Shown here piece by piece: positions 1 through 64,000 of a stretch of DNA of 64,000 nt. The position numbers and the translations under genes are program-made. Below the pieces are notes generated by a model, which was given only the letters and a program-made list of their open reading frames with translations, searched no databases and was not told where the DNA came from. The stretch is taken from the NCBI RefSeq assembly GCF_030345095.1, contig NZ_CP128360.1, positions 2,046,001 through 2,110,000 on the forward strand. The letters run 5' to 3'. Source of the DNA: Solwaraspora sp. WMMA2056. Its GTDB lineage: Bacteria > Actinomycetota > Actinomycetes > Mycobacteriales > Micromonosporaceae. The number at the start of each line of letters is the position of its first letter. Position 1 is the stretch's first letter.

Positions 1-459
1 GTCCAGCCGGTCCTGCGGGCGCGTGCAGACACGCCAGCCGGGATCGCACCGTCGACCTACTACGCCGCCAAGGCCCGCCCCGCCTCGGCCCGATCACGGC
101 GTGACGAGGGCGCCGACCTGGGCGGACTCGTGCACCATTCGGACCGGGGAGTCCAGTATCGGGCGAATCGCTACAGCCAACGGCTCGCCGAAGCGGGCGC
201 CGTCGCCTCGGTCGGCTCCCGGGGCGACTCGTACGACAACGCCATGGCCGAGGCGTTCAACTCCCTGTACAAGGCCGAACTCGTCCGCAACAGGAGTCCG
301 TGGCGCGGCCTCGACGACCTGGAGATGGCCACCGTCGAGTACATCGACTGGTACAACAACCGACGGCTCCACGGCGAACTCGGACACGTCCCGCCCGCCG
401 AGTACGAAGCGCTACACGCGATGACCCAACCGGTCACCACACCCCTGAAAACCAGATAA
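1..459 (+). pseudogene. IS3-family transposase OrfB remnant, internally deleted
   Basis: The frame is open from the window edge to the TAA at 457-459. Residues 1-35 look like the N-terminal part of an IS3/IS150-type OrfB (PSTYYAAKARPASARSRRD). The frame then jumps directly to the C-terminal catalytic part, with the second Asp region HHSDRGVQY, the region SYDNAMAEAFNSLYKAEL around the catalytic Glu, and the YNNRRLHGELG tail. The roughly 100 residues normally between these parts, including the first catalytic Asp, are absent. It is therefore a dead copy produced by an in-frame internal deletion near position 115. The 5' end lies outside the window. Confidence 0.85.
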
Positions 460-463
460 CCAA

Positions 464-489
464 CTCTCCATCAACCCGGGGTTTGACAC
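464..489 (+). repeat. Putative terminal end of the IS3 remnant
   Basis: Directly after the OrfB stop comes CTCTCCATCAACCCGGGG followed by TTTGACAC, which resembles the terminal inverted repeat of actinobacterial IS3-family elements. The matching left end is outside the window, so the assignment rests on position and sequence resemblance only. Confidence 0.45.
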
Positions 490-510
490 CTCGGCTCCAC
501 CCGACACGAC

Positions 511-561
511 AGGCCAGCGGCAGACAGGCAGTTCCTGTCGATGCCGCTGGCCTGACCTTTT
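511..561. terminator. Strong hairpin terminator downstream of the SgcJ-like gene
   Basis: A 12-bp outer stem (511-522 with 542-553) encloses a second 6-bp stem (GACAGG/CCTGTC at 523-528/534-539) and is followed on the plus strand by GACCTTTT. It sits between the IS3 remnant on plus and the minus-strand gene ending at 605, and could stop transcription from either side. Confidence 0.75.
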
Positions 562-604
562 CCATTCCGTACCGTGCTGTTCGTCGTCCCGTCGCCCAGT
601 TGAG

Positions 605-1024
605 TCAGGCGGTGTCGCGCGGGGTGTTCTGGTAGGCGGCCAGGTGCCACTGGCCGTTCACCTTGGTCGCCAGCCAGGATGCCCGGATCGCCCGGCCGTC
701 GGCGACGTCCGTTTCACCTGGCAGCAGCACCCCACCCTCGGTGAGCATGAGGGCGACGTCCGTGCTGAGGAACTTGACGTCGAACGGCTGGCCGGTGACT
801 CTCGTGCCCTTGTACGGGCCGGCGAAGGCCTGGTCCATGTAGGCGCCGATCTTGTCGCGGCCCTTCAGGAACAGGCCGGGCAGGATCAGGGTGCCGTCGC
901 TGGCGAAGACCCCGGCGAAGGCGGTGGCGTCGTGTGCGGCCCAGGCGGCGACGACCCGCTGCGGCAGGGCCGCGACTGCGGCGCGGTCGGCGTCGGTGAC
1001 CGTGGTGGCGCTGTCGATACTCAT
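605..1024 (-). CDS. SgcJ/EcaC-like NTF2-fold (SnoaL-like) protein
   Basis: This 139-aa protein has the length and pattern of the NTF2-like/DUF4440 alpha+beta-barrel family that includes SgcJ of the C-1027 enediyne cluster. Visible landmarks are an N-terminal helix ending VVAAWAAHDATAFAGVFASDGTL, the LKGRDKIGAYMDQAF segment and a C-terminal beta strand WHLAAYQNTP. The ATG at 1024 follows a GGAG ribosome site. The gene is the last of a minus-strand group with the flavin monooxygenase-like gene 25 bp upstream. SgcJ-type proteins recur in nine-membered enediyne clusters, which fits the rest of the region, but the fold is widespread and no specific reaction can be read from sequence. Confidence 0.7.
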   Translation of the reverse strand: MSIDSATTVTDADRAAVAALPQRVVAAWAAHDATAFAGVFASDGTLILPGLFLKGRDKIGAYMDQAFAGPYKGTRVTGQPFDVKFLSTDVALMLTEGGVLLPGETDVADGRAIRASWLATKVNGQWHLAAYQNTPRDTA

Positions 1025-1049
1025 CCGTGTGCTCCTTCAGGGGTGACTC

Positions 1050-2228
1050 TCACAGGTAGCTGGTGTTGGGCTCCAGGCCGCACAGGAACCGGCCGAAGAG
1101 TTCGGCGTTGGTGTTCGGGTGCATCAGGGCGTGCAGATTGATGGCGTCGATGTCGTGGTGGATCCGCTGGATCGGTACGTCGGCGTACACCGACGATCCA
1201 CCGCTGGCACCGGCCAGGATGTCGACTGACTCCTTGGCCAGGCGGCAGGCCGCCCCCAGATCCGCTCGGGCGCGTACCCGCTCGTCGAGGGTCCAGGACT
1301 GCCGGTCGGCGGCCTTCTGGTCGAGAGTCGTCGCGAGGCGCTGGGCGTGGAACTCCGCCTGGTCGACCTTTGTGACCGCCTCTGCCACCTGCAGGTGGGT
1401 CAGGGGGGCGGCACCCTGGCTGTCGTAGGTCGTATAGGTGATCTTGCGGCCGGGCAGCCGCTCGAGGAAGACGTCCCGGGCCGCCTTCGCCAGTCCGACG
1501 GCGGTGCCCACCGACGACGCCGAGGCGACGGGGAGCAGCGGCGCCTGGTAGATCGCCGAGGCCACGTTCGCGCGCGACGCGCCCTGTCCGTCGAGGATCG
1601 CTGGCAGCGGCAGTACGCGTGCCTGCGGCACGAACAGGTCCTGCGCGACGGTGCTCACGCTTCCGGTGCCGTGCAGCGCGTGGGTGTGCCAGTCGTCGAT
1701 GACCTGCAGATCGGCCATCGGGACCAGGGCGACCACGGGCAGCGGCGGCCCCTGCGGCATGAGCTGTACGGCGATGATGGCCTGCCACTGGCTGTGCAGC
1801 GCGCCGGAGATGAAGCCCCATCGGCCGTTGACGACGACGCCACCGTCGACCGGGGTGGCGGTCGCGCTGGGACTCAGGGTTCCGCAGATCCGCGTACTGG
1901 GCGACGTGAACACCTCGTCCTGGACCTCGTCGGGGAACTGGGCCGCCATCCAGGTCGGAATCCAGTAGACCGAGGCCGTCCAGGCGGCCGAACCGTCGCC
2001 GCGAGCGAGTTCCGTCGCCACCTCGATGAGGGTCCTGGCGTCGCACTCGTAGCCGCCGTAGCGGGCCGGGGTCCGCAGCCGGAAGATCCCGGCGGCCGAC
2101 ATCGCTTCCAGCACGTCGTCGTGCAGCCGGCGGTGCTCCTCGGACCAGGTGGCGTACTTCTGTAGCACCGGTACCACGTCAGCCGCGCGGGCACGCAGCT
2201 GCGCGCGCGTGGGTACGTTCGTGGACAA
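1050..2228 (-). CDS. Acyl-CoA dehydrogenase-fold flavin-dependent monooxygenase
   Basis: The 392-aa protein has the three-part acyl-CoA dehydrogenase fold: an N-terminal helical domain (residues 1-110, with FRLRTPARYGGYE), a middle beta domain (about 110-210, VVVNGRWGFISGALHSQW) and a C-terminal helical bundle with the IHHDIDAINLHALMHPN segment. The latter resembles two-component flavin monooxygenases of the HsaA/HpaB-like group D more than true dehydrogenases. Such enzymes use reduced flavin supplied by a separate reductase, and none is visible nearby. The TTG start at 2228 is chosen because GGAGGA lies just upstream and the next in-frame start would cut the first helix. It forms a minus-strand group with the AraC gene and the SgcJ-like gene. 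The substrate is unknown. Confidence 0.75.
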   Translation of the reverse strand: MSTNVPTRAQLRARAADVVPVLQKYATWSEEHRRLHDDVLEAMSAAGIFRLRTPARYGGYECDARTLIEVATELARGDGSAAWTASVYWIPTWMAAQFPDEVQDEVFTSPSTRICGTLSPSATATPVDGGVVVNGRWGFISGALHSQWQAIIAVQLMPQGPPLPVVALVPMADLQVIDDWHTHALHGTGSVSTVAQDLFVPQARVLPLPAILDGQGASRANVASAIYQAPLLPVASASSVGTAVGLAKAARDVFLERLPGRKITYTTYDSQGAAPLTHLQVAEAVTKVDQAEFHAQRLATTLDQKAADRQSWTLDERVRARADLGAACRLAKESVDILAGASGGSSVYADVPIQRIHHDIDAINLHALMHPNTNAELFGRFLCGLEPNTSYL

Positions 2229-2347
2229 CTATCCTCCTCGGGTGAGTTCGGCCCGTGCCGGCGGCCGTCGGCGCCGACCTGCAGCGGGTGGCCATCGGGC
2301 ACGGCCGGGCGGTACGTCGGGCACCGTCGGTCCGGGACCGACGTACG

Positions 2348-3139
2348 CTACGCGGCGAGTGGAACCTGGGACATGTCGGGCGGCGCCGCAGCCTGGTGCG
2401 CGCCGATGGGCAGTGCGGGCTCGGGCAGCGCTACGAGCAGCGGCGGGTCCAGCTTCCGGGCCGGCTCCAGGTGCAGTTTGACGTCGACCAGGTTCCCGTC
2501 GTGGATGCGCAGCGGTCCCTGGTAGCCGACGAGTCGTGTCGGCCCGTCGGTGGCCCGGCTGGCAGGTGTCCGGCCGAGGCCGTGACAGAGCAGGTACCAC
2601 TCCCCGTCGGGCACCTGGTCGAGCAGGAACCCACCCGAGCCCTGCTCGATCGTGCACCGTACCGGCCGTCCTTCCGGGATTCTGCTGCGGAACAGGCCGA
2701 GGAAGACGGTGTCGAGGTAGATGGAGGGGTCCGCCGAGATCGATCCGGAGACCATCCCCGCCGCCCGGTCGGTGTCCGTCACCGGGTTGGCCTGCAGGGA
2801 ACGGACGACCCCGCCGCAGCGGCGGTACGCGGTCGGCGGCATGCCGACGCTGCGGGTGAAGCGGGAGCTGAACGTACCGATGCTGTTGTAGCCGACGCGG
2901 ACGCTGATGTCGGCGACGTTCATCGAGGTGGTCAGGAGCAGGGCCTTCGCGTGCTGTACGCGTAGCGCGGAGAGGAAACGCCCCGGGGTCACCCCCGTCA
3001 CGCGCTGAAAGATGCGGGTGAAGTGGAACTTACTGAACATCGCAGCACGAGCCAGATCGTCCACTGTCAACTCGTCGCCCAGGTTCTCCTGCATCTTCTC
3101 GATCGCTCGCTCGACGGCTGCCTCGAAGTAGCTGCCCAT
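2348..3139 (-). CDS. AraC-family transcriptional regulator with N-terminal HTH
   Basis: Of 263 residues, the first 105 form a typical AraC double helix-turn-helix (LTVDDLARAAMFSKFHFTRIF, then VADISVRVGYNSIGTFSSRFTRSVGMPPTAYRR). The following 150 residues are a divergent C-terminal effector or dimerisation region. This HTH-first order is the reverse of classical AraC but common in actinomycetes. It is read toward the monooxygenase and SgcJ-like genes (119 bp to the next start), so it probably controls that group or the antiporter upstream. The ATG at 3139 follows a purine-rich stretch (GGGGGAGAATCA). The ligand is unknown. Confidence 0.85.
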   Translation of the reverse strand: MGSYFEAAVERAIEKMQENLGDELTVDDLARAAMFSKFHFTRIFQRVTGVTPGRFLSALRVQHAKALLLTTSMNVADISVRVGYNSIGTFSSRFTRSVGMPPTAYRRCGGVVRSLQANPVTDTDRAAGMVSGSISADPSIYLDTVFLGLFRSRIPEGRPVRCTIEQGSGGFLLDQVPDGEWYLLCHGLGRTPASRATDGPTRLVGYQGPLRIHDGNLVDVKLHLEPARKLDPPLLVALPEPALPIGAHQAAAPPDMSQVPLAA

Positions 3140-4116
3140 TGATTCTCCCCCTTGCCATTAGGCTGATAACGGTGCCGTTCGCCGATATGGGCGGAGCCTC
3201 GGTGTGAGATGTTCGGGCGACCCTTCCGGAGTTCCGTCGAGGCTCTGTACTGAAAGTGCCTCGATGGTCAGCAAGGTGAGTCGGCTCGTTGGCAGGTTCC
3301 CGTGGTGGATCGGCTCGGTCATCTCGAGAAGTGCGCTGGTTGTCGGTGACCTGCTGAATTGATTCTCTATTCAATCCACGTGGTCGAACTGATCTCACGG
3401 CAAGGGGCACGCCGGCGGTAGTGGTGGCGTCGCCGGTGGAGCGAACGCTGTGGACCGCAGTCGTGTCCTATGTGTGAGGCTGCATCCGATGGGTGGTCAG
3501 GCGCCCTGCTGAAGCGGTGCCGGTGCAGACCGGGAACCGCTTCGGTTCGATTCGGAATGTCGATCTCGAACCATGAACAGCATCGCCGACATCCCGATTC
3601 CGTGTCTTCTTCCCGTGTGCTCGGTCCCGGTTACGGTGTGTTACCTGCGGCGCGGCAATTGTCGAAATTATGCGCGTACCGTGCGGTTGGAGTATGTGCC
3701 TCGGGTGGCCTGGTGAAGTGTGTCCAAGGCCCCGCAAAGGGGTACCCTTCGCGTCGTTGCCTGAGTGACTTCCTGTGTGTTCGCCGGAATCGCAGGGATG
3801 GCCCTGGTTGTCGCCTTGGCGGTGGTCTGGTCGGCCCAGGGTGCGACGCGGCGAGTAACCATGTCCCATAGGCATCGACCATAACCAAATGGTAATGGAA
3901 AGCCTGATCGGCACGTGGTGGACACTCGCGAGTGGTGCGATTCAGCGGGGGAAATCTTCGACAATTCGCTGTGCGTGCACGCCCGCCGCGCACGCGGGGA
4001 GATGACAGTCGGACAAATCCCTTGGCACGCTCAGGTCCCCGCCCACGTTCCGGTCACCGGAACGGCCATTGGTCTGCAAAGGACAGCGAAGTGATCCCAC
4101 TGACCGGGGGGCCGGC
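3140..4116. other. 977-bp intergenic stretch without a convincing gene
   Basis: Between the AraC gene and the antiporter, all reading frames are short, overlap one another and lack actinomycete codon bias or a recognisable domain. Base composition is visibly less GC-rich than the flanks. It should hold the divergent promoters of the AraC and antiporter genes. A short inverted repeat (ATTGA at 3358-3362 and TCAAT at 3371-3375) is the only symmetry I noticed and is weak. The stretch could also contain decayed DNA. Confidence 0.5.
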
Positions 4117-5448
4117 GTGACGCCCCTACCCTGGCTCGACGCCGCCGCGTTGTCGTCCCTCCTGGTGGCGTTGACGGTCCTGTTGCTGCTCGCCCGGATC
4201 CTGGGTCGCCTCGCCCGCCGGATCGGGCTGCCCGCCGTGGTCGGCGAACTGCTCACCGGAGTGATCCTCGGGCCGTCCCTGCTCGGCCACCTCGCTCCGG
4301 AACTCGCCGGCGTGCTCGTTCCCACCCAACCGGACCGGATGCACCTCATCGATGCGGTCGCCCAGCTCGGGATGCTGCTCCTGGTCGGGGTGACTGGCAC
4401 CCACGTGGACCTGGCGGTGCTGCGTCGGCAGAGCAGAGCCGTGACGTTGGTCAGCCTGTTCGGCGTGGCGGTGCCGATGGCCGCCGGGGTCGCCCTCGGC
4501 CTGGCGCTACCCGGGGCCGGTGGCGGCAGCCGTGGTCCCTGGCTGTTCGCCGTGTTCCTCGGCGTGGCCATGAGCGTGACCGCGTTGCCGGTCATCGCCA
4601 AGACCTTGTCGGACATGGGACTGCTGCACCGCAACGTGGGCCAGTTGACGCTGACCGCCGGCGCGATCAGCGACGCCATCGGCTGGCTCCTGCTGTCGGT
4701 CATCGCCGCCCTGGCCGTGGAGGGGACCAGCGTCGGCGGCGTCGGAGCGTCGGTCCTGGCGGTCGTCGGCTTCGTCCTGGTCGCCGTCACCCTCGGACGG
4801 GTGGTGGTACGCCGGGTGATGCGGCTGGCCGGGCGCGCCGAGGACAACGGGCCGGTCGTGGCCGCAGCGGTCCTTGTCGTACTGACCTGCGCCATGGTCG
4901 CCCACCAGCTGCACATGGAGCCCGTCTTCGGCGCCTTCATCGGCGGACTGCTGCTGGGGCTGCCCGGAGTCGTGCAGCCGGGCCGGCTGGAGCCGCTACG
5001 GACGGTGGTGCTGGCCGTGCTGGCGCCGATCTTCCTCGCCACCGCCGGCCTCCGCGTCGACCTGACGGCCCTGGCCGACCTGCAGGTCGCGCTCACCGCG
5101 CTGCTGGTGCTGGCCGTGGCGATCGGCAGCAAGTTCGTCGGGGCCTACCTGGGTGCCCGGCTGAGCCGGATGAGCCCGTGGGAAGGCCTGGCGCTCGGCG
5201 CGGGAATGAACGCGCGGGGGGTGATCGAGCTGATCGTGGCCACGATCGGGCTGCGGCTCGGCGTACTCGGGGTCGGCATGTACACCACCATCGTGCTGGT
5301 GGCGATCGTGACCTCGCTGATGGCGCCGCCGCTGCTGCGGATCTCGATGCGCCGGGTGCAGCTCAACGAGGAGGAGCGGCTGCGGGAGCTGGAACACCGG
5401 TCGTGGCAGACCGGCGGGAACCCCGTACCGCCGCCGGTCGACCGGTAG
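4117..5448 (+). CDS. CPA2-type Na+/H+ (K+/H+) antiporter
   Basis: The 443-aa product is almost entirely hydrophobic with about 12 membrane helices and lacks the cytoplasmic RCK domain of KefB/KefC. CPA2 hallmarks are present: RRIGLPAVVGELLTGVILGP near the N-terminus, repeated VSVTALPVIAKTL-type segments, and LGAGMNARGVIELIVA in the last third. The GTG at 4117 follows a GGGGGG run; an ATG at 4069 would add a hydrophilic leader without membrane character. Exchangers of this family are frequent beside antibiotic clusters, where they may serve ion homeostasis or export, but transport of the product cannot be inferred from sequence alone. Confidence 0.85.
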   Translation: MTPLPWLDAAALSSLLVALTVLLLLARILGRLARRIGLPAVVGELLTGVILGPSLLGHLAPELAGVLVPTQPDRMHLIDAVAQLGMLLLVGVTGTHVDLAVLRRQSRAVTLVSLFGVAVPMAAGVALGLALPGAGGGSRGPWLFAVFLGVAMSVTALPVIAKTLSDMGLLHRNVGQLTLTAGAISDAIGWLLLSVIAALAVEGTSVGGVGASVLAVVGFVLVAVTLGRVVVRRVMRLAGRAEDNGPVVAAAVLVVLTCAMVAHQLHMEPVFGAFIGGLLLGLPGVVQPGRLEPLRTVVLAVLAPIFLATAGLRVDLTALADLQVALTALLVLAVAIGSKFVGAYLGARLSRMSPWEGLALGAGMNARGVIELIVATIGLRLGVLGVGMYTTIVLVAIVTSLMAPPLLRISMRRVQLNEEERLRELEHRSWQTGGNPVPPPVDR

Positions 5449-5660
5449 CCGCCGCCCACCCATGCGCCGCGCAGTCACAGTGCGCGCCTCGCAATCACAG
5501 AGATGTTGACAACCGCGCTGACCTGTGACGATGCGATGGTCTGGAGATGGTCGCCCCGCAGGGGTGCAACGCGAAGAGGCGCGGTGGGTGTCGTCGTCGT
5601 GACGTCACCGCGGTGCGCCTCCGGACACCCGATTTAACCTGACCAGGGAGCTGATGTGCC

Positions 5661-6983
5661 GTGGGTGCAGTAGTCGGAGACCGGGCAGTGGTGCTCGGCG
5701 GGAGTATCACCGGACTGTTCGCGGCCGGTGCACTCGCGGAAGGCTACCGCGAGGTGATCGTGGTCGACCGGGACGCGTTGACGGGTGTCCGGGAGGCCCG
5801 GCGTGGCTCGCCCCAGGCCCGCCACATCAATGGACTGCTCGCCCGGGGTGCCCGGGCCATGGAGGATCTCTTCCCGGAGATCACCGCGGAGATGATCACC
5901 GCCGGGTGCCCGCAGACCGACCTGACCGGGACGGTCCGCTGGTACTTCAACGGCAAGCCGCTCAAGCAGGTACGCGCCGGACTGACGAACGTGGCGGCCC
6001 GCCGCCCGGTGATGGAGGCCCACGTCCGCGACCGCGTGCAGGCGCTGGACAACGTGCGGTTCCTGGAGCGGTACGACATCACCGGCATCGTGCACACGCC
6101 GGACCAGACCAGGGTGACCGGCGCCCGGGTGCAGCCGAACGACCAGGAATCCGCCGCCGAGGAGGTCCTCGAGGCGGACCTGGTCGTCGACGCGACCGGC
6201 CGTGGCTCCCGGGCACCGGTGTGGCTGACCGCGATGGGCTACCCCCGGGTCGAGGAAGAGGGCACCAAGGTGGGGCTCGGCTACGCCACCCGGCACTACA
6301 AACTGCGGTACGACCCGTTCGGCACGGACCACTCCATCGTCTGCGTGGCGTCGCCGGTGTCGCCACGCGGAGCCATCTTCACCAAGACAGACTCGGGAAC
6401 GGTCGAACTGACCACCTACGGCATCCTCGGCGACCACCCGCCCACCGAGCCGGAGGGTTTCAACGCGTTCGTCAAGACCTTGGCCGCGCCGGAGATCTAC
6501 GAGGCGATCATCGACGCGGAACCCCTCGACGACCCGGTTCTGTTCCGCTTTCCGACGACCATGCGCCGACGGTACGAGCGCCTGGCCCGGCTGCCGGAGG
6601 GCCTGGTCATGATGGGCGACAGTGTCTGTACGCCGAACCCGGTCTTCGCCCAGGCGCAGACGCTGGCCGCGCTGGAGGCACTCGCCCTGCGGGACCGGGT
6701 GCGGCGTGGTACCCCGCCGGAGTCGATGGAGTTCATGCGTGAGGTGGCGCGCATCGTCGACCCGGCCTGGGAGATGACCGAGGGCATCAACCTGAGCTAC
6801 CCCGGGGTGGAGGGGAACCGCACCCCGCAACTGAAGCTGCTGCACGCGTACATGCGCCGGCTGCAGGACGTGGCGACCCGTGACAGCGGCGTCACCGAGG
6901 CGTTCATGCGGGCGGCCGGCCTGGTCGACCCCACGGAGGCGTTGATGCGTCCGGGCCTGGTGCTGCGGGTACTGCGGGGCTGA
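5661..6983 (+). CDS. FAD-dependent monooxygenase/epoxidase-like oxidoreductase (paralog 1)
   Basis: The 440-aa protein opens with a Rossmann FAD motif (AVVLGGSITGLFAAGAL) and the IVVDRD strand end. It continues with the RRGSPQARHINGLLARG segment typical of actinomycete FAD oxidoreductases related to polyether epoxidases, the [10 protein letters not shown] motif near residue 180, and the GD motif MMGDSVCTPNPVFAQ near 320. It is clearly paralogous to the gene at 18823-20226. Notably, the usual N-P-x-x-GQG at the second FAD site reads NPVFAQAQ here. The GTG at 5661 has CAGGGA upstream. It stands alone on plus and ends at a perfect bidirectional terminator. Substrate unknown; epoxidation or hydroxylation of the polyketide or an aromatic unit is a guess. 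Confidence 0.75.
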   Translation: MGAVVGDRAVVLGGSITGLFAAGALAEGYREVIVVDRDALTGVREARRGSPQARHINGLLARGARAMEDLFPEITAEMITAGCPQTDLTGTVRWYFNGKPLKQVRAGLTNVAARRPVMEAHVRDRVQALDNVRFLERYDITGIVHTPDQTRVTGARVQPNDQESAAEEVLEADLVVDATGRGSRAPVWLTAMGYPRVEEEGTKVGLGYATRHYKLRYDPFGTDHSIVCVASPVSPRGAIFTKTDSGTVELTTYGILGDHPPTEPEGFNAFVKTLAAPEIYEAIIDAEPLDDPVLFRFPTTMRRRYERLARLPEGLVMMGDSVCTPNPVFAQAQTLAALEALALRDRVRRGTPPESMEFMREVARIVDPAWEMTEGINLSYPGVEGNRTPQLKLLHAYMRRLQDVATRDSGVTEAFMRAAGLVDPTEALMRPGLVLRVLRG

Positions 6984-6986
6984 TCG

Positions 6987-7037
6987 AACGACGAGGCCTC
7001 CGGGGCGCGCGCCGCGCGCCCCGGAGGCCTCGTCGTT
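6987..7037. terminator. Bidirectional terminator, 24-bp perfect stem
   Basis: Positions 6987-7010 and 7014-7037 are perfect reverse complements around a 3-nt loop. The hairpin fills the space between the convergent genes ending at 6983 (+) and 7045 (-), so it can end transcripts from both sides. Confidence 0.9.
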
Positions 7038-7044
7038 GGTGGCG

Positions 7045-8652
7045 TCAGCGCAGGGTCACACCGGTGGCGCCGACCGCGTCGAGGAGCCCGCCGCCGGCCA
7101 GCAGACCCGCGACCGCTTCGATGTCGTCGGCCATGTACCGGTCCCGGTCGAGGGTCGGCACCAGCGCGCGGATGGCGTCGTAGCCGGCCCGGGCGGCCGG
7201 GCTCAGCCCACCCGCGCGGTCGGCGACGTCGACGGCCTGCGCGGCGGCGAGCGCCTCGACGGCGAGGATCCGGTCGTTGTTCCACAGCACCCGGCGGGCG
7301 TTGCGCGCGGCGATCAGGCCCATGCTCACGATGTCCTGGTTGTCGCCGTTGGACGGAATGCTCTGGATGCTCGCCGGACCGATCGTGCGGTTCTCGGCGA
7401 CCAGCGCGGTCGCCGGGTACTGGGCTCCGGCGAAGCCGCTGTGCAGGCCGGGATCGCCGACCACGAGGAACTCCGGCAGCCCGTAGCTCAGGTGCCGGTT
7501 CAGCAACCGGTTGGTACGGCGTTCGGAGAGCACGCCCAGCTGCGTCAACGCGATCGTGGTGAAGTCCATCGCGAACGCCACCGGTTGACCGTGGAAGTTC
7601 GCGCCGTGGAAGACCTCCCGGCCCTCGAAGAACAGCGGATTGTCGTTGGCGGAGTTCAGCTCGATGTGCAGGGTTGTCCGGGCCTGGGCGAGTGTGTCCC
7701 GGACCGCGCCGAGCACCTGGGGGATGGCCCGCAGCGAGTACGCCTTCTGCATGTAGAGGTCGGTACGTTGCACCCCGGTTTCGGCCGCCCGGTTGGCCTG
7801 CACGAGCCGGCGCAACTGCCCGTGGTCGACGGTCAGGCCACTGCCGGCGAGCAGCGCACGCAGATTCGCGGCGGTGTCGATCTGCCCGGCGTGTGGCCGG
7901 GCCACGTCGTGGCCCTCGGCGAGGAAGGGCCCGGTCGACCCGCGCAGCGCCTCGATGACCAGGGCGGTGACGATCTCGGCCTGCCTTACCTGGGTCAGGG
8001 CCCGGTCCACGACGAGCGCCCCCAGGCCGGTCATCGCCGACGTGCCGTTGATGAGTGCCAGACCTTCCTTGAACCGCAACCGCAGCGGCGTGATGCCGTG
8101 CTCCCGCAGGACGTCGGCGGTCGGCACCCGCGTGCCGTCGCGGACCACGTAGCCCTCGCCGATCACGGTGCAGGCGATGTGGGACAGGGGAGCGAGGTCG
8201 CCGCTGGCACCGAGTGAGCCGATCTCCGGGATGTACGGGGTGATCCCGAGGTTGAGGTAGAGCGCAAGCCGGTCGAGAATCTCGGGTCGGACCGCGGAGT
8301 GCCCCTTGGCGAGGGCGTTGAGCCGGGCGGCGACGATCGCCCGTGCCTCGTCCTCGCCGAAGCCGGGGCCGACGCCGGCGCTGTGGCTGCGGACGAGGTT
8401 GGTCTGCAGCTCCACCTCGTGCTCGGGGGAGACCAACATGTAGATCATCTCGCCGTAGCCGGTTGTCACGCCGTACACCGGAACACCCTCGCGGATGGTG
8501 TCCTCGAACAACTTGCGGCTCGTGGCCGCTTTGGCGTGCGCGGCGGCCGCCACCCGGACCGGCGCCCGATCCTCAGCGACCCGCCGCAGGTCAGCGATGG
8601 TCAGGCTGTCGCCGTCGAAGTCGACCGACACATCGGTCTCGATCGTCGTCAT
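7045..8652 (-). CDS. MIO-dependent tyrosine 2,3-aminomutase (SgcC4-like)
   Basis: This 535-aa protein is a class I lyase/aminomutase. The Ala149-Ser150-Gly151 triad (GSLGASGDLAPLSH) cyclises to the MIO cofactor, and Tyr60 lies in VYGVTTGYGE, the position of the catalytic base. The segment GYGEMIYMLV and overall pattern match SgcC4 of C-1027, which turns L-tyrosine into beta-tyrosine, better than histidine or phenylalanine ammonia-lyases. The ATG at 8652 follows AAAGGAATCCG. The gene reads in the same direction as the NRPS, but a TnpB element on the opposite strand now lies between them, so a once continuous operon may have been split. Aminomutase rather than lyase activity, and stereochemistry, are inferred from similarity. 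Confidence 0.88.
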   Translation of the reverse strand: MTTIETDVSVDFDGDSLTIADLRRVAEDRAPVRVAAAAHAKAATSRKLFEDTIREGVPVYGVTTGYGEMIYMLVSPEHEVELQTNLVRSHSAGVGPGFGEDEARAIVAARLNALAKGHSAVRPEILDRLALYLNLGITPYIPEIGSLGASGDLAPLSHIACTVIGEGYVVRDGTRVPTADVLREHGITPLRLRFKEGLALINGTSAMTGLGALVVDRALTQVRQAEIVTALVIEALRGSTGPFLAEGHDVARPHAGQIDTAANLRALLAGSGLTVDHGQLRRLVQANRAAETGVQRTDLYMQKAYSLRAIPQVLGAVRDTLAQARTTLHIELNSANDNPLFFEGREVFHGANFHGQPVAFAMDFTTIALTQLGVLSERRTNRLLNRHLSYGLPEFLVVGDPGLHSGFAGAQYPATALVAENRTIGPASIQSIPSNGDNQDIVSMGLIAARNARRVLWNNDRILAVEALAAAQAVDVADRAGGLSPAARAGYDAIRALVPTLDRDRYMADDIEAVAGLLAGGGLLDAVGATGVTLR

Positions 8653-8819
8653 CGGATTCCTTTCGTGGATACTCCGGCGTTGCGGCCGGGGAGGAAACGG
8701 AACTCCTGCGGAGCAGGGCAGGGAACGCCGGTCCGCCGCCGGGGCGGATCGGCGTTCATCCACACGCCACCCCCTGGGCTCACGACTGGACTGTTGGCCT
8801 GTGGACTGTGCCCAGGACC

Positions 8820-10052
8820 GTGAAGCGGGCGTTCAAATACCGCTTTCACCCCACCCCGGAGCAGGCGGTCGAGCTTGCCCGGGCGTTCGGCTGTGTCCGG
8901 CTGGTCTACAACATGGCCCTGGCCGCCCGCACACAGGCGTGGACCCAACGCCAGGAACGGGTCACCTACAACGCCACGTCGGCGATGCTCACGTCCTGGA
9001 AGTAGACCGACGACCTCGCCTTCCTCGCCGAGGTGCCGTCGGTGCCGTTGCAGCAGGCGCTGCGGCACCTGCAGACCGCGTTCACCAACTTCTGGGCGAA
9101 ACGGGCCCGGTATCCGACGTTCAAGTCGAGGAAGCGGTCGCGGCGGTCGGCGGAGTACACGACCAGCGCGTTCCGCTGGCGCGTCGGCCGGCTGACCCTG
9201 GCGAAGATGTCTGATCCGTTGGACATCGTCTGGTCCCGGCCGTTGCCGGAGGGTGTGGTGCCGTCGACGGTGACCGTGTCGCAGGACCCGGCGGGCCGCT
9301 GGTTCGTCGCCCTGCTCTGCGACGACCGGATCGAACCGGCCCCGGCCTCCACTGACGCGGTCTGGGTCGACGCCGGCCTCGACAGCCTGTTCACCCTGTC
9401 GGACGGGGAGAAGATCCCCAACCCGAGGCACGAACGCCGTGACCGGGCCGCCTTGGCACGGGCCCAGCGGAACCTCGCGCGCAAGGCCCGAGGTTCGGCG
9501 AACCGGGCCAGAGCCCGGCTGGCGGTGGCCCGGATTCATGCCCGGATCGCCGACCGCCGCCGCGACCACCTGCACAAACTGACCACTCGGCTCGTTCGTG
9601 ACACCCAAACGATCGTGATCGAGGATTTGACCGTCCGTAACATGATGGCCAACCACTCGCTGGCCCGCGCCATCTCGGACGCGGCCTGGCGGCAGTTCCG
9701 CACCATGCTGGCCTACAAGGCCGACTGGTACGGCCGGGACCTGGTGGTCGTGGACCGCTGGTTCCCGTCGACCCGACGATGCTCCGCCTGCGGCGTACTG
9801 GCTGAACACCTGCCGTTGCAGGTGCGGTCGTGGACCTGCCGGTGCGGGCAGGCCCATGACCGAGCCGTCAACGCTGCCCGCAACATCCTCGCGGAGGGGC
9901 TCTCCGTGACTGCCTGTGGAGGCGGTGTAAGACCCCAACGGACGCACGTCCGGGCGGGGCGGTCGTTGGCGAAGCAGGAACCCCCTGGGGCGACCCAGGG
10001 AATCCCCGTCCTTTATGGCGGGGAGGATTGTCAAGTGCTCAACTCCTTGTAG
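8820..10052 (+). pseudogene. tnpB: IS200/IS605-type TnpB with in-frame amber stop
   Basis: The frame from GTG 8820 (VKRAFKYRFHPTPEQ) carries a TnpB/OrfB protein of about 410 codons, interrupted by TAG at 9003-9005 between SWK and TDDLAF; both sides continue the same protein, so this is a nonsense mutation, not a frameshift. Downstream parts are intact: the RuvC-like Asp (VDAGLDSLFTLSDG), the Glu in IEDLTVRNMM, the zinc ribbon (CSACGV ... CRCGQ) and the last Asp in HDRAVNAARNI. An internal ATG near 9033 could still give the C-terminal 339 residues. No TnpA is present, so the element is non-autonomous. It is inserted between the aminomutase and NRPS genes. Confidence 0.88.
9880..10036 (+). ncRNA. 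Right end of the TnpB element, probable omega-RNA scaffold
   Basis: The 3' end of tnpB and the element end (GGCGGGGAGGATTGTCAAG at about 10018-10036) match the usual layout in which the reRNA/omega-RNA overlaps the tnpB 3' region and stops at the right end. The C-rich and G-rich segments around 9980-10030 (CCCCTGGGGCGACCCAGGG, then CCCCGTCC with GGCGGGG) can form hairpins. If transcribed, the guide would be the flanking DNA beginning at about 10037, which is the 3' end of the NRPS gene. The boundaries are estimates from similarity to known elements. Confidence 0.45.
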
Positions 10053-13000
10053 CTGTCGGGGCGGGGACGGTGGGTCCCGCGCCGCTGGTCGCCGGTCGGC
10101 GGGCTGCGGTGACAAGGCCGGACATGCCGGCCAGGCTGGGATTGGCGTAGAGGTCGGCGACGCTGACGTCGATGTCGAACCGGTGCCGGACGAGCTGGGC
10201 CAGTGCCGGCACCAGCAGGGAATGCCCGCCCCGGGCGAAGAACGTGTCGCGGTCGGTGCGGGGCGGGGCACCGAGCAGCCTCGTCCAGATGTCGGCGAGG
10301 GCCTGTTCCACCTCGCCGCGCGGTGCCCGTGGCGGGTCGGTCAGCACCTGCTGCGGCAGCCGTAGCCGGCGTCGGTCCAGCTTGCCTGCGGCGTTGCGGG
10401 GCAACCGGCCGGGGTGGACGACCAGCGACACCCGGGCCAGCGCGGCGCCGAACCGGCGGCGCAGGTGGGCCCGCCACGGGCCGGGTGTGGCCCCGGCGGT
10501 ACGGGGGACCACCAGCGCGACGACCTGGGTGACGAGGCCGTCCAGGTCGGTGACGGGCACGACCGCGCACTCGGTCACCGTGGGGAGTTCGGTGAGGGCG
10601 GCCTCGATCTCGGTCAGTTCGAGTCGGTTGCCGTACAGCTTGATCTGCAGGTCCTGGCGGCCGTGGAACTCCAGCGGCCCGTCGAAGCGTCGTCGTCCCA
10701 GATCGCCGGTCCGGTACCAACCACCGGCACCGGCACCGGCACCGGCACCGGCATCGGCACCGGGCGGGTCGGATGGGACGACCGGGCGGAACGCGCTCCG
10801 GTCGGCCAGACCCAGGTATCCCGGCGTGACGTAACGACTCCGGACGACCAGTTGCCCGACCACGCCGGTCGGACACACCCGGTCGTGCTCGTCGACGACG
10901 AGCATCGTACGGCCGGGAATGGGCCGACCGATCGGGACCGCCCCCGCAACCGGAGGGGTCAGCACATGCCAGGTCGCCGCGATCGTCTCGGTCGGCCCGT
11001 ACACGTTGGCCAGTGCGGTGTCGGGCAGGGCGTTGGCCAGCGCGTCGACCAGGCCGCCCGGGACCCGTTCACCCATCAGCACCAACCACCGCAGGTGCGG
11101 CAGCCCTGCCCGCCCGGTACGTGCCCGGACCGCGCCGAGAAGTTCCCGCGCGAAGCTCGGCACGGTCTGCAGGAACGAGATCCGTTCCGCCACCAGCCAG
11201 TCGACCAGCTTCTCCGGATGCACCCGGATCCGGGCAGGCACGGTGTGCACCGCCGCGCCGGCGACGAGCGTGGCGAACACCTCGCACAGGCTGGGATCGT
11301 GGTCCGGGGTCACCCACTGCGCGACCCGGCTGCCCGGTCCGAGGCCGAAGGCGTCGGCGAACCAGGTGACGAACTGGGCCAGCGCCTCGTGTGACTGGAC
11401 CACGCCCTTCGGCCGGCCGGTCGATCCGGACGTGAACGCCGTGTAGGCGGGCCGCCTCAGCACGGAGTCGTCGGCGGCACGCTCGGCCGGCCCGTCGACG
11501 GGCGACTGCCGGACCGGCCCGGCGCTGGCGGGACCGTCGGCCGGGTCGCCGACCACCAAGAGCCGGCCACCGAGCACGTCGCGGTACCAGCGGGCCAGTT
11601 CGTCGTCGCCGGCCGCGTCCACCAGCAACGCGGCCGGGCGCAGGGTGGCCAGCATCTGCCTGCTGCGTTCCTCGGCCTGGTCGACGCTGAACCAGGAGAT
11701 GCTGGCCCCGGCGTGCCACGCGCCGAGGGTCGCGGCGATCTGCTGCGGTCCGGGGCTCAGCCGGATCGCGACCGCCGCCCCGGCGACGTCGGGCAGCAGC
11801 CGGGCGACGTCGGTCGCGGCACGGTCGAGCTGCTGGTAGGTCAGGGTCGCGGTCGGGCCGGCGACCGCCGTACGAGCTCCGTCGCGTGCGGTGCGTCGAC
11901 GGATGCACTCGTGTGTGGGCGCGGCCGGTCGCGGCCCGTCGACCGCGACGTCGGGCGGCGGTACGTCGGCCGGGTCGTCCAGCGGGAGCAGCGCGACCGG
12001 GGTGTCGGGTGCCGACAGCCCGGCCAGTAGCAGTGTCCGCAGTTGACCCAGCAGGCCGTCGGCGGTGGCCGGCGCGAACAGCTCGCTACGGTACGTCAGC
12101 TGACCGGTCAACGCCGGGCCGGTGCCGTCGACGGTGAGGGTGAGGTCGGCCAGGGTCACGGACGGCTCGACCGGCACCTCCCGGACCGTCACGCCGGGCA
12201 TCCGCGCCGGCGCCGTACCGTCGCGCACGACGAGCACGGCGTCGCACAGTGGGACACGCCGCGGATCGCGGTCGACCTGGCTGGCGCGGACCAGTTGATG
12301 CGCGGGCCGGGGGTCGGCGACCGCCCGGGCGAACCCGGTGCGGACGCGGTCGACCAGCGTACGGAAGGTCGGCGCGTCGTGGACGTCCGCGACGACGGTG
12401 ACGAATCCGGTGTGCCGCGTGCCGACCCCGGCACCCGGACCGGTCGCCGCCGTCAGTCCCACCCGGTCGGCACCGACGTGCCGGGCGAGCAGCGTGAGGT
12501 AACCGGCTGCCAGCACGGTGGCCGGGTCCGCCTGCGTCGCCCGGCAACCGGACCGCAGCGCGGCGCTGGTCGCCGTACCCCAGTCGAACCGTACGGTCGC
12601 GGCCTGCCAGGTCGGTGCGGCGGGCCGGGGCCGGTCGGTCGGCAGCGACAGGACCGGTACGCCCGCCGCCGACGCGCCCACCGACGGGTCGGCCGACGCG
12701 CCCACCGACGGGTCGGCGCGACCGGGTGCTTGGCCCTGCGAGGTGACCTCCAGCCGGTCGGCCACGGCCTGCGGCCGGGAGATCGCCAGCCGGTCGGCGC
12801 CGGCCTGCGGCCCGGCCCGGTACGCGTGGAAAAGCTGCGCGGCGAGACGGTCGACGGCCAGCCCGTCGGCCGCCACCGCGTGCAGCCCGAGCAGGATCTC
12901 GGTACGCGACCCCGGGCACCGGAACACCCGCAGCCGGGCGGGCTCGCCCCGGGACAGGTCGGTCACCTCGGCCAGTTCCCTGGCGATGCCGGCCGCCAGC

Positions 13001-13311
13001 TGCGCCTCGGCTACGGCGGGCGACGTACCGCGCAGGTCGGTGACGTTCGGGTCGGCGACCGACCCGGGCGGCCGCACCACGACGCTCGGCCGCCCGTCGT
13101 GCTCAAGGACGGCGCGGCGCAGCGCCGGCTCACGGCGCAGCAGGCCACGCCACGCGGCGGCCAGCGCCGCCACGTCGAGCGGGCCGGTGAGCCGGTAGCG
13201 GCGGTACGTCCAGCCGATCGGCGCGTCCGGCAGCAGCCGGCTCAGGAACCACCAGCCGGCCCACCCGCCCTGCTCCGTCGTCGGCTCCGTGACGGACCCG
13301 AAGGTGTCCAC
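10039..13311 (-). CDS. NRPS module: condensation-like, adenylation, PCP
   Basis: This 1090-aa protein has three domains. A condensation-like domain (about 15-440) carries HAVAADG at 144-150 in place of HHxxxDG, so the second, catalytic His is Ala. The adenylation domain (about 460-980) has core motifs FTSGSTGRPKG, NVYGPTE, YRTGDLG and NAAGKLDRR, and HDPSLCEVF at the A4 site retains the Asp expected for amino-acid substrates. A C-terminal PCP has DTFFARGGHSLL. The GTG at 13311 has an excellent AAGGAGG site. SgcC1 is a lone A domain for beta-tyrosine; this protein is extended by C and PCP. It likely activates beta-tyrosine from the adjacent aminomutase. Two tandem repeats lie inside it (12668-12715, 10722-10763). 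No thioesterase is present. Confidence 0.88.
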   Translation of the reverse strand: MDTFGSVTEPTTEQGGWAGWWFLSRLLPDAPIGWTYRRYRLTGPLDVAALAAAWRGLLRREPALRRAVLEHDGRPSVVVRPPGSVADPNVTDLRGTSPAVAEAQLAAGIARELAEVTDLSRGEPARLRVFRCPGSRTEILLGLHAVAADGLAVDRLAAQLFHAYRAGPQAGADRLAISRPQAVADRLEVTSQGQAPGRADPSVGASADPSVGASAAGVPVLSLPTDRPRPAAPTWQAATVRFDWGTATSAALRSGCRATQADPATVLAAGYLTLLARHVGADRVGLTAATGPGAGVGTRHTGFVTVVADVHDAPTFRTLVDRVRTGFARAVADPRPAHQLVRASQVDRDPRRVPLCDAVLVVRDGTAPARMPGVTVREVPVEPSVTLADLTLTVDGTGPALTGQLTYRSELFAPATADGLLGQLRTLLLAGLSAPDTPVALLPLDDPADVPPPDVAVDGPRPAAPTHECIRRRTARDGARTAVAGPTATLTYQQLDRAATDVARLLPDVAGAAVAIRLSPGPQQIAATLGAWHAGASISWFSVDQAEERSRQMLATLRPAALLVDAAGDDELARWYRDVLGGRLLVVGDPADGPASAGPVRQSPVDGPAERAADDSVLRRPAYTAFTSGSTGRPKGVVQSHEALAQFVTWFADAFGLGPGSRVAQWVTPDHDPSLCEVFATLVAGAAVHTVPARIRVHPEKLVDWLVAERISFLQTVPSFARELLGAVRARTGRAGLPHLRWLVLMGERVPGGLVDALANALPDTALANVYGPTETIAATWHVLTPPVAGAVPIGRPIPGRTMLVVDEHDRVCPTGVVGQLVVRSRYVTPGYLGLADRSAFRPVVPSDPPGADAGAGAGAGAGGWYRTGDLGRRRFDGPLEFHGRQDLQIKLYGNRLELTEIEAALTELPTVTECAVVPVTDLDGLVTQVVALVVPRTAGATPGPWRAHLRRRFGAALARVSLVVHPGRLPRNAAGKLDRRRLRLPQQVLTDPPRAPRGEVEQALADIWTRLLGAPPRTDRDTFFARGGHSLLVPALAQLVRHRFDIDVSVADLYANPSLAGMSGLVTAARRPATSGAGPTVPAPTATRS
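10722..10763 (-). repeat. Hexanucleotide tandem repeat in the adenylation domain
   Basis: About seven CACCGG units, one interrupted by a T, encode an alternating Gly-Ala stretch (GADAGAGAGAGAGG) just before the YRTGDLG motif. This is an in-frame low-complexity insert that could vary in length by slippage. Confidence 0.9.
12668..12715 (-). repeat. 24-bp tandem duplication inside the NRPS gene
   Basis: Two exact 24-bp copies (12668-12691 and 12692-12715) encode a doubled ADPSVGAS-type octapeptide within the condensation-like part of the NRPS. The duplication is in frame and lies in a low-complexity loop. Confidence 0.9.
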
Positions 13312-13564
13312 AGTGACCTCCTTCGTTGCCGCCGGCGTGTGTGGTCCGCCAGATCCTGGCGGAGGTACCGGCACCGATCGTGGCACCGCAGCCTGACCTG
13401 CCGGATCTTCGACAGTGCGCGATGCCCAGTCGGGCGCAGCGCACGAGGGAAGGTGCGGCCGGGAGCACCCAGTTCGCACGATGAGGTGGCCGGCTGGCCC
13501 GTCGAGAGGGTCACCGGGCGGCGGTGCAGCGGCCGCAGGCAGGCGCGATGGAAGGACGACAGAC
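13312..13564. promoter_or_regulatory. Divergent promoter region between NRPS and PCP genes
   Basis: These 253 bp separate the minus-strand NRPS start and the plus-strand PCP start and must carry both promoters. I saw no convincing -10/-35 pair or operator. Confidence 0.5.
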
Positions 13565-13849
13565 GTGGCGGAGACAGGTAGTCGTGAGATCAACGACGCC
13601 CACCTGGCCGAACAGGTCGCCCGAATCTGGCGGGACGTGCTGGGAGTACCGGCCGGGTCGACGGACGTGACCTTCTTCGACCTGGGTGGACAGTCGATCG
13701 CGGCGGTACGCATCGCGGGACGTATCGAGGACGAACTGGGGATTCAGGTCGACGTCGGCCTGCTCTTCGAGGATTTGGACCTGGCCGCCTTCACCCGACA
13801 CGTCCGGGCGGCGGCGGGCCTGCCGGACACCGCGCCCACGACGGGCTGA
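13565..13849 (+). CDS. Free-standing peptidyl carrier protein (SgcC2-like)
   Basis: The 94-aa protein is a single carrier domain with the 4'-phosphopantetheine site TFFDLGGQSIAAVRI (Ser near residue 45). Type II PCPs such as SgcC2 carry beta-tyrosine while the hydroxylase and halogenase act on it. The GTG at 13565 is the only start that keeps the full domain without adding unrelated sequence. It heads a plus-strand operon with the O-methyltransferase (gap of a few bases), thymidylyltransferase and condensation enzyme. Because the NRPS also ends in a PCP, the cluster has two possible carrier sites. Confidence 0.9.
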   Translation: MAETGSREINDAHLAEQVARIWRDVLGVPAGSTDVTFFDLGGQSIAAVRIAGRIEDELGIQVDVGLLFEDLDLAAFTRHVRAAAGLPDTAPTTG

Positions 13850-13878
13850 CGGTGGGCCAGGCGACCAGGGGGGCTGCG

Positions 13879-14571
13879 GTGAACCGGCCCGACTGGACCG
13901 ACAGCAAACACCTGCCGATGAACCCCGCGCTGCGGCGCTATCTCGTGGACAACAGCACTCCCGCCCCCGAGGCCCTCGTCGACCTGGCCGCGCGTACCGC
14001 CGGTCTGGGCGACGCCGCCGGGATGATGGTGCCGACCGAGCAGGCCGCGCTGCTCACCCTGCTCGTCCGGTTGACCGGCGCCCGACGGGTCGTCGACGTG
14101 GGAACGTTCACCGGCGGTTCGGCGCTGGCCCTGGCCCTGGGCCTGCCCGGCGACGGTCAACTGATCACCTGCGACGTCACCCGGCAGTGGCTACCGCTGG
14201 CCCAGGAACACTGGGCCGCCGCCGGAGTCGCCGACCGGATCGACTTCCGCCTCGGCCCGGCCACCCGGACCCTGGCGGACCTGACCTCGGCACCACCGGT
14301 GGACCTCGTGTTCATCGACGCGGACAAGATGAACTACCCGGCGTACCACCGGTTGGCCGTGCCGCTGCTGCGACCCGGCGGCCTGCTGGTCGCCGACAAC
14401 GTGCTCCTCGACGGCTACGTCCTGGCCCCTGGGCTGGCACCCGAACCGTTGGCCCGCCGCTGCGCGCAGGTGCTGCGCGGGTTCAACGCGGCGCTGGCCG
14501 CCGACGATCGACTGGAGACGATGATGCTGCCGATCGCGGACGGCCTCACCATAGCCCGCCGAGTTCGATAG
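13879..14571 (+). CDS. SAM-dependent O-methyltransferase (catechol type)
   Basis: The 230-aa product has the class I cation-dependent O-methyltransferase pattern: motif I VVDVGTFTGGSALALAL, LITCDVTRQW, the metal-binding FIDADKMNY (Asp residues) and LLVADNVLLDG. Family members methylate catechols, so a likely substrate is the ring made dihydroxy by the SgcC-like hydroxylase. The GTG at 13879 follows AGGGGGG; a GTG at 13852, three bases after the PCP stop, would add nine residues and could be used through coupling. The gene is the second of the operon 13565-17123. Confidence 0.85.
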   Translation: MNRPDWTDSKHLPMNPALRRYLVDNSTPAPEALVDLAARTAGLGDAAGMMVPTEQAALLTLLVRLTGARRVVDVGTFTGGSALALALGLPGDGQLITCDVTRQWLPLAQEHWAAAGVADRIDFRLGPATRTLADLTSAPPVDLVFIDADKMNYPAYHRLAVPLLRPGGLLVADNVLLDGYVLAPGLAPEPLARRCAQVLRGFNAALAADDRLETMMLPIADGLTIARRVR

Positions 14572-14613
14572 CACCGCCGCGCCGCCGCCCGTCACCGGAA
14601 GGAACCGACCCAG

Positions 14614-15678
14614 ATGAAGGCACTCGTCCTGTCCGGCGGTACGGGAACCCGGATGCGGCCGTTCAGCTACGCCATGCCCAAGCAGTTGATCCCGGTCGCC
14701 AACCGGCCGGTCCTGTTCCACGTGCTCGACAACGTCCGCCGGCTGGGGGTGACCGACGTCGGACTCGTCTCCGCCGGCGACGCCACCGCGATCCGCGACG
14801 CCGTCGGCGACGGGACCGCACACGGACTGCGGATCACCCACATCCGTCAGGACCGGCCACTGGGCCTCGCGCACGCCGTCCAGGTCGCCGGCTCGTATCT
14901 CGGCGACGACGACTTCGTGCTGTACCTCGGGGACAACGTCCTCACCGACGGGCTGGCCGACATCGCCGCCCGGTTCCGGGCTGAGCGGCCGGCGGCTCAC
15001 CTGATCGTGCGGAAGGTGCCCGACCCACGGGCGTACGGCGTCGTCGAACTGGCCCCGGACGCCACGGTGACCCGGCTGGTCGAGAAACCGGACCGCCCCC
15101 GCAGCGACCTGGCCCTGGTCGGGGTCTACTTCCTCACCGCGCGGATCCACCGGGCCATCGCCGCGATCGGTCCCAGCGCGCGGGGCGAACTCGAGCTCAC
15201 CGACGCGGTGCAGCGCCTGATCGACGACGGCGTCGAGGTCCGGGCGACCGAGTACGGCGGCTACTGGCGCGACGTCGGGCAGGTCGCCGATCTGCTGGAG
15301 TGCAACCGGTACCTGCTTGCCGACCTGCGACCGCAGCTCGCCGGCCAGGTCGACCCGGCGTCGCGGGTGCACGGCCCGGTCCGGGTCGAGCCCGGGGCCC
15401 GGGTGGTGCGTTCCCGGATCGATGGACCGGTGCTCATCGGTGCCGACACCGTCGTCGAGGACAGCGTGATCGGGCCCGGTACGGCCGTCGGCGCCGGTTG
15501 CCTGATCCGCCGCAGCGGCCTGACCGACTCGATCGTGATGGCGGGTGCCCGGATCACCGACACCCCTGGGCTGGACCAGTCGATCATCGGTCACGGCGCG
15601 GTCGTCGACGGCGGCACCCGGGCCGCGCCCCGCCGGCTGCTCGTCACCGACCACAGCCTGGTCCAGGTCCCCCGGTGA
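14614..15678 (+). CDS. rmlA: Glucose-1-phosphate thymidylyltransferase, long form
   Basis: This 354-aa protein has an N-terminal nucleotidyltransferase domain (LVLSGGTGTRMRPFSYAMPKQL; VEKP near residue 165; GGYWRDVG near 215). A C-terminal left-handed beta-helix (about 245-350, VIGPGTAVGAGCLI repeats) marks the long RmlA-type found in antibiotic clusters, such as SgcA1. It makes dTDP-glucose from glucose-1-phosphate and dTTP as the entry to deoxysugars. The other sugar genes (31.3-35.0 kb) instead look like a glucuronate/pentose route, so the nucleotide carrier is uncertain. Operon position 3 of 4. Confidence 0.88.
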   Translation: MKALVLSGGTGTRMRPFSYAMPKQLIPVANRPVLFHVLDNVRRLGVTDVGLVSAGDATAIRDAVGDGTAHGLRITHIRQDRPLGLAHAVQVAGSYLGDDDFVLYLGDNVLTDGLADIAARFRAERPAAHLIVRKVPDPRAYGVVELAPDATVTRLVEKPDRPRSDLALVGVYFLTARIHRAIAAIGPSARGELELTDAVQRLIDDGVEVRATEYGGYWRDVGQVADLLECNRYLLADLRPQLAGQVDPASRVHGPVRVEPGARVVRSRIDGPVLIGADTVVEDSVIGPGTAVGAGCLIRRSGLTDSIVMAGARITDTPGLDQSIIGHGAVVDGGTRAAPRRLLVTDHSLVQVPR

Positions 15679-15752
15679 CCGGCCAGGCGGGGCGTCCGGC
15701 CTGACAACACACCGTCGCCGGACCCTCCGGCGCCGGGAGGAAGGAGCATCCG

Positions 15753-17123
15753 ATGACCGAGACCGCGTTACGGGCACCGTTGTCGTTGCAGCAGGACTTC
15801 CTGCGGATGGTCGACCACGGTGACGACACCGGGCCGTTCGGTTCCCGGTACACGATCGTCGGCGGTTGGCGGCTACGGGGGCCGGTCGACGTCGGCACCC
15901 TGCGGGCGTCGCTGACCGACGTGGTGACCCGGCACGAATCGCTGCGTACCCGGTTGGTGGTGGACGGCGGGCAGGCGTTCCAGACGGTCCTCGACCCGAG
16001 CGAACCCGAGCTGGTGGTGCGCGACCTGTCGCCGGCCGCGGGTGCGGACCGTACCCGGGCGACGGAGGACTTCCTCAACGAGGTGGAGAGCGGCACCTTC
16101 GGCATGGACCGCAACCCGCTGCTGCGCGCCGTCCTCGGCCGGTTCGACGACACCACGGCGGTGCTGGCGCTGATGGCACACCACACCGCCGCCGACGGAT
16201 GGTCGATGCAGGTGATCATGCGTGACGTCGCCGCCTGCTACGCCGCGCGGCGACAGGGCCGGCCGGCCGACCTGCCGCCGGCCCGCCAGTACCGGGAGTA
16301 CGTGGCCTGGCAGCGGGAGAACGCGGACAGTCCCGCCACCGCCGCCGCCCGTCGGTACTGGCGTGACACCCTGCGCGGTGCCCAGGTGGTGCCCACTCCC
16401 ACCGACCTGACCAGGGCCGACGGTACGTTCGTCACCTCCTGGCACCGGTTCTGGCTCGACGACGACCTGCGCGCGGCGACCGTCGCGCTGGCCAACCGGA
16501 CCACCAGCACCGTGTTCATGGTGGTGCTGGCCGCCTACCTGGACCACCTCCGGCGGGTCACCGGCGAATCCGACCTGGTGGTGCCGACGTTCACCCCGGG
16601 GCGGACCCCCGCGTGGACGGCCCACATGGTGGGGTCCTTCTACCATTTCGTGCCGCTGCGTACCGATCTGACCGGCTGCACCGACCCGCTGGAGCTGATC
16701 GCCCGAGCCCGGACCACCTGCCTGGCCGCGTACCGGCACGAGCTGCCGTTCGCGGACATCATCGCCGAGGCACCGGAGGTGATGGACGCCGCCGTCGGCC
16801 CGAACGCGGCGGCCTGCGTGCTGCAGGTGACCCAGTCGCCGATGGTGCTGCGGGACGAACAGATCGGTGAGCTGACCTACCGGGCGCTGCGCCGCCGGTT
16901 GGTCTCCGCACCGGTGGGCTCCCAGATCCCCGACGGGGCGCTGCTCGGCCTGGAGGTCGACCCGGACGGTGGGATCGTCGGCAGCGTCGGCTACACCACG
17001 AACCTGTTCCTCGAGAGCACGGCGGCCGGCATGGCGGCCGACATCGGGCAGGCGCTCGGCGACTTCGTCGAGCGTGCCCAACGGGGGATCGGCGACGTCG
17101 TCGGTCGCGCTCAACGGAACTGA
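15753..17123 (+). CDS. Free-standing condensation enzyme (SgcC5-like)
   Basis: The 456-aa product is a single condensation domain with an intact HHTAADG motif (His143, His144, Asp148, Gly149) and the second-half motif PTFTPGRTPAW / VGSFYHFVPLRTDL. There is no carrier or adenylation domain. In C-1027, SgcC5 joins PCP-bound beta-tyrosine to an enediyne-core hydroxyl as an ester. By analogy this enzyme would attach the beta-tyrosyl unit to the scaffold through an ester or amide. It contrasts with the NRPS C-like domain, whose catalytic His is missing. The ATG at 15753 follows GGAAGGAG. It is the last gene of its operon, followed by a hairpin terminator. Confidence 0.88.
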   Translation: MTETALRAPLSLQQDFLRMVDHGDDTGPFGSRYTIVGGWRLRGPVDVGTLRASLTDVVTRHESLRTRLVVDGGQAFQTVLDPSEPELVVRDLSPAAGADRTRATEDFLNEVESGTFGMDRNPLLRAVLGRFDDTTAVLALMAHHTAADGWSMQVIMRDVAACYAARRQGRPADLPPARQYREYVAWQRENADSPATAAARRYWRDTLRGAQVVPTPTDLTRADGTFVTSWHRFWLDDDLRAATVALANRTTSTVFMVVLAAYLDHLRRVTGESDLVVPTFTPGRTPAWTAHMVGSFYHFVPLRTDLTGCTDPLELIARARTTCLAAYRHELPFADIIAEAPEVMDAAVGPNAAACVLQVTQSPMVLRDEQIGELTYRALRRRLVSAPVGSQIPDGALLGLEVDPDGGIVGSVGYTTNLFLESTAAGMAADIGQALGDFVERAQRGIGDVVGRAQRN

Positions 17124-17138
17124 CTCCACCCGGACGAC

Positions 17139-17181
17139 GAGCCGGCGGCTGCCCCTTCATCCAAGGGGCGGCCGCCGGCTC
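17139..17181. terminator. Bidirectional hairpin terminator
   Basis: GAGCCGGCGGC (17139-17149) pairs with 17171-17181, and GCCCCTT pairs with AAGGGGC inside, around CATCC. It separates the convergent condensation-enzyme and hydroxylase genes. Confidence 0.85.
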
Positions 17182-17188
17182 ACCCGCG

Positions 17189-18826
17189 TCAGGGCGGCGG
17201 TGTCCGGTCCGGGTGGCGGCGCAGGTCCGGGAACGACTCGAGGTCGGGCACCCGCCATCCGTCGAGGTCGTATTCCTGCAGGCAGGTGTCCACGAACGAC
17301 CGGTAGTCGTCGAGTTGGCCACCGACGAGCTGGGCGTTGAACAGCTCGACCCGTACGCTCTCGTGATTGCCGGCGTAGCTGCGTTCGTACAACTCGTGCC
17401 GGCCGCCGAACTCCGAACCGATCGCGTCCCACAGCAGCTTCATGACCTTGACCCGCTGCACAGCGTCCGCGCCGTTTGAACCCCGTACGTAGCGGTCGAG
17501 GTAGTCGCGCACCTGCGGGTTGCCGAAGTCGTCGGCGCTGGAGTTGACGTAGATGAGTCCGCTGGCGACGTCCTGCATGATGATCTCGCGGATCCGTGGA
17601 TAGCCGATCTGCATGAACCAGCGGTACGCCATGCCGTACTGCGGGTTGGGCAGCAGCGCTCCGTTCTTCCACGGCACCGGGTTGCGGGCGGCGGCGTCCG
17701 ACAGCCCCCAGAACAGGTTGCGCCAGGCGAGCACCTCGCCGAGGCGGCTCTGCACGCCCCGGAACTGGCCACTGCCGGTCAGGTCGACCGCTTTGGCGAG
17801 CAGCCCGGCGAGGAACTCCAACTTCACCGCCAGCCGGGTGCAGCCGTGGAAGGTGAACCGTTCGGTGAACCCGGAACTGCCGGTGAACAGCTGCACCTTT
17901 GCCAGGTCGCCGTAGATGAAGACGTTCTCCCACGGGATCAGCACCCGGTCGAGCACCAGGATCGCGTCGTTCTCGTCGAACCGCGACGACAGCGGGTAGT
18001 CGAACGGGCTGCCCGTCGTCGCGGCGGTGGCCGCGTACGAGGGCCGGCAGATCAGCGACACCCCGGGCGCGTCGGTCGGCACGGTGGCGACCAGGGCGAA
18101 CTCCCGCTTGCGCACCGGGAGTCCGTAGTGGGCGAGGAAGTTGTGGTGGGTCAGGGCGGACGCGGTGGCGATCGCCTTGGCGCCGCTTACGACGAGCCCG
18201 GCGTCGGTCTCCTTCTCCACGTGGATGTACACGTCGCCGACCTCGTCCGGCGGCCGGGACCGGTCAACCGGCGGGTGCACGATCGCGTGGTTCCAGTACA
18301 GCACCCGTTCCTGCGCCTCGCGGTACCACCGGCGGGCGTTGTCGGCGAACGGTGCGTAGTAGTCGGCGTTGGCGCCGAGCGTGCCGAGGAACGCCGCCTT
18401 GTAGTCCGGCGTCCGCCCCAGCCAGCCGTAACTGAGCCGGGCCCAGGCGGCGATGGCCCGCTGGTCGGCGACGAGGTCGTCGACGCTGCGGGCGGTGGTG
18501 AAGAACCGGTGCGTGTAGCCGTCGCTGTCGCCGCCGGCGTCGGTGGGGGCGGTGAGCACGTCCCGGCTGCGGGGGTCGTGCAGTGCGTCGTACAGTCGGG
18601 CCACCATCCGGATCGGATTGTGGAACGCCGGATGGGTGGTGACGTCACGGACCCGGTCGCCGTAGAGGAACACCTGCCGCCCGTCGCGCAGCGACTCGAC
18701 GTACTCGTCGCCGGTCAACGGACGGGTCGCCCGCCGCGCCGGGCCGGGGCCGGCGCTCGCACCGCCCCCGCGAGGCGTGGAGGCACCGTTCAGGCCACCC
18801 CCTTGGCCTGCCTGGTCACCGGTCAC
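17189..18826 (-). CDS. HpaB/SgcC-like flavin-dependent aromatic 3-hydroxylase
   Basis: The 545-aa protein belongs to the 4-hydroxyphenylacetate 3-hydroxylase family. After a 40-residue low-complexity leader come [18 protein letters not shown] and the N-terminal helical domain, [13 protein letters not shown] (FAD/substrate pocket), the middle beta domain with [16 protein letters not shown], and a C-terminal helical domain. In C-1027, SgcC hydroxylates halogenated beta-tyrosyl-S-PCP using FADH2 from a partner reductase; no reductase gene is visible here. The GTG start at 18826 overlaps the stop of the FAD oxidoreductase (GTGA), indicating translational coupling. Substrate inferred from the aminomutase, PCP and halogenase in the region. 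Confidence 0.85.
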
Positions 18827-20226
18827 GGTGCCACCTGGCCGGATCGGGTCGGCCGGTCCTGCCCGGTCGGCCGGTCCAGCCAGTGTGGACCCGGCGCCGG
18901 CCGGCGTACCGCGTGTCGCAGCACCCGTACGGCCATCGCTGGCCGCATCAGGGCCTGCGGCGGATCCATCAGGCCCGCGACCCGCATGAACGCGTCCGTG
19001 CACCGGGCGTCGCGGGTCGCCGCGAACTGGAACCGCGCCAGATAGGCGTTGCCGACCCGGACCTTCAGCGAGCGTCGCCCCTGTACCTGCGGGAAGTCCA
19101 GGTCACCACCGGCGGAGATCTCCCACGGTACGTCGATGGCGCGGGCGACGTCGGCGAGGAACCGCAACGGCTGGGGGGTCGGCCCGGCGCGCAGGTGCCG
19201 GCGCAGGGTCATCGCCTGCAGCGCCGCCACGCTCATGCCCTGCCCGTAGACCGGGTTGAAGCTGCACACCGCGTCCCCGACGACCAGCAGCCGGTCCGGG
19301 AAGCGGGAAAGCCGTTCGTAGCGGCGGCGGACGCTGGCCGGGAACCGGAAGGACACCGGGTCGTCGAGCGGTTCACCGTCGCGGACCGCCTCGTACACGT
19401 CCGGCACCGGCAGCGAACGGGTGAACTCCAGGAACCCCTCCGGGTCGGTGGGCGGATGGTCGCCGAGGATCCCGGTCAGCGACAGGATGCAGGTGTCCCG
19501 GCCGATCTGCCCGAAGAACGCACCCCGTGGATGGGCCGGTGACGCCACCGGATTGATCGACTGGACCCCGTCGAACCACTCCGGACGGGTGCGGTAGCGG
19601 CGTGTCGTGTACGCCAGACCGATCTTGACCCGGTCCTCCGCCGGACGGTCGTAGCCCAGCTGCTCCAACCAGGCCGGGGTACGGGACCCGCGCCCGGTGG
19701 CGTCGACGACCAGATCGGCGTCGAGGGTGACCGGCACGCCATCGACGCCGCGCGGCTGCACCCGTACCCCGACGATCCGCTCCTTGTCGGCGCTGGCGAC
19801 CAGGTCCAGCACGTCGTGCTCCTGCAGGAAGGTGACGGCGGGCAGCGCCGCGACCCGGTTGCGGACGTGACATTCCAGTACGGGGCGCGGCGCGGTCACC
19901 GAGATCAACCCGGTACGTGCCGGCAGGATCCGCCGCCCGTTGAAGAACCAGCGCATCTCACCGAGGTCACCGGTGGGGACCCCGACCGCCCGCAGTTCGT
20001 CGGTGATGCCCGGGAACAATTCCTCCAGGATCAGGTGTCCCCGGGCGTGCAGCCCGTGCGCGTGTGCCGTGTGCGGCGTACCACGCCGTGGTGTGTCCAC
20101 TCCGAGCACCGTGTCCCGGTCGACGACCAGCACCTGCGCGTACGACTCAGCCAGCACCCGGGCGGCGAGTATGCCTGCCATGCTGCCGCCGAGGACGATG
20201 GCGCGGCCGTTGCTTCCTGTCCGCAT
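18823..20226 (-). CDS. FAD-dependent monooxygenase/epoxidase-like oxidoreductase (paralog 2)
   Basis: The 467-aa protein has [17 protein letters not shown] at the N-terminus, [35 protein letters not shown] and the second FAD-site motif [22 protein letters not shown], where the GQG is intact. It shares all these blocks and spacing with the protein at 5661-6983, so the two are paralogs. The ATG at 20226 follows GGGAGG. It heads a two-gene minus-strand operon with the SgcC-like hydroxylase, overlapping by four bases, which suggests action on the same intermediate or pathway step. Substrate and product are not readable from the sequence. Confidence 0.78.
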
Positions 20227-20550
20227 CGCTGCTGCCTCCCTGTCTCCGGCAGCGCCGTCGGCGCCGGCCCGTCACCCGGGCCGCGCGACTGCGGACCGGA
20301 TGACCTCAGGCTAGGCAGCGCGACACCTGGGCGAACCTTCCAACGTGCGCGGCTGCACCGCGCCCGGCCAGCGGGCTGCACCGCGCCCGGCCAGCGGGGC
20401 AGCGGCGGTCTCGCACGGACGGAGATGTTCGCGATCCGGCCGGATGCGACGGTTGCCAGGACCGGACCGTCGGCCCGGCCGGGTGCGCCCGACCGCCCAC
20501 CCGACCCGGCGCTGCCCGTCCCCGATCCGTACCTTCAGGAGGGAACAGTG
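20227..20550. promoter_or_regulatory. Divergent promoter region with tandem repeat
   Basis: This 324-bp region separates the minus-strand FAD oxidoreductase and plus-strand aminotransferase. It contains a 23-bp tandem duplication (20351-20396) and otherwise no gene. Both promoters should lie here. Confidence 0.5.
20351..20396. repeat. 23-bp exact tandem repeat in a divergent promoter
   Basis: Two identical 23-bp units (20351-20373 and 20374-20396, beginning GGCTGCACCGCG) abut each other. They could be a duplicated binding site or a replication slip; no function can be assigned. Confidence 0.9.
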
Positions 20551-21930
20551 GTGACTTCGTCGCTCGATTCCACGCCCGGACCCGGCGCGCTGGAACTGGA
20601 GGAGCTGGACCGACGACACGTACTCCATCCGCATCAGCGCGGCCAGCGATCGCAGCGGCGGGTGATGGTGCGGGGCCAGGGCTCCACCGTCTGGGACGCC
20701 AACGGCCGGGAGTTCCTCGACGCCCTGGGCGGCGGCATCTGGGTGGCCCAGGTCGGGCACGGCCGGGCCGAGCTGGCCGAGGCGGCGTCCCGGCAGGCGG
20801 GGCAGCTCGCCCAGTTCACCGGCTTCTTCGAGTACGGCAACGACAAGTCGGTCCGGCTCGCCGAACGGCTCGCGTCGCTGGCGCCAGCGAACCTGAACCG
20901 GGCCTTCTTCACCTGCGGCGGCTCCGAAGGTGTCGACACGGCCATCAAACTGGCCCGGCTGTTCCATCACCGGCGGGGCCAGACCGACCGCAACTGGATC
21001 ATCGCCCGGCACTTCGGGTACCACGGGTCCACCCTCGGTGCCGGCACGGCCACCGGCATCCCCGACATGCAGGTCGCCGTCGGACCCAACCTGCCACACA
21101 TCGAGAAGGTCACCCCGCCGTACCCGTACCGGTCGGAGCTGTACGGCGGCCGCGACGCCACCGAGTTCCTCCTCGAGGAGCTGGCCCAGACCATCGAGCG
21201 GATCGGTGCCCACAACATCGCCGCCATGATCGGCGAACCCGTGCTGGGCGGCGGCGGGGTGATCCCGCCACCGGCGGACTACTGGCCACGGGTGCGCGCC
21301 CTGCTGGCCGAGCACGGCATCCTGCTCATCGCCGACGAGGTCATCACCGCCTTCGGGCGGACCGGTGCCTGGTTCGACTCGCCGACGCGCGGCATGCAGC
21401 CGGACCTGATCGTCACGGCCAAGGGCATCACGAGCGGCTACGTCCCGCTGGGAGCGGTCCTGGTCAGCGACGAGATCGCCGAGGCGGTGGCCGGTGGCGA
21501 GGCCAACTTCTTCCACGGCTACACCTACTCCGGGCATCCGTTGGCCTGCGCGGTGGCGTTGGAGAACCTGGAGCTGATGGAGAAGGAAGGACTGCTGGAC
21601 CGGTCGCTGGCGATCGGTGAGCGGTTCACGGCCGGACTCGGCCCGGCCGCGCAGCTGCCGGTGGTCGGTGACGTGCGGGTGGTCGGCGCGACCGTCGGCG
21701 TCGAGCTGGTCGTCGACCGGCAGACCCGCGAGCCGGTGTCGATGGATCTCGCGCTGGCCGTCGCCGACGAGATGTACGACAGGCACGGGGTGCTCAGCCG
21801 CAACTACGGGCCGACCCTGGTGCTCTCCCCGCCGCTGGTCTTCACCGACGAGGAGACCGACCGGACCACCGCAGCCGTCGTCGAGGTGCTCCGGCGGGTC
21901 GACCTGTCGGCTGGGCGGATCACGCCCTGA
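20551..21930 (+). CDS. Class III PLP-dependent aminotransferase
   Basis: This 459-aa enzyme is a fold-type I, class III (omega) aminotransferase. Landmarks are [21 protein letters not shown] start ([18 protein letters not shown]), [18 protein letters not shown] for the phosphate cup, [27 protein letters not shown] with the PLP-ring Asp, and the Schiff-base Lys in [15 protein letters not shown]. It would transfer an amino group between a keto compound and an omega- or beta-amino donor. Candidate roles are amination of the 4-keto pentose or supply of an amino-acid unit; deoxysugar aminotransferases are usually of the DegT type, so the sugar role is uncertain. The start at GTG 20551 is 8 nt from AGGAGG; GTG 20548 is also possible. 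Confidence 0.85.
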
Positions 21931-21970
21931 CGCCCGACGGCCGGTGGCGTACCACCGGTGACGTACCCCG

Positions 21971-22014
21971 ACGACGGACGCACCCGGCGATAGCCCGCCG
22001 GGTGCGTCCGTCGT
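21971..22014. terminator. Bidirectional terminator, 19-bp perfect stem
   Basis: Positions 21971-21989 pair perfectly with 21996-22014 around a 6-nt loop, between the convergent aminotransferase and alcohol dehydrogenase genes. Confidence 0.9.
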
Positions 22015-22032
22015 TGGTGCGCGGGTACGCCG

Positions 22033-23055
22033 TCAGTACCGGACGACGGCACGGAACCGTGCTTCGCCCTTGGCCGTACGGGCGACGGCCTCGGCGACCC
22101 GCTCGGCGGGGAACGTCTCGACCACCGGGGTCACCCTGCCGGCCGCGACCAGCGCGAGCGCCTCGCTGAGGTAGCGCGGTCCGTTGTGCGTGGCACCCAT
22201 GATCCGCTGGCCCTGCGCGAAGAAGGGGTAGGTCATCGCCGGCGGAATGGTGAACGGCTCCATGCCGTCGATGCCGGCGATGACCATGCGTCCGTTGACC
22301 CGCAGCGCGGGCAGTGCCGCCGAGGCGGCCCGGTGCGACGGCGCGGTCACCAGGATGACGTCGGCACCACCCAGCTCCCGCAGCTCGTCACCGGAGGCCA
22401 CGATGTGGTCGGCGCCGAGCCGGCGGATCGCCTCGTGCTTGTCAGCCGAGCCGGTGACGGCGACGGTCTCGACGCCGCTGGCCCGGGCGAACTGCACAGC
22501 GAGGTGGCCGAGACCGCCGATGCCGAGCACGGCGACCCGTTCGTGTGGCAACGGCGCGGCGGTACGCAGTGCGGACCAGGCGGTGTAGCCGGCGCACAGC
22601 ACCGGCGCGGCCAGAGCGAAGTCGAGCCCCTCCGGCAGCAGCACGGTCTCGGTGGCCCGGACCGCCAGGTACTCGGCGTGTCCGCCGGGGGCGCTGAACC
22701 CGGTTGCGGTCGGCGCGGGACAATTCATCGCGGTCTGGCCGGTGACCGGCAGGTGGCGCTGGCAGTAGTCGCACCGGCCGCAGCCGGCCCGTACCCAGGT
22801 GACGCCGACGCGGTCGCCGACCGCGCGGGCGGTCACCCCCTCGCCCAGCTCGACCACCTCGCCGACCGGTTCGTGCCCGGCGACGGCCGGGTCACCGGCG
22901 GGAAACGGAATCGCGCCCATCGTGGACAGTACGTCGTTGAAGCAGACCCCGCAGGCCCGTACCCGGATGAGCACCTCACCGGGGCCGGGCTGCGGAGTGG
23001 GTACCTCCTGGAGCTCCCAGGTGCCGTTGACCTCGGGGATGACGGCTGCCTTCAC
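22033..23055 (-). CDS. Zinc-dependent medium-chain alcohol dehydrogenase
   Basis: The 340-aa protein is a zinc MDR dehydrogenase. Catalytic-zinc ligands lie in CGVCFNDVLS and GHEPVGEVVELGEG. The structural-zinc cysteines are in CGRCDYC with a fourth Cys in AMNC, and the NAD(P) fold reads VAVLGIGGLGHLAVQFA. It interconverts an alcohol and an aldehyde or ketone. The GTG at 23055 (VKAAVIPE) follows GAGGTG; an upstream ATG at 23067 adds only MRCS. It stands 57 bp downstream of a P450 gene in the same direction and may oxidise an alcohol made by it. Confidence 0.88.
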   Translation of the reverse strand: MKAAVIPEVNGTWELQEVPTPQPGPGEVLIRVRACGVCFNDVLSTMGAIPFPAGDPAVAGHEPVGEVVELGEGVTARAVGDRVGVTWVRAGCGRCDYCQRHLPVTGQTAMNCPAPTATGFSAPGGHAEYLAVRATETVLLPEGLDFALAAPVLCAGYTAWSALRTAAPLPHERVAVLGIGGLGHLAVQFARASGVETVAVTGSADKHEAIRRLGADHIVASGDELRELGGADVILVTAPSHRAASAALPALRVNGRMVIAGIDGMEPFTIPPAMTYPFFAQGQRIMGATHNGPRYLSEALALVAAGRVTPVVETFPAERVAEAVARTAKGEARFRAVVRY

Positions 23056-23112
23056 ACTGCACCTCACAGTTTGTCGATCGATCAGCGGGCGGGAGCGGGT
23101 CGTCGGGTCGGG

Positions 23113-24339
23113 TCAGGACTGCCGGGCCGGCGTGAACGTCACCGGGAGGCGCTCCAGCCGGTGCAGGACGAAGCTGGGTTTCCAGGTGAGTTCCGACTCG
23201 GGCACCGCCAGAGTCAGCCCGGCCAGCCGGCGCAGTACGGTGCCGAAGGCGATCTCCCCTTCGAGCCGGGCCAGCGGCGCGCCCAGGCAGTAGTGGATGC
23301 CGTGGCTGAAGCTGAGCATCTGACCGGCGTCGGGGCGGGTCAGGTCCAACCGGGAGGGTTCGTCGAACACCCGGGGGTCGTGGTTGGCCGCCGCGGCGGC
23401 GATCACGACGTGCTCGCCGGGGCGGATCTCGAAGCCGCCGATCTCCACCCGTTCCCGCGCGAAGTGGTACGTCACGCACGACACCGGGCTGTCGTAGCGG
23501 AGCAGCTCGTCGACGGCTGCGGGCAGCAGCGCGGCGTCGGCCGCCAGCGCGGCGGCGGCGTCGGGGTGGCGCAGCAGCGCCAACAAGCCGTTGGCGATCA
23601 GGTTCACGGTGGTCTCGAAGCCGGCGCTGAGCAGCAGCAGCGCGTTCGACCGCAGCTCCAGGTCGGTGAGCCGGTCACCCTGCTCCTGGGCGGCGATCAT
23701 CGCCGAGATCAGGTCGTCGCGCGGATCCGCGCGGCGGCGGCGCACCAGGTCGCCGAGGTAGCCGTCGAACCAGCGGCCGGCCTCGACGATCGCGTCGAAG
23801 CTCGACGAGGCGTTGATCCCGGTGAGCACCTCCGCGTGGCGTTCGAAGTCCGTCCGGTCCTCGAAGGGGACCCCCAGCATCTCGCTGATGACCGCGATGG
23901 GCAGCGGCAACGCGAACGCGGTGACCAGGTCCGCCGTACCGGCCGCCGCGACCGCGTCGAGCAGTTCGTCGGTGATGGCCTGGATTCGGGGCCGCATCGC
24001 CTCCACCCGCCGACGGGTGAACGCCGTCGACACCAGTTTGCGCATCCGGCCGTGGTCCGGCGGGTCGGCGAACAGCATGTGCCGCGACAGCGCGTAGTCG
24101 TCACTGGCCAGCGGATGATACTTGTGCAGCTCCGGTGCGGCTGCGTCGATGCTGCGGACCAGCCTGCCGTCGGCGAGCGCCTCGCGTGCCTCGGGATTGC
24201 CGGTGATCAGGACCGCAGGCATCCCGTCGGGCAGGGTGATGCGGTGCAGCGGCTGTCGGCTGCCGAGCTTGGCCAGCAGCTCCTCGGGTCTGGCGAAGAT
24301 GTCCGTGGTCAGGTCGGTGATGCGCGCGGCGGCGGGCAT
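23113..24339 (-). CDS. Cytochrome P450 monooxygenase 1
   Basis: The 408-aa soluble bacterial P450 has the I-helix AGFETT oxygen-activation motif (about residue 243), the ExxR-type region VDELLRYDSP, and the heme-binding FSHGIHYCLGAPLARLE near residue 350 with the axial Cys. HMLFADPPDHGRMRKLV matches the CYP107-type C-helix. Electron donors (ferredoxin and reductase) are not encoded nearby. It lies between two hairpin or gene boundaries, followed by the alcohol dehydrogenase. Substrate unknown; hydroxylation of the scaffold or sugar is possible. Confidence 0.9.
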   Translation of the reverse strand: MPAAARITDLTTDIFARPEELLAKLGSRQPLHRITLPDGMPAVLITGNPEAREALADGRLVRSIDAAAPELHKYHPLASDDYALSRHMLFADPPDHGRMRKLVSTAFTRRRVEAMRPRIQAITDELLDAVAAAGTADLVTAFALPLPIAVISEMLGVPFEDRTDFERHAEVLTGINASSSFDAIVEAGRWFDGYLGDLVRRRRADPRDDLISAMIAAQEQGDRLTDLELRSNALLLLSAGFETTVNLIANGLLALLRHPDAAAALAADAALLPAAVDELLRYDSPVSCVTYHFARERVEIGGFEIRPGEHVVIAAAAANHDPRVFDEPSRLDLTRPDAGQMLSFSHGIHYCLGAPLARLEGEIAFGTVLRRLAGLTLAVPESELTWKPSFVLHRLERLPVTFTPARQS

Positions 24340-24375
24340 GCGAGTCTCCGCTCAGGTCGGTTCGGAACGGACAGC

Positions 24376-24417
24376 GCCGCAGCCCTCACCCGCCGGGGGC
24401 GGGGTGGGGGCTGCGGC
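24376..24417. terminator. Imperfect hairpin between two P450 genes
   Basis: GCCGCAGCCC at 24376 onward pairs with GGGCTGCGGC ending at 24417, and the inner CACCCGCC/GGCGGGGTG extends it with one bulge. It probably ends the P450-2 transcript before P450-1. Confidence 0.7.
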
Positions 24418-24419
24418 AG

Positions 24420-25667
24420 TCACCAGGTGACCGGCAGACAGGCGAGTCGTGGCACGTCACCGGCCAGATAGGTGGGTAGCTGGTCGGAGTGGGCCAACGC
24501 CCGCAGGGTCGGGAAACGCCGTACCAGGGTGCCGAAGGCGATCTCCAGCTCGAGCAGCGCCAGATTCTGGCCCAGGCAGTGGTGGATGCCGTGGCTGAAC
24601 GCCAGGTGGTTCGTCGGCGGCCGGGTCACGTCGAGCCGGTCCGGGTGCGCGGTGACGGTGGGGTCCAGGTTGGCGGCGGCGAAGCTGACGATGATGCCGT
24701 CACCGGCGCGGATCAGCTGGCCGCCGATCTCGATGTCCTCGGTCGCCACCCGGGCGAGCTGTTCGACCAGGGACAGGTGGCGCAGGATCTCGCTGACCGC
24801 GCCGGGCAGCAGATCGGGCCGGGCCACGAGGGCGGCGTACTGCCCCGGTGTCTCGAGCAACGCCAGCGTGCCCAGGGCCAGCGCGCTGGACGTGGTGACC
24901 GTACCGGCGACCAGGATCGCGAGCGCGAACGAGATCAGCTCGGCGCGGCTGACCGTACCGGCGCGCAACTGGTGGGCGATCAGCGGGTCGAGGGCGCCGG
25001 TGCCCGGCGCGGTCTCCTTGGCCCGGATGAGCTGGTCGAGGTAGGCGGTCAGATCGGCCATCGCGGCGTCGGCGCGGTCCGGGTCGAACAGCCCGGTGAC
25101 GGCCGGTTCGATCCGGGCCCGATCCTCGTACGGCACATCAAGGTGGGTCAGGACCACCATCGTCGGCACCGGTGAGGTGAACGCCGAGACCAGGTCGGCG
25201 GGCGACCCGTTCGCCGCCATCGCGTCGAGATGCTCGTCGACGATCCGTTGGATCGCCGGGCGCAGCGCGGACACCTGACGCACCGTGAAACGGGGGATCA
25301 GCAGCTGACGCTGCCGGGTGTGCTCCGGCGGGTCGATGCCGAACAGGGCGGCCGCGAAGCCGCCCTCCTCCTCCCGGGCCATCTCGCGGGTGGCGCGCAT
25401 CCGCAGGTGCCGCTCGTCCATCACCGGGTAGTTCGGGAAATCGGAGCGGTTGGAGACCCTCGGGTCGGCCAGCAGGGCGCGGGCCTGCGCCGCCCCGGTC
25501 ACCAGCCAGGCCGTGCGCCCGTCGTACAGTCGCACCGTCGACACCGGACCCTCGTCGCGCAGCCCGGCGGTCCGGGGCGACGGGCGGTACGGGCATTCGC
25601 GGGGCAACGGGTACGGCGGCGGTTGCCGGGTGGCCGTACCGACCGCCTCCGCCGGGGGAATCGCCAT
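24420..25667 (-). CDS. Cytochrome P450 monooxygenase 2 (CYP105-like), altered I-helix
   Basis: This 415-aa P450 begins with PPYPLPRECPYRPS and has FGIDPPEHTRQRQLLIPRFT, EILRHLS in the ExxR region and the heme loop FSHGIHHCLGQNLALLELE. It is closely related to the P450 at 26871-28088. The I-helix reads LVAGTVTTSSAL: the acidic residue that normally precedes the conserved Thr (AG-x-D/E-T-T) is Val here. P450s lacking this acid can have altered oxygen activation, so the chemistry may differ. ATG 25667 is 5 nt after GAGG; a GTG one codon earlier is too close to it. Order in this direction: P450-3, TIM-barrel protein, P450-2, P450-1. Confidence 0.88.
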   Translation of the reverse strand: MAIPPAEAVGTATRQPPPYPLPRECPYRPSPRTAGLRDEGPVSTVRLYDGRTAWLVTGAAQARALLADPRVSNRSDFPNYPVMDERHLRMRATREMAREEEGGFAAALFGIDPPEHTRQRQLLIPRFTVRQVSALRPAIQRIVDEHLDAMAANGSPADLVSAFTSPVPTMVVLTHLDVPYEDRARIEPAVTGLFDPDRADAAMADLTAYLDQLIRAKETAPGTGALDPLIAHQLRAGTVSRAELISFALAILVAGTVTTSSALALGTLALLETPGQYAALVARPDLLPGAVSEILRHLSLVEQLARVATEDIEIGGQLIRAGDGIIVSFAAANLDPTVTAHPDRLDVTRPPTNHLAFSHGIHHCLGQNLALLELEIAFGTLVRRFPTLRALAHSDQLPTYLAGDVPRLACLPVTW

Positions 25668-25703
25668 CACAGCCTCACAATCGTGGCAGGGGACCGGGGC
25701 GCG

Positions 25704-26831
25704 TCAGCCCCGCAGGGCAGCCTGGAAGCCGATGTGCGCGTAGTAGTCGGCGATGGTGTGGAACGACTCCTTCGGCTCCCAGCGGTAGCTCGACGCGGGG
25801 TCGGCGGCGTCGTCGCGGATCGTCTTCACGATGGCCATGCTGGCCATGTCCAGGTCGTACGTCGGATCGGTCGAGTGCGGGTGGGTCGGGTGGATCAGCT
25901 CCGACACGGCGACCCCGGTCACCCCGGCCCGTTCGAAGGTCTGCAGCATCGCCAGGTGGTACGCCGCCTGCTCGCTCTCGTCGCGGACGTACCCGTCGAG
26001 GATGACCGGCACCGGGCCGGAGCGGTCGACGATGTCCCAGAAGAAGAACGCCTTGCGGGGGGCACCGAGATAGGTAGCGGTGCCGTACTCGGCGATGTGC
26101 ACGGGTTTGCCCCAGCCGCGGTACCGGTCGACCAGGGCGATGTGGTCGGCCGGGTCGGGCAGCCAGGTGGGCAGGTACTGGTACATCAGCCCGATGGAGT
26201 CGAACGGTCGCCAGTCGACGTCCTCGAACGGCGCGGCGGAGTAGCCCAGCTCCCCGCCGAAGATGCCCCGGGCCACCGTCGCGGCCCGACCGAGGAACTC
26301 GTTGAGCTTCGGCGTGGCCACCGCCATGTCCACCGTGCCGGTGGGGGTGAGCAGATGGTGCGCGGCGTCGGCGTACACGTTCGCCATCCGCTCGTGGTAC
26401 TGGTCGCCGGGGGTGATCCCGGGGGTGAAGACCAGGTGGACGGCGCCGACGGTGAGGCTCACCGACGCCTGCTGGCGGCGCATCGACTCGGCCAACCGGG
26501 CCGCTTCGGCGAGATGCTCCAGGATCTCCGCCGGCGGCCGGTCGACCAGCCGCGGCTGCAACCGCACGTGCATGCCGCGGTCCACCGCCGCCTGCGCGGT
26601 GTGCCGCAGGCGGTCGAGGTCACTGCCGTAGATCGTCACCGAGTTGCAGTTGAGCTGGTCGCTGATGAGGCTGATCTCGGAGAGCATCTGCGGGGTGCTC
26701 CAGTACGCGCGGGACAACGGTCCCTGCCCAGTGGCGAAGTTCGTACCGGTGTCGTAGGCGACGCCACGGTAGGCGAGGACCGAACCCGGGGCGGCCGCGT
26801 CGGCGGAGTTGCCGTTCGGGGTGGCGGACAT
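25704..26831 (-). CDS. Glycoside-hydrolase-like TIM-barrel protein of unknown role
   Basis: The 375-aa protein resembles clan GH-A glycosidase barrels. It has YRGVAYDTGTNF and a strand-helix rhythm with DQLNCNSVTIYGSD and GMHVRLQPRL. One candidate acid/base Glu lies in GIFGGELGYSAAPFEDVDW, and a candidate nucleophile in KPVHIAEYGTATYLG near the C-terminal end of strand 7. There is no signal peptide, so it acts in the cytoplasm. It is flanked by two related P450 genes in one operon (gaps of 36 and 39 bp), an unusual place for a glycosidase. It may trim or transfer a sugar on an intermediate, or the barrel may do other chemistry. ATG 26831 follows GGAAGGAAA. I do not recognise a characterised homolog. 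Confidence 0.6.
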   Translation of the reverse strand: MSATPNGNSADAAAPGSVLAYRGVAYDTGTNFATGQGPLSRAYWSTPQMLSEISLISDQLNCNSVTIYGSDLDRLRHTAQAAVDRGMHVRLQPRLVDRPPAEILEHLAEAARLAESMRRQQASVSLTVGAVHLVFTPGITPGDQYHERMANVYADAAHHLLTPTGTVDMAVATPKLNEFLGRAATVARGIFGGELGYSAAPFEDVDWRPFDSIGLMYQYLPTWLPDPADHIALVDRYRGWGKPVHIAEYGTATYLGAPRKAFFFWDIVDRSGPVPVILDGYVRDESEQAAYHLAMLQTFERAGVTGVAVSELIHPTHPHSTDPTYDLDMASMAIVKTIRDDAADPASSYRWEPKESFHTIADYYAHIGFQAALRG

Positions 26832-26870
26832 GGCGTTTCCTTCCTGCCGGAGGTGGACGACTGGGCTGGG

Positions 26871-28088
26871 CTACCAGACGACCGGGAACTCGAACAGTCG
26901 CTGCAGGGTGCCGTCGTTGTTGTTGCTGGGGATCTCGTCAACGGGCACGGCGGCGCGCAGCTGCGGCAACCTGGTGACCAGCGAGCGGAACGCGATCTCC
27001 AGCTCCAACCGGGCCAGGTTGTCGCCGGGGCAGCGGTGGATGCCGTGGCTGAACGAGAAGCTCGGCCGGGGCGGCCGGCGGATGTCGAAGACCTCGGGAT
27101 CGGCGGCCAGGTCCGGGTCGAAGTTGACCCCCGCGCTGCTGATCAGGATGCCCTCGCCGGCCTTGATCACGCCGTCGGCCGTCTCGATGTCGGCCACCGC
27201 GACCCGGGCGAACGCCTCGATCAGCGAGGTGTAGCGCAGGATCTCCTCCACCGCCGCCGGCACCAGGTCCGGGTTGTCCCGCAGTGCCTGCCACTGCTCG
27301 GGGTTGTCCAGCAGCGCGAGCGTGCCGAGGGAGATCACGTTGGTGGTGGTGTCGGTGCCGGCCACCAGCATCGCCATCGCGATGTGCACCAGTTCGTCGC
27401 GGGACAGCGCTCCGGTGTGCAGGTAGTCGCGGATCAGGTCGTCGAGCAGTCCGGCCGACTCGGCGGCGGCACCGCTCTCCTTGCGCTGGATCAGGCCCTC
27501 GAGGTAGACACCGAGCTCTGCCGTCGCCTGCTCGGCCAGCTCCGGTACGAACAGCTTGTGCGCCGGCGTCTCGAACTGCTCGTGCTCGTCGTACGGCACA
27601 CCGAGCAGGAAGCTCATCACCATCGAGGGCACCGGTTGGGCGAACTCGCTGACCAGGTCGCCGGGAGGTCCGTGACTGATCATCTCGTCGAGTTTCTGGT
27701 CCACGATGCGCTGGATGTCCGGGCGCAGCAGTGCCGTACGACGCAGCGTGAAGCTCGGCATGATCATCTGGCGTTGCCGGGTGTGTTCGGGCGGGTCGAC
27801 GCCGAACAGCACGTCCGCGTAGCCACTGTCGACTACCTTCTCGAACTCCTCGTTGAGCAGCGGGTAGTTGCCGTGGTACGGCTTGATCGACACCCGTCGG
27901 TAGTCGGACAGGACGGCCCGGGCGTGTGCCGAGTCGGTCACCAGCCAGGCGGTCCGGCCGTTGTAGAGACGTACCCGGGTCATCGGCCCGTCGGCGCGCA
28001 ACGAGACATGCCGGTCCGAGGGCCGGTACGGGCATTCTCGCGGGATCGGGAAGGCCGGCAGGTCCTCGACAGCTGGATCGGTCGTCAT
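26871..28088 (-). CDS. Cytochrome P450 monooxygenase 3 (CYP105-like)
   Basis: This 405-aa P450 carries the intact I-helix AGTDTTTN, the ExxR-region EEILRYTS, and the heme loop FSHGIHRCPGDNLARLELE. Its N-terminus (FPIPRECPYRPS) and FGVDPPEHTRQRQMIMPSFT match P450-2, so the two arose by duplication. ATG 28088 follows GAGGAGAACCT and opens the operon that runs through the TIM-barrel gene and P450-2. Substrate unknown. Confidence 0.9.
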   Translation of the reverse strand: MTTDPAVEDLPAFPIPRECPYRPSDRHVSLRADGPMTRVRLYNGRTAWLVTDSAHARAVLSDYRRVSIKPYHGNYPLLNEEFEKVVDSGYADVLFGVDPPEHTRQRQMIMPSFTLRRTALLRPDIQRIVDQKLDEMISHGPPGDLVSEFAQPVPSMVMSFLLGVPYDEHEQFETPAHKLFVPELAEQATAELGVYLEGLIQRKESGAAAESAGLLDDLIRDYLHTGALSRDELVHIAMAMLVAGTDTTTNVISLGTLALLDNPEQWQALRDNPDLVPAAVEEILRYTSLIEAFARVAVADIETADGVIKAGEGILISSAGVNFDPDLAADPEVFDIRRPPRPSFSFSHGIHRCPGDNLARLELEIAFRSLVTRLPQLRAAVPVDEIPSNNNDGTLQRLFEFPVVW

Positions 28089-28567
28089 AGGTTCTCCTCG
28101 GCGGAGGGCGTTCGGCCACCACGACGGTGACAGCGCGGGACTCGAGCGGGTGCTGAGCCTCATACTCCGACCGGCGGTGCTGCCCGGACACCTTCACGAT
28201 TGCCCGGTGCGGAGCTGGCCAGGAGCGCACGCACGCGGACGCGCCGCCGTGATGATCACGCTTACGGTCGATGTCCGGCCCTCGCCAGCCCCCCTCGCCG
28301 AGGTGTGGGCACACGTCATCAAGGAATGGAGCGTCACGAGGGTGTTCAGCCGTGGGCTCGGGACGACCGCCGCACTGGTGGCGGTGTCGTCGTCGCCTCG
28401 GGCACGCCGTCACTGGTGTCGGCGGGCCCGGCCGCCGGTGTCGGGACGACCTGTTCATCTGGGCGCTCGACGAGCAGGCCGACGAGATGGTGAAGCTGCT
28501 CTACGGGCGTTCGCGCCGTCGCTGACCCACCTCGGCGCGCCCACACGTACGCTCAGCTGTGGTGCGG
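28089..28567. other. Intergenic region without a recognisable intact gene
   Basis: This 479-bp stretch includes the P450-3 promoter. Several overlapping frames exist on plus (for example 28271-28525, ending LDEQADEMVKLLYGRSRRR), but none shows a domain I recognise or a plausible start. Given the truncated VOC gene immediately to the right, it may hold further decayed coding sequence. Confidence 0.4.
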
Positions 28568-28747
28568 TCAGCCCCGCGAGAAGATCTGCCGCACGCCCAG
28601 TAGTTGCCGTCCGGGTCCTCGAAGAACATGAAGCCGACGTTGTCCAGGGCGTCGCCGTCGGTGGCGGGGCGGAACCCCTGCGGGCCGGCGACCTGGACCC
28701 CGCTGACGTTGACGCCGCGCTCGACGAGGAACTCCCGGGCCTTTCAC
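28568..28747 (-). pseudogene. C-terminal fragment of a VOC (glyoxalase-like) protein
   Basis: Reading minus from about 28747 to the TGA at 28568-28570 gives KAREFLVERGVNVSGVQ, then a segment ending NVGFMFFEDPDGNYWA. This is the last beta-alpha-beta unit of a vicinal-oxygen-chelate protein, including the metal-ligand region. A stop codon precedes KAREF, and no start or N-terminal half exists, so only about 58 of the usual 120-140 residues remain. It is a gene remnant. Confidence 0.75.
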
Positions 28748-28803
28748 CGGTCAGCGTGCGTGGGGCCGCCACCTGTGATCCATCACAGGGGTGCCCGGTC
28801 TGG

Positions 28804-29280
28804 TCAGGTCGACGCCAGTAGCTCGGCGAGGCGGTCGAAGCTGTCGCTGGCACCACGCTCCATCGGCGTGGTCAGGACCATGTCCCGGACCTCCTGCGAG
28901 GGGTACCGCAGCGTGTTGGTCAGCGTGGTCCTGCCGGCGTGTTCGGTGAGGACCGCCGTCACCAGTGACTCGCCCGGTGCCCACTGGTCGTCGTACGCCT
29001 CGGTGTAGCTCAACCGTTCCGGGCGGGTGATCTCCTGGTAGACCCCGCCCTGGCCCATCTTCATGTCACCGGGGCCGATGGAGACGAACCGCCACCGGCC
29101 GCCGACACGCAGGTCCACCTCGCACTCGACCACTGTCCAGCCCTGGGCGCCGAACCAGCGGCGCAGCAGTTCCGGCCTGGTCAGTGCGTCGAAGACCAGG
29201 TGCCGGGGGGCGTTGAAGGTCCGGGTCATGACGATGTCGGTCGGTGCCGGGGCCGTCACCCGTAGGGATCCTGTCGTCAC
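28804..29280 (-). CDS. AHSA1/SRPBCC-family protein
   Basis: The 158-aa protein has the START-like helix-grip fold of the AHSA1 (Aha1 C-terminal) family: RTFNAPRHLVFDALTRPELLRRWFG at the start, VGGRWRFV and YQEITRPERLSYTE in the middle, and a long C-terminal helix (MERGASDSFDRLAELL). Small bacterial members bind hydrophobic ligands and are typically encoded beside an ArsR regulator, as here. It starts with GTG at 29280, 20 bp downstream of the ArsR stop, so the two form an operon. Ligand unknown. Confidence 0.88.
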   Translation of the reverse strand: MTTGSLRVTAPAPTDIVMTRTFNAPRHLVFDALTRPELLRRWFGAQGWTVVECEVDLRVGGRWRFVSIGPGDMKMGQGGVYQEITRPERLSYTEAYDDQWAPGESLVTAVLTEHAGRTTLTNTLRYPSQEVRDMVLTTPMERGASDSFDRLAELLAST

Positions 29281-29299
29281 GTCGTGCGCCTCCCGGTCG

Positions 29300-29668
29300 C
29301 TATTGGTCGGTGCCGTCGTCGTCGGCCTGCAGCGTGTCGAGGAGCCGTTCGAGCCGGTCGTAGCTCTCCGCCCAGTAACTGCGGTACGGCTCCAGCCAGT
29401 CGACCACCATTCGCAGCTGCTGCCCCTCCAGGTGGCAGGGGCGGCGCTGCGCCTCGCGTCGGCGGGAGATCAGCCCGGCGCGCTCCAGAACCTTGAGGTG
29501 TTTGGAGATCGCGGGTTGACTCATCGCGAACGGACTCGCGAGCTCCGAGACGGTCGCGTCGCCGATCGCCAGTCGGGCGAGAATGGCCCGACGCGTCGGG
29601 TCCGCCAGCGCCGCGAACGTCGCGTCGAGACGGTCGGTCTGGTCGGTAGCATAACCAGGGGCTTTCAT
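29300..29668 (-). CDS. ArsR-family winged-helix repressor
   Basis: The 122-aa protein has the ArsR/SmtB winged-helix pattern: FAALADPTRRAILARLAIGDATVSELA, then the recognition helix MSQPAISKHLKVLERAGLISRRREAQRR. No cysteine metal-binding site is visible, so it is not an arsenic or zinc sensor. It fits the ArsR type that partners AHSA1 proteins. The ATG at 29668 lies 5 bp from an inverted repeat (29674-29685), suggesting autoregulation of this two-gene operon. Confidence 0.9.
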   Translation of the reverse strand: MKAPGYATDQTDRLDATFAALADPTRRAILARLAIGDATVSELASPFAMSQPAISKHLKVLERAGLISRRREAQRRPCHLEGQQLRMVVDWLEPYRSYWAESYDRLERLLDTLQADDDGTDQ

Positions 29669-29673
29669 AACTA

Positions 29674-29685
29674 GTAGGTTCCTAC
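29674..29685. promoter_or_regulatory. Putative ArsR operator
   Basis: GTAGG-TT-CCTAC is a short inverted repeat immediately upstream of the arsR start codon, where a self-repressing ArsR dimer would be expected to bind. The assignment is by position and symmetry. Confidence 0.5.
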
Positions 29686-29803
29686 CGGCTGACCAGGTGA
29701 GTGTCAAGCTGGACAGTCACCCGCGGGCATCGTGGCGTACCGGCCAGTGTGCCGACGCCACTGTCGCAGGGCGACACCCGACTCCATCAACGAAAGGGCC
29801 ACC

Positions 29804-30514
29804 ATGACGGACGTCACCGCCGAGCGGTTCGTGGCCAGACTCGAGACGCACCGCTCCGACGATGAGTTGCGGAAGATCCAGCGCTACTTCAAGTACGCCG
29901 ACGGCGACACGTTCATGGGCGTACGCATGGGCCAGGTGTTCGCCCTGGCCAAGGAGTTCATCGAGATGGCACCGGACGAGATCGAGAAGCTGCTCGACAG
30001 CCCGCTCCACGAGGTCCGCGCCGGCGCGGTGAGCATCATGTCCAAGCAGGCCGCGCGGAAGAAGACCACCGACGATCGCCGCGCCGAGCTGTACGAGCTC
30101 TACCTGCGCCGGCACGACCGGATCGACAACTGGGACCTGGTCGACCTCGGCGCGGTGAACGTGGTCGGCGCGTACCTCGTGGACAGGCCGCGAGACGTGC
30201 TGTACGACCTGGTCAAGTCGGCCGACCCGTGGCAGCGCCGGACGTCGATCGTCGCCACAATGGCGTTCCTACGCTCCGGTGACACCGACGACACGTACCG
30301 GATCGCCGACATCCTGGTCCACGACGACCACGACCTGGTCCACAAGGCCACCGGCTGGCTGCTGCGCATCGCCGGCGACCAGGACCAGCCGCGACTGCTG
30401 GCGTTCCTCGACCGGCACGCCGCCACCATGCCCCGGACGCTGCTGCGCTACGCGATCGAGCATCTCGACAAGGATCAGCGCGCGCACTACCTGGGCCTGA
30501 AGAAGGCCAGGTAG
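29804..30514 (+). CDS. AlkD-like HEAT-repeat DNA alkylation repair protein
   Basis: This 236-aa helical protein has the AlkD/DNA-glycosylase HEAT-repeat pattern: RKIQRYFKYADGDTFMGVRMGQVFALAK, a region with RDNWDLVDLGA-like sequence (RIDNWDLVDLGAVNVVGAYL) containing the Trp-Asp pair used in AlkD excision, and SADPWQRRTSIVATMAFL. It removes bulky or cationic alkylated bases without base flipping. Close relatives YtkR2 and C10R5 give self-resistance to DNA-alkylating natural products. Here it sits inside a biosynthetic region, so a self-protection role is possible but unproven; the family is also a common housekeeping repair gene. ATG 29804 follows GAAAGGG. Confidence 0.85.
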   Translation: MTDVTAERFVARLETHRSDDELRKIQRYFKYADGDTFMGVRMGQVFALAKEFIEMAPDEIEKLLDSPLHEVRAGAVSIMSKQAARKKTTDDRRAELYELYLRRHDRIDNWDLVDLGAVNVVGAYLVDRPRDVLYDLVKSADPWQRRTSIVATMAFLRSGDTDDTYRIADILVHDDHDLVHKATGWLLRIAGDQDQPRLLAFLDRHAATMPRTLLRYAIEHLDKDQRAHYLGLKKAR

Positions 30515-30558
30515 CGGCCGGGCGGTCCCGACGGCGGGCCGGGCAGTTTCGCGGGTGA

Positions 30559-31243
30559 GTCACTCGGTGGCGCCGCCTTCCCCGGTTCCACATCGGCGAG
30601 TCGATGCTGCCACCGACCATGCTGATCCTCGACAAGCTCGGCGCGCTCGATCGGGTGATGGAGCAGAGCTACCCGGCCAAGCACGGTGCGGAGTTCAGCG
30701 GCGGCCGGCGTGGTCGCTACGGCCGGATCCCCTTCGTGGGGCAGGGGCCGGGGCGCCAGCCGGTCACCTTCCAGACCGAACGGTCGCACTTCGACAAGCT
30801 GCTGCACGACTTCGCCGGCGAGAACGGGGTGACCATCCGTCACGAGGCGACCGTGCGCGATCTCGTTCGCGACGGCGACCGGGTCGTCGGGGTCCGCTAC
30901 GAACACGCCGGCGGCTCCCACGAGGCGCGGGCCGTGTACGTGGTGGACGTCGGCGGGCGGGCCAGCAAGGTCGCGCAGACGTTCGGCATTCGCAAACCGG
31001 TCGACCGGCGGCGGACGTTGGCGGCCTTCCGGCGCTACGGCGGGCTCGACGAGAGCCGCAACCCGGGCCACGAGGGCGACGAGATCGAGTACGTGCTCGA
31101 GTTCGCCGACAAGACCGGCACCTACGCCGACCCGACCGACCTCGGCCTGCCACCGGACATGCCGGCGACGATGCGCAACCACGTGGACCTCACCGACCTC
31201 GGTGCAGTGCTTCGAGAAGATGGCGGCAATCTTCGAGCAGTGA
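30559..31243 (+). pseudogene. Truncated FAD-dependent halogenase remnant
   Basis: The frame opens after a stop at 30556 and immediately reads LPRFHIGESMLPPTMLILDKLGA, the block that follows the FAD Rossmann fold in flavin halogenases. The first ~40 residues with GxGxxG are gone. It continues through VVDVGGRASKVAQTFGIRKP to about residue 150, then loses homology; the WxWxIP halogenase motif and catalytic Lys region are absent. Near 31170 the sensible C-terminus (QCFEKMAAIFEQ, stop 31241-31243) is in the next frame. The current frame runs on to 31272. So both the N-terminus and the middle are deleted, with a frameshift. An intact halogenase lies at 35752-37236. Confidence 0.8.
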
Positions 31244-31299
31244 CGCCGCCGCGCCCGGCGTCGGTGTCGTGACCTCACCCCGACGGCGGGGCTGTGGCC

Positions 31300-32292
31300 T
31301 CATTCGGCGCCGGTGTCGCCACCCGCCAGCCACCACGGGTTCGCCCGCGCCCACGCGACGGTCCGGGCGATCCCGGTCTCCAGCGCGGTGCCGCAGTCCC
31401 AGTTCAGCATCGTCCGGGCCCTGGTGTTGTCCGGGATCCGGCGGGGCAGGTCCTCGTACGCCGTACCCAGCCGGCTGCCCGTGTCGACTGTGACGGCCGG
31501 CGTGCCGCCTCCGGTCAGTCGGCCGACCAGCTCGACCACGTCGGCGACCGTCGACTCGCGCATGCTGCCGATGTTGAACACCTGGCCGACCGCTTCGGGC
31601 ACCGTGCCGGCCGAGAGGGTCGCCTCGACCGCGTCCGCGACGTAGGTCAGGCACCGGGTCTGCCGCCCCTGGTCGTACACCACCGGGGGAAGTCCGTTGA
31701 GCGCCCGGTGCACGCTGCGACTGACCACGTACGCGGGGCGCTGCCGTGGCCCGTACACGTTGAAGTAGCGCACGACCGTCGCGGCGAGCCCGTGCTGACG
31801 GGCGAAGGCGAAGGTGAGGTGTTCGGCGAGGGCCTTGCTGGTGGCGTACGTCCAGCGGTCGGTGGTGGTGGGGCCGAGCAACCGGTCGCCGTCCTCCTTC
31901 CACGGCACCGCCGGATTCTTGCCGAACACCTCACTGGTGCTGGCAAGCACGACCCGGGCACCGACCTGGCAGGCGCGTTCGACGACGGCGCGGGTTCCAC
32001 CAAAGTTGATGTCGATGACGTCGAGCGGGCGGGACAGGTACTGGTCGACGCCGACCACCGCGGCCATGTGGTAGACCACGTCGACGCCGGGCACGATTGC
32101 GCCGCTCAGCGCGGTGTCGTCGCGGATGTCGCCGACGACGTGGCGGGCCGACGTACCCGGCCTGGTCTCGAGGTCGCCCGGCGCGACGCCGTCGAAGACC
32201 GTCACCTCGTCGCCACGGACGACCAGTTCGTCGACCAGGTGACTGCCGATGAACCCGCCGCCGCCGGTGACGACCACCCGTGCCGCGCTCAC
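31300..32292 (-). CDS. NAD-dependent sugar-nucleotide decarboxylase/epimerase (UXS-like)
   Basis: The 330-aa extended SDR has TGGGGFIGSH for NAD binding, STSEVFGK, and the catalytic YATSK with upstream Ser/Thr. RYFNVYGPRQRP and RCLTYVADAVEA follow. It resembles UDP-glucuronate decarboxylases and 4-epimerases. Since its GTG start overlaps the stop of the nucleotide-sugar dehydrogenase (GTGA at 32289-32292), the most economical role is conversion of UDP-glucuronate to the 4-keto-pentose or UDP-xylose. An analogous enzyme pair makes the pentose sugars of maduropeptin and calicheamicin. Epimerase activity is the alternative. Confidence 0.82.
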   Translation of the reverse strand: MSAARVVVTGGGGFIGSHLVDELVVRGDEVTVFDGVAPGDLETRPGTSARHVVGDIRDDTALSGAIVPGVDVVYHMAAVVGVDQYLSRPLDVIDINFGGTRAVVERACQVGARVVLASTSEVFGKNPAVPWKEDGDRLLGPTTTDRWTYATSKALAEHLTFAFARQHGLAATVVRYFNVYGPRQRPAYVVSRSVHRALNGLPPVVYDQGRQTRCLTYVADAVEATLSAGTVPEAVGQVFNIGSMRESTVADVVELVGRLTGGGTPAVTVDTGSRLGTAYEDLPRRIPDNTRARTMLNWDCGTALETGIARTVAWARANPWWLAGGDTGAE

Positions 32293-33620
32293 CGGCCGAT
32301 TCCCCGGTAGCGGTAGCCCTGTACCCGCAGCATGTCGATCGTCTCCTTCGGATAGTAGGCACGCCCGTCCAGGAGCAGGCAGGGGCGGGCGACCGGTAGC
32401 GTGGCGAAGTCGATGTCGGCGAACTCGCGGTGGAAGGCCAGTACGGCCACGCAGTCGGCGTCCCTGACGGCCTCGTCCAGGGCCGGCGTAGGGCGGATGC
32501 CGAACACCCGTTCCGCCTGCGCCCCGTCGACCAGCGGGTCGTAGAGCCGCACCTGGGCGCCGGCCTTGGCCAGGGCGGTGACGACGCCCCGTACCGGCGT
32601 CGCCCGCAGGTCCCCGGTGTCGTTCTTGAACGCCAGCCCGAGTACGGCGACGGTGGCGGTCTCCGGGGCGCGGCCGGCGGCCGTCAGCTCGTCGATGACG
32701 ATCCCGGCGGTGTACTCCGGCATGCCGTCGTTGACGTGGCGCCCGGCCGGCGCGGTACGGATGTCCAGGCCGTGCTGGCGGGCCGACATCCAGACCATCC
32801 ACGGGTCCTTGGTGAGGCACGAGCCGCCCACGCCGACGCTGGGCATCAGGATGTTGACCGACCCGTTGCCCTTGGGGATCGAGTTGGCCGCCGAGATCAC
32901 GTCCAGCACGTCGACCTGGTAGAGCGCGCAGAACTTGGCGAGTTCGTTGGCGAGCGCGATGTTCAGGTCGATCCACCAGTTGTCCGCCAGCTTGACGATC
33001 TCGGCGGCCTCGAGGCAGTCCTGCGGCAGCACCGCCACGTCCAGCGCCTGACGCCAGAAGTCGGCGGCGGCCCGGGTGCTGGCCTCGTCGAGCCCGCCGA
33101 CGACGATCGGCAGGGTCGCCAGGTCCGCCAGCGCGGTGCCCTCGGCCAGCCGTTCCGGGGTGAACGCCAGCGAGAAGTCGACCCCGGCGGTACGGCCGCC
33201 GGACTCCAGCAACGGCCGCACCAGCGACCGGGTGGTGCCGGCCGGGACGGTGCTCTTGAGCAGCACCAGTTGGCCGGCGCGCATCTGCGGAGCCAGCGCC
33301 AGGCAGGCGGCGCGGAGTTGGTCGTCGACCAGGCTGCCGTCGTCGCGGACCGGCGTGCCGACGGCGATGACGACCACGTCGGCGGCGGCGGCCACGGAGA
33401 TGTCCGTGGTGACCTCGAGCCGGCCGGCGGCCAGGGCCTCGGCGAGGGTCTCGCGCAGCCCGGGTTCATGGGACCGGCTCTCGCCCCGGGCGAGGTCGGA
33501 CACCAGCCCGGGGTCGACGTCGATACCGCTGACCTGGGCGCCACGGGTGGCGAGCGTGGCGGCGATACACGATCCGACATAACCCAGGCCGATCACGGCC
33601 ACGGTGCAGTTCAACGGCAT
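32289..33620 (-). CDS. UDP-glucose 6-dehydrogenase-like nucleotide-sugar dehydrogenase
   Basis: The 443-aa protein has three domains of the UGDH/WecC family: N-terminal NAD fold VAVIGLGYVGSCIAATLA, TPERLAEGTAL, the catalytic-Cys motif VGVGGSCLTKDP, and the C-terminal nucleotide-sugar domain with GLAFKNDTGDLRATPV and YDPLV. It oxidises UDP-glucose to UDP-glucuronate in two NAD-dependent steps. ATG 33620 fits the family start. It is coupled to the UXS-like gene and divergent from the C-methyltransferase across 163 bp. The set dehydrogenase, decarboxylase and C-methyltransferase is the expected route to a C-methylated aminopentose such as madurosamine. Confidence 0.88.
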   Translation of the reverse strand: MPLNCTVAVIGLGYVGSCIAATLATRGAQVSGIDVDPGLVSDLARGESRSHEPGLRETLAEALAAGRLEVTTDISVAAAADVVVIAVGTPVRDDGSLVDDQLRAACLALAPQMRAGQLVLLKSTVPAGTTRSLVRPLLESGGRTAGVDFSLAFTPERLAEGTALADLATLPIVVGGLDEASTRAAADFWRQALDVAVLPQDCLEAAEIVKLADNWWIDLNIALANELAKFCALYQVDVLDVISAANSIPKGNGSVNILMPSVGVGGSCLTKDPWMVWMSARQHGLDIRTAPAGRHVNDGMPEYTAGIVIDELTAAGRAPETATVAVLGLAFKNDTGDLRATPVRGVVTALAKAGAQVRLYDPLVDGAQAERVFGIRPTPALDEAVRDADCVAVLAFHREFADIDFATLPVARPCLLLDGRAYYPKETIDMLRVQGYRYRGIGR

Positions 33621-33783
33621 TGTCCACTCCGAAGTCCGGTCCCGACGGTGGCGATGATCGATCAACCGCACCATCGTTTCGTGTTGCATTTTCGTACGGC
33701 ATCTCTCTGCGTGCCGGCCCCGGCCGGCACTTCGGCATCCGGGAAGAAGCGCCGGCGGTCTCCGCGCCCATAGCCTGGGCTGC
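33621..33783. promoter_or_regulatory. Divergent sugar-gene promoter region
   Basis: These 163 bp lie between the starts of the UGDH-like (-) and C-methyltransferase (+) genes and must hold both promoters. No clear operator seen. Confidence 0.5.
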
Positions 33784-35004
33784 ATGTACACCAGATGCCG
33801 CGTCTGCGCGGGCAAGGTCCGCGAGTTCCTCGACCTGGGCAACCAGCCGACCGCGAACGGGTTTCTGCTGCCGGAGGAGGTGGACCGGGAGCGCACCTTC
33901 CGGCTCGCCGTCGGCGTCTGTGACGAATGCGCGATGGTGCAGTCCATCGAGGACGTCGCGCCGGGAGTCCGGTACCACTCCGGGTACGCCTATCACGCTT
34001 CCGGATCCGCCGGGCACCGTCAGTATTTCGCGCGACAGGCGCAGCGGATGCTGGCGACGGAATTGGCCGGCCGGTCGCCGTTCATCGTCGAAATCGGGTG
34101 CAACGACGGTGTGCTGTTGGAACACGTCGCCGCCGCCGGGGTCCGGCACCTGGGCGTGGAGCCGTCGACCGCCGTCGCGGAACTCGCCCGGCGCAAAGGT
34201 GTCCAGGTCGTCACCGAGTTCTTCGACGAGCGGACCGCCGCCGCGATCCGTGCCGGGCACGGGCCCGCCGACGTGATCTTCGGCGCCAACACGGTCTGCC
34301 ACATCGCCCGGATCGACTCGCTCATGCGCGGCGTGGCGGAGCTGCTGACGCCCGGCGGCGTGTTCATCTTCGAGGAGCCGTACCTGGGCACGGTGATCGA
34401 GGGACGGGCCTTCGACCAGATCTACGACGAACACGACTTTTACTTCAGTGTGACGTCGGTGCACGCGATGGCGCAGCGCTTCGGATTCGACCTGGTAGAC
34501 GCCGAGCACACGCCGCTGCACGGCGGCGAGATCCGCTACACCCTGGCCCGCGCCGGCACCCGCACCCCGCGCCCGGCCGTCGCGCACCTGCTGCGCGACG
34601 AGCAGGTCCGTCGACTGTCGGCCCCGGAGACCCTGGACCGCTTCGGTACGCACGTGCGGCGGGTCCGCGACGACCTCGTGACACTGCTGCGTGACATCCG
34701 GGACCGGGGCGAGCGGGTGGTCGGCTACGGGGCTCCCGGCAAGTGTTCGACGGTGACCAACTACTGCGGCATCGGCACCGAACTCGTGCCGTTCGTCTGC
34801 GACTCCACCCCCGCCAAGCAGGGGCGGCTGGTCCCCGGCTCACACATTCCGGTGCGTGCGCCGGAGGCGTTCGCCGACCCGTACCCGGACTACGCGCTGC
34901 TGTTCGCGTGGAACCACGCCGACGAGATCATGGCGAAGGAGCAGCGGTTCCAGCAGTCGGGCGGCCGGTGGATCCGGTACGTACCCGAGGTGCGTGTCGA
35001 CTGA
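33784..35004 (+). CDS. Sugar C-methyltransferase (TylC3/SgcA3-like)
   Basis: The 406-aa protein has the three-part architecture of deoxysugar C-methyltransferases. An N-terminal zinc-binding domain carries CRVCAGK and CDEC. A class I SAM domain has VEIGCNDGVLLEHVAAAG, then DVIFGANTVCHI and YDEHDFYFSV with the catalytic His/Glu region. A C-terminal domain contains VVGYGAPGKCSTVTNY. Such enzymes methylate C-3 or C-5 of 4-keto sugar nucleotides. With the adjacent UGDH/UXS pair this suggests a branched pentose. The stop is 2 bp from the ATG of the next gene, which continues the operon to the halogenase. Confidence 0.9.
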   Translation: MYTRCRVCAGKVREFLDLGNQPTANGFLLPEEVDRERTFRLAVGVCDECAMVQSIEDVAPGVRYHSGYAYHASGSAGHRQYFARQAQRMLATELAGRSPFIVEIGCNDGVLLEHVAAAGVRHLGVEPSTAVAELARRKGVQVVTEFFDERTAAAIRAGHGPADVIFGANTVCHIARIDSLMRGVAELLTPGGVFIFEEPYLGTVIEGRAFDQIYDEHDFYFSVTSVHAMAQRFGFDLVDAEHTPLHGGEIRYTLARAGTRTPRPAVAHLLRDEQVRRLSAPETLDRFGTHVRRVRDDLVTLLRDIRDRGERVVGYGAPGKCSTVTNYCGIGTELVPFVCDSTPAKQGRLVPGSHIPVRAPEAFADPYPDYALLFAWNHADEIMAKEQRFQQSGGRWIRYVPEVRVD

Positions 35005-35005
35005 C

Positions 35006-35755
35006 ATGGCGGGGACCTTCGCGAGGACCGGGCGACTGGCGGTCGTCGGCGGCGGCCCGGCCGGACTGTTCCTGGCCCGGATGGTACGGCTGGCCCAGCC
35101 CGGGGTCGCCGTCGACGTCTACGAACGCAACCCGCCCGGTCCGCCGGCACCGGTCAGTGCCGCCGCGCTGGCGTTGCTCGGGGAGATCTTCGCCGAGCAA
35201 CTCGACGGCCGACCGCTGGTCGGCACGGCCGGTCCGGCCGTGCCCGACGGAAGCGGTACGGGCAACGCCGCCACCGTCCCGCTGCGGCGGGGTGCGCTGC
35301 GGCCGCCGCACCGGATTCTGTCCGACGACCCGGCCGACGGCCTGCCGGTGAACCCCGACCTCGTCCCGGTGGGACCGCCACACGGTTCTGAGTGGACCGG
35401 CTGCGGCGACGACTTCGTGGCCCAGGCACGTGCGGCGGCGCGTGGCGCGGCGGGCGTGCTGGTCCGTCCGGACCTGCGGGTCGCCGACTGGCGTCCCGCC
35501 GACCCTGCGGCAACGACCGACGGCACCTGGGCGGCGCGGGTCCACCTCGCGCTGATCTCCGGGCGGATCGACTTTGCGGTACGGACCCCCATGACCCAGG
35601 CCGACCTGGACCGGGCCGTCGACGCCGTCGGCGTCGATACGGTCGCTGCCGGCGCTGCCGGCGCTGCCCGTGCCGGTGCCGACCCTGTCGACCTTACCGA
35701 GGCCACGGCGCACGCCGAGGCCGTCAGCAGTACGCGTGAAGGGAGTGCCAGTTGA
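35006..35755 (+). CDS. Short FAD-binding monooxygenase-like protein, probably degenerate
   Basis: The first 45 residues are a good FAD Rossmann start (RLAVVGGGPAGLFLARMVRL ... VDVYERN) like that of salicylyl-CoA/anthraniloyl-CoA 5-hydroxylases. The remaining 200 residues do not continue the family: there is no GD motif and no normal length (usually 380-780 aa). Instead there are patches such as GDDFVAQARAAARGAAGVLV and TPMTQADLDRAVDAV, faintly like the flavin-reductase half of those bifunctional enzymes, plus Ala-Gly runs. It is kept in frame between the C-methyltransferase and the halogenase, overlapping the latter by four bases. It may be an internally deleted enzyme or a small accessory protein. 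Confidence 0.5.
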   Translation: MAGTFARTGRLAVVGGGPAGLFLARMVRLAQPGVAVDVYERNPPGPPAPVSAAALALLGEIFAEQLDGRPLVGTAGPAVPDGSGTGNAATVPLRRGALRPPHRILSDDPADGLPVNPDLVPVGPPHGSEWTGCGDDFVAQARAAARGAAGVLVRPDLRVADWRPADPAATTDGTWAARVHLALISGRIDFAVRTPMTQADLDRAVDAVGVDTVAAGAAGAARAGADPVDLTEATAHAEAVSSTREGSAS

Positions 35756-37236
35756 GCATCCGGACGGACCGGAGCGTCGACGTGGTCGTGGTCGGCGGTG
35801 GCCCCGCCGGGTCGACGGTCGCCACCATCGTCGCTATGCAGGGCCATCGCGTGCTCCTGCTCGAAAAGGAGAAGTTCCCCCGCTACCAGATCGGTGAATC
35901 GCTGCTGCCGTCCACCGTGCACGGTATCTGCCGACTGATCGGTGCCGAGGACGCCATCGAACAGGCCGGCTTCACCGTCAAACGGGGTGGAACGTTCCGG
36001 TGGGGGGCCAGTGCCGAGCCGTGGACGTTTTCATTCGGCATCTCGCCGAAGTTCCCGGCCGGTGCCGCCACCGCCTATCAGGTCGAGCGGATGAAGTTCG
36101 ACCAGATCCTGCTGGACAACGCCCGGCGCCGCGGCGTGGAGGTCCGCGAGGAATGCGGCGTGCACGACGTCGTCGAGGCCGACGGGCGGGTGGTCGGGGT
36201 GCGTTACACCGACGACGCCGGAGCCGAGCACGAGGTACGGGCGGTGCACGTGGTGGATGCCTCCGGGCACACCAGTCGGCTGCGCAACCGCGTCGGCACC
36301 CGGCACTACTCCGAGTTCTTCCGCAACCTTGCCCTGTTCGGCTACTTCACCGGCGGCAAACGGCTGCCACCGCCGAACGAGGGGAACATCCTCGCGGCGG
36401 CCTTCGACGCGGGATGGTTCTGGTACATCCCCCTCGGTCCCGACCTGACCAGCGTCGGTGCCGTGCTGCGACCCGACGCGCTGGACCGGGTCCGGGGTGA
36501 CCGGGAGCAGGCGCTGCTCGACCTGATCGCGCAGTGCCCGCTGGTCGCCGACTATCTGTCCGACGCCGAACGGGTCCGCTCCGGGCCGTACGGTGAGGTA
36601 CGGGTCCGCAAGGACTACTCGTACCTGCAGGACCGGTTCTGGCGGCCGGGCCTGGTGTCGGTGGGCGACGCGGCCTGCTTCATCGACCCGGTGTTCTCCT
36701 CCGGTGTGCATCTGGCCACGTACAGCGCGATGATGGCGGCGCGGTCGGTCAACACCGCCCTGCGGGACCCGGCCGTGGAGCCCGAGGCGTTCGCGGAGTT
36801 CGAGGCGAGATACCGCGCCGAGTACGCCCGGTTCCACGACTTCCTGGTCGCGTTCTACGACATGAACCAGGACGAGAAGTCCTATTTCTGGTCGGCGAAG
36901 CGGGTCACCGGCAGCGCCGCGCCGGAGCTGGAGTCGTTCGTGGAACTCGTCGGCGGCGCCACCTGGCGGGAGGAACTGCTGGTGACGGCGGGCGGCGGTG
37001 CCGGTACGGAGGTGTCGGCGGTGCGGCAGCTCGCCGACATCGTCGACCAGCCGGTGCAGCGGCCGGGCGAGGACCGTGACCTGCTGCAGGCATCCCTGGC
37101 CCGGTCCGTGCTCAAGGAGGGCACCCGCCTGCAGGTACAGGCCACCCTCGGCGGCAATCAGGACGAACTGGTGCCGATGCGCGACGGTGGCCTGGTCCCG
37201 TCGCCGGACGGGATGCACTGGGTCCGGCCCGGGTGA
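35752..37236 (+). CDS. Flavin-dependent halogenase (SgcC3-like)
   Basis: This 494-aa protein is an intact class A flavin halogenase: VVVVGGGPAGSTVATIVA for FAD, FPRYQIGESLLPS, and the diagnostic halogenase motif WFWYIPL near residue 220, with VSVGDAACFIDPVFSSGVHLA later. The long C-terminal tail resembles halogenases acting on carrier-bound phenols and pyrroles. By analogy with SgcC3 it would chlorinate beta-tyrosyl-S-PCP; it needs FADH2 from a reductase not seen here. The start is TTG 35752, supported by AAGGGAG at 35739-35745 and by overlap with the preceding stop (TTGA). A strong terminator follows. Confidence 0.88.
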   Translation: MSIRTDRSVDVVVVGGGPAGSTVATIVAMQGHRVLLLEKEKFPRYQIGESLLPSTVHGICRLIGAEDAIEQAGFTVKRGGTFRWGASAEPWTFSFGISPKFPAGAATAYQVERMKFDQILLDNARRRGVEVREECGVHDVVEADGRVVGVRYTDDAGAEHEVRAVHVVDASGHTSRLRNRVGTRHYSEFFRNLALFGYFTGGKRLPPPNEGNILAAAFDAGWFWYIPLGPDLTSVGAVLRPDALDRVRGDREQALLDLIAQCPLVADYLSDAERVRSGPYGEVRVRKDYSYLQDRFWRPGLVSVGDAACFIDPVFSSGVHLATYSAMMAARSVNTALRDPAVEPEAFAEFEARYRAEYARFHDFLVAFYDMNQDEKSYFWSAKRVTGSAAPELESFVELVGGATWREELLVTAGGGAGTEVSAVRQLADIVDQPVQRPGEDRDLLQASLARSVLKEGTRLQVQATLGGNQDELVPMRDGGLVPSPDGMHWVRPG

Positions 37237-37259
37237 TTCCCCCATGACCCCGGTACGTC

Positions 37260-37306
37260 GACGGGCGGGTGGGCGGAACCGAGTCGGTTCCGCCCACCCG
37301 CCCGTC
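37260..37306 (+). terminator. Strong terminator, 21-bp perfect stem
   Basis: Positions 37260-37280 and 37286-37306 are perfect reverse complements around a 5-nt loop (GAGTC), 24 bp after the halogenase stop. It closes the operon 33784-37236 and also faces the minus-strand pseudogenes. Confidence 0.9.
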
Positions 37307-37365
37307 CGTCCAGTCGGGCCGGCGAGCCCGGAACCGGACGGGAAGCCCCGGTACCGGTACCGGGG

Positions 37366-37470
37366 GACCAGGTCGTCGTCGACGCACACGTTGAGGTACC
37401 GCAGCAGCCTGCCGTCGGCGTCCAGCACCCGGCTGCGGAAGGCCGGCTGATCGGCGACGAACCGTTCGAG
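37366..37470 (-). pseudogene. MoaD/ThiS-like sulfur-carrier fragment
   Basis: In the minus frame beginning at CTC 37468-37470 the sequence reads LERFVADQPAFRSRVLDADG then RLLRYLNVCVDDDLV, which matches the central part of MoaD-like ubiquitin-fold sulfur carriers (RVLDxDGxLRRFVNVYVDxED). The N-terminal strand and the C-terminal Gly-Gly tail are missing; the frame runs on into unrelated sequence. It abuts the SufS fragment but in a different frame. Confidence 0.65.
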
Positions 37471-37967
37471 TGGTGCTCCATCTGGGTGACGGCGACCTCG
37501 TCGCCCGGCCCGAGGTGCAGTGGTCCGTCGGCGCCGGCCGCCGCGTCGGTGCCCTGCCCCTGCGGCGGCGGGCCGGCGAAGGCGTACGCCACCAGGTTGA
37601 TCGCCTCCGTGGCGTTGCGGGTGAAGACGATCTTCCCGGTCTGCGCGCCGCCGATGAAGGCGGCGACCCGGGACCGGGCGTCCTCGTACGCCCGGGTCGC
37701 CTCGGTGCCCAGGGTGTTGACCGAGCTGCCCACGTTGGCGCTGTGCACCTGCGCGGGTCGCCGCATCCGGTCGACGACCTGACGGGGGGTCTGGGAGCTG
37801 CTCGCCGAGTCGAGGTAGACCAACGGGTGCCCGTTGACCTGCCGGTGCAGCAGCGGGAAATCGGCCCGGACGCGGTCGACGTCGTAACCCGCCGGGTGGT
37901 GACCGGTCGGGGTCGCCGGCCGGCGACCGGACGTGGTGTGTGCAGTCGGCTGTGCTGTCCGCTCCAC
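37467..37967 (-). pseudogene. N-terminal fragment of a SufS-like cysteine desulfurase
   Basis: From ATG/GTG-region 37967 the frame gives about 165 residues of a class V PLP enzyme: VRADFPLLHRQVNGHPLVYL, NTLGTEATRAYEDARSRVAAF, IVFTRNATEAINLVAYAF and GDEVAVTQMEHHSN. Homology ends exactly after EHHSN, before the PLP His/Asp/Lys region, so the catalytic two-thirds is absent. The next bases belong to a MoaD-like fragment in another frame. Both are remnants of sulfur-mobilising genes joined by a deletion. A product, if made, could not be an active desulfurase. Confidence 0.8.
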
Positions 37968-38103
37968 GGGTCCTCGCAGATCGCCTCGGCGACCTACTGC
38001 CGACGGGTGGGGTCACCGGCCCGACCCTCGCGCCGGGCGAGGCGCGGTGCACCTTCCCGATTGCCGGCGTACCGGCCCTGCCCCGGAGACCCGTGCCCGG
38101 GTG

Positions 38104-39390
38104 TCAGGTCCGGCGGCGGACCCGGACCACCCAGGCGTGGTCCCCGTCGTGGACGACGTCGGCCTCGGCGTATCCGCTCAGCATGTCGCAGAGGTAGTCG
38201 GGGCAGTCGATCAGACCGACGTCCGCGCCGCCGGGCACCTCCCGGGACGCGCCCAGGTACATGGTCCGCGCCACCCGGAGACCGTCGACGACCATCTTGG
38301 ACAGGTGCTCCGGCGACGCGATCCGCCACACGTCGAAGTTCAGCAGGTCAGCGAAGCGGTGATCGGGGAACGGCAGCCGGATCCCGATCAGGGCGGGCGC
38401 CGCGCCGGACTCCGGTCGATGCTCCAACACGTCCGAACCGTCGGCCGGCGGCATCCGGTCGGCCAGCCCGATGCCGATGCCCAGCCGTCCGGGCGGGAGC
38501 GGCTGGCGCAACGCGTCGAGCGTCTCGCCGAGACCGACCTGGTTGGCGACGCCGTACAGGGTCTGCAGCCGGGTGAGGTAGACCGGAAGGGCCGCGTTGA
38601 CACCCATCGGACCCTCCTCGTACAACTCCACCTCGAGCGTACGGTGCTTGCCCACCAGGTACGGGAGCATCTGGTTGGCTTCGGCCCAGTTCGTTGCGTT
38701 GTGGCGGAAGTGCGGAAGGTGGTGGCACCGAGCAGTGGGGTCGAAGTGGAAGTAGCCGGGCCGTCGCGCGGACGCCACGAACAGGCGGTACGCGAACTCG
38801 ATGTCCTCGTGACCCCATTTGACGAAGCGCTCGTCGAACCCGCCGATCTGGTGGAAGTGATCCGCCGGGACCGACATGTTGTGGCTGTAGGCGAAGGTCC
38901 AGGGCGCCGGCCCGTCGCTGAACGTGGCCGGATCGAGGCCCCACCGGTACCGCAGGTCCGTGTGGTACGCGGCGACCGTCGGCGGCCCGGCGGTCGCGGT
39001 GCTGCCGGCCACCGCCCGCCAGTCGTGTTCGACCCGGACACCCAGTAGCACGTCATTCGGCCGGGTCCGGTGGAATCGGGCGTGGCCGGCCACCAGATCC
39101 GGGTCGGCCATGGAGTCGGCGTCGAGCAGGAGGATCCGTTCGCCGGTCGCCTCCTCTGCACCGCGGTTGCGCGCGGCCGCCCGGCCCCGGTTGACCGGCT
39201 GGCGGACGAGTCGCACGTCGAGCCGGTCACGGTAGGCGGCGACCAGCTGGTCGACGTCGTCCCGGGAGTCGTCGTCGACCACCACGACGTCGAAGCCGTC
39301 GGCGTCCGGTCGCTGACCGGCCAGTGACCGCAGGGTCAGCTCCAGGCATCGACGCTGCCGGAAGTACGGGACGACGATGCTGAGTTCCAC
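38104..39390 (-). CDS. Family 2 glycosyltransferase with C-terminal extension
   Basis: The 428-aa protein has a GT-A fold glycosyltransferase domain of family 2: LSIVVPYFRQRRCLELTLRSL, VVVVDDDSRDD, RAAARNRGAEEATGERILLLDADS with the DxD-type acids, and GGFDERFVKWGHEDIEFAYRL with the catalytic acid region. About 170 residues follow with no recognised domain. There are no membrane helices. The GTG at 39390 is chosen for the GGAGG at 39399-39403; the ATG 30 bp upstream precedes that site. Its closeness to the sugar genes is suggestive, but natural-product glycosyltransferases are usually GT1, so a polysaccharide role is an alternative. Confidence 0.82.
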   Translation of the reverse strand: MELSIVVPYFRQRRCLELTLRSLAGQRPDADGFDVVVVDDDSRDDVDQLVAAYRDRLDVRLVRQPVNRGRAAARNRGAEEATGERILLLDADSMADPDLVAGHARFHRTRPNDVLLGVRVEHDWRAVAGSTATAGPPTVAAYHTDLRYRWGLDPATFSDGPAPWTFAYSHNMSVPADHFHQIGGFDERFVKWGHEDIEFAYRLFVASARRPGYFHFDPTARCHHLPHFRHNATNWAEANQMLPYLVGKHRTLEVELYEEGPMGVNAALPVYLTRLQTLYGVANQVGLGETLDALRQPLPPGRLGIGIGLADRMPPADGSDVLEHRPESGAAPALIGIRLPFPDHRFADLLNFDVWRIASPEHLSKMVVDGLRVARTMYLGASREVPGGADVGLIDCPDYLCDMLSGYAEADVVHDGDHAWVVRVRRRT

Positions 39391-39517
39391 GGTGGATACC
39401 TCCGGCGCGGCGGGTGGCAAGCTTCTCTACCCGCTGTGGACGCAAGGGCGACCCGGGGTGGCGGCCGCCGGGGCACAGCATAGACGTGGGTCACGATGGC
39501 CGCGGCGAGGTCGCCGT

Positions 39518-40402
39518 TCAGGCCGCCGGTACGGCGACCGGTACGGCGAGCATCCGTGCCTCGCGGGCGGCCGCGCGGGCGTCGGCGTGGAAGTCCGGTG
39601 CGGCACAGGCGAACAGCGTGGTGCCGGTGTCACCGCCGAGCGCGCAGGCGTACACCGACGCACTCGGGCGGATCTCGTCGGTGACCGTCCCGCCGGCGAC
39701 GACCCGGACGAGCCGTTCTCCGGTCGCGTCGGCGATCCACAGCCCCCCGTCGGCGTCGAGGCAGCAGCCGTCCCCGGCGATCCGCAACTGGCCCAGCGCC
39801 CGTTCCACGTCGGGGTCGTCGGGCAACGGCCCGAACCGCGCCCAGATCCGACGGTCGACCAGGTCGCCGTCGTCGGTCACGGTGAACGCGGTGACCCGGT
39901 TGCCGAAGGTCTCCACCACCAGCAGGGTGCCGTCGGCGGTGAGGACGCTGCCGTTGGGGAACCACAGGTCGTCGGCGACCTGGATGACCCGACCGTCGGG
40001 GTCGACCCGGTGCAGGGCGGTCGGCCGCAGCGGTGCCCCGGCCATCAGGTCGAAGCCGAAGTTGCCGACGAAGGCCCGCCCGTTGGGGTCGACGACCATG
40101 TCGTTGGCGTACCCGCTGGCGTGGCCAGCGAGGTCGGCGTGGACGGCGATCGTGCCGTCCGGCTCCCGGCGCAGGACGCGGCGGTCCCGCATGGAGACGA
40201 TCAGCAGCCGGCCGTCGGGCAGCCAGCCCAGTCCCGAGGGCTGCCCGGGGACGTACGCCTCCTGCCGCAGGTCGGATCCGTCCGCGCGCATGGAATGGAC
40301 CCGGTGGCCGTAGAAATCGGAGAACCAGAGCCGTCCGTCGCGCCAACGCGGCGCTTCCAGGAAGTGGAAGCCCTCGGCCACCGTGGTAGCGATCATGGTC
40401 AC
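39518..40402 (-). CDS. SMP-30/gluconolactonase-family beta-propeller
   Basis: The 294-aa protein is a six-bladed SMP-30/LRE propeller: EAPRWRDGRLWFSDFYG with the metal-ligand Glu, YANDMVVDPNGRAFVGNFG with the ligand Asn, LWFPNGSVLTADGTLLVVE, and GGLWIADATGERL with the catalytic Asp. The family hydrolyses sugar lactones or similar esters. It is the last gene of the minus-strand operon that starts with the sugar-binding protein, which suggests a lactone intermediate in the degraded compound. GTG 40402 is better spaced from GGAGGA than ATG 40396. Confidence 0.85.
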   Translation of the reverse strand: MTMIATTVAEGFHFLEAPRWRDGRLWFSDFYGHRVHSMRADGSDLRQEAYVPGQPSGLGWLPDGRLLIVSMRDRRVLRREPDGTIAVHADLAGHASGYANDMVVDPNGRAFVGNFGFDLMAGAPLRPTALHRVDPDGRVIQVADDLWFPNGSVLTADGTLLVVETFGNRVTAFTVTDDGDLVDRRIWARFGPLPDDPDVERALGQLRIAGDGCCLDADGGLWIADATGERLVRVVAGGTVTDEIRPSASVYACALGGDTGTTLFACAAPDFHADARAAAREARMLAVPVAVPAA

Positions 40403-40437
40403 TTTCGTCCTCCTTCGAGAGGTGCGGGTCGTGTTGA

Positions 40438-41175
40438 CTACAACGACAGGCCGCCGTCGACCGGCAGGACGACCCCGGTGACGTAGGCGGCCTCGTCGGA
40501 GGCGAGGAACGCGACGGCGGCCGCCATCTCGGACGCGTCACCGAACCGGCCCATCGGAATGTCCGCGGTGAGCTGGGCCAGCTTCGCCGCCGGGATGGCG
40601 GAGATCATCCGGGTCTGCGCGTTCGGCGAGATCGCGTTGACCGTGATGCCGAACCGGGCCAGCTCCTTCGCGGTGGTCCTGGTGAAGCCGATGATCCCCG
40701 CCTTGGCCATCGCGTAGTTCGACTGGCCGGGGTTGCCGCGCAGGCCGGTGTAGGAGGTGACGTTGATGATGCGTCCGCCGCCCTGCCGGCGCAGGTGCGG
40801 CACGACGGCCCGGGTGAACCGGAACGTGCCGCCGGCGTGCACCGCCATCACCGATTCGTACGCCTCGTCGGTGAGCTTCCAGACCACGCCGTCGCGCAGG
40901 ATCCCGGCGTTGTTGACCAGGACGTCGATCCGGCCGCTCTCGGCGACCACCCGCTGCACCACGTCGGTGACCTGCCCGGTGTCGGCGACGTCGGCGGCGA
41001 CACCGACGGCGCCGATCTGATCGGCCGCCGCCTTCACCGTCTCCGCTTCGAGGTCGACGAGGTACACCGTCGCCCCGGCGTCACGGAAGTGGCGGCCGAT
41101 GGCGAGACCGACGCCCCGGGCCGCGCCGGTGACGACGACCGTACGGCCGGTGAAGTCGAAGGTCAGGTTGCCCAT
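40438..41175 (-). CDS. FabG-like short-chain dehydrogenase/reductase
   Basis: The 245-aa classical SDR has TGAARGVGLAIG for NAD(P), NNAGI, the catalytic Ser/Tyr/Lys set (NVTSYTGLRGNPGQSNYAMAKAG) and VVLPVDGGLSL at the end. It most likely acts on a hydroxyacyl-CoA or a sugar alcohol. Its ATG overlaps the thiolase stop (ATGA), so the two are translationally coupled, fitting a beta-oxidation-like step before thiolysis. Confidence 0.9.
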   Translation of the reverse strand: MGNLTFDFTGRTVVVTGAARGVGLAIGRHFRDAGATVYLVDLEAETVKAAADQIGAVGVAADVADTGQVTDVVQRVVAESGRIDVLVNNAGILRDGVVWKLTDEAYESVMAVHAGGTFRFTRAVVPHLRRQGGGRIINVTSYTGLRGNPGQSNYAMAKAGIIGFTRTTAKELARFGITVNAISPNAQTRMISAIPAAKLAQLTADIPMGRFGDASEMAAAVAFLASDEAAYVTGVVLPVDGGLSL

Positions 41176-42401
41176 CAGCGGAGCCTCTCCAGGATCATGG
41201 CCATGCCCTGCCCGCCGCCGACGCACATGGTTGCCAGGCCGATCGTGCCGTCGACGGCCCGCAGCCCGTTGATCAGCGTGGTGGTGATCCGGGCACCGGT
41301 CATCCCGTACGGGTGGCCGAGCGCGATCGCCCCGCCGTGGACGTTGAGCCGGTCGCCGAACGGATCGACGCCGAGGTCCCGGGCGGACGGAATCACCTGG
41401 GCGGCGAACGCCTCGTTGAGTTCGACCAGGTCGACGTCGTCGATGGTCATGCCGGCGCGCCGCAGGGCCTGCCGGGACGCGTCGACCGGGCCGAGCCCCA
41501 TGATCTCCGGCGACAGGGCGGTGACGCCGGTGGCCACGATCCGGGCCAGCGGGGTGACGCCCAGGTCGCGGGCCCGGGTGTCGGACATGACGACCAGGGC
41601 CGCCGCGCCGTCGTTGAGCGGGCAGCAGTTGCCGGCGGTGACCAGGCCGTTGGGGCGGAACACCGGCGTCAGCTGCGCCACGGCCTCGTAGCTGACACCA
41701 CGTCGGGGACCGTCGTCGGTGTCGACCACCGAGCCGTCCGGCAGTGACACCGGGGTGATCTCCCGGGTGTAGAAGCCGCTGTCGAGCGCCTGTTCGGCGA
41801 GATTGTGCGACCGTACGCCGAACCGGTCCATCTCCTCCCGGGTGACGCCCCGGGCCCGGGCCAGGTTCTCGGCTGTCTGCCCCATGGCGATGTAGACGTC
41901 GGGGAGCGCGCCGTCGGTGCGCGGGTCCTGCCACTGGACGGCACCGGATTCGGCCGCGTCGCGGGTGCGCTGCTCCGCCTGGGCGAACCTCGGGTTGTGG
42001 GTGTCCGGCCACGAGTCGGAGGTGCCGCGGTCGTGTCGGGAGACCGTCTCCACGCCGGCCGACACGAACACGTCACCTTCGCCGGCCCGGATCGCGTGCA
42101 ACGCCATCCGGGTCGTCTGCAGCGACGACGAGCAGTACCGGGTGATCGTGGTGCCGGGGACGCCGTCGAGCCCGAGCAGTACGGCCACCACCCGGGCCAT
42201 GTTGTCGCCCTGCTCGCCGCCGGGCAGTCCGCAGCCGAGCATCAGGTCGCCGATCTCGGCCGGATCCAACGCCGGCACCTGGTCGAGCGCGGCCCGGACC
42301 AGTTGCGCGGTCAGGTCGTCGGGGCGCATTCCCGCGAGCGACCCCTTACGGGCCCGCCCGATCGGTGAGCGGGCCGCCGCGACGATCACGGCTTCGGGCA
42401 T
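41175..42401 (-). CDS. Acetyl-CoA acyltransferase (thiolase)
   Basis: The 408-aa protein carries the thiolase catalytic residues: nucleophilic Cys in ITRYCSSSLQTT, the His of GGAIALGHPYGMTGARI, and the second Cys in MCVGGGQGMAMI. It is FadA-like (degradative) in length and pattern and would cleave a 3-ketoacyl-CoA. It overlaps the permease gene upstream and the SDR downstream by four bases each. An acyl-CoA ligase on the divergent strand (48012) could supply the CoA ester. Confidence 0.9.
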   Translation of the reverse strand: MPEAVIVAAARSPIGRARKGSLAGMRPDDLTAQLVRAALDQVPALDPAEIGDLMLGCGLPGGEQGDNMARVVAVLLGLDGVPGTTITRYCSSSLQTTRMALHAIRAGEGDVFVSAGVETVSRHDRGTSDSWPDTHNPRFAQAEQRTRDAAESGAVQWQDPRTDGALPDVYIAMGQTAENLARARGVTREEMDRFGVRSHNLAEQALDSGFYTREITPVSLPDGSVVDTDDGPRRGVSYEAVAQLTPVFRPNGLVTAGNCCPLNDGAAALVVMSDTRARDLGVTPLARIVATGVTALSPEIMGLGPVDASRQALRRAGMTIDDVDLVELNEAFAAQVIPSARDLGVDPFGDRLNVHGGAIALGHPYGMTGARITTTLINGLRAVDGTIGLATMCVGGGQGMAMILERLR

Positions 42402-43465
42402 CAGGACTCCTCAGGTGGTGTCGGCTGTGGGGAGGCTGGGATACCAGCTGCCGTCGGGCGGTGGCGTGCCGCGCGCAAGCTGTCGACGGCGCGGTGCAGT
42501 CCAGGGCTCTCGATGGCGACGATCACGGCGAGCAGCGCCGCGTACAGCAGGTGGGTGGAGTAGCTGGGTAGTGCGGCGGCGGTCACGATCTGGGCGAGCA
42601 GGGCCACCGACAGCGCCCCGGCGAGCAGCCCGGCGGCGCTGCCCCGGCCGCCGGCCAGCGACACTCCGCCGAGCAACGCGGCGACCGCGGCCAGGATCAG
42701 CGGTTGCAGGCCCGGGTCCGGGTTGGCCGAGGCGTAGCTGTAGCTGAGCAGTGCGCCGCCGAGCGCGGCGAACGCGCCGGAGAGGGTGAAGACCCCGACG
42801 AGATGCCGGTCGACCCGTACCCCGGCGACCCGGCTGGCCCGGCGGTCGCCGCCGACCGCGCGCAGCTCGCGCCCCAGCCGGGTGGTCCCCAGCACCAGGG
42901 CGACCAGCCCGAACGCGGCCAGGGTCAGCAGGCTGCGCGGCGAGAAGATCCCGGCGATCTGCTGGTCGACCCAGACCGTGGCGGCGCTGTCGGGGTACGT
43001 CACGCTCAGCCCGCCGGAGAGTACGTTGGTCAGCCCGAGCAGCCCGATGTACGTGGCGAGGGTGACCGGCATGGACGGGATCCGCAGGCCGGCGATCAGT
43101 CCACCCTGTACGGCGCCGACGGTGGCACCGGCGGCGACGGCGGCCGCCACCCCGGTCACCGGCGAGGTCGCGCCGGTCGTCACCGCGACCATTCCGCCGA
43201 GCGCGTACGTGCCGACCACCGACAGGTCGAACTCGCCGGCGATCATCGTGATGCCGATGGCCAGGGCGAGCAGGCCCAGCTGGGCGAAGCCCTGCAGCGC
43301 GTTGTAGCCGTCGAACAGCTCCACCGGCCGGCCGCTGATCAGCGGCGTACCGGCGAACGCCACCGCGACGACGGCGAGCGACACCACCGGCATCGCCCGC
43401 TGCGGCCGGCTCCACGCGGCGCGGTCCGTCAGCCACCGCGGCCGGCTCCACCCGGCGCGGTTCAT
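42401..43465 (-). CDS. RbsC-type ABC sugar transporter permease 1
   Basis: The 354-aa membrane protein has about 9-10 hydrophobic helices and the BPD2/RbsC pattern: GITMIAGEFDLSVVG near the first third and VAALLGGVSLAGGRGS (EAA-like loop and GG motif) in the last third. It pairs with the second permease upstream, as in importers with heteromeric membrane parts. Its start overlaps the stop of that gene (43462-43465). Confidence 0.88.
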   Translation of the reverse strand: MNRAGWSRPRWLTDRAAWSRPQRAMPVVSLAVVAVAFAGTPLISGRPVELFDGYNALQGFAQLGLLALAIGITMIAGEFDLSVVGTYALGGMVAVTTGATSPVTGVAAAVAAGATVGAVQGGLIAGLRIPSMPVTLATYIGLLGLTNVLSGGLSVTYPDSAATVWVDQQIAGIFSPRSLLTLAAFGLVALVLGTTRLGRELRAVGGDRRASRVAGVRVDRHLVGVFTLSGAFAALGGALLSYSYASANPDPGLQPLILAAVAALLGGVSLAGGRGSAAGLLAGALSVALLAQIVTAAALPSYSTHLLYAALLAVIVAIESPGLHRAVDSLRAARHRPTAAGIPASPQPTPPEES

Positions 43466-44483
43466 CGCGTGCTCCGGGTGGTGCGCAGGTGGACGAGGAC
43501 GACGACGGCGAGCACGAGGAGACCTTTCGCGAGGATCTGCATGCCGGTGGAGAATCCGCGCAGCAGCAGGACGTCGGAGATGACGGCGATGAGTACGGCA
43601 CCGCCGAGGGTCTGCCAGGCCGAACCGCGCCCGCCGGCGATGGCGGTGCCCCCGACGAGGACCGCGGCGATGGCGTCGAGGGTCAGGGTGCCGCCGAGGG
43701 TCACCGTCGCCGAGGTGGTGAACGACGCGAGGAAGACGCCGGTCAGCGCGGTGCAGCCGCCGAGGAACGCCCAGGCGAGCACGGTCACCCGGCCGACCGG
43801 CCGACCGGCAGGCCGGCGGCGCGGGCGGCGGCGCGGTTCTCGCCGACCAGGTACATCTGCCGGCCGGCGGTGGTCCGCCGCAGCGTCCAGTGGGCCGCGA
43901 CCGTCACGGCGAGCAGCACGTAGGTGGCCAGCGGCAGTCCCAGGTAGGTGGCGTTGAGCGCGTCGAACGCGGTGGTCCGGGGGTAGACCGGGGTGCCGCC
44001 GCTGAACCAGGTGGCGACGCCGCCGCCGATCGCGAACCCGGCGGCGATGGTCAGCACGATCGGGTTGGCGTCCCAGTAGCCGACGACGGCGCCCTGCGCG
44101 GCGGTGAGCGCGATGCCGCAGCCGACCGCTACGGCCACCCCGACCGGCAGACCCAGGTGCTGACTGGCCAGAAAGGTCATCGCGGCGACGGTGGCGGTCT
44201 GCGCGGTGGCCAGCGACACCGCCGACCCGACGATCATGACCAGGGTGGCGCCGATGGCGGTGATGCCGACGAAGGTGGCCGAGGCGAGGATGGCGCGGGC
44301 GTTGTCGACGGTGAGGAACCGGTCGGTCGTCACGGCCAGGGCGATCAGCGGCAGCAGGGCCACGACGGGCGCGACGCGGCTCAGCACGGGCGGCAGCCGC
44401 CGGGCCTGCAGCACCGCAGCCCCGGCCCGGTCGCCGCCGATGGTGCCGGCCCGGTCGCCGCCGCCGGCCGAGTGGTCCGTCAT
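43462..44483 (-). pseudogene. RbsC-type permease 2 with 8-bp duplication frameshift
   Basis: One RbsC-like permease is split in two frames. The N-terminal 232 residues (44483-43785) contain LVMIVGSAVSLATAQTA and end at AARAAGLPVGRSAG with a TGA. The C-terminal 108 residues (43788-43462) start VTVLAWAFLGG and contain VLVGGTAIAGGRGSAW. At the junction the octamer CGGCCGAC (plus strand, about 43787-43802) occurs twice in tandem; removing one copy restores GLPVGR-VTVLAW and a 339-aa protein of family length. The second frame begins with GTG overlapping the stop, so reinitiation could give two halves. Slippage in the strain or a sequencing error are both possible. Confidence 0.8.
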
Positions 44484-46021
44484 GTCGCCTCCGCCTGGTG
44501 GGTCATCTCGCGCATCAGGGCCGCGCCGTCGACGTCACCGGTGTGTCGCCGTACGATCCGCCCGTCGCGCATCGTGACGATTTCGTCGCCGAGCTCCAGC
44601 AGCTCCTCCAGCTCGGTGGAGGCGAAGACGACGATCAGCCCGCTGTCGGCGGCCTGCCGCAGCAGCTGGTGGATCGCGGCCCGGCCGCCGATGTCGACTC
44701 CCCGGGTGGGTTCGTCCAGCAGCAGTGCCCGCACGTCGTCGCGGCCGAGGCAGCGGCCGATGAAGACCTTCTGCTGGTTGCCGCCGCTGAGCGCGCCGAC
44801 GCGGTCGCCCAGCCGGGCGGCGGGCAGGCCGGACTGACGGGCCAGGTCCCGGACCGCGTCGGCTTCGCGGCCCGACCGCAGCACGCCGTACCGGGCCAGG
44901 CGCGGCAGTCGGGTCGCCACCAGGTTCGCGGCGACGGACGTGCCCAGGAACAGACCTTCCGACTTGCGGTCGTTGGAGACGAAGGCGATGCCGGTGCGCG
45001 CGGTCGCGACCGGATCGCGGTACGGCACCCGCCGGCCGCCCAGCTCGACGGTTCCGGTCGCGGTGGGGTGCAGCCCGGCGAGCGCCCGCAGGACGTCGGA
45101 GGCGCCGCTGCCGAGCTGCCCGGCGAGCGCGTAGACGCGCCCGGGGCGGGCGGTGAGGGTGAAGTCGTCGAGCCGTCCGGGCACCCGGAGGCGCTCGATC
45201 CGCAGCGCGGGTCCGGGGTCGCCGTCGGGTCGGGGCGCGGCGGCCAGCCGGTGCGGCGTCTCACCGAGCATCTGCACGATCAGCTCGTCGACGGTGAGCC
45301 GGGCCGCCGGTGTGCTGGCGACGGTACGGCCGTCGCGCAGCACGGTCACCATGTCGCAGAGGTCGAGCACCTCCGACAGCCGGTGCGACACAAAGACGAC
45401 GGCGCAGCCGGTGGCGGCGACCCGGCGGACCGCGGCGAACACATGGGCACTCTCGGTGTCGCTGAGCGTCGCCGTCGGCTCGTCGAGGATCACCAGTCGG
45501 GCCTGCTGGCTCAGCGCGCGGGCGATCTCGACCAGCTGCCGCTCACCGATGCTGAGCGTGGACAGTGGCTGGTCGGGCCGCAGGTGTCCGAGCCCCATCT
45601 CGTCGAGCACCTGCCGGCACCGGGCGGTGGCCCGACGGCGCCGGTCGACCAGTGGCGCGCTGATGTCGCCGAGCAGCATGTTCTCGCCGACCGTCAACGC
45701 CGGTACGACGCTGAGTTCCTGGTCGACCAGGGCCACCCCGAGGCGCTGGGCGGCCTGGCGGCTGCGCAGCACGACCGGCGTACCGCCGACGTGGATTCGT
45801 CCGCTGTCCGGGGTCAGCTGTCCGGAGAGCATCTTCACGACGGTGCTCTTGCCGGCGCCGTTGTGGCCGCACAGGGCGTGGATCTCGCCGGCGGCGACGG
45901 TGAAGGAGACGTCCCGTACGGCCGGCACACCGTGGAAGGCCCGGGCCAGGCCCTCGACGCGTACCTGCGTACGGTCGAGGGCTCGGTCGCCGCCGGCCGG
46001 TCCGGTCAGACGTGGCTGCAT
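44480..46021 (-). CDS. RbsA-type sugar ABC transporter ATPase (two NBDs)
   Basis: The 513-aa protein has two nucleotide-binding domains. The first has Walker A GHNGAGKSTVVK, signature LSIGERQLVEIARAL and Walker B LVILDEPTATL. The second has the degenerate Walker A GQLGSGASD usual in RbsA/XylG proteins, signature LSGGNQQKVFIGR and ALLLDEPTRGVDIGG. It energises import through the two permeases. ATG 46019-46021 overlaps the end of the binding-protein gene by 16 bp, and its stop overlaps the permease-2 start. Confidence 0.92.
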   Translation of the reverse strand: MQPRLTGPAGGDRALDRTQVRVEGLARAFHGVPAVRDVSFTVAAGEIHALCGHNGAGKSTVVKMLSGQLTPDSGRIHVGGTPVVLRSRQAAQRLGVALVDQELSVVPALTVGENMLLGDISAPLVDRRRRATARCRQVLDEMGLGHLRPDQPLSTLSIGERQLVEIARALSQQARLVILDEPTATLSDTESAHVFAAVRRVAATGCAVVFVSHRLSEVLDLCDMVTVLRDGRTVASTPAARLTVDELIVQMLGETPHRLAAAPRPDGDPGPALRIERLRVPGRLDDFTLTARPGRVYALAGQLGSGASDVLRALAGLHPTATGTVELGGRRVPYRDPVATARTGIAFVSNDRKSEGLFLGTSVAANLVATRLPRLARYGVLRSGREADAVRDLARQSGLPAARLGDRVGALSGGNQQKVFIGRCLGRDDVRALLLDEPTRGVDIGGRAAIHQLLRQAADSGLIVVFASTELEELLELGDEIVTMRDGRIVRRHTGDVDGAALMREMTHQAEAT

Positions 46022-47019
46022 TGTTCGGCGAACTCGTCGAGGTTGGCCGCGGTGATTCGGTGTTCCTCGACGATCTCGGTCTGCGGCGGGTTCTCGCCGG
46101 TCAGGAAGCGCAGCGCGTAGTCGGCGGTCTGCACGGCGATCGTGCCCGGGTCCTCGGTGGCGGTGCCGTACATGTCGCCGGCCCGGATGGCGTCGATGCC
46201 GGCCTTGAAACAGTTGCTGCCGGTGACGATCAGTCCGTCGTCGCCGCCGACCGGGAAGCCGGCCTGCTTGGCGGCCTGAACGATCGGCAGGGCCATGTAG
46301 TCGGCCATGCCGTACGCGGCCTGGACGCCGTCGCGGCCGTGTTTGGCCAGCAGTTGCTGGGCGATGGTGCCGGACAGCTGCGGATCCCAGTTGGCGTCCT
46401 GTTCGTCGACGACCTGGTACTGCGGCGCGGTCGCCATCACCCGGTTGAAGCCGGTCATCCGGTCCTGGGTGACCAGCATCGACTTGGTGCCGGTGAGCAC
46501 GATGACGTTGCCGGAGTCGCGGCCCTGGGCCTGCAGACCTTCGATGATGTTCTGGGCGGCGTACTCGCCGAGCTTCTCGTTGTCCGACAGCACCGCCATC
46601 ACGTCGCCGGCCACCGACGGGTCGGGTGGGCCGTCGAAGGCGAGCACCGGGACGCCGGCGGCCCTGGCCCGTTGGATCGGGACGACCATCGCCTGCGTGT
46701 CGAGGATCGCCACGGCGATCAGGTCCGGCTTCTGGGCGACGGCCTGGTTGAAGTTCTGGACCTGCGTACCGGGGTCCATCGTCGTCAGGTCGGTGATCTC
46801 GACGCCGGTCGGGGCCAGCTCCTCGGCGAAGACGTCGTTGAAGTAGGCGCCCCATGGGTTGACGTCGCCGTAGCCGACGAGGGCGATGGTCCGGCCCTGC
46901 AACGGGGCGTCGGCGGAGGCGGGGCTGTCGGTGTCGCCGCCGCCGCAGGCGGTGGCGAGCAGGGTCAGGCCGAGCGCGCCGGCGGTGAGGCCGACGCGGG
47001 GTGATCTGGTGCGGAACAT
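46006..47019 (-). CDS. Sugar-binding lipoprotein of an Rbs-type ABC importer
   Basis: The 337-aa protein starts with an Arg-rich segment, a hydrophobic signal (VGLTAGALGLTLLATAC) and a lipobox-like Cys, then GGG. So it is an exported lipoprotein anchored outside the membrane. The body matches periplasmic-binding-protein family I (RbsB): IALVGYGDVNPWGAYFNDVF, RARAAGVPVLAFDGPPDPS, AAYGMADYMALPIVQAA. It is the first gene of the seven-gene operon running down to 39518. The ligand is probably a sugar or a polyol-like compound; the enzymes downstream suggest one with an acyl or lactone part. Confidence 0.88.
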   Translation of the reverse strand: MFRTRSPRVGLTAGALGLTLLATACGGGDTDSPASADAPLQGRTIALVGYGDVNPWGAYFNDVFAEELAPTGVEITDLTTMDPGTQVQNFNQAVAQKPDLIAVAILDTQAMVVPIQRARAAGVPVLAFDGPPDPSVAGDVMAVLSDNEKLGEYAAQNIIEGLQAQGRDSGNVIVLTGTKSMLVTQDRMTGFNRVMATAPQYQVVDEQDANWDPQLSGTIAQQLLAKHGRDGVQAAYGMADYMALPIVQAAKQAGFPVGGDDGLIVTGSNCFKAGIDAIRAGDMYGTATEDPGTIAVQTADYALRFLTGENPPQTEIVEEHRITAANLDEFAEQCSHV

Positions 47020-47202
47020 GCGGCTCTCCCTCGAGGGGTCGGAGTGTGCGAAGGGGTGTCGCCGCCACCAGGCGCGTCGACGGCGGTACGCGATGGGCCG
47101 TGGGCGGCGTACGCGGCGGGCCGGCGGATCCGGTGCGGCCTGGTGACCAGGGGTGGAATCGGGCGCTGCGGTTTCGGTGACGTTTCGGAGTTGCTCACCT
47201 CG

Positions 47203-47220
47203 TGACTAAGCGCATAGTCA
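47203..47220. promoter_or_regulatory. 18-bp palindrome, probable TetR operator
   Basis: TGACTA-AGCGCA-TAGTCA has perfect 6-bp outer arms and a GCGC centre, with one mismatched pair. It lies between the divergent binding-protein (-) and TetR (+) genes, the usual place for a TetR-family operator controlling both directions. Confidence 0.65.
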
Positions 47221-47287
47221 TCCAGTAGGCTGGCCCGTGTCAAGGCTCACAGCGGGCCGGCGACGAGAAGGGGACGATGATCGCCTG

Positions 47288-47965
47288 ATGGCCAGACGGC
47301 AGGCCCGGTTCACCGCACAGGACCTGGCAGAAGACCCACGACTGCGCGACGACTCGCCCGAGCTGTGGCGCACGGAGCTCGGCGAGGTGCCCCGCGGACT
47401 GCTCACCTCGGCGGTGCGCTGCTTCGCCTCGAACGGCTTCCACGCGACCACCACCCGCGACATCGCCGAAGGCGTCGGGCTCAGCCCGGCCGCGCTCTAC
47501 GTCCACTTCCCGTCGAAGGAACTGGTCCTGTTCGAGATCATCCGGACCGGCCACGAACGGGTCCTGGCGGCCGTACGCGACCCGGCGGTGCTCGCCGTCG
47601 AGGCGGCACCCGACCGGCTGCGGGCCATCATGGCCCGCTACACCGCCTGGCACGCCCGGCACCACGTCGCCGCCCGGGTCAGCCAGTACGAGCTCGCCGG
47701 TCTCACCGCCGAGCACTACGCCGAGGTGCTGGAGTTGCGGCACGAGACCAACGAGTTCTTCCGCGACGCCGTCGCGCGCGGCGTCGCCGACGGCTCGTTC
47801 GCGCCGGTCGACGTCAAACGGATCACCCGGGCCATGCTCTCGCTGAGCATCGACCTGGTCCGGTGGTACCGGCTCGAAGGCACCGACTCACCTGACCAGC
47901 TCGGCGACTACTACGCCGACCTCGCGTTGCGGCTGGTCGGCCACCGCGACACCACGACCGGATAG
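47288..47965 (+). CDS. TetR-family transcriptional regulator
   Basis: The 225-aa protein has an N-terminal TetR HTH (AVRCFASNGFHATTTRDIAEGVGLSPAALYVHFPSKELVLFEII, residues about 40-85). A helical ligand domain of about 140 residues follows. TetR proteins next to acyl-CoA ligases often sense acyl-CoAs. It is transcribed with the ligase (46-bp gap) and divergent from the transporter operon across the palindrome at 47203-47220. ATG 47288 is taken; a GTG at 47237 would add 17 residues rich in Arg and Asp. Confidence 0.88.
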   Translation: MARRQARFTAQDLAEDPRLRDDSPELWRTELGEVPRGLLTSAVRCFASNGFHATTTRDIAEGVGLSPAALYVHFPSKELVLFEIIRTGHERVLAAVRDPAVLAVEAAPDRLRAIMARYTAWHARHHVAARVSQYELAGLTAEHYAEVLELRHETNEFFRDAVARGVADGSFAPVDVKRITRAMLSLSIDLVRWYRLEGTDSPDQLGDYYADLALRLVGHRDTTTG

Positions 47966-48011
47966 GCCGGTGGCCGCCCGCCGCGGCCGCCCCGTACCGC
48001 CGGAGGATGCC

Positions 48012-49670
<1,659 letters not shown>

Positions 49671-49734
49671 ACGGTGAGCCCGGACCGCCTCGGATGATGC
49701 GGTCCGGCGAGCCGCGCCGTGCTCCCATGAAACC

Positions 49735-50277
49735 ATGTCGATCGAAGACGCCGGACCAGACCACCGCCGCGACGACGACCTCACCCTCAAAGAGGAGCTC
49801 GACGTCGCCTGCGCGATCACCGCGTCGTTCCAGGCGAGCATCCAGCACGCCGACACCAAGGGAAGCATGCTCGCCGTCCTGGTGTCCGGCGTCGTCACGT
49901 TGCTCGTCACCCAGGCCGGACCGCTGCGCGCCACGCTCGGCGGAGCCGGACCCGCCGCCGTGCTCGTCGTCGTCCTGACCGTGCTGGTGGCCGCGTTGGC
50001 GGCGACCGGGCTGCACCTGGCCGCCGCGCTACGCCCCCGGATCACGCCGCCCGGCCCGACCAACCGGTTCGCCTTCCCGGCGATGGCCGGCACCGACCCG
50101 CCGCCTGCCGGCGGCACGAGGTCGGGGGACCTGCGGGCCGAGGCCTGGGCGCTCAACCGGCTGCTGGCCGAGATCGCGCTGACCAAGCACCGCCACATCG
50201 CCGCCGCGATCCGGGGCACGGTCCTGCTGGTCGTCGCCGGCCTGGCCAGCCTGGTCCTCAGCGCCGGCGCGGGCTGA
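49735..50277 (+). CDS. Pycsar-effector-like (PycTM/DUF5706) two-helix membrane protein
   Basis: The 180-aa protein has the layout of the Pycsar TM effector family. An N-terminal helix ends ASIQHADTKGSMLAVLVSG, containing the ADxKxxxLL signature and running into TM helix 1. TM helix 2 (PAAVLVVVLTVLVAALAATGLHLAAAL) is followed by the conserved RPR and FAFP, and a C-terminal amphipathic helix (LNRLLAEIALTKHRHIAAAIRG) leads into a last hydrophobic segment. In Pycsar defence, cyclic pyrimidine nucleotides trigger such proteins to damage the inner membrane. No cyclase is directly adjacent, but a conflict-type cyclase lies 7 kb away at 57509. It converges with and overlaps by 20 bp the Hsp70 gene. 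Family call from pattern, not from a search. Confidence 0.7.
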   Translation: MSIEDAGPDHRRDDDLTLKEELDVACAITASFQASIQHADTKGSMLAVLVSGVVTLLVTQAGPLRATLGGAGPAAVLVVVLTVLVAALAATGLHLAAALRPRITPPGPTNRFAFPAMAGTDPPPAGGTRSGDLRAEAWALNRLLAEIALTKHRHIAAAIRGTVLLVVAGLASLVLSAGAG

Positions 50278-52324
50278 CCTCGCCGGCCTGCGCCGACCTC
50301 GTCGTCGACTCGGGCAGTGCGGTGAACAGCACCGTGCCGTCCTGCCCGGCCGAGGCCAGCCGGCCGCCGCCGGGCGAGAACGCCACACCACTGACCCGTC
50401 CACCGTGCATGGTGGTGGTCAGCAGCTCCCCGGTGGCCGACCAGATCCGGGCCGTACCGTCGTCGCTGCCGGTCGCCACGAACCTGCCGTCGCGGCTGAA
50501 CGCGACACTGCGTACCCCGTCGTCGTGGCGCAACTCCTGCAGCAGCGCGCCGGTGTCGACCGACCAGAGCCGGCACCGGCCGTCGTAGCTCGCGGCGGCG
50601 AGGCGGCGGCCGGCGGCGTCGAACGCGAGCGCGTTCACCCAGTCGTCGTGCGGCAGCTCCCGGACGGTACGCGCAGTGAGCAGGTCCCAGACCCGGACCA
50701 GCCGGTCGGCGCAGCCGGTGGCGAGCAGCCGACCGTCCGGGCTGACCGCGACAGCCCGGACGAAGTGCGGGTGGGGCAGCTCGAACAGTTGGCGTCCGGT
50801 GACCGCGTCCGACACCCGGGCGGTACGGTCGTAGCTCGCCGTGACCAGTCGTCGCCCGTCCGGGCTGAACGCGACCGCGCTCACCCAGTCGGCGTGGTCG
50901 ACGACCACCAGACGTTCCCGGCGGACCGCGTTCCACACCCGGGCGGTGCCGTCGAGGCCACCGCTGGCCATCAGCTCACCGGTGGGGGAGAAGGCCACCG
51001 CGGTGACCACCGGTGGGTACGCCGTACCGGCCAGCAGGGGCGGCACGCCACTGCCGGTCGTCCGCCACTCGTGGCCGGCCGAGGCGAGGTCCTGCACCCG
51101 CACGTCGGCGACCGAGCCGAGCGCGATCCGGCTGCCTGTCGGGGCGAACGACACGGCGCTGAGCCGCTGCCCGGTGATGAGCCGCTGCGGGATCACCCCG
51201 TCGCTGGCCCGGTCGCCGGCCGGCCAGGCGTGGTGGGCCGGCATCCGGGCCAGGGCGACCGCGCCGCGCACCACGGTCAGGTCCGGTCGGTCCAGCCGCA
51301 GCACGATCCGGCCGGAGCGGCGGCTCAGCAGCCGACCCACCAGCGGGATCCGGCTGGAGCCGCCGACCGGCACGATCCGGTCGATCTCCGCCCAGCTCAG
51401 GCCCATGTCGTTGAGCATGCTCTCGGCGGTGTCGAGCGCACGGGTCAGATAGGGGCCGAGTAACCCGTCCAACGCGTCACGGGTCAGTTCGAACTCCTGT
51501 GGAACGTCCAGCTCGGACAGGAACTCGTGGGCCGACGGCGCACCGGAGAGCACGATCTTCATCCGTTCGACGTCCGCGCGCAGCAACTCCCGGCGGCGCA
51601 GCAGATCGGCATCGCCGGCCGGACCCCGCAGGAAGGCGGTCGCCTCGGGGAACTCGTCGGCGATGTGCCGCACGATCCGCCGGTCGAACCACCGGCCGCC
51701 GACGTCCGACAGGTGCCCGGGCGCGCCGAGCACCTCGAACCGGCGATTCGGCGTCGACCGGGCGACCGTACAGTCGAAGGTGCCGCCGCCCAGGTCGAAG
51801 ATCAGCGCCGTCATCGGGGCGCCGGTGGTGCCGGCGAAGACCTCGGCCGCCGCGGCGACCGGTTCGAAGACGATCCGTACGGTGTCCGGGTCGAACCCGG
51901 CCCGCACGGCGGCCGCCAGCATCCGGTCCCGCCTGCCCTGCTCCCAGGAGGCCGGTACGGTGATCACCACCGTCTCCGGATCCCCGGGGACCTGGTCACG
52001 GGCCAGGCCCCGCAGGAAACCGAGCACCTCGGCGGCCAGCTGTTCGGTGGTGAACGCACGGCCGCCGATCATGAACGGGACGTCGCTGCCGACGTCCGCC
52101 TTGAACTCGCTGCGGAAATGGCCCGGCCGTGAGCCCTTGGCCCGTTCCGCGGCGGTGCCGACCACGAGGTCGCCGGCGGCGGTCAGGAAGACCGAGGTGG
52201 GGACGCTCTCCTGCTGGCCGTACTCGCCCCGGGGATCCCGGCAGACCACGGTGGTGCCGTCGGCCCGGCCGACCGCGATGGCCGACCTGCAGGTGCCGAA
52301 GTCGACGCCGTAGACCGGCCCCAT
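50258..52324 (-). CDS. Hsp70-like ATPase fused to a seven-bladed WD40 propeller
   Basis: Residues 1-375 are an Hsp70/actin-fold ATPase: VYGVDFGTCRSAIAVG (phosphate 1), LIFDLGGGTFDCTVAR (phosphate 2), FEPVAAAAEVFAG and IVPVGGSSRIPLVGRLL. In place of the peptide-binding and lid domains, residues about 395-675 contain seven WD40-like repeats (for example VTAVAFSPTGELMASGG and VRSVAFSRDGRFVATGS), enough for a closed propeller. So the chaperone would bind a partner through the propeller, not a peptide groove. The ATG overlaps the stop of GTPase A (ATGA). It is the last gene of the dynamin/GrpE/Hsp70 operon. Confidence 0.9.
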   Translation of the reverse strand: MGPVYGVDFGTCRSAIAVGRADGTTVVCRDPRGEYGQQESVPTSVFLTAAGDLVVGTAAERAKGSRPGHFRSEFKADVGSDVPFMIGGRAFTTEQLAAEVLGFLRGLARDQVPGDPETVVITVPASWEQGRRDRMLAAAVRAGFDPDTVRIVFEPVAAAAEVFAGTTGAPMTALIFDLGGGTFDCTVARSTPNRRFEVLGAPGHLSDVGGRWFDRRIVRHIADEFPEATAFLRGPAGDADLLRRRELLRADVERMKIVLSGAPSAHEFLSELDVPQEFELTRDALDGLLGPYLTRALDTAESMLNDMGLSWAEIDRIVPVGGSSRIPLVGRLLSRRSGRIVLRLDRPDLTVVRGAVALARMPAHHAWPAGDRASDGVIPQRLITGQRLSAVSFAPTGSRIALGSVADVRVQDLASAGHEWRTTGSGVPPLLAGTAYPPVVTAVAFSPTGELMASGGLDGTARVWNAVRRERLVVVDHADWVSAVAFSPDGRRLVTASYDRTARVSDAVTGRQLFELPHPHFVRAVAVSPDGRLLATGCADRLVRVWDLLTARTVRELPHDDWVNALAFDAAGRRLAAASYDGRCRLWSVDTGALLQELRHDDGVRSVAFSRDGRFVATGSDDGTARIWSATGELLTTTMHGGRVSGVAFSPGGGRLASAGQDGTVLFTALPESTTRSAQAGEVSPRRR

Positions 52325-54222
52325 CAGTCGACCGGCCGATCGCCGGGCTGGTCGCCGAGGGTGTCGAGCTGCTCCCGCAGGACGTCCTGCTGCTCGATCA
52401 GCCGGCCGTAGAGGTCGAGGATCTCCTCCAGCGCGGCGATGCGTGCCGCCCGCTCCTGCTGGTTGTCCCGCAACGCGGCGGTGAGCGACTTCGCCCGATC
52501 CTGCAGCATCTCCCGCCGGGTCTGCCGGTGCGCCCGGCGGGCCTGCTCCAGACCCATCGCCAGATCCCGGCCCAGGGCACCGACACTGCGTTCGGCCGCG
52601 CGGCGGGCCGAGTCGAGCCGGGGCAGTACGTAGTCGCGCAGCTGGGCCACGGTGTCCCGGCGCTCGGTGAGCGCCTCCTGCCGCTCGTTCTCCTTCTTGC
52701 CGGCGAAGAAGCCGCCGATCTTGCCCACCAGCGCGCCGGCGGCGGCACCGAGGGCGGTGCCGACCACCGGGATGAACGAACCGGCGATCGCGCCGATCGC
52801 CGCGCCGGCGCCGCCGCCGATGACGACACCGCTGAACCGGGTACGCAGCCGGCTGAACGCGCTCCGCTCGGTCAGGGTCCGGATCGTCAACTCGTCGGTG
52901 GCCCCACGCGGACCACCGGGCAGGTCGTCGGCGGTAGCCGTGAACGCGTTGCCGAGCCCGTACTCCAGCGCGACCACGACGGCGGCGGCCCGCAGCTCGC
53001 GCCCGGCCTGGTCGGCGATGTCGACGGTCTGGCTGATGGTCTGCTTCGCCAACTTGGCGGGTTCGTCGGGCGGCGTCGGCCGGTTGGTGGCATCCCGGAA
53101 CGCGTCACCGAGGGCGTCGAAGTCGTCGGCCAGCCGCTCCAGCACCGGCCGGGTCTCCCGGTCGAACCGGTTGGCGAGCTCGGCCGCCTCGGTCGGCAGC
53201 GTCTTGTCGAGGTCCGCCAGCTCCTTTTTGATCTCATCGAGTTGACCGCTGATCCCGGTCGCGGACGACTCGGCGCGCAGCGCGGCGATCTGGTCCGCCA
53301 GCGGTTGCCGCAGCGTCTCGACCAGCTCCAGCCAGGTGTCGAGGACCGCTGCGACCCGGGCCCGCCCGCAGGTCTCCGCCAGGCCGTCCCACAGTTGCCG
53401 CTCCAGCAGCGGGAACCCCGACTCGGTGAGCAGCTCCGGATCGTCGTCGTCGCCGGCGTCGTGCTTGCGTGGCGCGGCGACGCCCACCACGGTCAGCTCG
53501 TCCACCGGCCGGCCCGCCAGTGTGGCGATCTTCTGGGCGGTCTCGGCGATCGCCTGCGCCGGGTCGACCACCATGTCGATGAAGGTGACCGCGGTGATCA
53601 CCGTCGGGCAGACCTCGATGGCGTCGGCGAGGAAGTCGAGCTCGTTCGTGCTCAGCCCTTCCTGCGCCGAGGCCACGAAGATCAGTGCGTCGGCGGAGAG
53701 GATCTCGGCCCGGGTGACCACGCCGTGGGCCGGGTTCATGCTGCCGATCCCGGGGGTGTCCACCAGGATCAGACCCTGCTTGAGCTCCTCCAGCGGCAGG
53801 CCGACCTCGATCCGGATCACGTTCTTCTCGTTGAACGGATTGCCCTGCTCGGTGGCGTAGTCACCGATCCGGTCCACCGCGATCTCGACCGGGTCCGGTA
53901 CGTCGTCCGGCCGCTCCATGGTCGAACCGAAGTGCACCCGGACCAGTTCGGTGGCCGAGTAGGACAACTCGATCACCACGGAGGTGGCGATCTGGACGTC
54001 GACCGGGAACAGGCCGGCGCGGTCGACCAGCGCGTTGAGCAGGGTGGACTTGCCCCGCTTGAACTCGCCACACACCACGACCCGGTACCGCTCCGCAGCG
54101 AGCCGGTGCCACGCCTGCTGGGCGGCCTCGTGCAGCGGCGCCGGCGCGCTGCGTTCGGTGAGATCGACGACGGTACGGAACTCCGACAGCACTTTATGGC
54201 GCAGGACGGACAACTGGTTCAC
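52324..54222 (-). CDS. Dynamin-like GTPase A
   Basis: The 632-aa protein is a bacterial dynamin-superfamily GTPase. G1 is CGEFKRGKSTLLNAL (Gly52-Thr60), G3 is LVDTPGIGS, followed by long helices of the stalk. A glycine-rich hydrophobic hairpin at about 465-500 (VVIGGGAGAAIGAIAGSF and GAAAGALVGKIGG) resembles the membrane-inserting paddle of bacterial dynamins such as IniA. A coiled coil with DRAKSLTAALRDNQQERAAR follows. It would bind and remodel membranes in a GTP-dependent way, probably as a heteromer with GTPase B. It sits 14 bp after the GrpE-like gene and overlaps the Hsp70 gene. Confidence 0.88.
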   Translation of the reverse strand: MNQLSVLRHKVLSEFRTVVDLTERSAPAPLHEAAQQAWHRLAAERYRVVVCGEFKRGKSTLLNALVDRAGLFPVDVQIATSVVIELSYSATELVRVHFGSTMERPDDVPDPVEIAVDRIGDYATEQGNPFNEKNVIRIEVGLPLEELKQGLILVDTPGIGSMNPAHGVVTRAEILSADALIFVASAQEGLSTNELDFLADAIEVCPTVITAVTFIDMVVDPAQAIAETAQKIATLAGRPVDELTVVGVAAPRKHDAGDDDDPELLTESGFPLLERQLWDGLAETCGRARVAAVLDTWLELVETLRQPLADQIAALRAESSATGISGQLDEIKKELADLDKTLPTEAAELANRFDRETRPVLERLADDFDALGDAFRDATNRPTPPDEPAKLAKQTISQTVDIADQAGRELRAAAVVVALEYGLGNAFTATADDLPGGPRGATDELTIRTLTERSAFSRLRTRFSGVVIGGGAGAAIGAIAGSFIPVVGTALGAAAGALVGKIGGFFAGKKENERQEALTERRDTVAQLRDYVLPRLDSARRAAERSVGALGRDLAMGLEQARRAHRQTRREMLQDRAKSLTAALRDNQQERAARIAALEEILDLYGRLIEQQDVLREQLDTLGDQPGDRPVD

Positions 54223-54236
54223 CGGGCCTCCTCGGC

Positions 54237-54821
54237 TCAGGTCGACGATGCGACAGCATCAGGACAGGTGGTGACGATCTGTTGGGTACGCAGCAGCGCG
54301 CCACGCCACTGGTAGCCCACCCGTACCGTCTCGGTGATCTCCTCGGCGGTGACCGGGCCCGACCGGCTCGCCACCACCTCGTGCCGGTCGAGGTCGACCG
54401 GCCCGGTGGTGTCGGCGATCGCGATGAGGCCGGCCGCTTCCAGTACGGCCGGTAGCTGCCGGTCGAGCCAGCGCAGCACGGCGACGGCCTGCCCCGGATC
54501 GACCGGCGTCGCCCGGCTGGTGAGATCGGCCAGCCGGTCGGCGATCCGGATGAGCTGCCACAACGTGTCCGGGACCTCCTCGACCACGGTCGGTTCCACC
54601 GGCATGTCCACCGGCGAAGGTGCCGCCGGCGGCGCGGCGCCGATCGCCTGCAGCGAAGGTGTCGCCGGCGCGGTGCCGATCGCCTGCGGCGCGGTGCCGA
54701 TCGCCTGCAGTACGGCGGACAGGTCGTCGACCTTGCGTTCGATCCGCAGCAGGTCCCGACGGACCGACCGGGGTCGCCACCGTGGTCTGCCCGCCCACCA
54801 GCGGGTCACGGTCGTGCGCAT
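54237..54821 (-). CDS. GrpE-like nucleotide-exchange factor
   Basis: The 194-aa protein starts with a basic segment and a short helix (RRDLLRIERKVDDLSAVLQ), followed by three imperfect QAIGTAP repeats. A helical part (VVEEVPDTLWQLIRIADRLADL ... LRWLDRQLPAVLEAAG) comes next. A C-terminal beta domain matches GrpE: VDLDRHEVVASRSG aligns with FDPxxHEAV, and ETVRVGYQWRGALLRTQQIVT with VxxGYxxxxRxLRPAxVxV. Housekeeping GrpE is longer in its coiled coil. Placement in one operon with the Hsp70-WD40 gene indicates a dedicated exchange factor; no J-domain protein is present. It overlaps GTPase B by 16 bp. Confidence 0.75.
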   Translation of the reverse strand: MRTTVTRWWAGRPRWRPRSVRRDLLRIERKVDDLSAVLQAIGTAPQAIGTAPATPSLQAIGAAPPAAPSPVDMPVEPTVVEEVPDTLWQLIRIADRLADLTSRATPVDPGQAVAVLRWLDRQLPAVLEAAGLIAIADTTGPVDLDRHEVVASRSGPVTAEEITETVRVGYQWRGALLRTQQIVTTCPDAVASST

Positions 54822-56521
54822 GAGGGGGCCTCCAAATCGTCGGACTCCGAGGGGGTGTCACCGGTCGTCGCCTCGGCCTCGATCCGCTCGAACGAGCGCA
54901 TCAACTGCCGGGCCACCGCCACCTCGGCGGCGTCGCGCATCGGGTCCTGCAACTGCCCGGCCCACCACCCGATGGCGGCGCGGGCGGCCTGCGCGATCTG
55001 TGCGGCGCTCGCGTCGGCCGCCAGCCCGACCCGGGACGCCGCGTCGGGCCCGTGCTCGCCGGTGACCTGCAGCAGCGTGGCGACCTCCGACTCGTCGAGC
55101 CCGAGTTCGCCGGTGTAGTGGCGGCGCAGGGTCCGCAGCTCCGCGAGACCGGGCAGCGCGTCGTGCAGCATCTCGAGCCGGGCGGCGACGTGGTCGACCT
55201 CCGGCGCCACCGGCACGCCGGCGCGTTGCGCGGCCAGGCGCAGCGCGAAGACCTCGGCGCGGGCCCGCTGCAGCACCCCGTCGACCTTGAGCAGCGTCGA
55301 ACGGTTGCCGAAGTGCCGGATCACCAGGCTGCGCAGCCGAGGAATCCCACTGTGGTCGAGCAGCCGCTGCCGTACCTGCGCCGGGTCGAGCCCGTCGTCG
55401 AGGTAGCGGCAGGCCAGCGCGGTGCCCCAGGCGCCGATCCGGACGACGAGGGCACGGCGCTGTGCGACCGGCAGCCGTACGCCGGGCAGCTGCTCCTTCG
55501 TCGCGAACCGTGCCGGATCCCGCAGCCGGCGGATGGCGGTCGCCGCGCCGCCGGCCCGCACCAGGTCGGCGAGCCACTCGAACTCGTGCTCGCCCAGCTG
55601 GGTCGCGCCCGCGGCGACGAGCCCGGCGATCGGCAGGACCGTGTAGAAGGTCCGGGCGGCCGGCGCCCAGTCGAGCAACCGGCGGGCCAGCTGGTCACCG
55701 ACGGCCAGCGGATCGTGATCGAGGGGGTCGGCGTCGCGGGCCGCCGTCCGGTCCGGCCAGTACTGGTCGCAGCGGCTGAGGACACCGAACGCCTTCAGCG
55801 GCGTCAACGAGGTGCCGGCGGTGCCGATGAACTGCGACAACGCCGCATGGTCGCTCTGATGCAGAGCCCGGCTGAACAGGTACAGCACCGCGTCGGCCTG
55901 GTCGAGCTCGGCGGCACTGTCGTGGTGCACGGCCGCCGCGTCCCGGCCACTGGCGGCGAGCGCCTGTTCCAGGGCGTACCGTTCGGAACCGTCGGCGATG
56001 TCACCGATGCCGAGAATGTCACGGGTGTTCGCCGCGTCCGTCACGTGCACACTGCCCAGCCCAGGCGTGTCCACCAGATGGAAACTGTGCAGCAACGAGT
56101 TGGGGATGCCGAACTCGACCTTTCGGATCAGTCGCAGGTGGTCCGCGCGACTGGAATCACGGGTGGTCAGTTCGTGGAACTGTTCCGGCGCGAATCCGAC
56201 AGATTCCGTTCCATCCTTGTAGTGCACGACGATCTGCGGCGTGTCGGCGTACCGGAACTCGCTGACCGTGAAGGTCAGCTCGGCCCGCCCCGTCGCGCTG
56301 ACCTCCTCACCGAGCAGCGCGTTGACCAATGTCGACTTTCCCCGTTTGATCTGCCCGACCACCGCCAGCCGCATGGGCTCGCCCAGTCGGGCACCGCCGC
56401 CACGCAGCATCCGCACCAGCGGGGCGAGCTGTTCACCACCGCGCGCCGCGACGTCCGCACAGGACGCCAGGACGTCGCCGACGTCGACGCCCGCTCCGCC
56501 CCGGACCTCCACGATGATCAC
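54806..56521 (-). CDS. Dynamin-like GTPase B
   Basis: The 571-aa protein has dynamin-type G motifs: VVGQIKRGKSTLVNALLG (G1), a Thr in ELTFTVSEFRY for G2, HLVDTPGLGSVHV (G3) and VLSRCDQYWPDR (G4). A predominantly helical 300-residue C-terminal part follows. It lacks the glycine-rich hydrophobic paddle seen in GTPase A, so A may anchor the pair in the membrane. Adjacent unlike pairs of dynamins also occur in mycobacterial iniA-iniC and streptomycete dynA-dynB. It is the first gene of the operon. Its ATG-proximal region faces the inverted repeat at 56601-56620. The start could also be a few codons downstream. Confidence 0.88.
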   Translation of the reverse strand: MIIVEVRGGAGVDVGDVLASCADVAARGGEQLAPLVRMLRGGGARLGEPMRLAVVGQIKRGKSTLVNALLGEEVSATGRAELTFTVSEFRYADTPQIVVHYKDGTESVGFAPEQFHELTTRDSSRADHLRLIRKVEFGIPNSLLHSFHLVDTPGLGSVHVTDAANTRDILGIGDIADGSERYALEQALAASGRDAAAVHHDSAAELDQADAVLYLFSRALHQSDHAALSQFIGTAGTSLTPLKAFGVLSRCDQYWPDRTAARDADPLDHDPLAVGDQLARRLLDWAPAARTFYTVLPIAGLVAAGATQLGEHEFEWLADLVRAGGAATAIRRLRDPARFATKEQLPGVRLPVAQRRALVVRIGAWGTALACRYLDDGLDPAQVRQRLLDHSGIPRLRSLVIRHFGNRSTLLKVDGVLQRARAEVFALRLAAQRAGVPVAPEVDHVAARLEMLHDALPGLAELRTLRRHYTGELGLDESEVATLLQVTGEHGPDAASRVGLAADASAAQIAQAARAAIGWWAGQLQDPMRDAAEVAVARQLMRSFERIEAEATTGDTPSESDDLEAPSCARP

Positions 56522-56600
56522 CGTCCTGCGCGACGAGGGCAGCGGCGACGACCGCTGCCGGGATTGGTGGCGATGATGCTAGGGACGCGGCCAGCCGCGC

Positions 56601-56620
56601 TTCCCATCACCGGATGGGAA
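56601..56620. promoter_or_regulatory. Perfect 8-4-8 inverted repeat, probable Crp/Fnr operator
   Basis: TTCCCATC-ACCG-GATGGGAA is a 20-bp palindrome with a 4-bp spacer in the divergent region between GTPase B (-) and the Crp/Fnr gene (+). It is about 80 bp from GTPase B. Its size and spacing suit a Crp/Fnr-family dimer. Confidence 0.6.
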
Positions 56621-56767
56621 GTGGTGAGCCGATTAGTGCGCCAATTGATACGAAGAGCGACCGCCGTCGACCACAAGGAGCGATGTCCCACTACTATGGA
56701 AGCGGTTACCGTCCTCATCGACAGCGGCACGATCCCGTGGCCGGCCGCCGCGACTGTGGGGCGTTCG

Positions 56768-57512
56768 ATGAATCATCCGCACCGACCCGTCGCGGTGGGA
56801 GCCACCATGTGGCGGGCCGGCACCCTGCTCCACTCACTTGCCGAAACCGACCGGGAGGCGCTCGCCAGCCTCGGCACCGAGCGGCGGTTCGCCGCCGGGG
56901 CGGCCCTGATGCTCGACGGCGACACCACCACCGATGCCTTCCTGGTGCTGGCCGGCTGTGTGAAGGTGCTGGGCGGGACCGCCGACGGACGCACCGTACT
57001 GCTGACGCTGCGCGGTGCCGGGGGACATGGTCGGTGAGCTCGCCGCGATGAACGGCACCCCTCGGGCGGCGTCGGTGTTCACCGCGACGAGCGTCCGGGC
57101 GCGGGTGATCTCCGCCCGGTCGCTGCGGACCTTCATCGCCGAACATCCGCAGGCCGCCACCGCGATCCACGCCTCGGTAGCGGAGAAGTTCCGGCGGGCG
57201 ACCCGGCACCGGGTCGACTTCACCACCGCGTCCACCCTGGTCCGTCTCGCGCTGGCGCTGGAGAACCTGGCCGACGTCTACGGCCGCGGCCACCCGTGCG
57301 GGATCCGGATCGAGGTGCCGCTGAGCCAGCCGGAGCTCGCCTCGCTCGTCGGCGTCTCCGACCCGAGCCTGCAACGGGCCTTCCGCACCCTGCGCCAACG
57401 CGGCGTGATCAGGACCGAGTACCGGCGGCAGATCGTGTGCCGCCCCGACCTGCTGCGGCGGCTGGTCGCCACCGGCACGCTGCCGCCAGCGGAAGGAGAC
57501 GACCTGCCGTGA
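56768..57512 (+). pseudogene. Crp/Fnr-family regulator with +1 frameshift in a G5 run
   Basis: The first frame encodes a cyclic-nucleotide-binding beta-roll: LLHSLAETDREALASLG, FAAGAALMLDGDTTTDAFLVLAGCVKVL, then LLTLRGAG followed by a stop at 57035-57037. The second frame continues the same protein, MVGELAAMNGTPRAASVFTA (phosphate-cassette region), the dimer helix, and a winged helix (LSQPELASLVGVSDPSLQRAFRTLRQRGVI). Removing one G from GGGGG at about 57008-57012 joins them into a ~247-aa protein of family length. The exact start is uncertain (ATG 56696, 56768 or 56807). The stop overlaps the cyclase start (GTGA). It may be a real inactivation, phase variation or a sequencing error. Confidence 0.8.
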
Positions 57513-58507
57513 CCCGACCGCAGACCCCGTACCGGTTGAGCATGTTCGTCGACGTCGAGGGCTACAGCAAGCGTTCCGTCCCCGGCCAGCTGGACGTGCA
57601 GGACCGGCTGCTGCGGGTGGTCCAGTTCGCCTGCGAACGGGCCAGGATCCGACGGCTGGACCGGGACAACGTGCAGGACCACGGCGACGGGCAGTTGGCG
57701 GTCCTGCCCGAGGACACCGATCTCGGGCAGGTCCTCCCGAGGCTGATCCTCGGGCTGCGACACGGGCTGTACGAGGCGAACGCCGAGCCCGGCGCGGCCG
57801 GCCGGATCCGGCTACGGGCCGCGTTCGCCGGTGGCAGCACCGGACGTGGTGCCACCGGCTTCGTCGGACAGGCGGTGATCCTCGCCGGTGACCTGGTCGG
57901 CTCGCAGGTCTTCAAGGACGTGTTCGCCGCGCCCCGCAACGCCGCCGCCGACCTGATCGTGATCGTCGACGACTTCCTCTACCGCGACGTCATCACGAGT
58001 CACCGCTACGACGGGGTGCCGGCGGACGCGTTCGACGCACAGCCGGTCGTCGCGCGCGCCAACGGTGCCGGCGAACCGCCGTCGAAGGTGCAGGTCTGGT
58101 ACCACCTGCCGGCGTCCGGCCCCGCCCCGGACCGACGGGCGGCCCGGACCGTCTGGCGCGGGGTCCGCGCGCCGCTGACGCTGGTCGGGCTCAGCAAGGT
58201 CGCGACCCGGGTACGCGAGAAGCTCGGCGTCGGCTCGGGCGGTCTTCCGGTCGACGCCGTCGGCGACGCCCTGGACTGGCTGCGCGACGACCAGCACGAT
58301 CTCGGCGACCTGGTCGCGCTCGGTGCCGCGATCGACCTGTCGGCGCTCGGGCACGGCGACGACGACCGCGACGACCGGACCGACGAGATGACCCCTGGCC
58401 CCGCCCCGGACCCGGCCGCCGGTCGCAGTCGCCCCTTCAGCGGCGGGTACCACGACGGGTTCGCCGGCCCGACCTACGACGATTCGGACGACTCCACCGG
58501 CCCCTGA
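57509..58507 (+). CDS. Class III nucleotidyl-cyclase-like protein (conflict-system type)
   Basis: The 332-aa protein has a divergent class III cyclase domain at residues 8-190. The two metal-binding aspartates are present: Asp15 in FVDVEGYSKR and Asp60 in DHGDGQLAVLP. At the position of the catalytic Asn and Arg (canonical AVNLAARL), this protein reads AVILAGDL (122-129), so both are replaced. GATGFVGQAVILAGDLV and LIVIVDDFLYRDVI match actinobacterial cyclase-like domains linked to biological-conflict genes. The C-terminal 140 residues are acidic and unstructured-looking. GTG 57509 overlaps the Crp/Fnr stop. It may make a cyclic nucleotide sensed by that regulator or by the PycTM-like protein, or may only bind nucleotides. 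Confidence 0.72.
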   Translation: MTRPQTPYRLSMFVDVEGYSKRSVPGQLDVQDRLLRVVQFACERARIRRLDRDNVQDHGDGQLAVLPEDTDLGQVLPRLILGLRHGLYEANAEPGAAGRIRLRAAFAGGSTGRGATGFVGQAVILAGDLVGSQVFKDVFAAPRNAAADLIVIVDDFLYRDVITSHRYDGVPADAFDAQPVVARANGAGEPPSKVQVWYHLPASGPAPDRRAARTVWRGVRAPLTLVGLSKVATRVREKLGVGSGGLPVDAVGDALDWLRDDQHDLGDLVALGAAIDLSALGHGDDDRDDRTDEMTPGPAPDPAAGRSRPFSGGYHDGFAGPTYDDSDDSTGP

Positions 58508-58575
58508 GCGGGCCGACGAGGTCAGGGCTGGCCGACGAGGTCGGGCTGGCCGCCGGTGCGACCGACCGCACGCCG

Positions 58576-58610
58576 AAGGGGTGCCGGCGCGCAGAGCGCC
58601 GGCACCCTTT
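58576..58610 (+). terminator. Hairpin terminator with T tail after the cyclase gene
   Basis: GGGTGCCGGCGC (58579-58590 region) pairs with 58596-58607 around a 5-nt loop and is followed by TTT. It lies between the convergent cyclase (+) and secreted-protein (-) genes. Confidence 0.85.
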
Positions 58611-58684
58611 CACGACTGGTACGCCGTACGGTCAGGTGGTCGATGTGGACGGATCGACGGACTGCCCGACCGTGGCGGGACGGA

Positions 58685-59125
58685 TCAGGTGCAGGTGATG
58701 GCGACCGTCGGGGTGGTGACGCTGTCGAAGATGTCGGCCGCGCCGCCGTCGAAGTTGGCGTAGGCGTAGCCCATGGCGTGGTAGTTGCCCGGCACGCAGG
58801 TCACCATGTTCAGCTTGTAGGCGTAACTCCGGTTGGTGTACTGGACCCGGGCGCTGCCCAGGAAGGTGCCGTCGCGGTAGAGGGCGACACTCCCGCCGAC
58901 GCCGGCGATCGTCTGGTTGCAGCTGACCTCGACCAGCGAGTAGACGGAGCTGGTGTAGATCTGCACCGGAGTGGTGATCCGGGTGGAGCATTCGATGGCC
59001 GCGGCCTTCGCGGCGGTGGCCGGTGCGGCCGAGGCGGGTGCGATCCCCGCGACGACGACGGCGGCAGCAGCGGCGAGGGTCGCGAAGACCCGGGCGATGG
59101 TGCGGCGGTGGGTGCGCAGTGGCAT
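58685..59125 (-). CDS. Small secreted protein of unknown function
   Basis: The 146-aa product has a clear signal peptide: PLRTHRRTIARVF, then a long Ala/Val core, ending APASAAPA. The mature part of about 110 residues is beta-rich with four cysteines (IECSTR, VSCNQT, VTCVPG, ITCT), probably two disulfides, and ends TVAITCT. ATG 59125 follows GGAAGGAAC; the longer frame upstream adds sequence before the signal and is rejected. It stands alone. Size and cysteine count recall enediyne apoproteins, but the sequence does not match them. Confidence 0.8.
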   Translation of the reverse strand: MPLRTHRRTIARVFATLAAAAAVVVAGIAPASAAPATAAKAAAIECSTRITTPVQIYTSSVYSLVEVSCNQTIAGVGGSVALYRDGTFLGSARVQYTNRSYAYKLNMVTCVPGNYHAMGYAYANFDGGAADIFDSVTTPTVAITCT

Positions 59126-59276
59126 GAGGTTCCTTCCGGCGGTGGTCAGTGGTGCGAACATGTCCACGACCGACATCCTGATCAACCCGACTGAAGCTGG
59201 ACTGGATCTTGACTGGATGCGTTCGGATGGACAGGGCTGCACCGCACCGGCCGGACCTCGACCGTCGTACCTGCCG

Positions 59277-59999
59277 TCAGGCCCGCAGGGCCGCCAGGTC
59301 GTCGACCATGACCTGCGGGTCCGCCCGGGGTGCCAGCACGAGCTTGTAGCCGACCTGTCGGACGGTGCCGATCATCGACTCGTACTCGCTGCCGAGCTTC
59401 GCCCTCAGCCGCCGGACGTGCACGTCGACGGTGCGGTGGCCGCCGAAGTAGTCGAACCCCCACACCTCCCGCAGCAACTGGTCGCGGGTGAAGACCCGCC
59501 CTGGGTGCTGGGCGAGGAACTTCAACAGCTCGAACTCCTTGAAGGTCAGGTCGAGCGGCCGGCCCTTGAGTTTCACCGCGTACATGTCGGGGTCGATCGC
59601 CAGATCGCCGCAGGTGACCATCGTCCCGGTCGCGCCGGCGGCCGCCGCCCGTCGGGTGACCAGCAGCCGCAGCCGGGTCTCCACCTCGGCCGGGCCGGCG
59701 GTGGCCAGGACGAGATCGTCGAGCCCCCACTCGGCCGAGACCGCGATCAGCCCGGCCTCCTCCACCACGGCCAGCAGCGGCACCCGCAGCCCGGTGGTGC
59801 GCAGCATCCGGCAGGCCGCGCGGGCCTCGGCCAGCAGATGCCGGGCGTCGACCAGCACCACGTCGGGGTCCGGCCCGGAGATCAGGGCGGCCATGTCGTG
59901 ACCGGCGACCCGGACGGAATGCGGCAGCAGGTCGAGCGCCGGCAACGCCCGGCGGGCCGGGTCGGTGTGCGGCCGGGTCGTCAGTACGAGAATCTCCAC
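59277..59999 (-). CDS. GlnR-like OmpR-type response regulator
   Basis: The 240-aa protein has a receiver-like domain (VLVLTTRP start, [15 protein letters not shown] with a possible acceptor Asp, [32 protein letters not shown]). The C-terminal winged helix is [53 protein letters not shown]. The receiver follows actinobacterial GlnR more than sensor-kinase-linked regulators, and no kinase is next to it, so it is an orphan regulator. GlnR proteins control nitrogen genes; whether this is GlnR or a paralog is open. GTG 59999 follows GGAGGG. Confidence 0.85.
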
Positions 60000-60070
60000 G
60001 GAAATGCCACCCTCCAGCCGGCGCGGTGATCCAGCCGCAACCAGCTTTCCGTACGAGTGTTTCCGTTCCG

Positions 60071-60469
60071 CTACGTGTTGGTGCCGTCGCGGGTCGCGCT
60101 GGCGCCGGCGGCGGCCGGCTTGCCCCACGGCCACCGCCCGTCGAGCTCCACCTCGAGGGAGAAACTGAGAAAAGTTCGCACCGCGACGATCAACGCGAGT
60201 ACGCCGACACTGGTGAAGGTGGGGGAGATGGCGACGGTCCGGATGATGTCCCCGGCGACCAGGAACTCCAGGCCGAGCAGGATCGCCCGGCCGATGTCCT
60301 GCCGGTACCGGCGGTACGTCGCGCGGGTGTCCTGACCCCGGAACACGCCCTTGAGGTAGATCACGGTGCCGACGGTCAGCCCGACCAGGATGATCAGTAC
60401 GCCGGCGGCGTCGATGGCCTTACCGATCGACAGGACCACCGTCTCGAAGTCCATCGGTGCGTTTCCCAT
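60071..60469 (-). CDS. DUF1622-like small membrane protein
   Basis: The 132-aa protein has three hydrophobic segments: [36 protein letters not shown] and [18 protein letters not shown]. The conserved [24 protein letters not shown] pattern and the EVEL end are typical of the DUF1622 family of inner-membrane proteins of unknown function. ATG 60469 is used; ATG 60454 (MDFETVV) is equally possible. It is 71 bp upstream of the GlnR-like gene and could be co-transcribed. Confidence 0.82.
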
Positions 60470-60555
60470 CGGGCCGGCCCGACGCGCGGGCGCGTCCTTA
60501 CATCACCACTCCACCGCACTCTAGGACATATGTGTCTTTCGTGCAGTTCAACCCG

Positions 60556-63500
60556 TTAGTACGGAGCGACGCCGGCGGCCCAGGACTTCGGCCAACTGAC
60601 GCGTAGTCCGGTGGCCGGGAGGTCGCCGAACTCCACACCGGCGAACGGGTCGGCGACGTAGCGTACCCGGTCGTGTTCCGGGCCCGCCGCGCTGACGAGG
60701 ACCATGGCGAGCCGGTAGTCAGGGGCGGCGTTGCGGCCGGTGACGATCTCGTTGTGGGTGACGTGGAAGTCGTCGGCACCCTCGATGCGGGCCTTCACCT
60801 CGATCCGGATGGACGAGCCCCCGTCGGCGGTGAGCGAGAGGATATCGTAGCCGGGGTTGGCGTACGGCTGTTCCTGTGGCACTCGGCCGAGGGCTCGTTC
60901 AGCGGCGAGGACCAGCTCGACGCCGCGTCGTTCGACCGCGTGGGTCTCCCGGGCGTGGATCGGAGCGTCCGCCGGTATCGCGTCGCCGACCATCGCGAGT
61001 GGCAGGACGAGGGCGGCCGTCATGATCTGCGGCGGCTTGATGATCGATTCGACCTGACGATCCAGCAGCGCGAGCCGTTCCGTACGACGTACCTGCAGCT
61101 CCTTGGCCTTGCGGAGCAGGCTGTCGGCGCTTTCTCTTGGTTTGACGCCGGACCGTTCCTTCGCCTGCGCGTCGGCTGCTTCCCGGTGTAGCCGGGCAGC
61201 TTCGTACGTCAGTCGCTGGTCGACCCGTTCCCGGGTCCGTTCGATCTCGGCGCGCCGTCGGTCGGCAACCTCGGTGAGGTAGCCGGCGAGCTGATGCTTG
61301 CTGATCCAGGCGCGGGCTTCGGACTCTGCGGTGGCGAGCCACCGCAGCTTCCGGGCATTCTCCACTGCGGGTGTCGGTGGTGCCGGTGCGCAGTCGAGAT
61401 ACGGCGCCGGCCCGGCCGGGGCGACTCGGCCGCTGGCGTCGACGTACGCGTAACTGAACCGCCGGGCGACCATCTCTCCGGTACCGTCGACGACCTCCTC
61501 GCTCACCCCGACCAGCACGGCCGGCTCCTCGACCTGCGGAGACACCAGGACGGTGCCCCGTTCGAGAACACCCCGCAGTTGCTGGAGGACGCGGTCGGCG
61601 ACGGCGTCGTGCAGCGGATGCCGGGGTGCCAGCAGGTCGGCCCGGGGCCGGCCGTCGACGTCGATCAGGTCGAGAGCGAAGGTGACCCGTTCATAGCGCG
61701 ACGAGACCGGTCCCCAACGGCTTGCGGCCTGGACGGCCGGCGGGACATGGCTGATCTCGTATCGGCCACGTTCCCGTCGGGCGAGTCGGCCGCCGAGATA
61801 CCCGAAGGCACGGCGGAAGGCCCACTCGATGTAGTGCGGTTGCAGCCGGCGGGCCCGAGCTTCCTCCATCTGCCTGCGCACCCGGGCCAGGTCGGCGTCG
61901 GACATGGCGTCGTGGGTCAGCGCCCGGTCCTCCAGCAGTTCCTTGAGACCGTGGGCAACCTTGTCGTCGATCACCTTCTCCATCCGGGCCCGGGTTTCCG
62001 GGCGGTCACCGTAACGGATGGCCTCGATGAGCAGGTCGCGCAGTGGCGTTTCGTCGAAAGCCGATCCGAGAACGTCGAAGACCTTGCCCCCGTAGGCTTT
62101 CCGTTGCTCCTCGACCTTCCACAGCAGCCGGGTGAAAACTTCCCCTTCGCGGGTGTTGGCGGCTACCAGGTTCCACAGCCGGCACACCTCGGTCTGCCCG
62201 ATCCGGTGCACCCGACCGAACCGTTGCTCGATACGGTTCGGGTTCCACGGCAGGTCGTAGTTGACGACCAGATGGGCCGCCTGCAGGTTGAGGCCCTCAC
62301 CCGCCGCGTCGGTGGCAAGCAGCACCTGACACGTGGGGCTCTTGGTGAATTCCTCGGTGACCGCGCGTCGATCGGCGCGTCCGACACCGCCGTGGATCGC
62401 GCGGACCGCGTCGGTCCGGCCGAAGAGCGAGGAGATCTTGCGGGACAGGTAGTCCAGGGTGTCGCGGTGTTCGGTGAAGATGATCAGCTTGCGGGGGCGG
62501 TCTGCTCCGGGACGGAGCAACTCGTTGTCCTGGAATATGCGGCGCAGCTCGACCCACTTGCGGTCGGTGTCCAGGTCGCGGACGTGCTGGGAGACCTTGA
62601 TCAGACCGGCCAGCTCGGCGAGTTCGGCGTCGAACTCTGCGATCGTGGCGGCCGTGGTGGCCGCATCGAGCAGCTCCTCCTCGATGTGTTCCATCTCGGC
62701 GGCGCTGTACTCGTCACCGTCCCAGTCGCCCCCGTCCACCGAGCGGAGCGAGTCGTGGGCAGGTCGGCCGCCGAGCAGGTCGTCCCGGCGCCGCCGCAGC
62801 CGATTGGCACGGCGCAGCAGAGACTGGTGGATCGCCTCCGGGCTGGAGGCGAGGCGGCGCTGAAGAACGGTGAGTGCGAATCCGACAGTGTGCCGGCGCT
62901 TGTCGTGCACACCCAGCCGGTCGGCCCGGTTCATACCCTCCCGTACATAGGTGGTGACCCGCTCGTACAGATCGCGTTCGTCCGGCGACAGATCGTAGGG
63001 CACCGTCTGGGCGATACGTTCGGGAAAGAGTGGCCTGCCGTCGAAAGTTAGTAAGTCCTCTTTGACCATTCGCCGCATCAGCCCGCTGGTGCTCGGATCG
63101 TCCACGCCGGCCTTGAACTTTCCTTCGAATCCGTCGCGTTCGAGCAGAGTGAGGAAGAGCTGAAAGTCCGCCTCCACGCCGGCATGCGGCGTGGCGGTCA
63201 TCAGCAGCAGGTGCCGGGTCCGGTCGCGTAGCCGCTCGCCGAGCTGGAACCGCCGCGTCTTGTCGACCTTGCCGCCGTAGTAGCGGGCACCCATCCGGTG
63301 CGCCTCGTCGACGACCACCAGGTCGAAGTGGGCGTCGTCGAGCTGTGCCGACAGGACCGGGTTGCGAGCGAGTTGATCCATCCGAGCGATCAACAGCGGG
63401 CGCTGGGCGAAGACAGTGGTGCCGTACGCCGCCTCGGCCAGATCCGGGGCGAGCAGCTCGAAGCGGAGGCCGAACTTGAAGAACAGCTCGTCCTGCCACT

Positions 63501-63990
63501 GCTCGACGAGGCCGCCGGGTGCCACGATCAGGCAGCTCTTCACGTCGTCGCGGAGAAGCAGCTCCTTGATGTAGAGGCCCGCCATGATGGTCTTGCCGGC
63601 ACCAGGGTCGTCGGCGAGCAGGAAACGTAGCGGGGTGCGGTCGAGCATTTCGCCGTACACGGCGCGAATCTGATGCGGCAGCGGCTGGACGTCACTGGTG
63701 GCCACGGCCAGCATCGGGTCGAACAGCCCAGCCAGCGAGATCCGTTGGACCTCGGCGACGAGCCGAAAGTCGTCGCCGTCGGCGTCGAATGGTCGGCTCC
63801 CCGCGTCCGATCGACGCAGCTTTGCCTCGTCGGCGCGGAACAGCATCCGTTGATCCAGCTTGCCGGCAGCGAGCCGGTAGGTCAGCTCCACAGCGTCGGC
63901 GCCCTGCGGCTGCGCGTAGATGACCTCTACGGTCTCGCCCGGAACGACACCGGTCACCCGCAGCCCGGACACCAGATCTTCCAGACGCAC
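60556..63990 (-). CDS. Large SNF2/RapA-like helicase with DUF3883-like C-terminus
   Basis: The 1144-aa protein has an SNF2-type helicase core. Motif I is LLADDPGAGKTIMAGL (about residue 125), motif II VVVDEAHRMG, and motif VI QRFGRVHRIGQTEVCRLWN. A coiled region (about 900-1000) is followed by a C-terminal DUF3883-like domain (GYDILSLTADGGSSIRIEVKARIEGADDF, with a nuclease-like E-x-K). The ADDPGAGKT variant and this tail occur in phage-defence helicases such as DISARM DrmD and BREX BrxHII. GTG 63990 gives the usual MRLEDLVSGLRVTGVVPGE start, 10 bp from the window edge. Partner methylase or DrmABC genes, if any, lie beyond 64000. Confidence 0.85.
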   Translation of the reverse strand: MRLEDLVSGLRVTGVVPGETVEVIYAQPQGADAVELTYRLAAGKLDQRMLFRADEAKLRRSDAGSRPFDADGDDFRLVAEVQRISLAGLFDPMLAVATSDVQPLPHQIRAVYGEMLDRTPLRFLLADDPGAGKTIMAGLYIKELLLRDDVKSCLIVAPGGLVEQWQDELFFKFGLRFELLAPDLAEAAYGTTVFAQRPLLIARMDQLARNPVLSAQLDDAHFDLVVVDEAHRMGARYYGGKVDKTRRFQLGERLRDRTRHLLLMTATPHAGVEADFQLFLTLLERDGFEGKFKAGVDDPSTSGLMRRMVKEDLLTFDGRPLFPERIAQTVPYDLSPDERDLYERVTTYVREGMNRADRLGVHDKRRHTVGFALTVLQRRLASSPEAIHQSLLRRANRLRRRRDDLLGGRPAHDSLRSVDGGDWDGDEYSAAEMEHIEEELLDAATTAATIAEFDAELAELAGLIKVSQHVRDLDTDRKWVELRRIFQDNELLRPGADRPRKLIIFTEHRDTLDYLSRKISSLFGRTDAVRAIHGGVGRADRRAVTEEFTKSPTCQVLLATDAAGEGLNLQAAHLVVNYDLPWNPNRIEQRFGRVHRIGQTEVCRLWNLVAANTREGEVFTRLLWKVEEQRKAYGGKVFDVLGSAFDETPLRDLLIEAIRYGDRPETRARMEKVIDDKVAHGLKELLEDRALTHDAMSDADLARVRRQMEEARARRLQPHYIEWAFRRAFGYLGGRLARRERGRYEISHVPPAVQAASRWGPVSSRYERVTFALDLIDVDGRPRADLLAPRHPLHDAVADRVLQQLRGVLERGTVLVSPQVEEPAVLVGVSEEVVDGTGEMVARRFSYAYVDASGRVAPAGPAPYLDCAPAPPTPAVENARKLRWLATAESEARAWISKHQLAGYLTEVADRRRAEIERTRERVDQRLTYEAARLHREAADAQAKERSGVKPRESADSLLRKAKELQVRRTERLALLDRQVESIIKPPQIMTAALVLPLAMVGDAIPADAPIHARETHAVERRGVELVLAAERALGRVPQEQPYANPGYDILSLTADGGSSIRIEVKARIEGADDFHVTHNEIVTGRNAAPDYRLAMVLVSAAGPEHDRVRYVADPFAGVEFGDLPATGLRVSWPKSWAAGVAPY

Positions 63991-64000
63991 CAGCGGCCTC

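Follow-up and report, generated by a model that had tools for sequence, protein, structure and literature searches.

Related systems and layout of the locus

Among the closest described relatives of the genes analysed here are the GAP1-N2 systems, which pair DO-GTPases with Hsp70 and GrpE and, in a subset, have an Hsp70 that lacks the peptide domain; in the available text of that report, DO-GTPase/GAP1-N2 neighbourhoods are predicted to be conflict systems and the word dynamin is absent (Kaur et al. 2020, PMC7159879). Pycsar, as defined in the available part of PMC11224242, consists of the PycC cyclase and PycTM. The window, a 64-kb stretch of the Solwaraspora sp. WMMA2056 genome, contains a minus-strand operon of four genes, encoding in order GTPB, a GrpE-like protein, GTPA and an Hsp70-WD40 protein, that is a real, conserved, dynamin-based variant of such GTPase-centred Hsp70/GrpE systems. 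The features, including those that border the operon, are:

49735..50277, plus strand: PycTM-like membrane protein (PADLOC PycTM, 9.9e-8), convergent with the Hsp70 gene, the two tails overlapping by 20 bp
50315..51172, minus strand: WD40 beta-propeller part of the Hsp70 gene, about residues 385-670 (Pfam WD40, 5.6e-58)
51230..52324, minus strand: Hsp70 ATPase (nucleotide-binding) domain, residues 1-365 of the fourth gene (Pfam HSP70, 1.3e-39)
52324..54222, minus strand: GTPA, IniA/BDLP-type dynamin-like protein, 632 aa (Pfam Dynamin_N, 1.5e-21)
54237..54821, minus strand: GrpE-like protein, 194 aa (Pfam GrpE 7.6e-4, below cut-off; hhalign; AF2 model; fold search)
54806..56521, minus strand: GTPB, divergent dynamin-like GTPase, 571 aa, the operon's first gene (Pfam Dynamin_N, 2.4e-13)
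56600..56621, no strand: perfect 9-bp inverted repeat CTTCCCATC-N4-GATGGGAAG, candidate operator between Crp and GTPB
56768..57512, plus strand, start approximate: Crp/Fnr-type regulator (Pfam HTH_Crp_2 5.9e-13 and cNMP_binding 2.3e-6, on the 3′ part)
57509..58507, plus strand: CYC, divergent class III nucleotide cyclase, 332 aa

An earlier note on this DNA had described four genes that overlap or nearly abut, and its positions, the 16-bp overlap of the GTPB and GrpE-like genes and the 14-bp gap between the GrpE-like and GTPA genes were reproduced. The ATGA overlap given there for GTPA and Hsp70 is in fact a single shared base (TGATG).

Two GTPases with an Hsp70 and a GrpE are a known theme of DO-GTPase conflict systems; here dynamins replace the DO-GTPases. 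Judged by the available text on those systems, the common ground comprises one or two paralogous GTPases, Hsp70, GrpE, a peptide-domain-less Hsp70 in a subset, frequency in actinobacteria, a link to membranes and variable modules. The window GTPases differ in being dynamins: neither GTPA nor GTPB has a match to the DO-GTPase domain at E≤1, PF19993 (DO-GTPase2) is absent from the genome, and no GAP1 was found among the 10 window proteins scanned. The earlier view that no function has been described for such a gene set is upheld for the dynamin version, no dynamin-Hsp70-GrpE operon being found in the literature searched, with subscription journals and preprints mostly outside its scope, but is qualified by the similar GTPase/Hsp70/GrpE set in Kaur et al. 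2020. Among 72,556 plasmid records, the sole match at 1e-20 was the Anabaena plasmid pANA01, whose window-type dynamin pair (profile E 3e-107 and 8e-131) is preceded on its own strand by two DO-GTPase genes, one recognised by Pfam (2.7e-15) and one sub-threshold. The pANA01 locus gave no Hsp70 or GrpE profile match. This arrangement ties window-type dynamin pairs to the DO-GTPase class of predicted conflict systems.

With iniBAC the window shares an actinobacterial dynamin pair, a full-length IniA-like GTPA and the Hsp70 that also accompanies ini-like loci; it differs in its GrpE, its propeller-tailed Hsp70 and its cyclase/Crp neighbourhood, and when a gene that we take to be IniB-like, from L019 (L and G numbers are our own labels), was used as query, the 20 kb surrounding the operon gave no labelled gene at E 1e-4. 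The DnaK-GrpE-DnaJ system likewise has an Hsp70 ATPase domain with catalytic residues and a GrpE to which the window protein is akin, whereas the operon's Hsp70 has no peptide-binding domain, no J protein is encoded nearby and the N-terminal helix of its GrpE is interrupted in a low-confidence model. GTPA also resembles the LeoA and LeoBC models of PADLOC (3.2e-20 and 2.1e-17); to our knowledge, LeoABC has neither Hsp70 nor GrpE. As far as the available definition of Pycsar extends, the window shares with it a class III cyclase fold, here a prediction, close to a gene for a PycTM-like membrane protein, but CYC is unmatched by PADLOC and a Crp regulator and a dynamin operon are added.

The two dynamin-like GTPases

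Both GTPases match Dynamin_N above the curated Pfam cut-off and the GrpE-like gene sits between them. When compared with solved structures, the GTPA family profile matched IniA (6j72, E 4.1e-42) over profile positions 14-628, that is with full-length dynamin architecture, and also BDLP (2j68, E 5.5e-28); a glycine-rich hydrophobic hairpin is located near residues 460-510 of GTPA. The GTPB family profile, searched against the PDB, matched the G domains of IniA and of 5owv_C, a GTP-binding protein that is presumably Cj-DLP2, at E about 1e-15. For a bacterial dynamin-like pair, GTP-driven membrane remodelling would be expected. The source genome has three dynamin pairs and two weaker single matches, and all three pairs have an Hsp70 gene within 10 kb. 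With 12 Hsp70 genes in 7.0 Mb (15 matches merged) this is improbable by chance, at about 4e-5 by an estimate made after the fact.

The Hsp70 ATPase domain and its variable tail

The ATPase domain extends over about 360 residues, with the best Pfam HSP70 stretch stopping at residue 358, and is followed by the WD40 part. The residues equivalent to D8, K70, E171, D194 and T199 are all present, in keeping with the retained ATPase that had been proposed, and these five positions are intact in all 19 Hsp70 domains of GrpE-bearing loci. The proposed replacement of the peptide-binding domain by seven WD40 repeats is also borne out. A DnaK peptide-binding domain query had no match in the window Hsp70 frame at E 1e-3, nor, at that threshold, in any of the 49 Hsp70-domain frames of 45 loci, with 5/5 DnaK-operon controls positive, and the WD40 part has six significant Pfam stretches, seven repeats being counted by eye; at 5.6e-58, this Pfam match also speaks against a C-terminus that is not a propeller.

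The tail is not constant. It is WD40-like, as in the window, in G003, G009, Actinokineospora, L065 and L098, and propeller-like in L096, but in Catellatospora, Glycomyces, Actinomadura, Nonomuraea, Symbioplanes, Frankia and S. alboflavus it carries hydrophobic helices, and in other Streptomyces it is just about 30-60 residues long. As the same ATPase domain carries membrane helices or such short tails in relatives, the idea of the WD40 propeller as the key or defining adaptor, put forward in the earlier note, was discarded. The WD40 part is an interchangeable tail, and the constant element is an ATPase domain without a peptide-binding domain, often accompanied by GrpE in the window-type clade. 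Two loci, L065 and L067, have two and three Hsp70-domain genes, respectively, beside a single dynamin pair.

That a GrpE is present without a J protein is consistent with the absence of J-domain genes from the 64-kb window; the genome has two, both elsewhere. Near dynamin pairs of the L020 type, L191 has a gene for a J-domain protein (12821-14266; Pfam DnaJ 1.2e-15) that starts 1 kb after GTPA, and L198 (at about 4600) and L199 (at about 270) have a J-domain motif, by motif alone. A fuller chaperone set beside the dynamin pair is therefore possible in some lineages.

The GrpE-like protein

Residues 80-190 of the GrpE-like protein match the helical-bundle and beta-domain part of GrpE. Profile-profile comparison with GrpE by hhalign gave 97.4 % and E 1.2e-11, and in a fold search with the AF2 model GrpE alone ranks top. 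The assignment of this gene to GrpE is, on profile and model together, a firm prediction, and a GrpE fold of helical bundle and beta domain is predicted for the protein. A chance match is ruled out by the profile and fold comparisons, and the suggestion of a GrpE-like factor survives the profile searches that could have shown it to be unrelated to GrpE. At 19.6 bits the window protein does not reach the curated Pfam GrpE cut-off of 25.8; the GrpE located between another dynamin pair, in L191, does so at 31.4 bits. A PDB sequence search with six GrpE-like rows gave no separation (GrpE 0.088, aldolase 0.085). In the model, from a shallow six-row alignment, helix 17-43 lies apart from helix 85-103 with a low-confidence linker between them.

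In the GrpE-DnaK complex of M. tuberculosis, R169 of GrpE forms a salt bridge with E236 of DnaK, according to the available part of PMC10803776. R169 maps to R167 of the window protein, which is at least 90 % conserved over 19 rows. On the Hsp70 side, the E236 equivalent is an alanine in the window protein and Y257 is also not kept; an acidic residue is found at the E236 position in 15/19 GrpE-bearing and 9/16 ini-like loci, a separation too poor for these DnaK-side contacts to serve as a test of GrpE pairing.

Conservation across genomes

Four protein profiles were used to map 49 loci, picked by similarity and not at random, 32 from the window clade and 17 ini-like or L020-type controls. Scanning the genome collection with GTPA alone gave no matches, and an alignment scan with GTPB gave 80 loci, of which L077-L107 (31) and later L132 were annotated; 26 of the 31 were counted, as L092, L094, L095 and L097 are duplicates and L101 was omitted, and L108-L131 and L133-L156 stand outside the counts. 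An Hsp70 ATPase domain is present in 29/32 window-clade and 16/17 control loci (45/49 overall) and a GrpE-like gene in 19/32 window-clade loci. The GrpE-like family HMM, which can miss divergent copies, found none in the 17 controls; as GrpE does lie between the GTPases of L020-type loci in other genomes, these 17 should not be taken as a class that generally lacks GrpE.

In 16 of the 19 GrpE-bearing loci the genes run GTPB-GrpE-GTPA-Hsp70 along a single strand, and the four genes are thus a conserved unit in other genomes, the gene-order check that the earlier note had called for. These 19 loci are from seven actinobacterial families (Streptomycetaceae, Thermomonosporaceae, Streptosporangiaceae, Pseudonocardiaceae, Frankiaceae, Micromonosporaceae and Mycobacteriaceae) and one acidobacterial MAG (L096) that has all four genes in a different order. 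GrpE was not found in 13 of the 32 clade loci, some of them truncated or partial and one in the near relative G009, which argues that it is dispensable in some. In the GTPB tree, window-type and ini-like groups are split with 100/100 support. Pairwise distances of the four proteins over 18 loci are correlated at r 0.90-0.97, with 0/2000 permutations as high, values that common descent inflates. The distribution is patchy, with an orthologue in one of six other genomes of the genus.

An independent search that started from GrpE, with the Pfam model in 31 genomes, provided 17 places for inspection, 16 of 18 weaker ones and one strong second copy. In nine of these, GrpE is flanked by the two GTPases of a dynamin pair (L195 and L204 by Pfam match alone), so this arrangement extends past the window's clade. 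Elsewhere GrpE is beside a dynamin pair with Hsp70 (L192), beside an Hsp70 domain with no dynamins (L193, L196, L200, L202 and L207) or near neither (L205 and L206). In L193, L196 and L200, the GrpE-domain gene is immediately 5′ of the Hsp70-domain gene, and these could be DO-GTPase-type or other systems.

Several loci have additional genes. In Frankia torreyi (L106, 14175-16099), two insertion-like genes, by their look presumably an IS607-type insertion, separate GTPA from Hsp70. C39-type peptidase-like proteins recur by dynamin pairs (L063 11006-11695 and L247 4298-5119 by Pfam; L064, L078-L080 and L085 by eye), as does a protein of 180-250 aa with a G-I-G-W/L-P-like motif, these two types of companion being found in Streptomyces, Micromonosporaceae and Anabaena.

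Cyclase, Crp regulator and PycTM-like protein

New in this analysis are the genes that border the operon, which encode a class III cyclase of a rare kind, a Crp regulator and a membrane protein resembling PycTM. CYC belongs to the class III cyclases by its predicted fold, and both of the aspartates that we take to be metal ligands are present; no PADLOC model, PycC included, matched it at E 0.1. It was seen in 10 of the 32 clade loci, about a third, and all four copies detected at E 1e-5 in G000, G003 and G009 adjoin a dynamin pair. Of seven cyclase places without dynamins that were fetched, five carry a PycTM-like gene no more than about 3 kb away, two of these five having helped to build the model. 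The PycTM effector of Pycsar has its counterpart in the window, with an orthologue in G003 (PADLOC, 7.4e-8), but operon and PycTM occur together in only three loci, the window, L021 and L057, the last with a weak PycTM match (1.3e-3).

The Crp gene is directly upstream of CYC and divergent from the operon. Its frame is broken once near 57.0 kb in this assembly, by sequencing error or real decay, and is open in the G003 counterpart. Allowing up to 3 mismatches, the 8-bp-arm core of the candidate operator matches once in the 64-kb window, against an expectation of 0.13. The repeat is also present in the G003 locus, which is near-identical and so not independent support, but did not turn up in L057 (where other palindromes occur), L060, L077, L081, L210 or L211. 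In Streptomyces phaeofaciens (L132, 8182-10923), a cyclase and a Crp-like gene lie beside a short GTPB match, apparently a decayed operon. Two kb past CYC, the window encodes an SNF2-type helicase (60556-63990, minus strand) that matches PADLOC HmaA nearly full length, at 1245 bits.

A proposed role for the operon

We propose, giving it an even chance, that a dedicated Hsp70-type ATPase switch, reset by GrpE, runs the heterotypic dynamin pair. GTPA, IniA-like and with its hydrophobic hairpin, would form a membrane-bound hetero-assembly with GTPB. In one nucleotide state the Hsp70 ATPase domain would hold this assembly, or its site on the membrane, by direct contact, and in the other it would release it, control being directed from the ATPase cycle to the dynamin polymer, and the GrpE protein would reset the Hsp70 through ADP/ATP exchange. 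The C-terminal module, a propeller here and membrane helices in relatives, would position the switch. In this genome, a cyclic nucleotide from the divergent cyclase, read by the Crp regulator and the PycTM-like membrane protein, probably controls the operon, which would then respond to damage of the envelope or to infection by phage. As the benefit, defence against phage and repair under envelope stress have about the same likelihood.

If the operon served in phage defence or abortive infection, its membrane effectors would be the dynamin pair and the PycTM-like protein, the cyclase would make an alarm nucleotide and Hsp70-GrpE would act as a threshold device, a reading that we regard as possible and hold tentatively. 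Kaur et al. predict such a conflict role for DO-GTPase systems in the available text (PMC7159879), the pANA01 dynamin pair follows one DO-GTPase gene and a second, sub-threshold one, cyclase-PycTM pairs also occur without dynamins, the operon is patchy within the genus, and an HmaA-like helicase lies beyond the cyclase. The lack of a PADLOC match for CYC and the rarity of operon and PycTM together argue against it, as does the fact that ini relatives are known, from the available part of PMC6715688, for their response to cell-wall drugs.

A second reading, equally possible and held just as tentatively, is an iniBAC-like envelope-stress tolerance operon, in which the dynamins would repair or pinch the membrane under wall damage and Hsp70 would be a stress-linked scaffold. 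GTPA is IniA-like over its full length, the ini-type locus of the same genome (L019) combines its putative IniB-like gene with a dynamin pair and with an Hsp70 domain that bears a membrane helix, and nearly all ini-like loci have an Hsp70 domain. Against this, the surroundings of the window operon yielded no relative of the IniB-like gene or of the LuxR-type regulator of L019, the GTPB tree parts the two groups with full support, and the family HMM, which can miss divergent copies, detected no GrpE-like gene in ini-like loci. That the genes are merely co-transcribed, the GrpE-like protein serving the housekeeping DnaK and Hsp70-WD40 being a separate signalling protein, with neither touching the dynamins, is improbable: the DnaK contact residues are not kept in the operon Hsp70 and some relatives retain Hsp70 and dynamins without GrpE, but GrpE between two GTPases recurs in distant locus types, Hsp70 domains are present at almost all dynamin loci, and Hsp70 genes lie near all three pairs of the genome, which by the post hoc estimate is unlikely by chance.

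Extended to its surroundings, the proposed GrpE-reset switch would belong to a bacterial machine for innate immunity or membrane rescue. A cyclic-nucleotide alarm, made up of the class III cyclase, Crp and the PycTM-like effector, would be linked to the dynamin pair, and an Hsp70 without a substrate domain, together with a GrpE of its own, would time the assembly and disassembly of that pair on the membrane, acting as a clutch that is driven by ATP, grips a GTP-driven polymer and dispenses with J protein and with protein folding; we put this forward as a rather doubtful, speculative whole.

In the usual description, GTP sets the timing of the dynamin cycle. If the proposed switch exists, the Hsp70 ATPase and GrpE would add a second clock, driven by ATP, to a dynamin machine, and an Hsp70 ATPase/exchange-factor pair would serve as a switch outside folding. 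It also gives a testable explanation for the frequency with which Hsp70 genes adjoin actinobacterial dynamin pairs, those of ini-like loci included, and it connects dynamins with cyclase/PycTM signalling and, in one cyanobacterium, with DO-GTPase conflict systems. The related operons across actinobacteria suggest a chaperone-type motor dedicated to a membrane machine.
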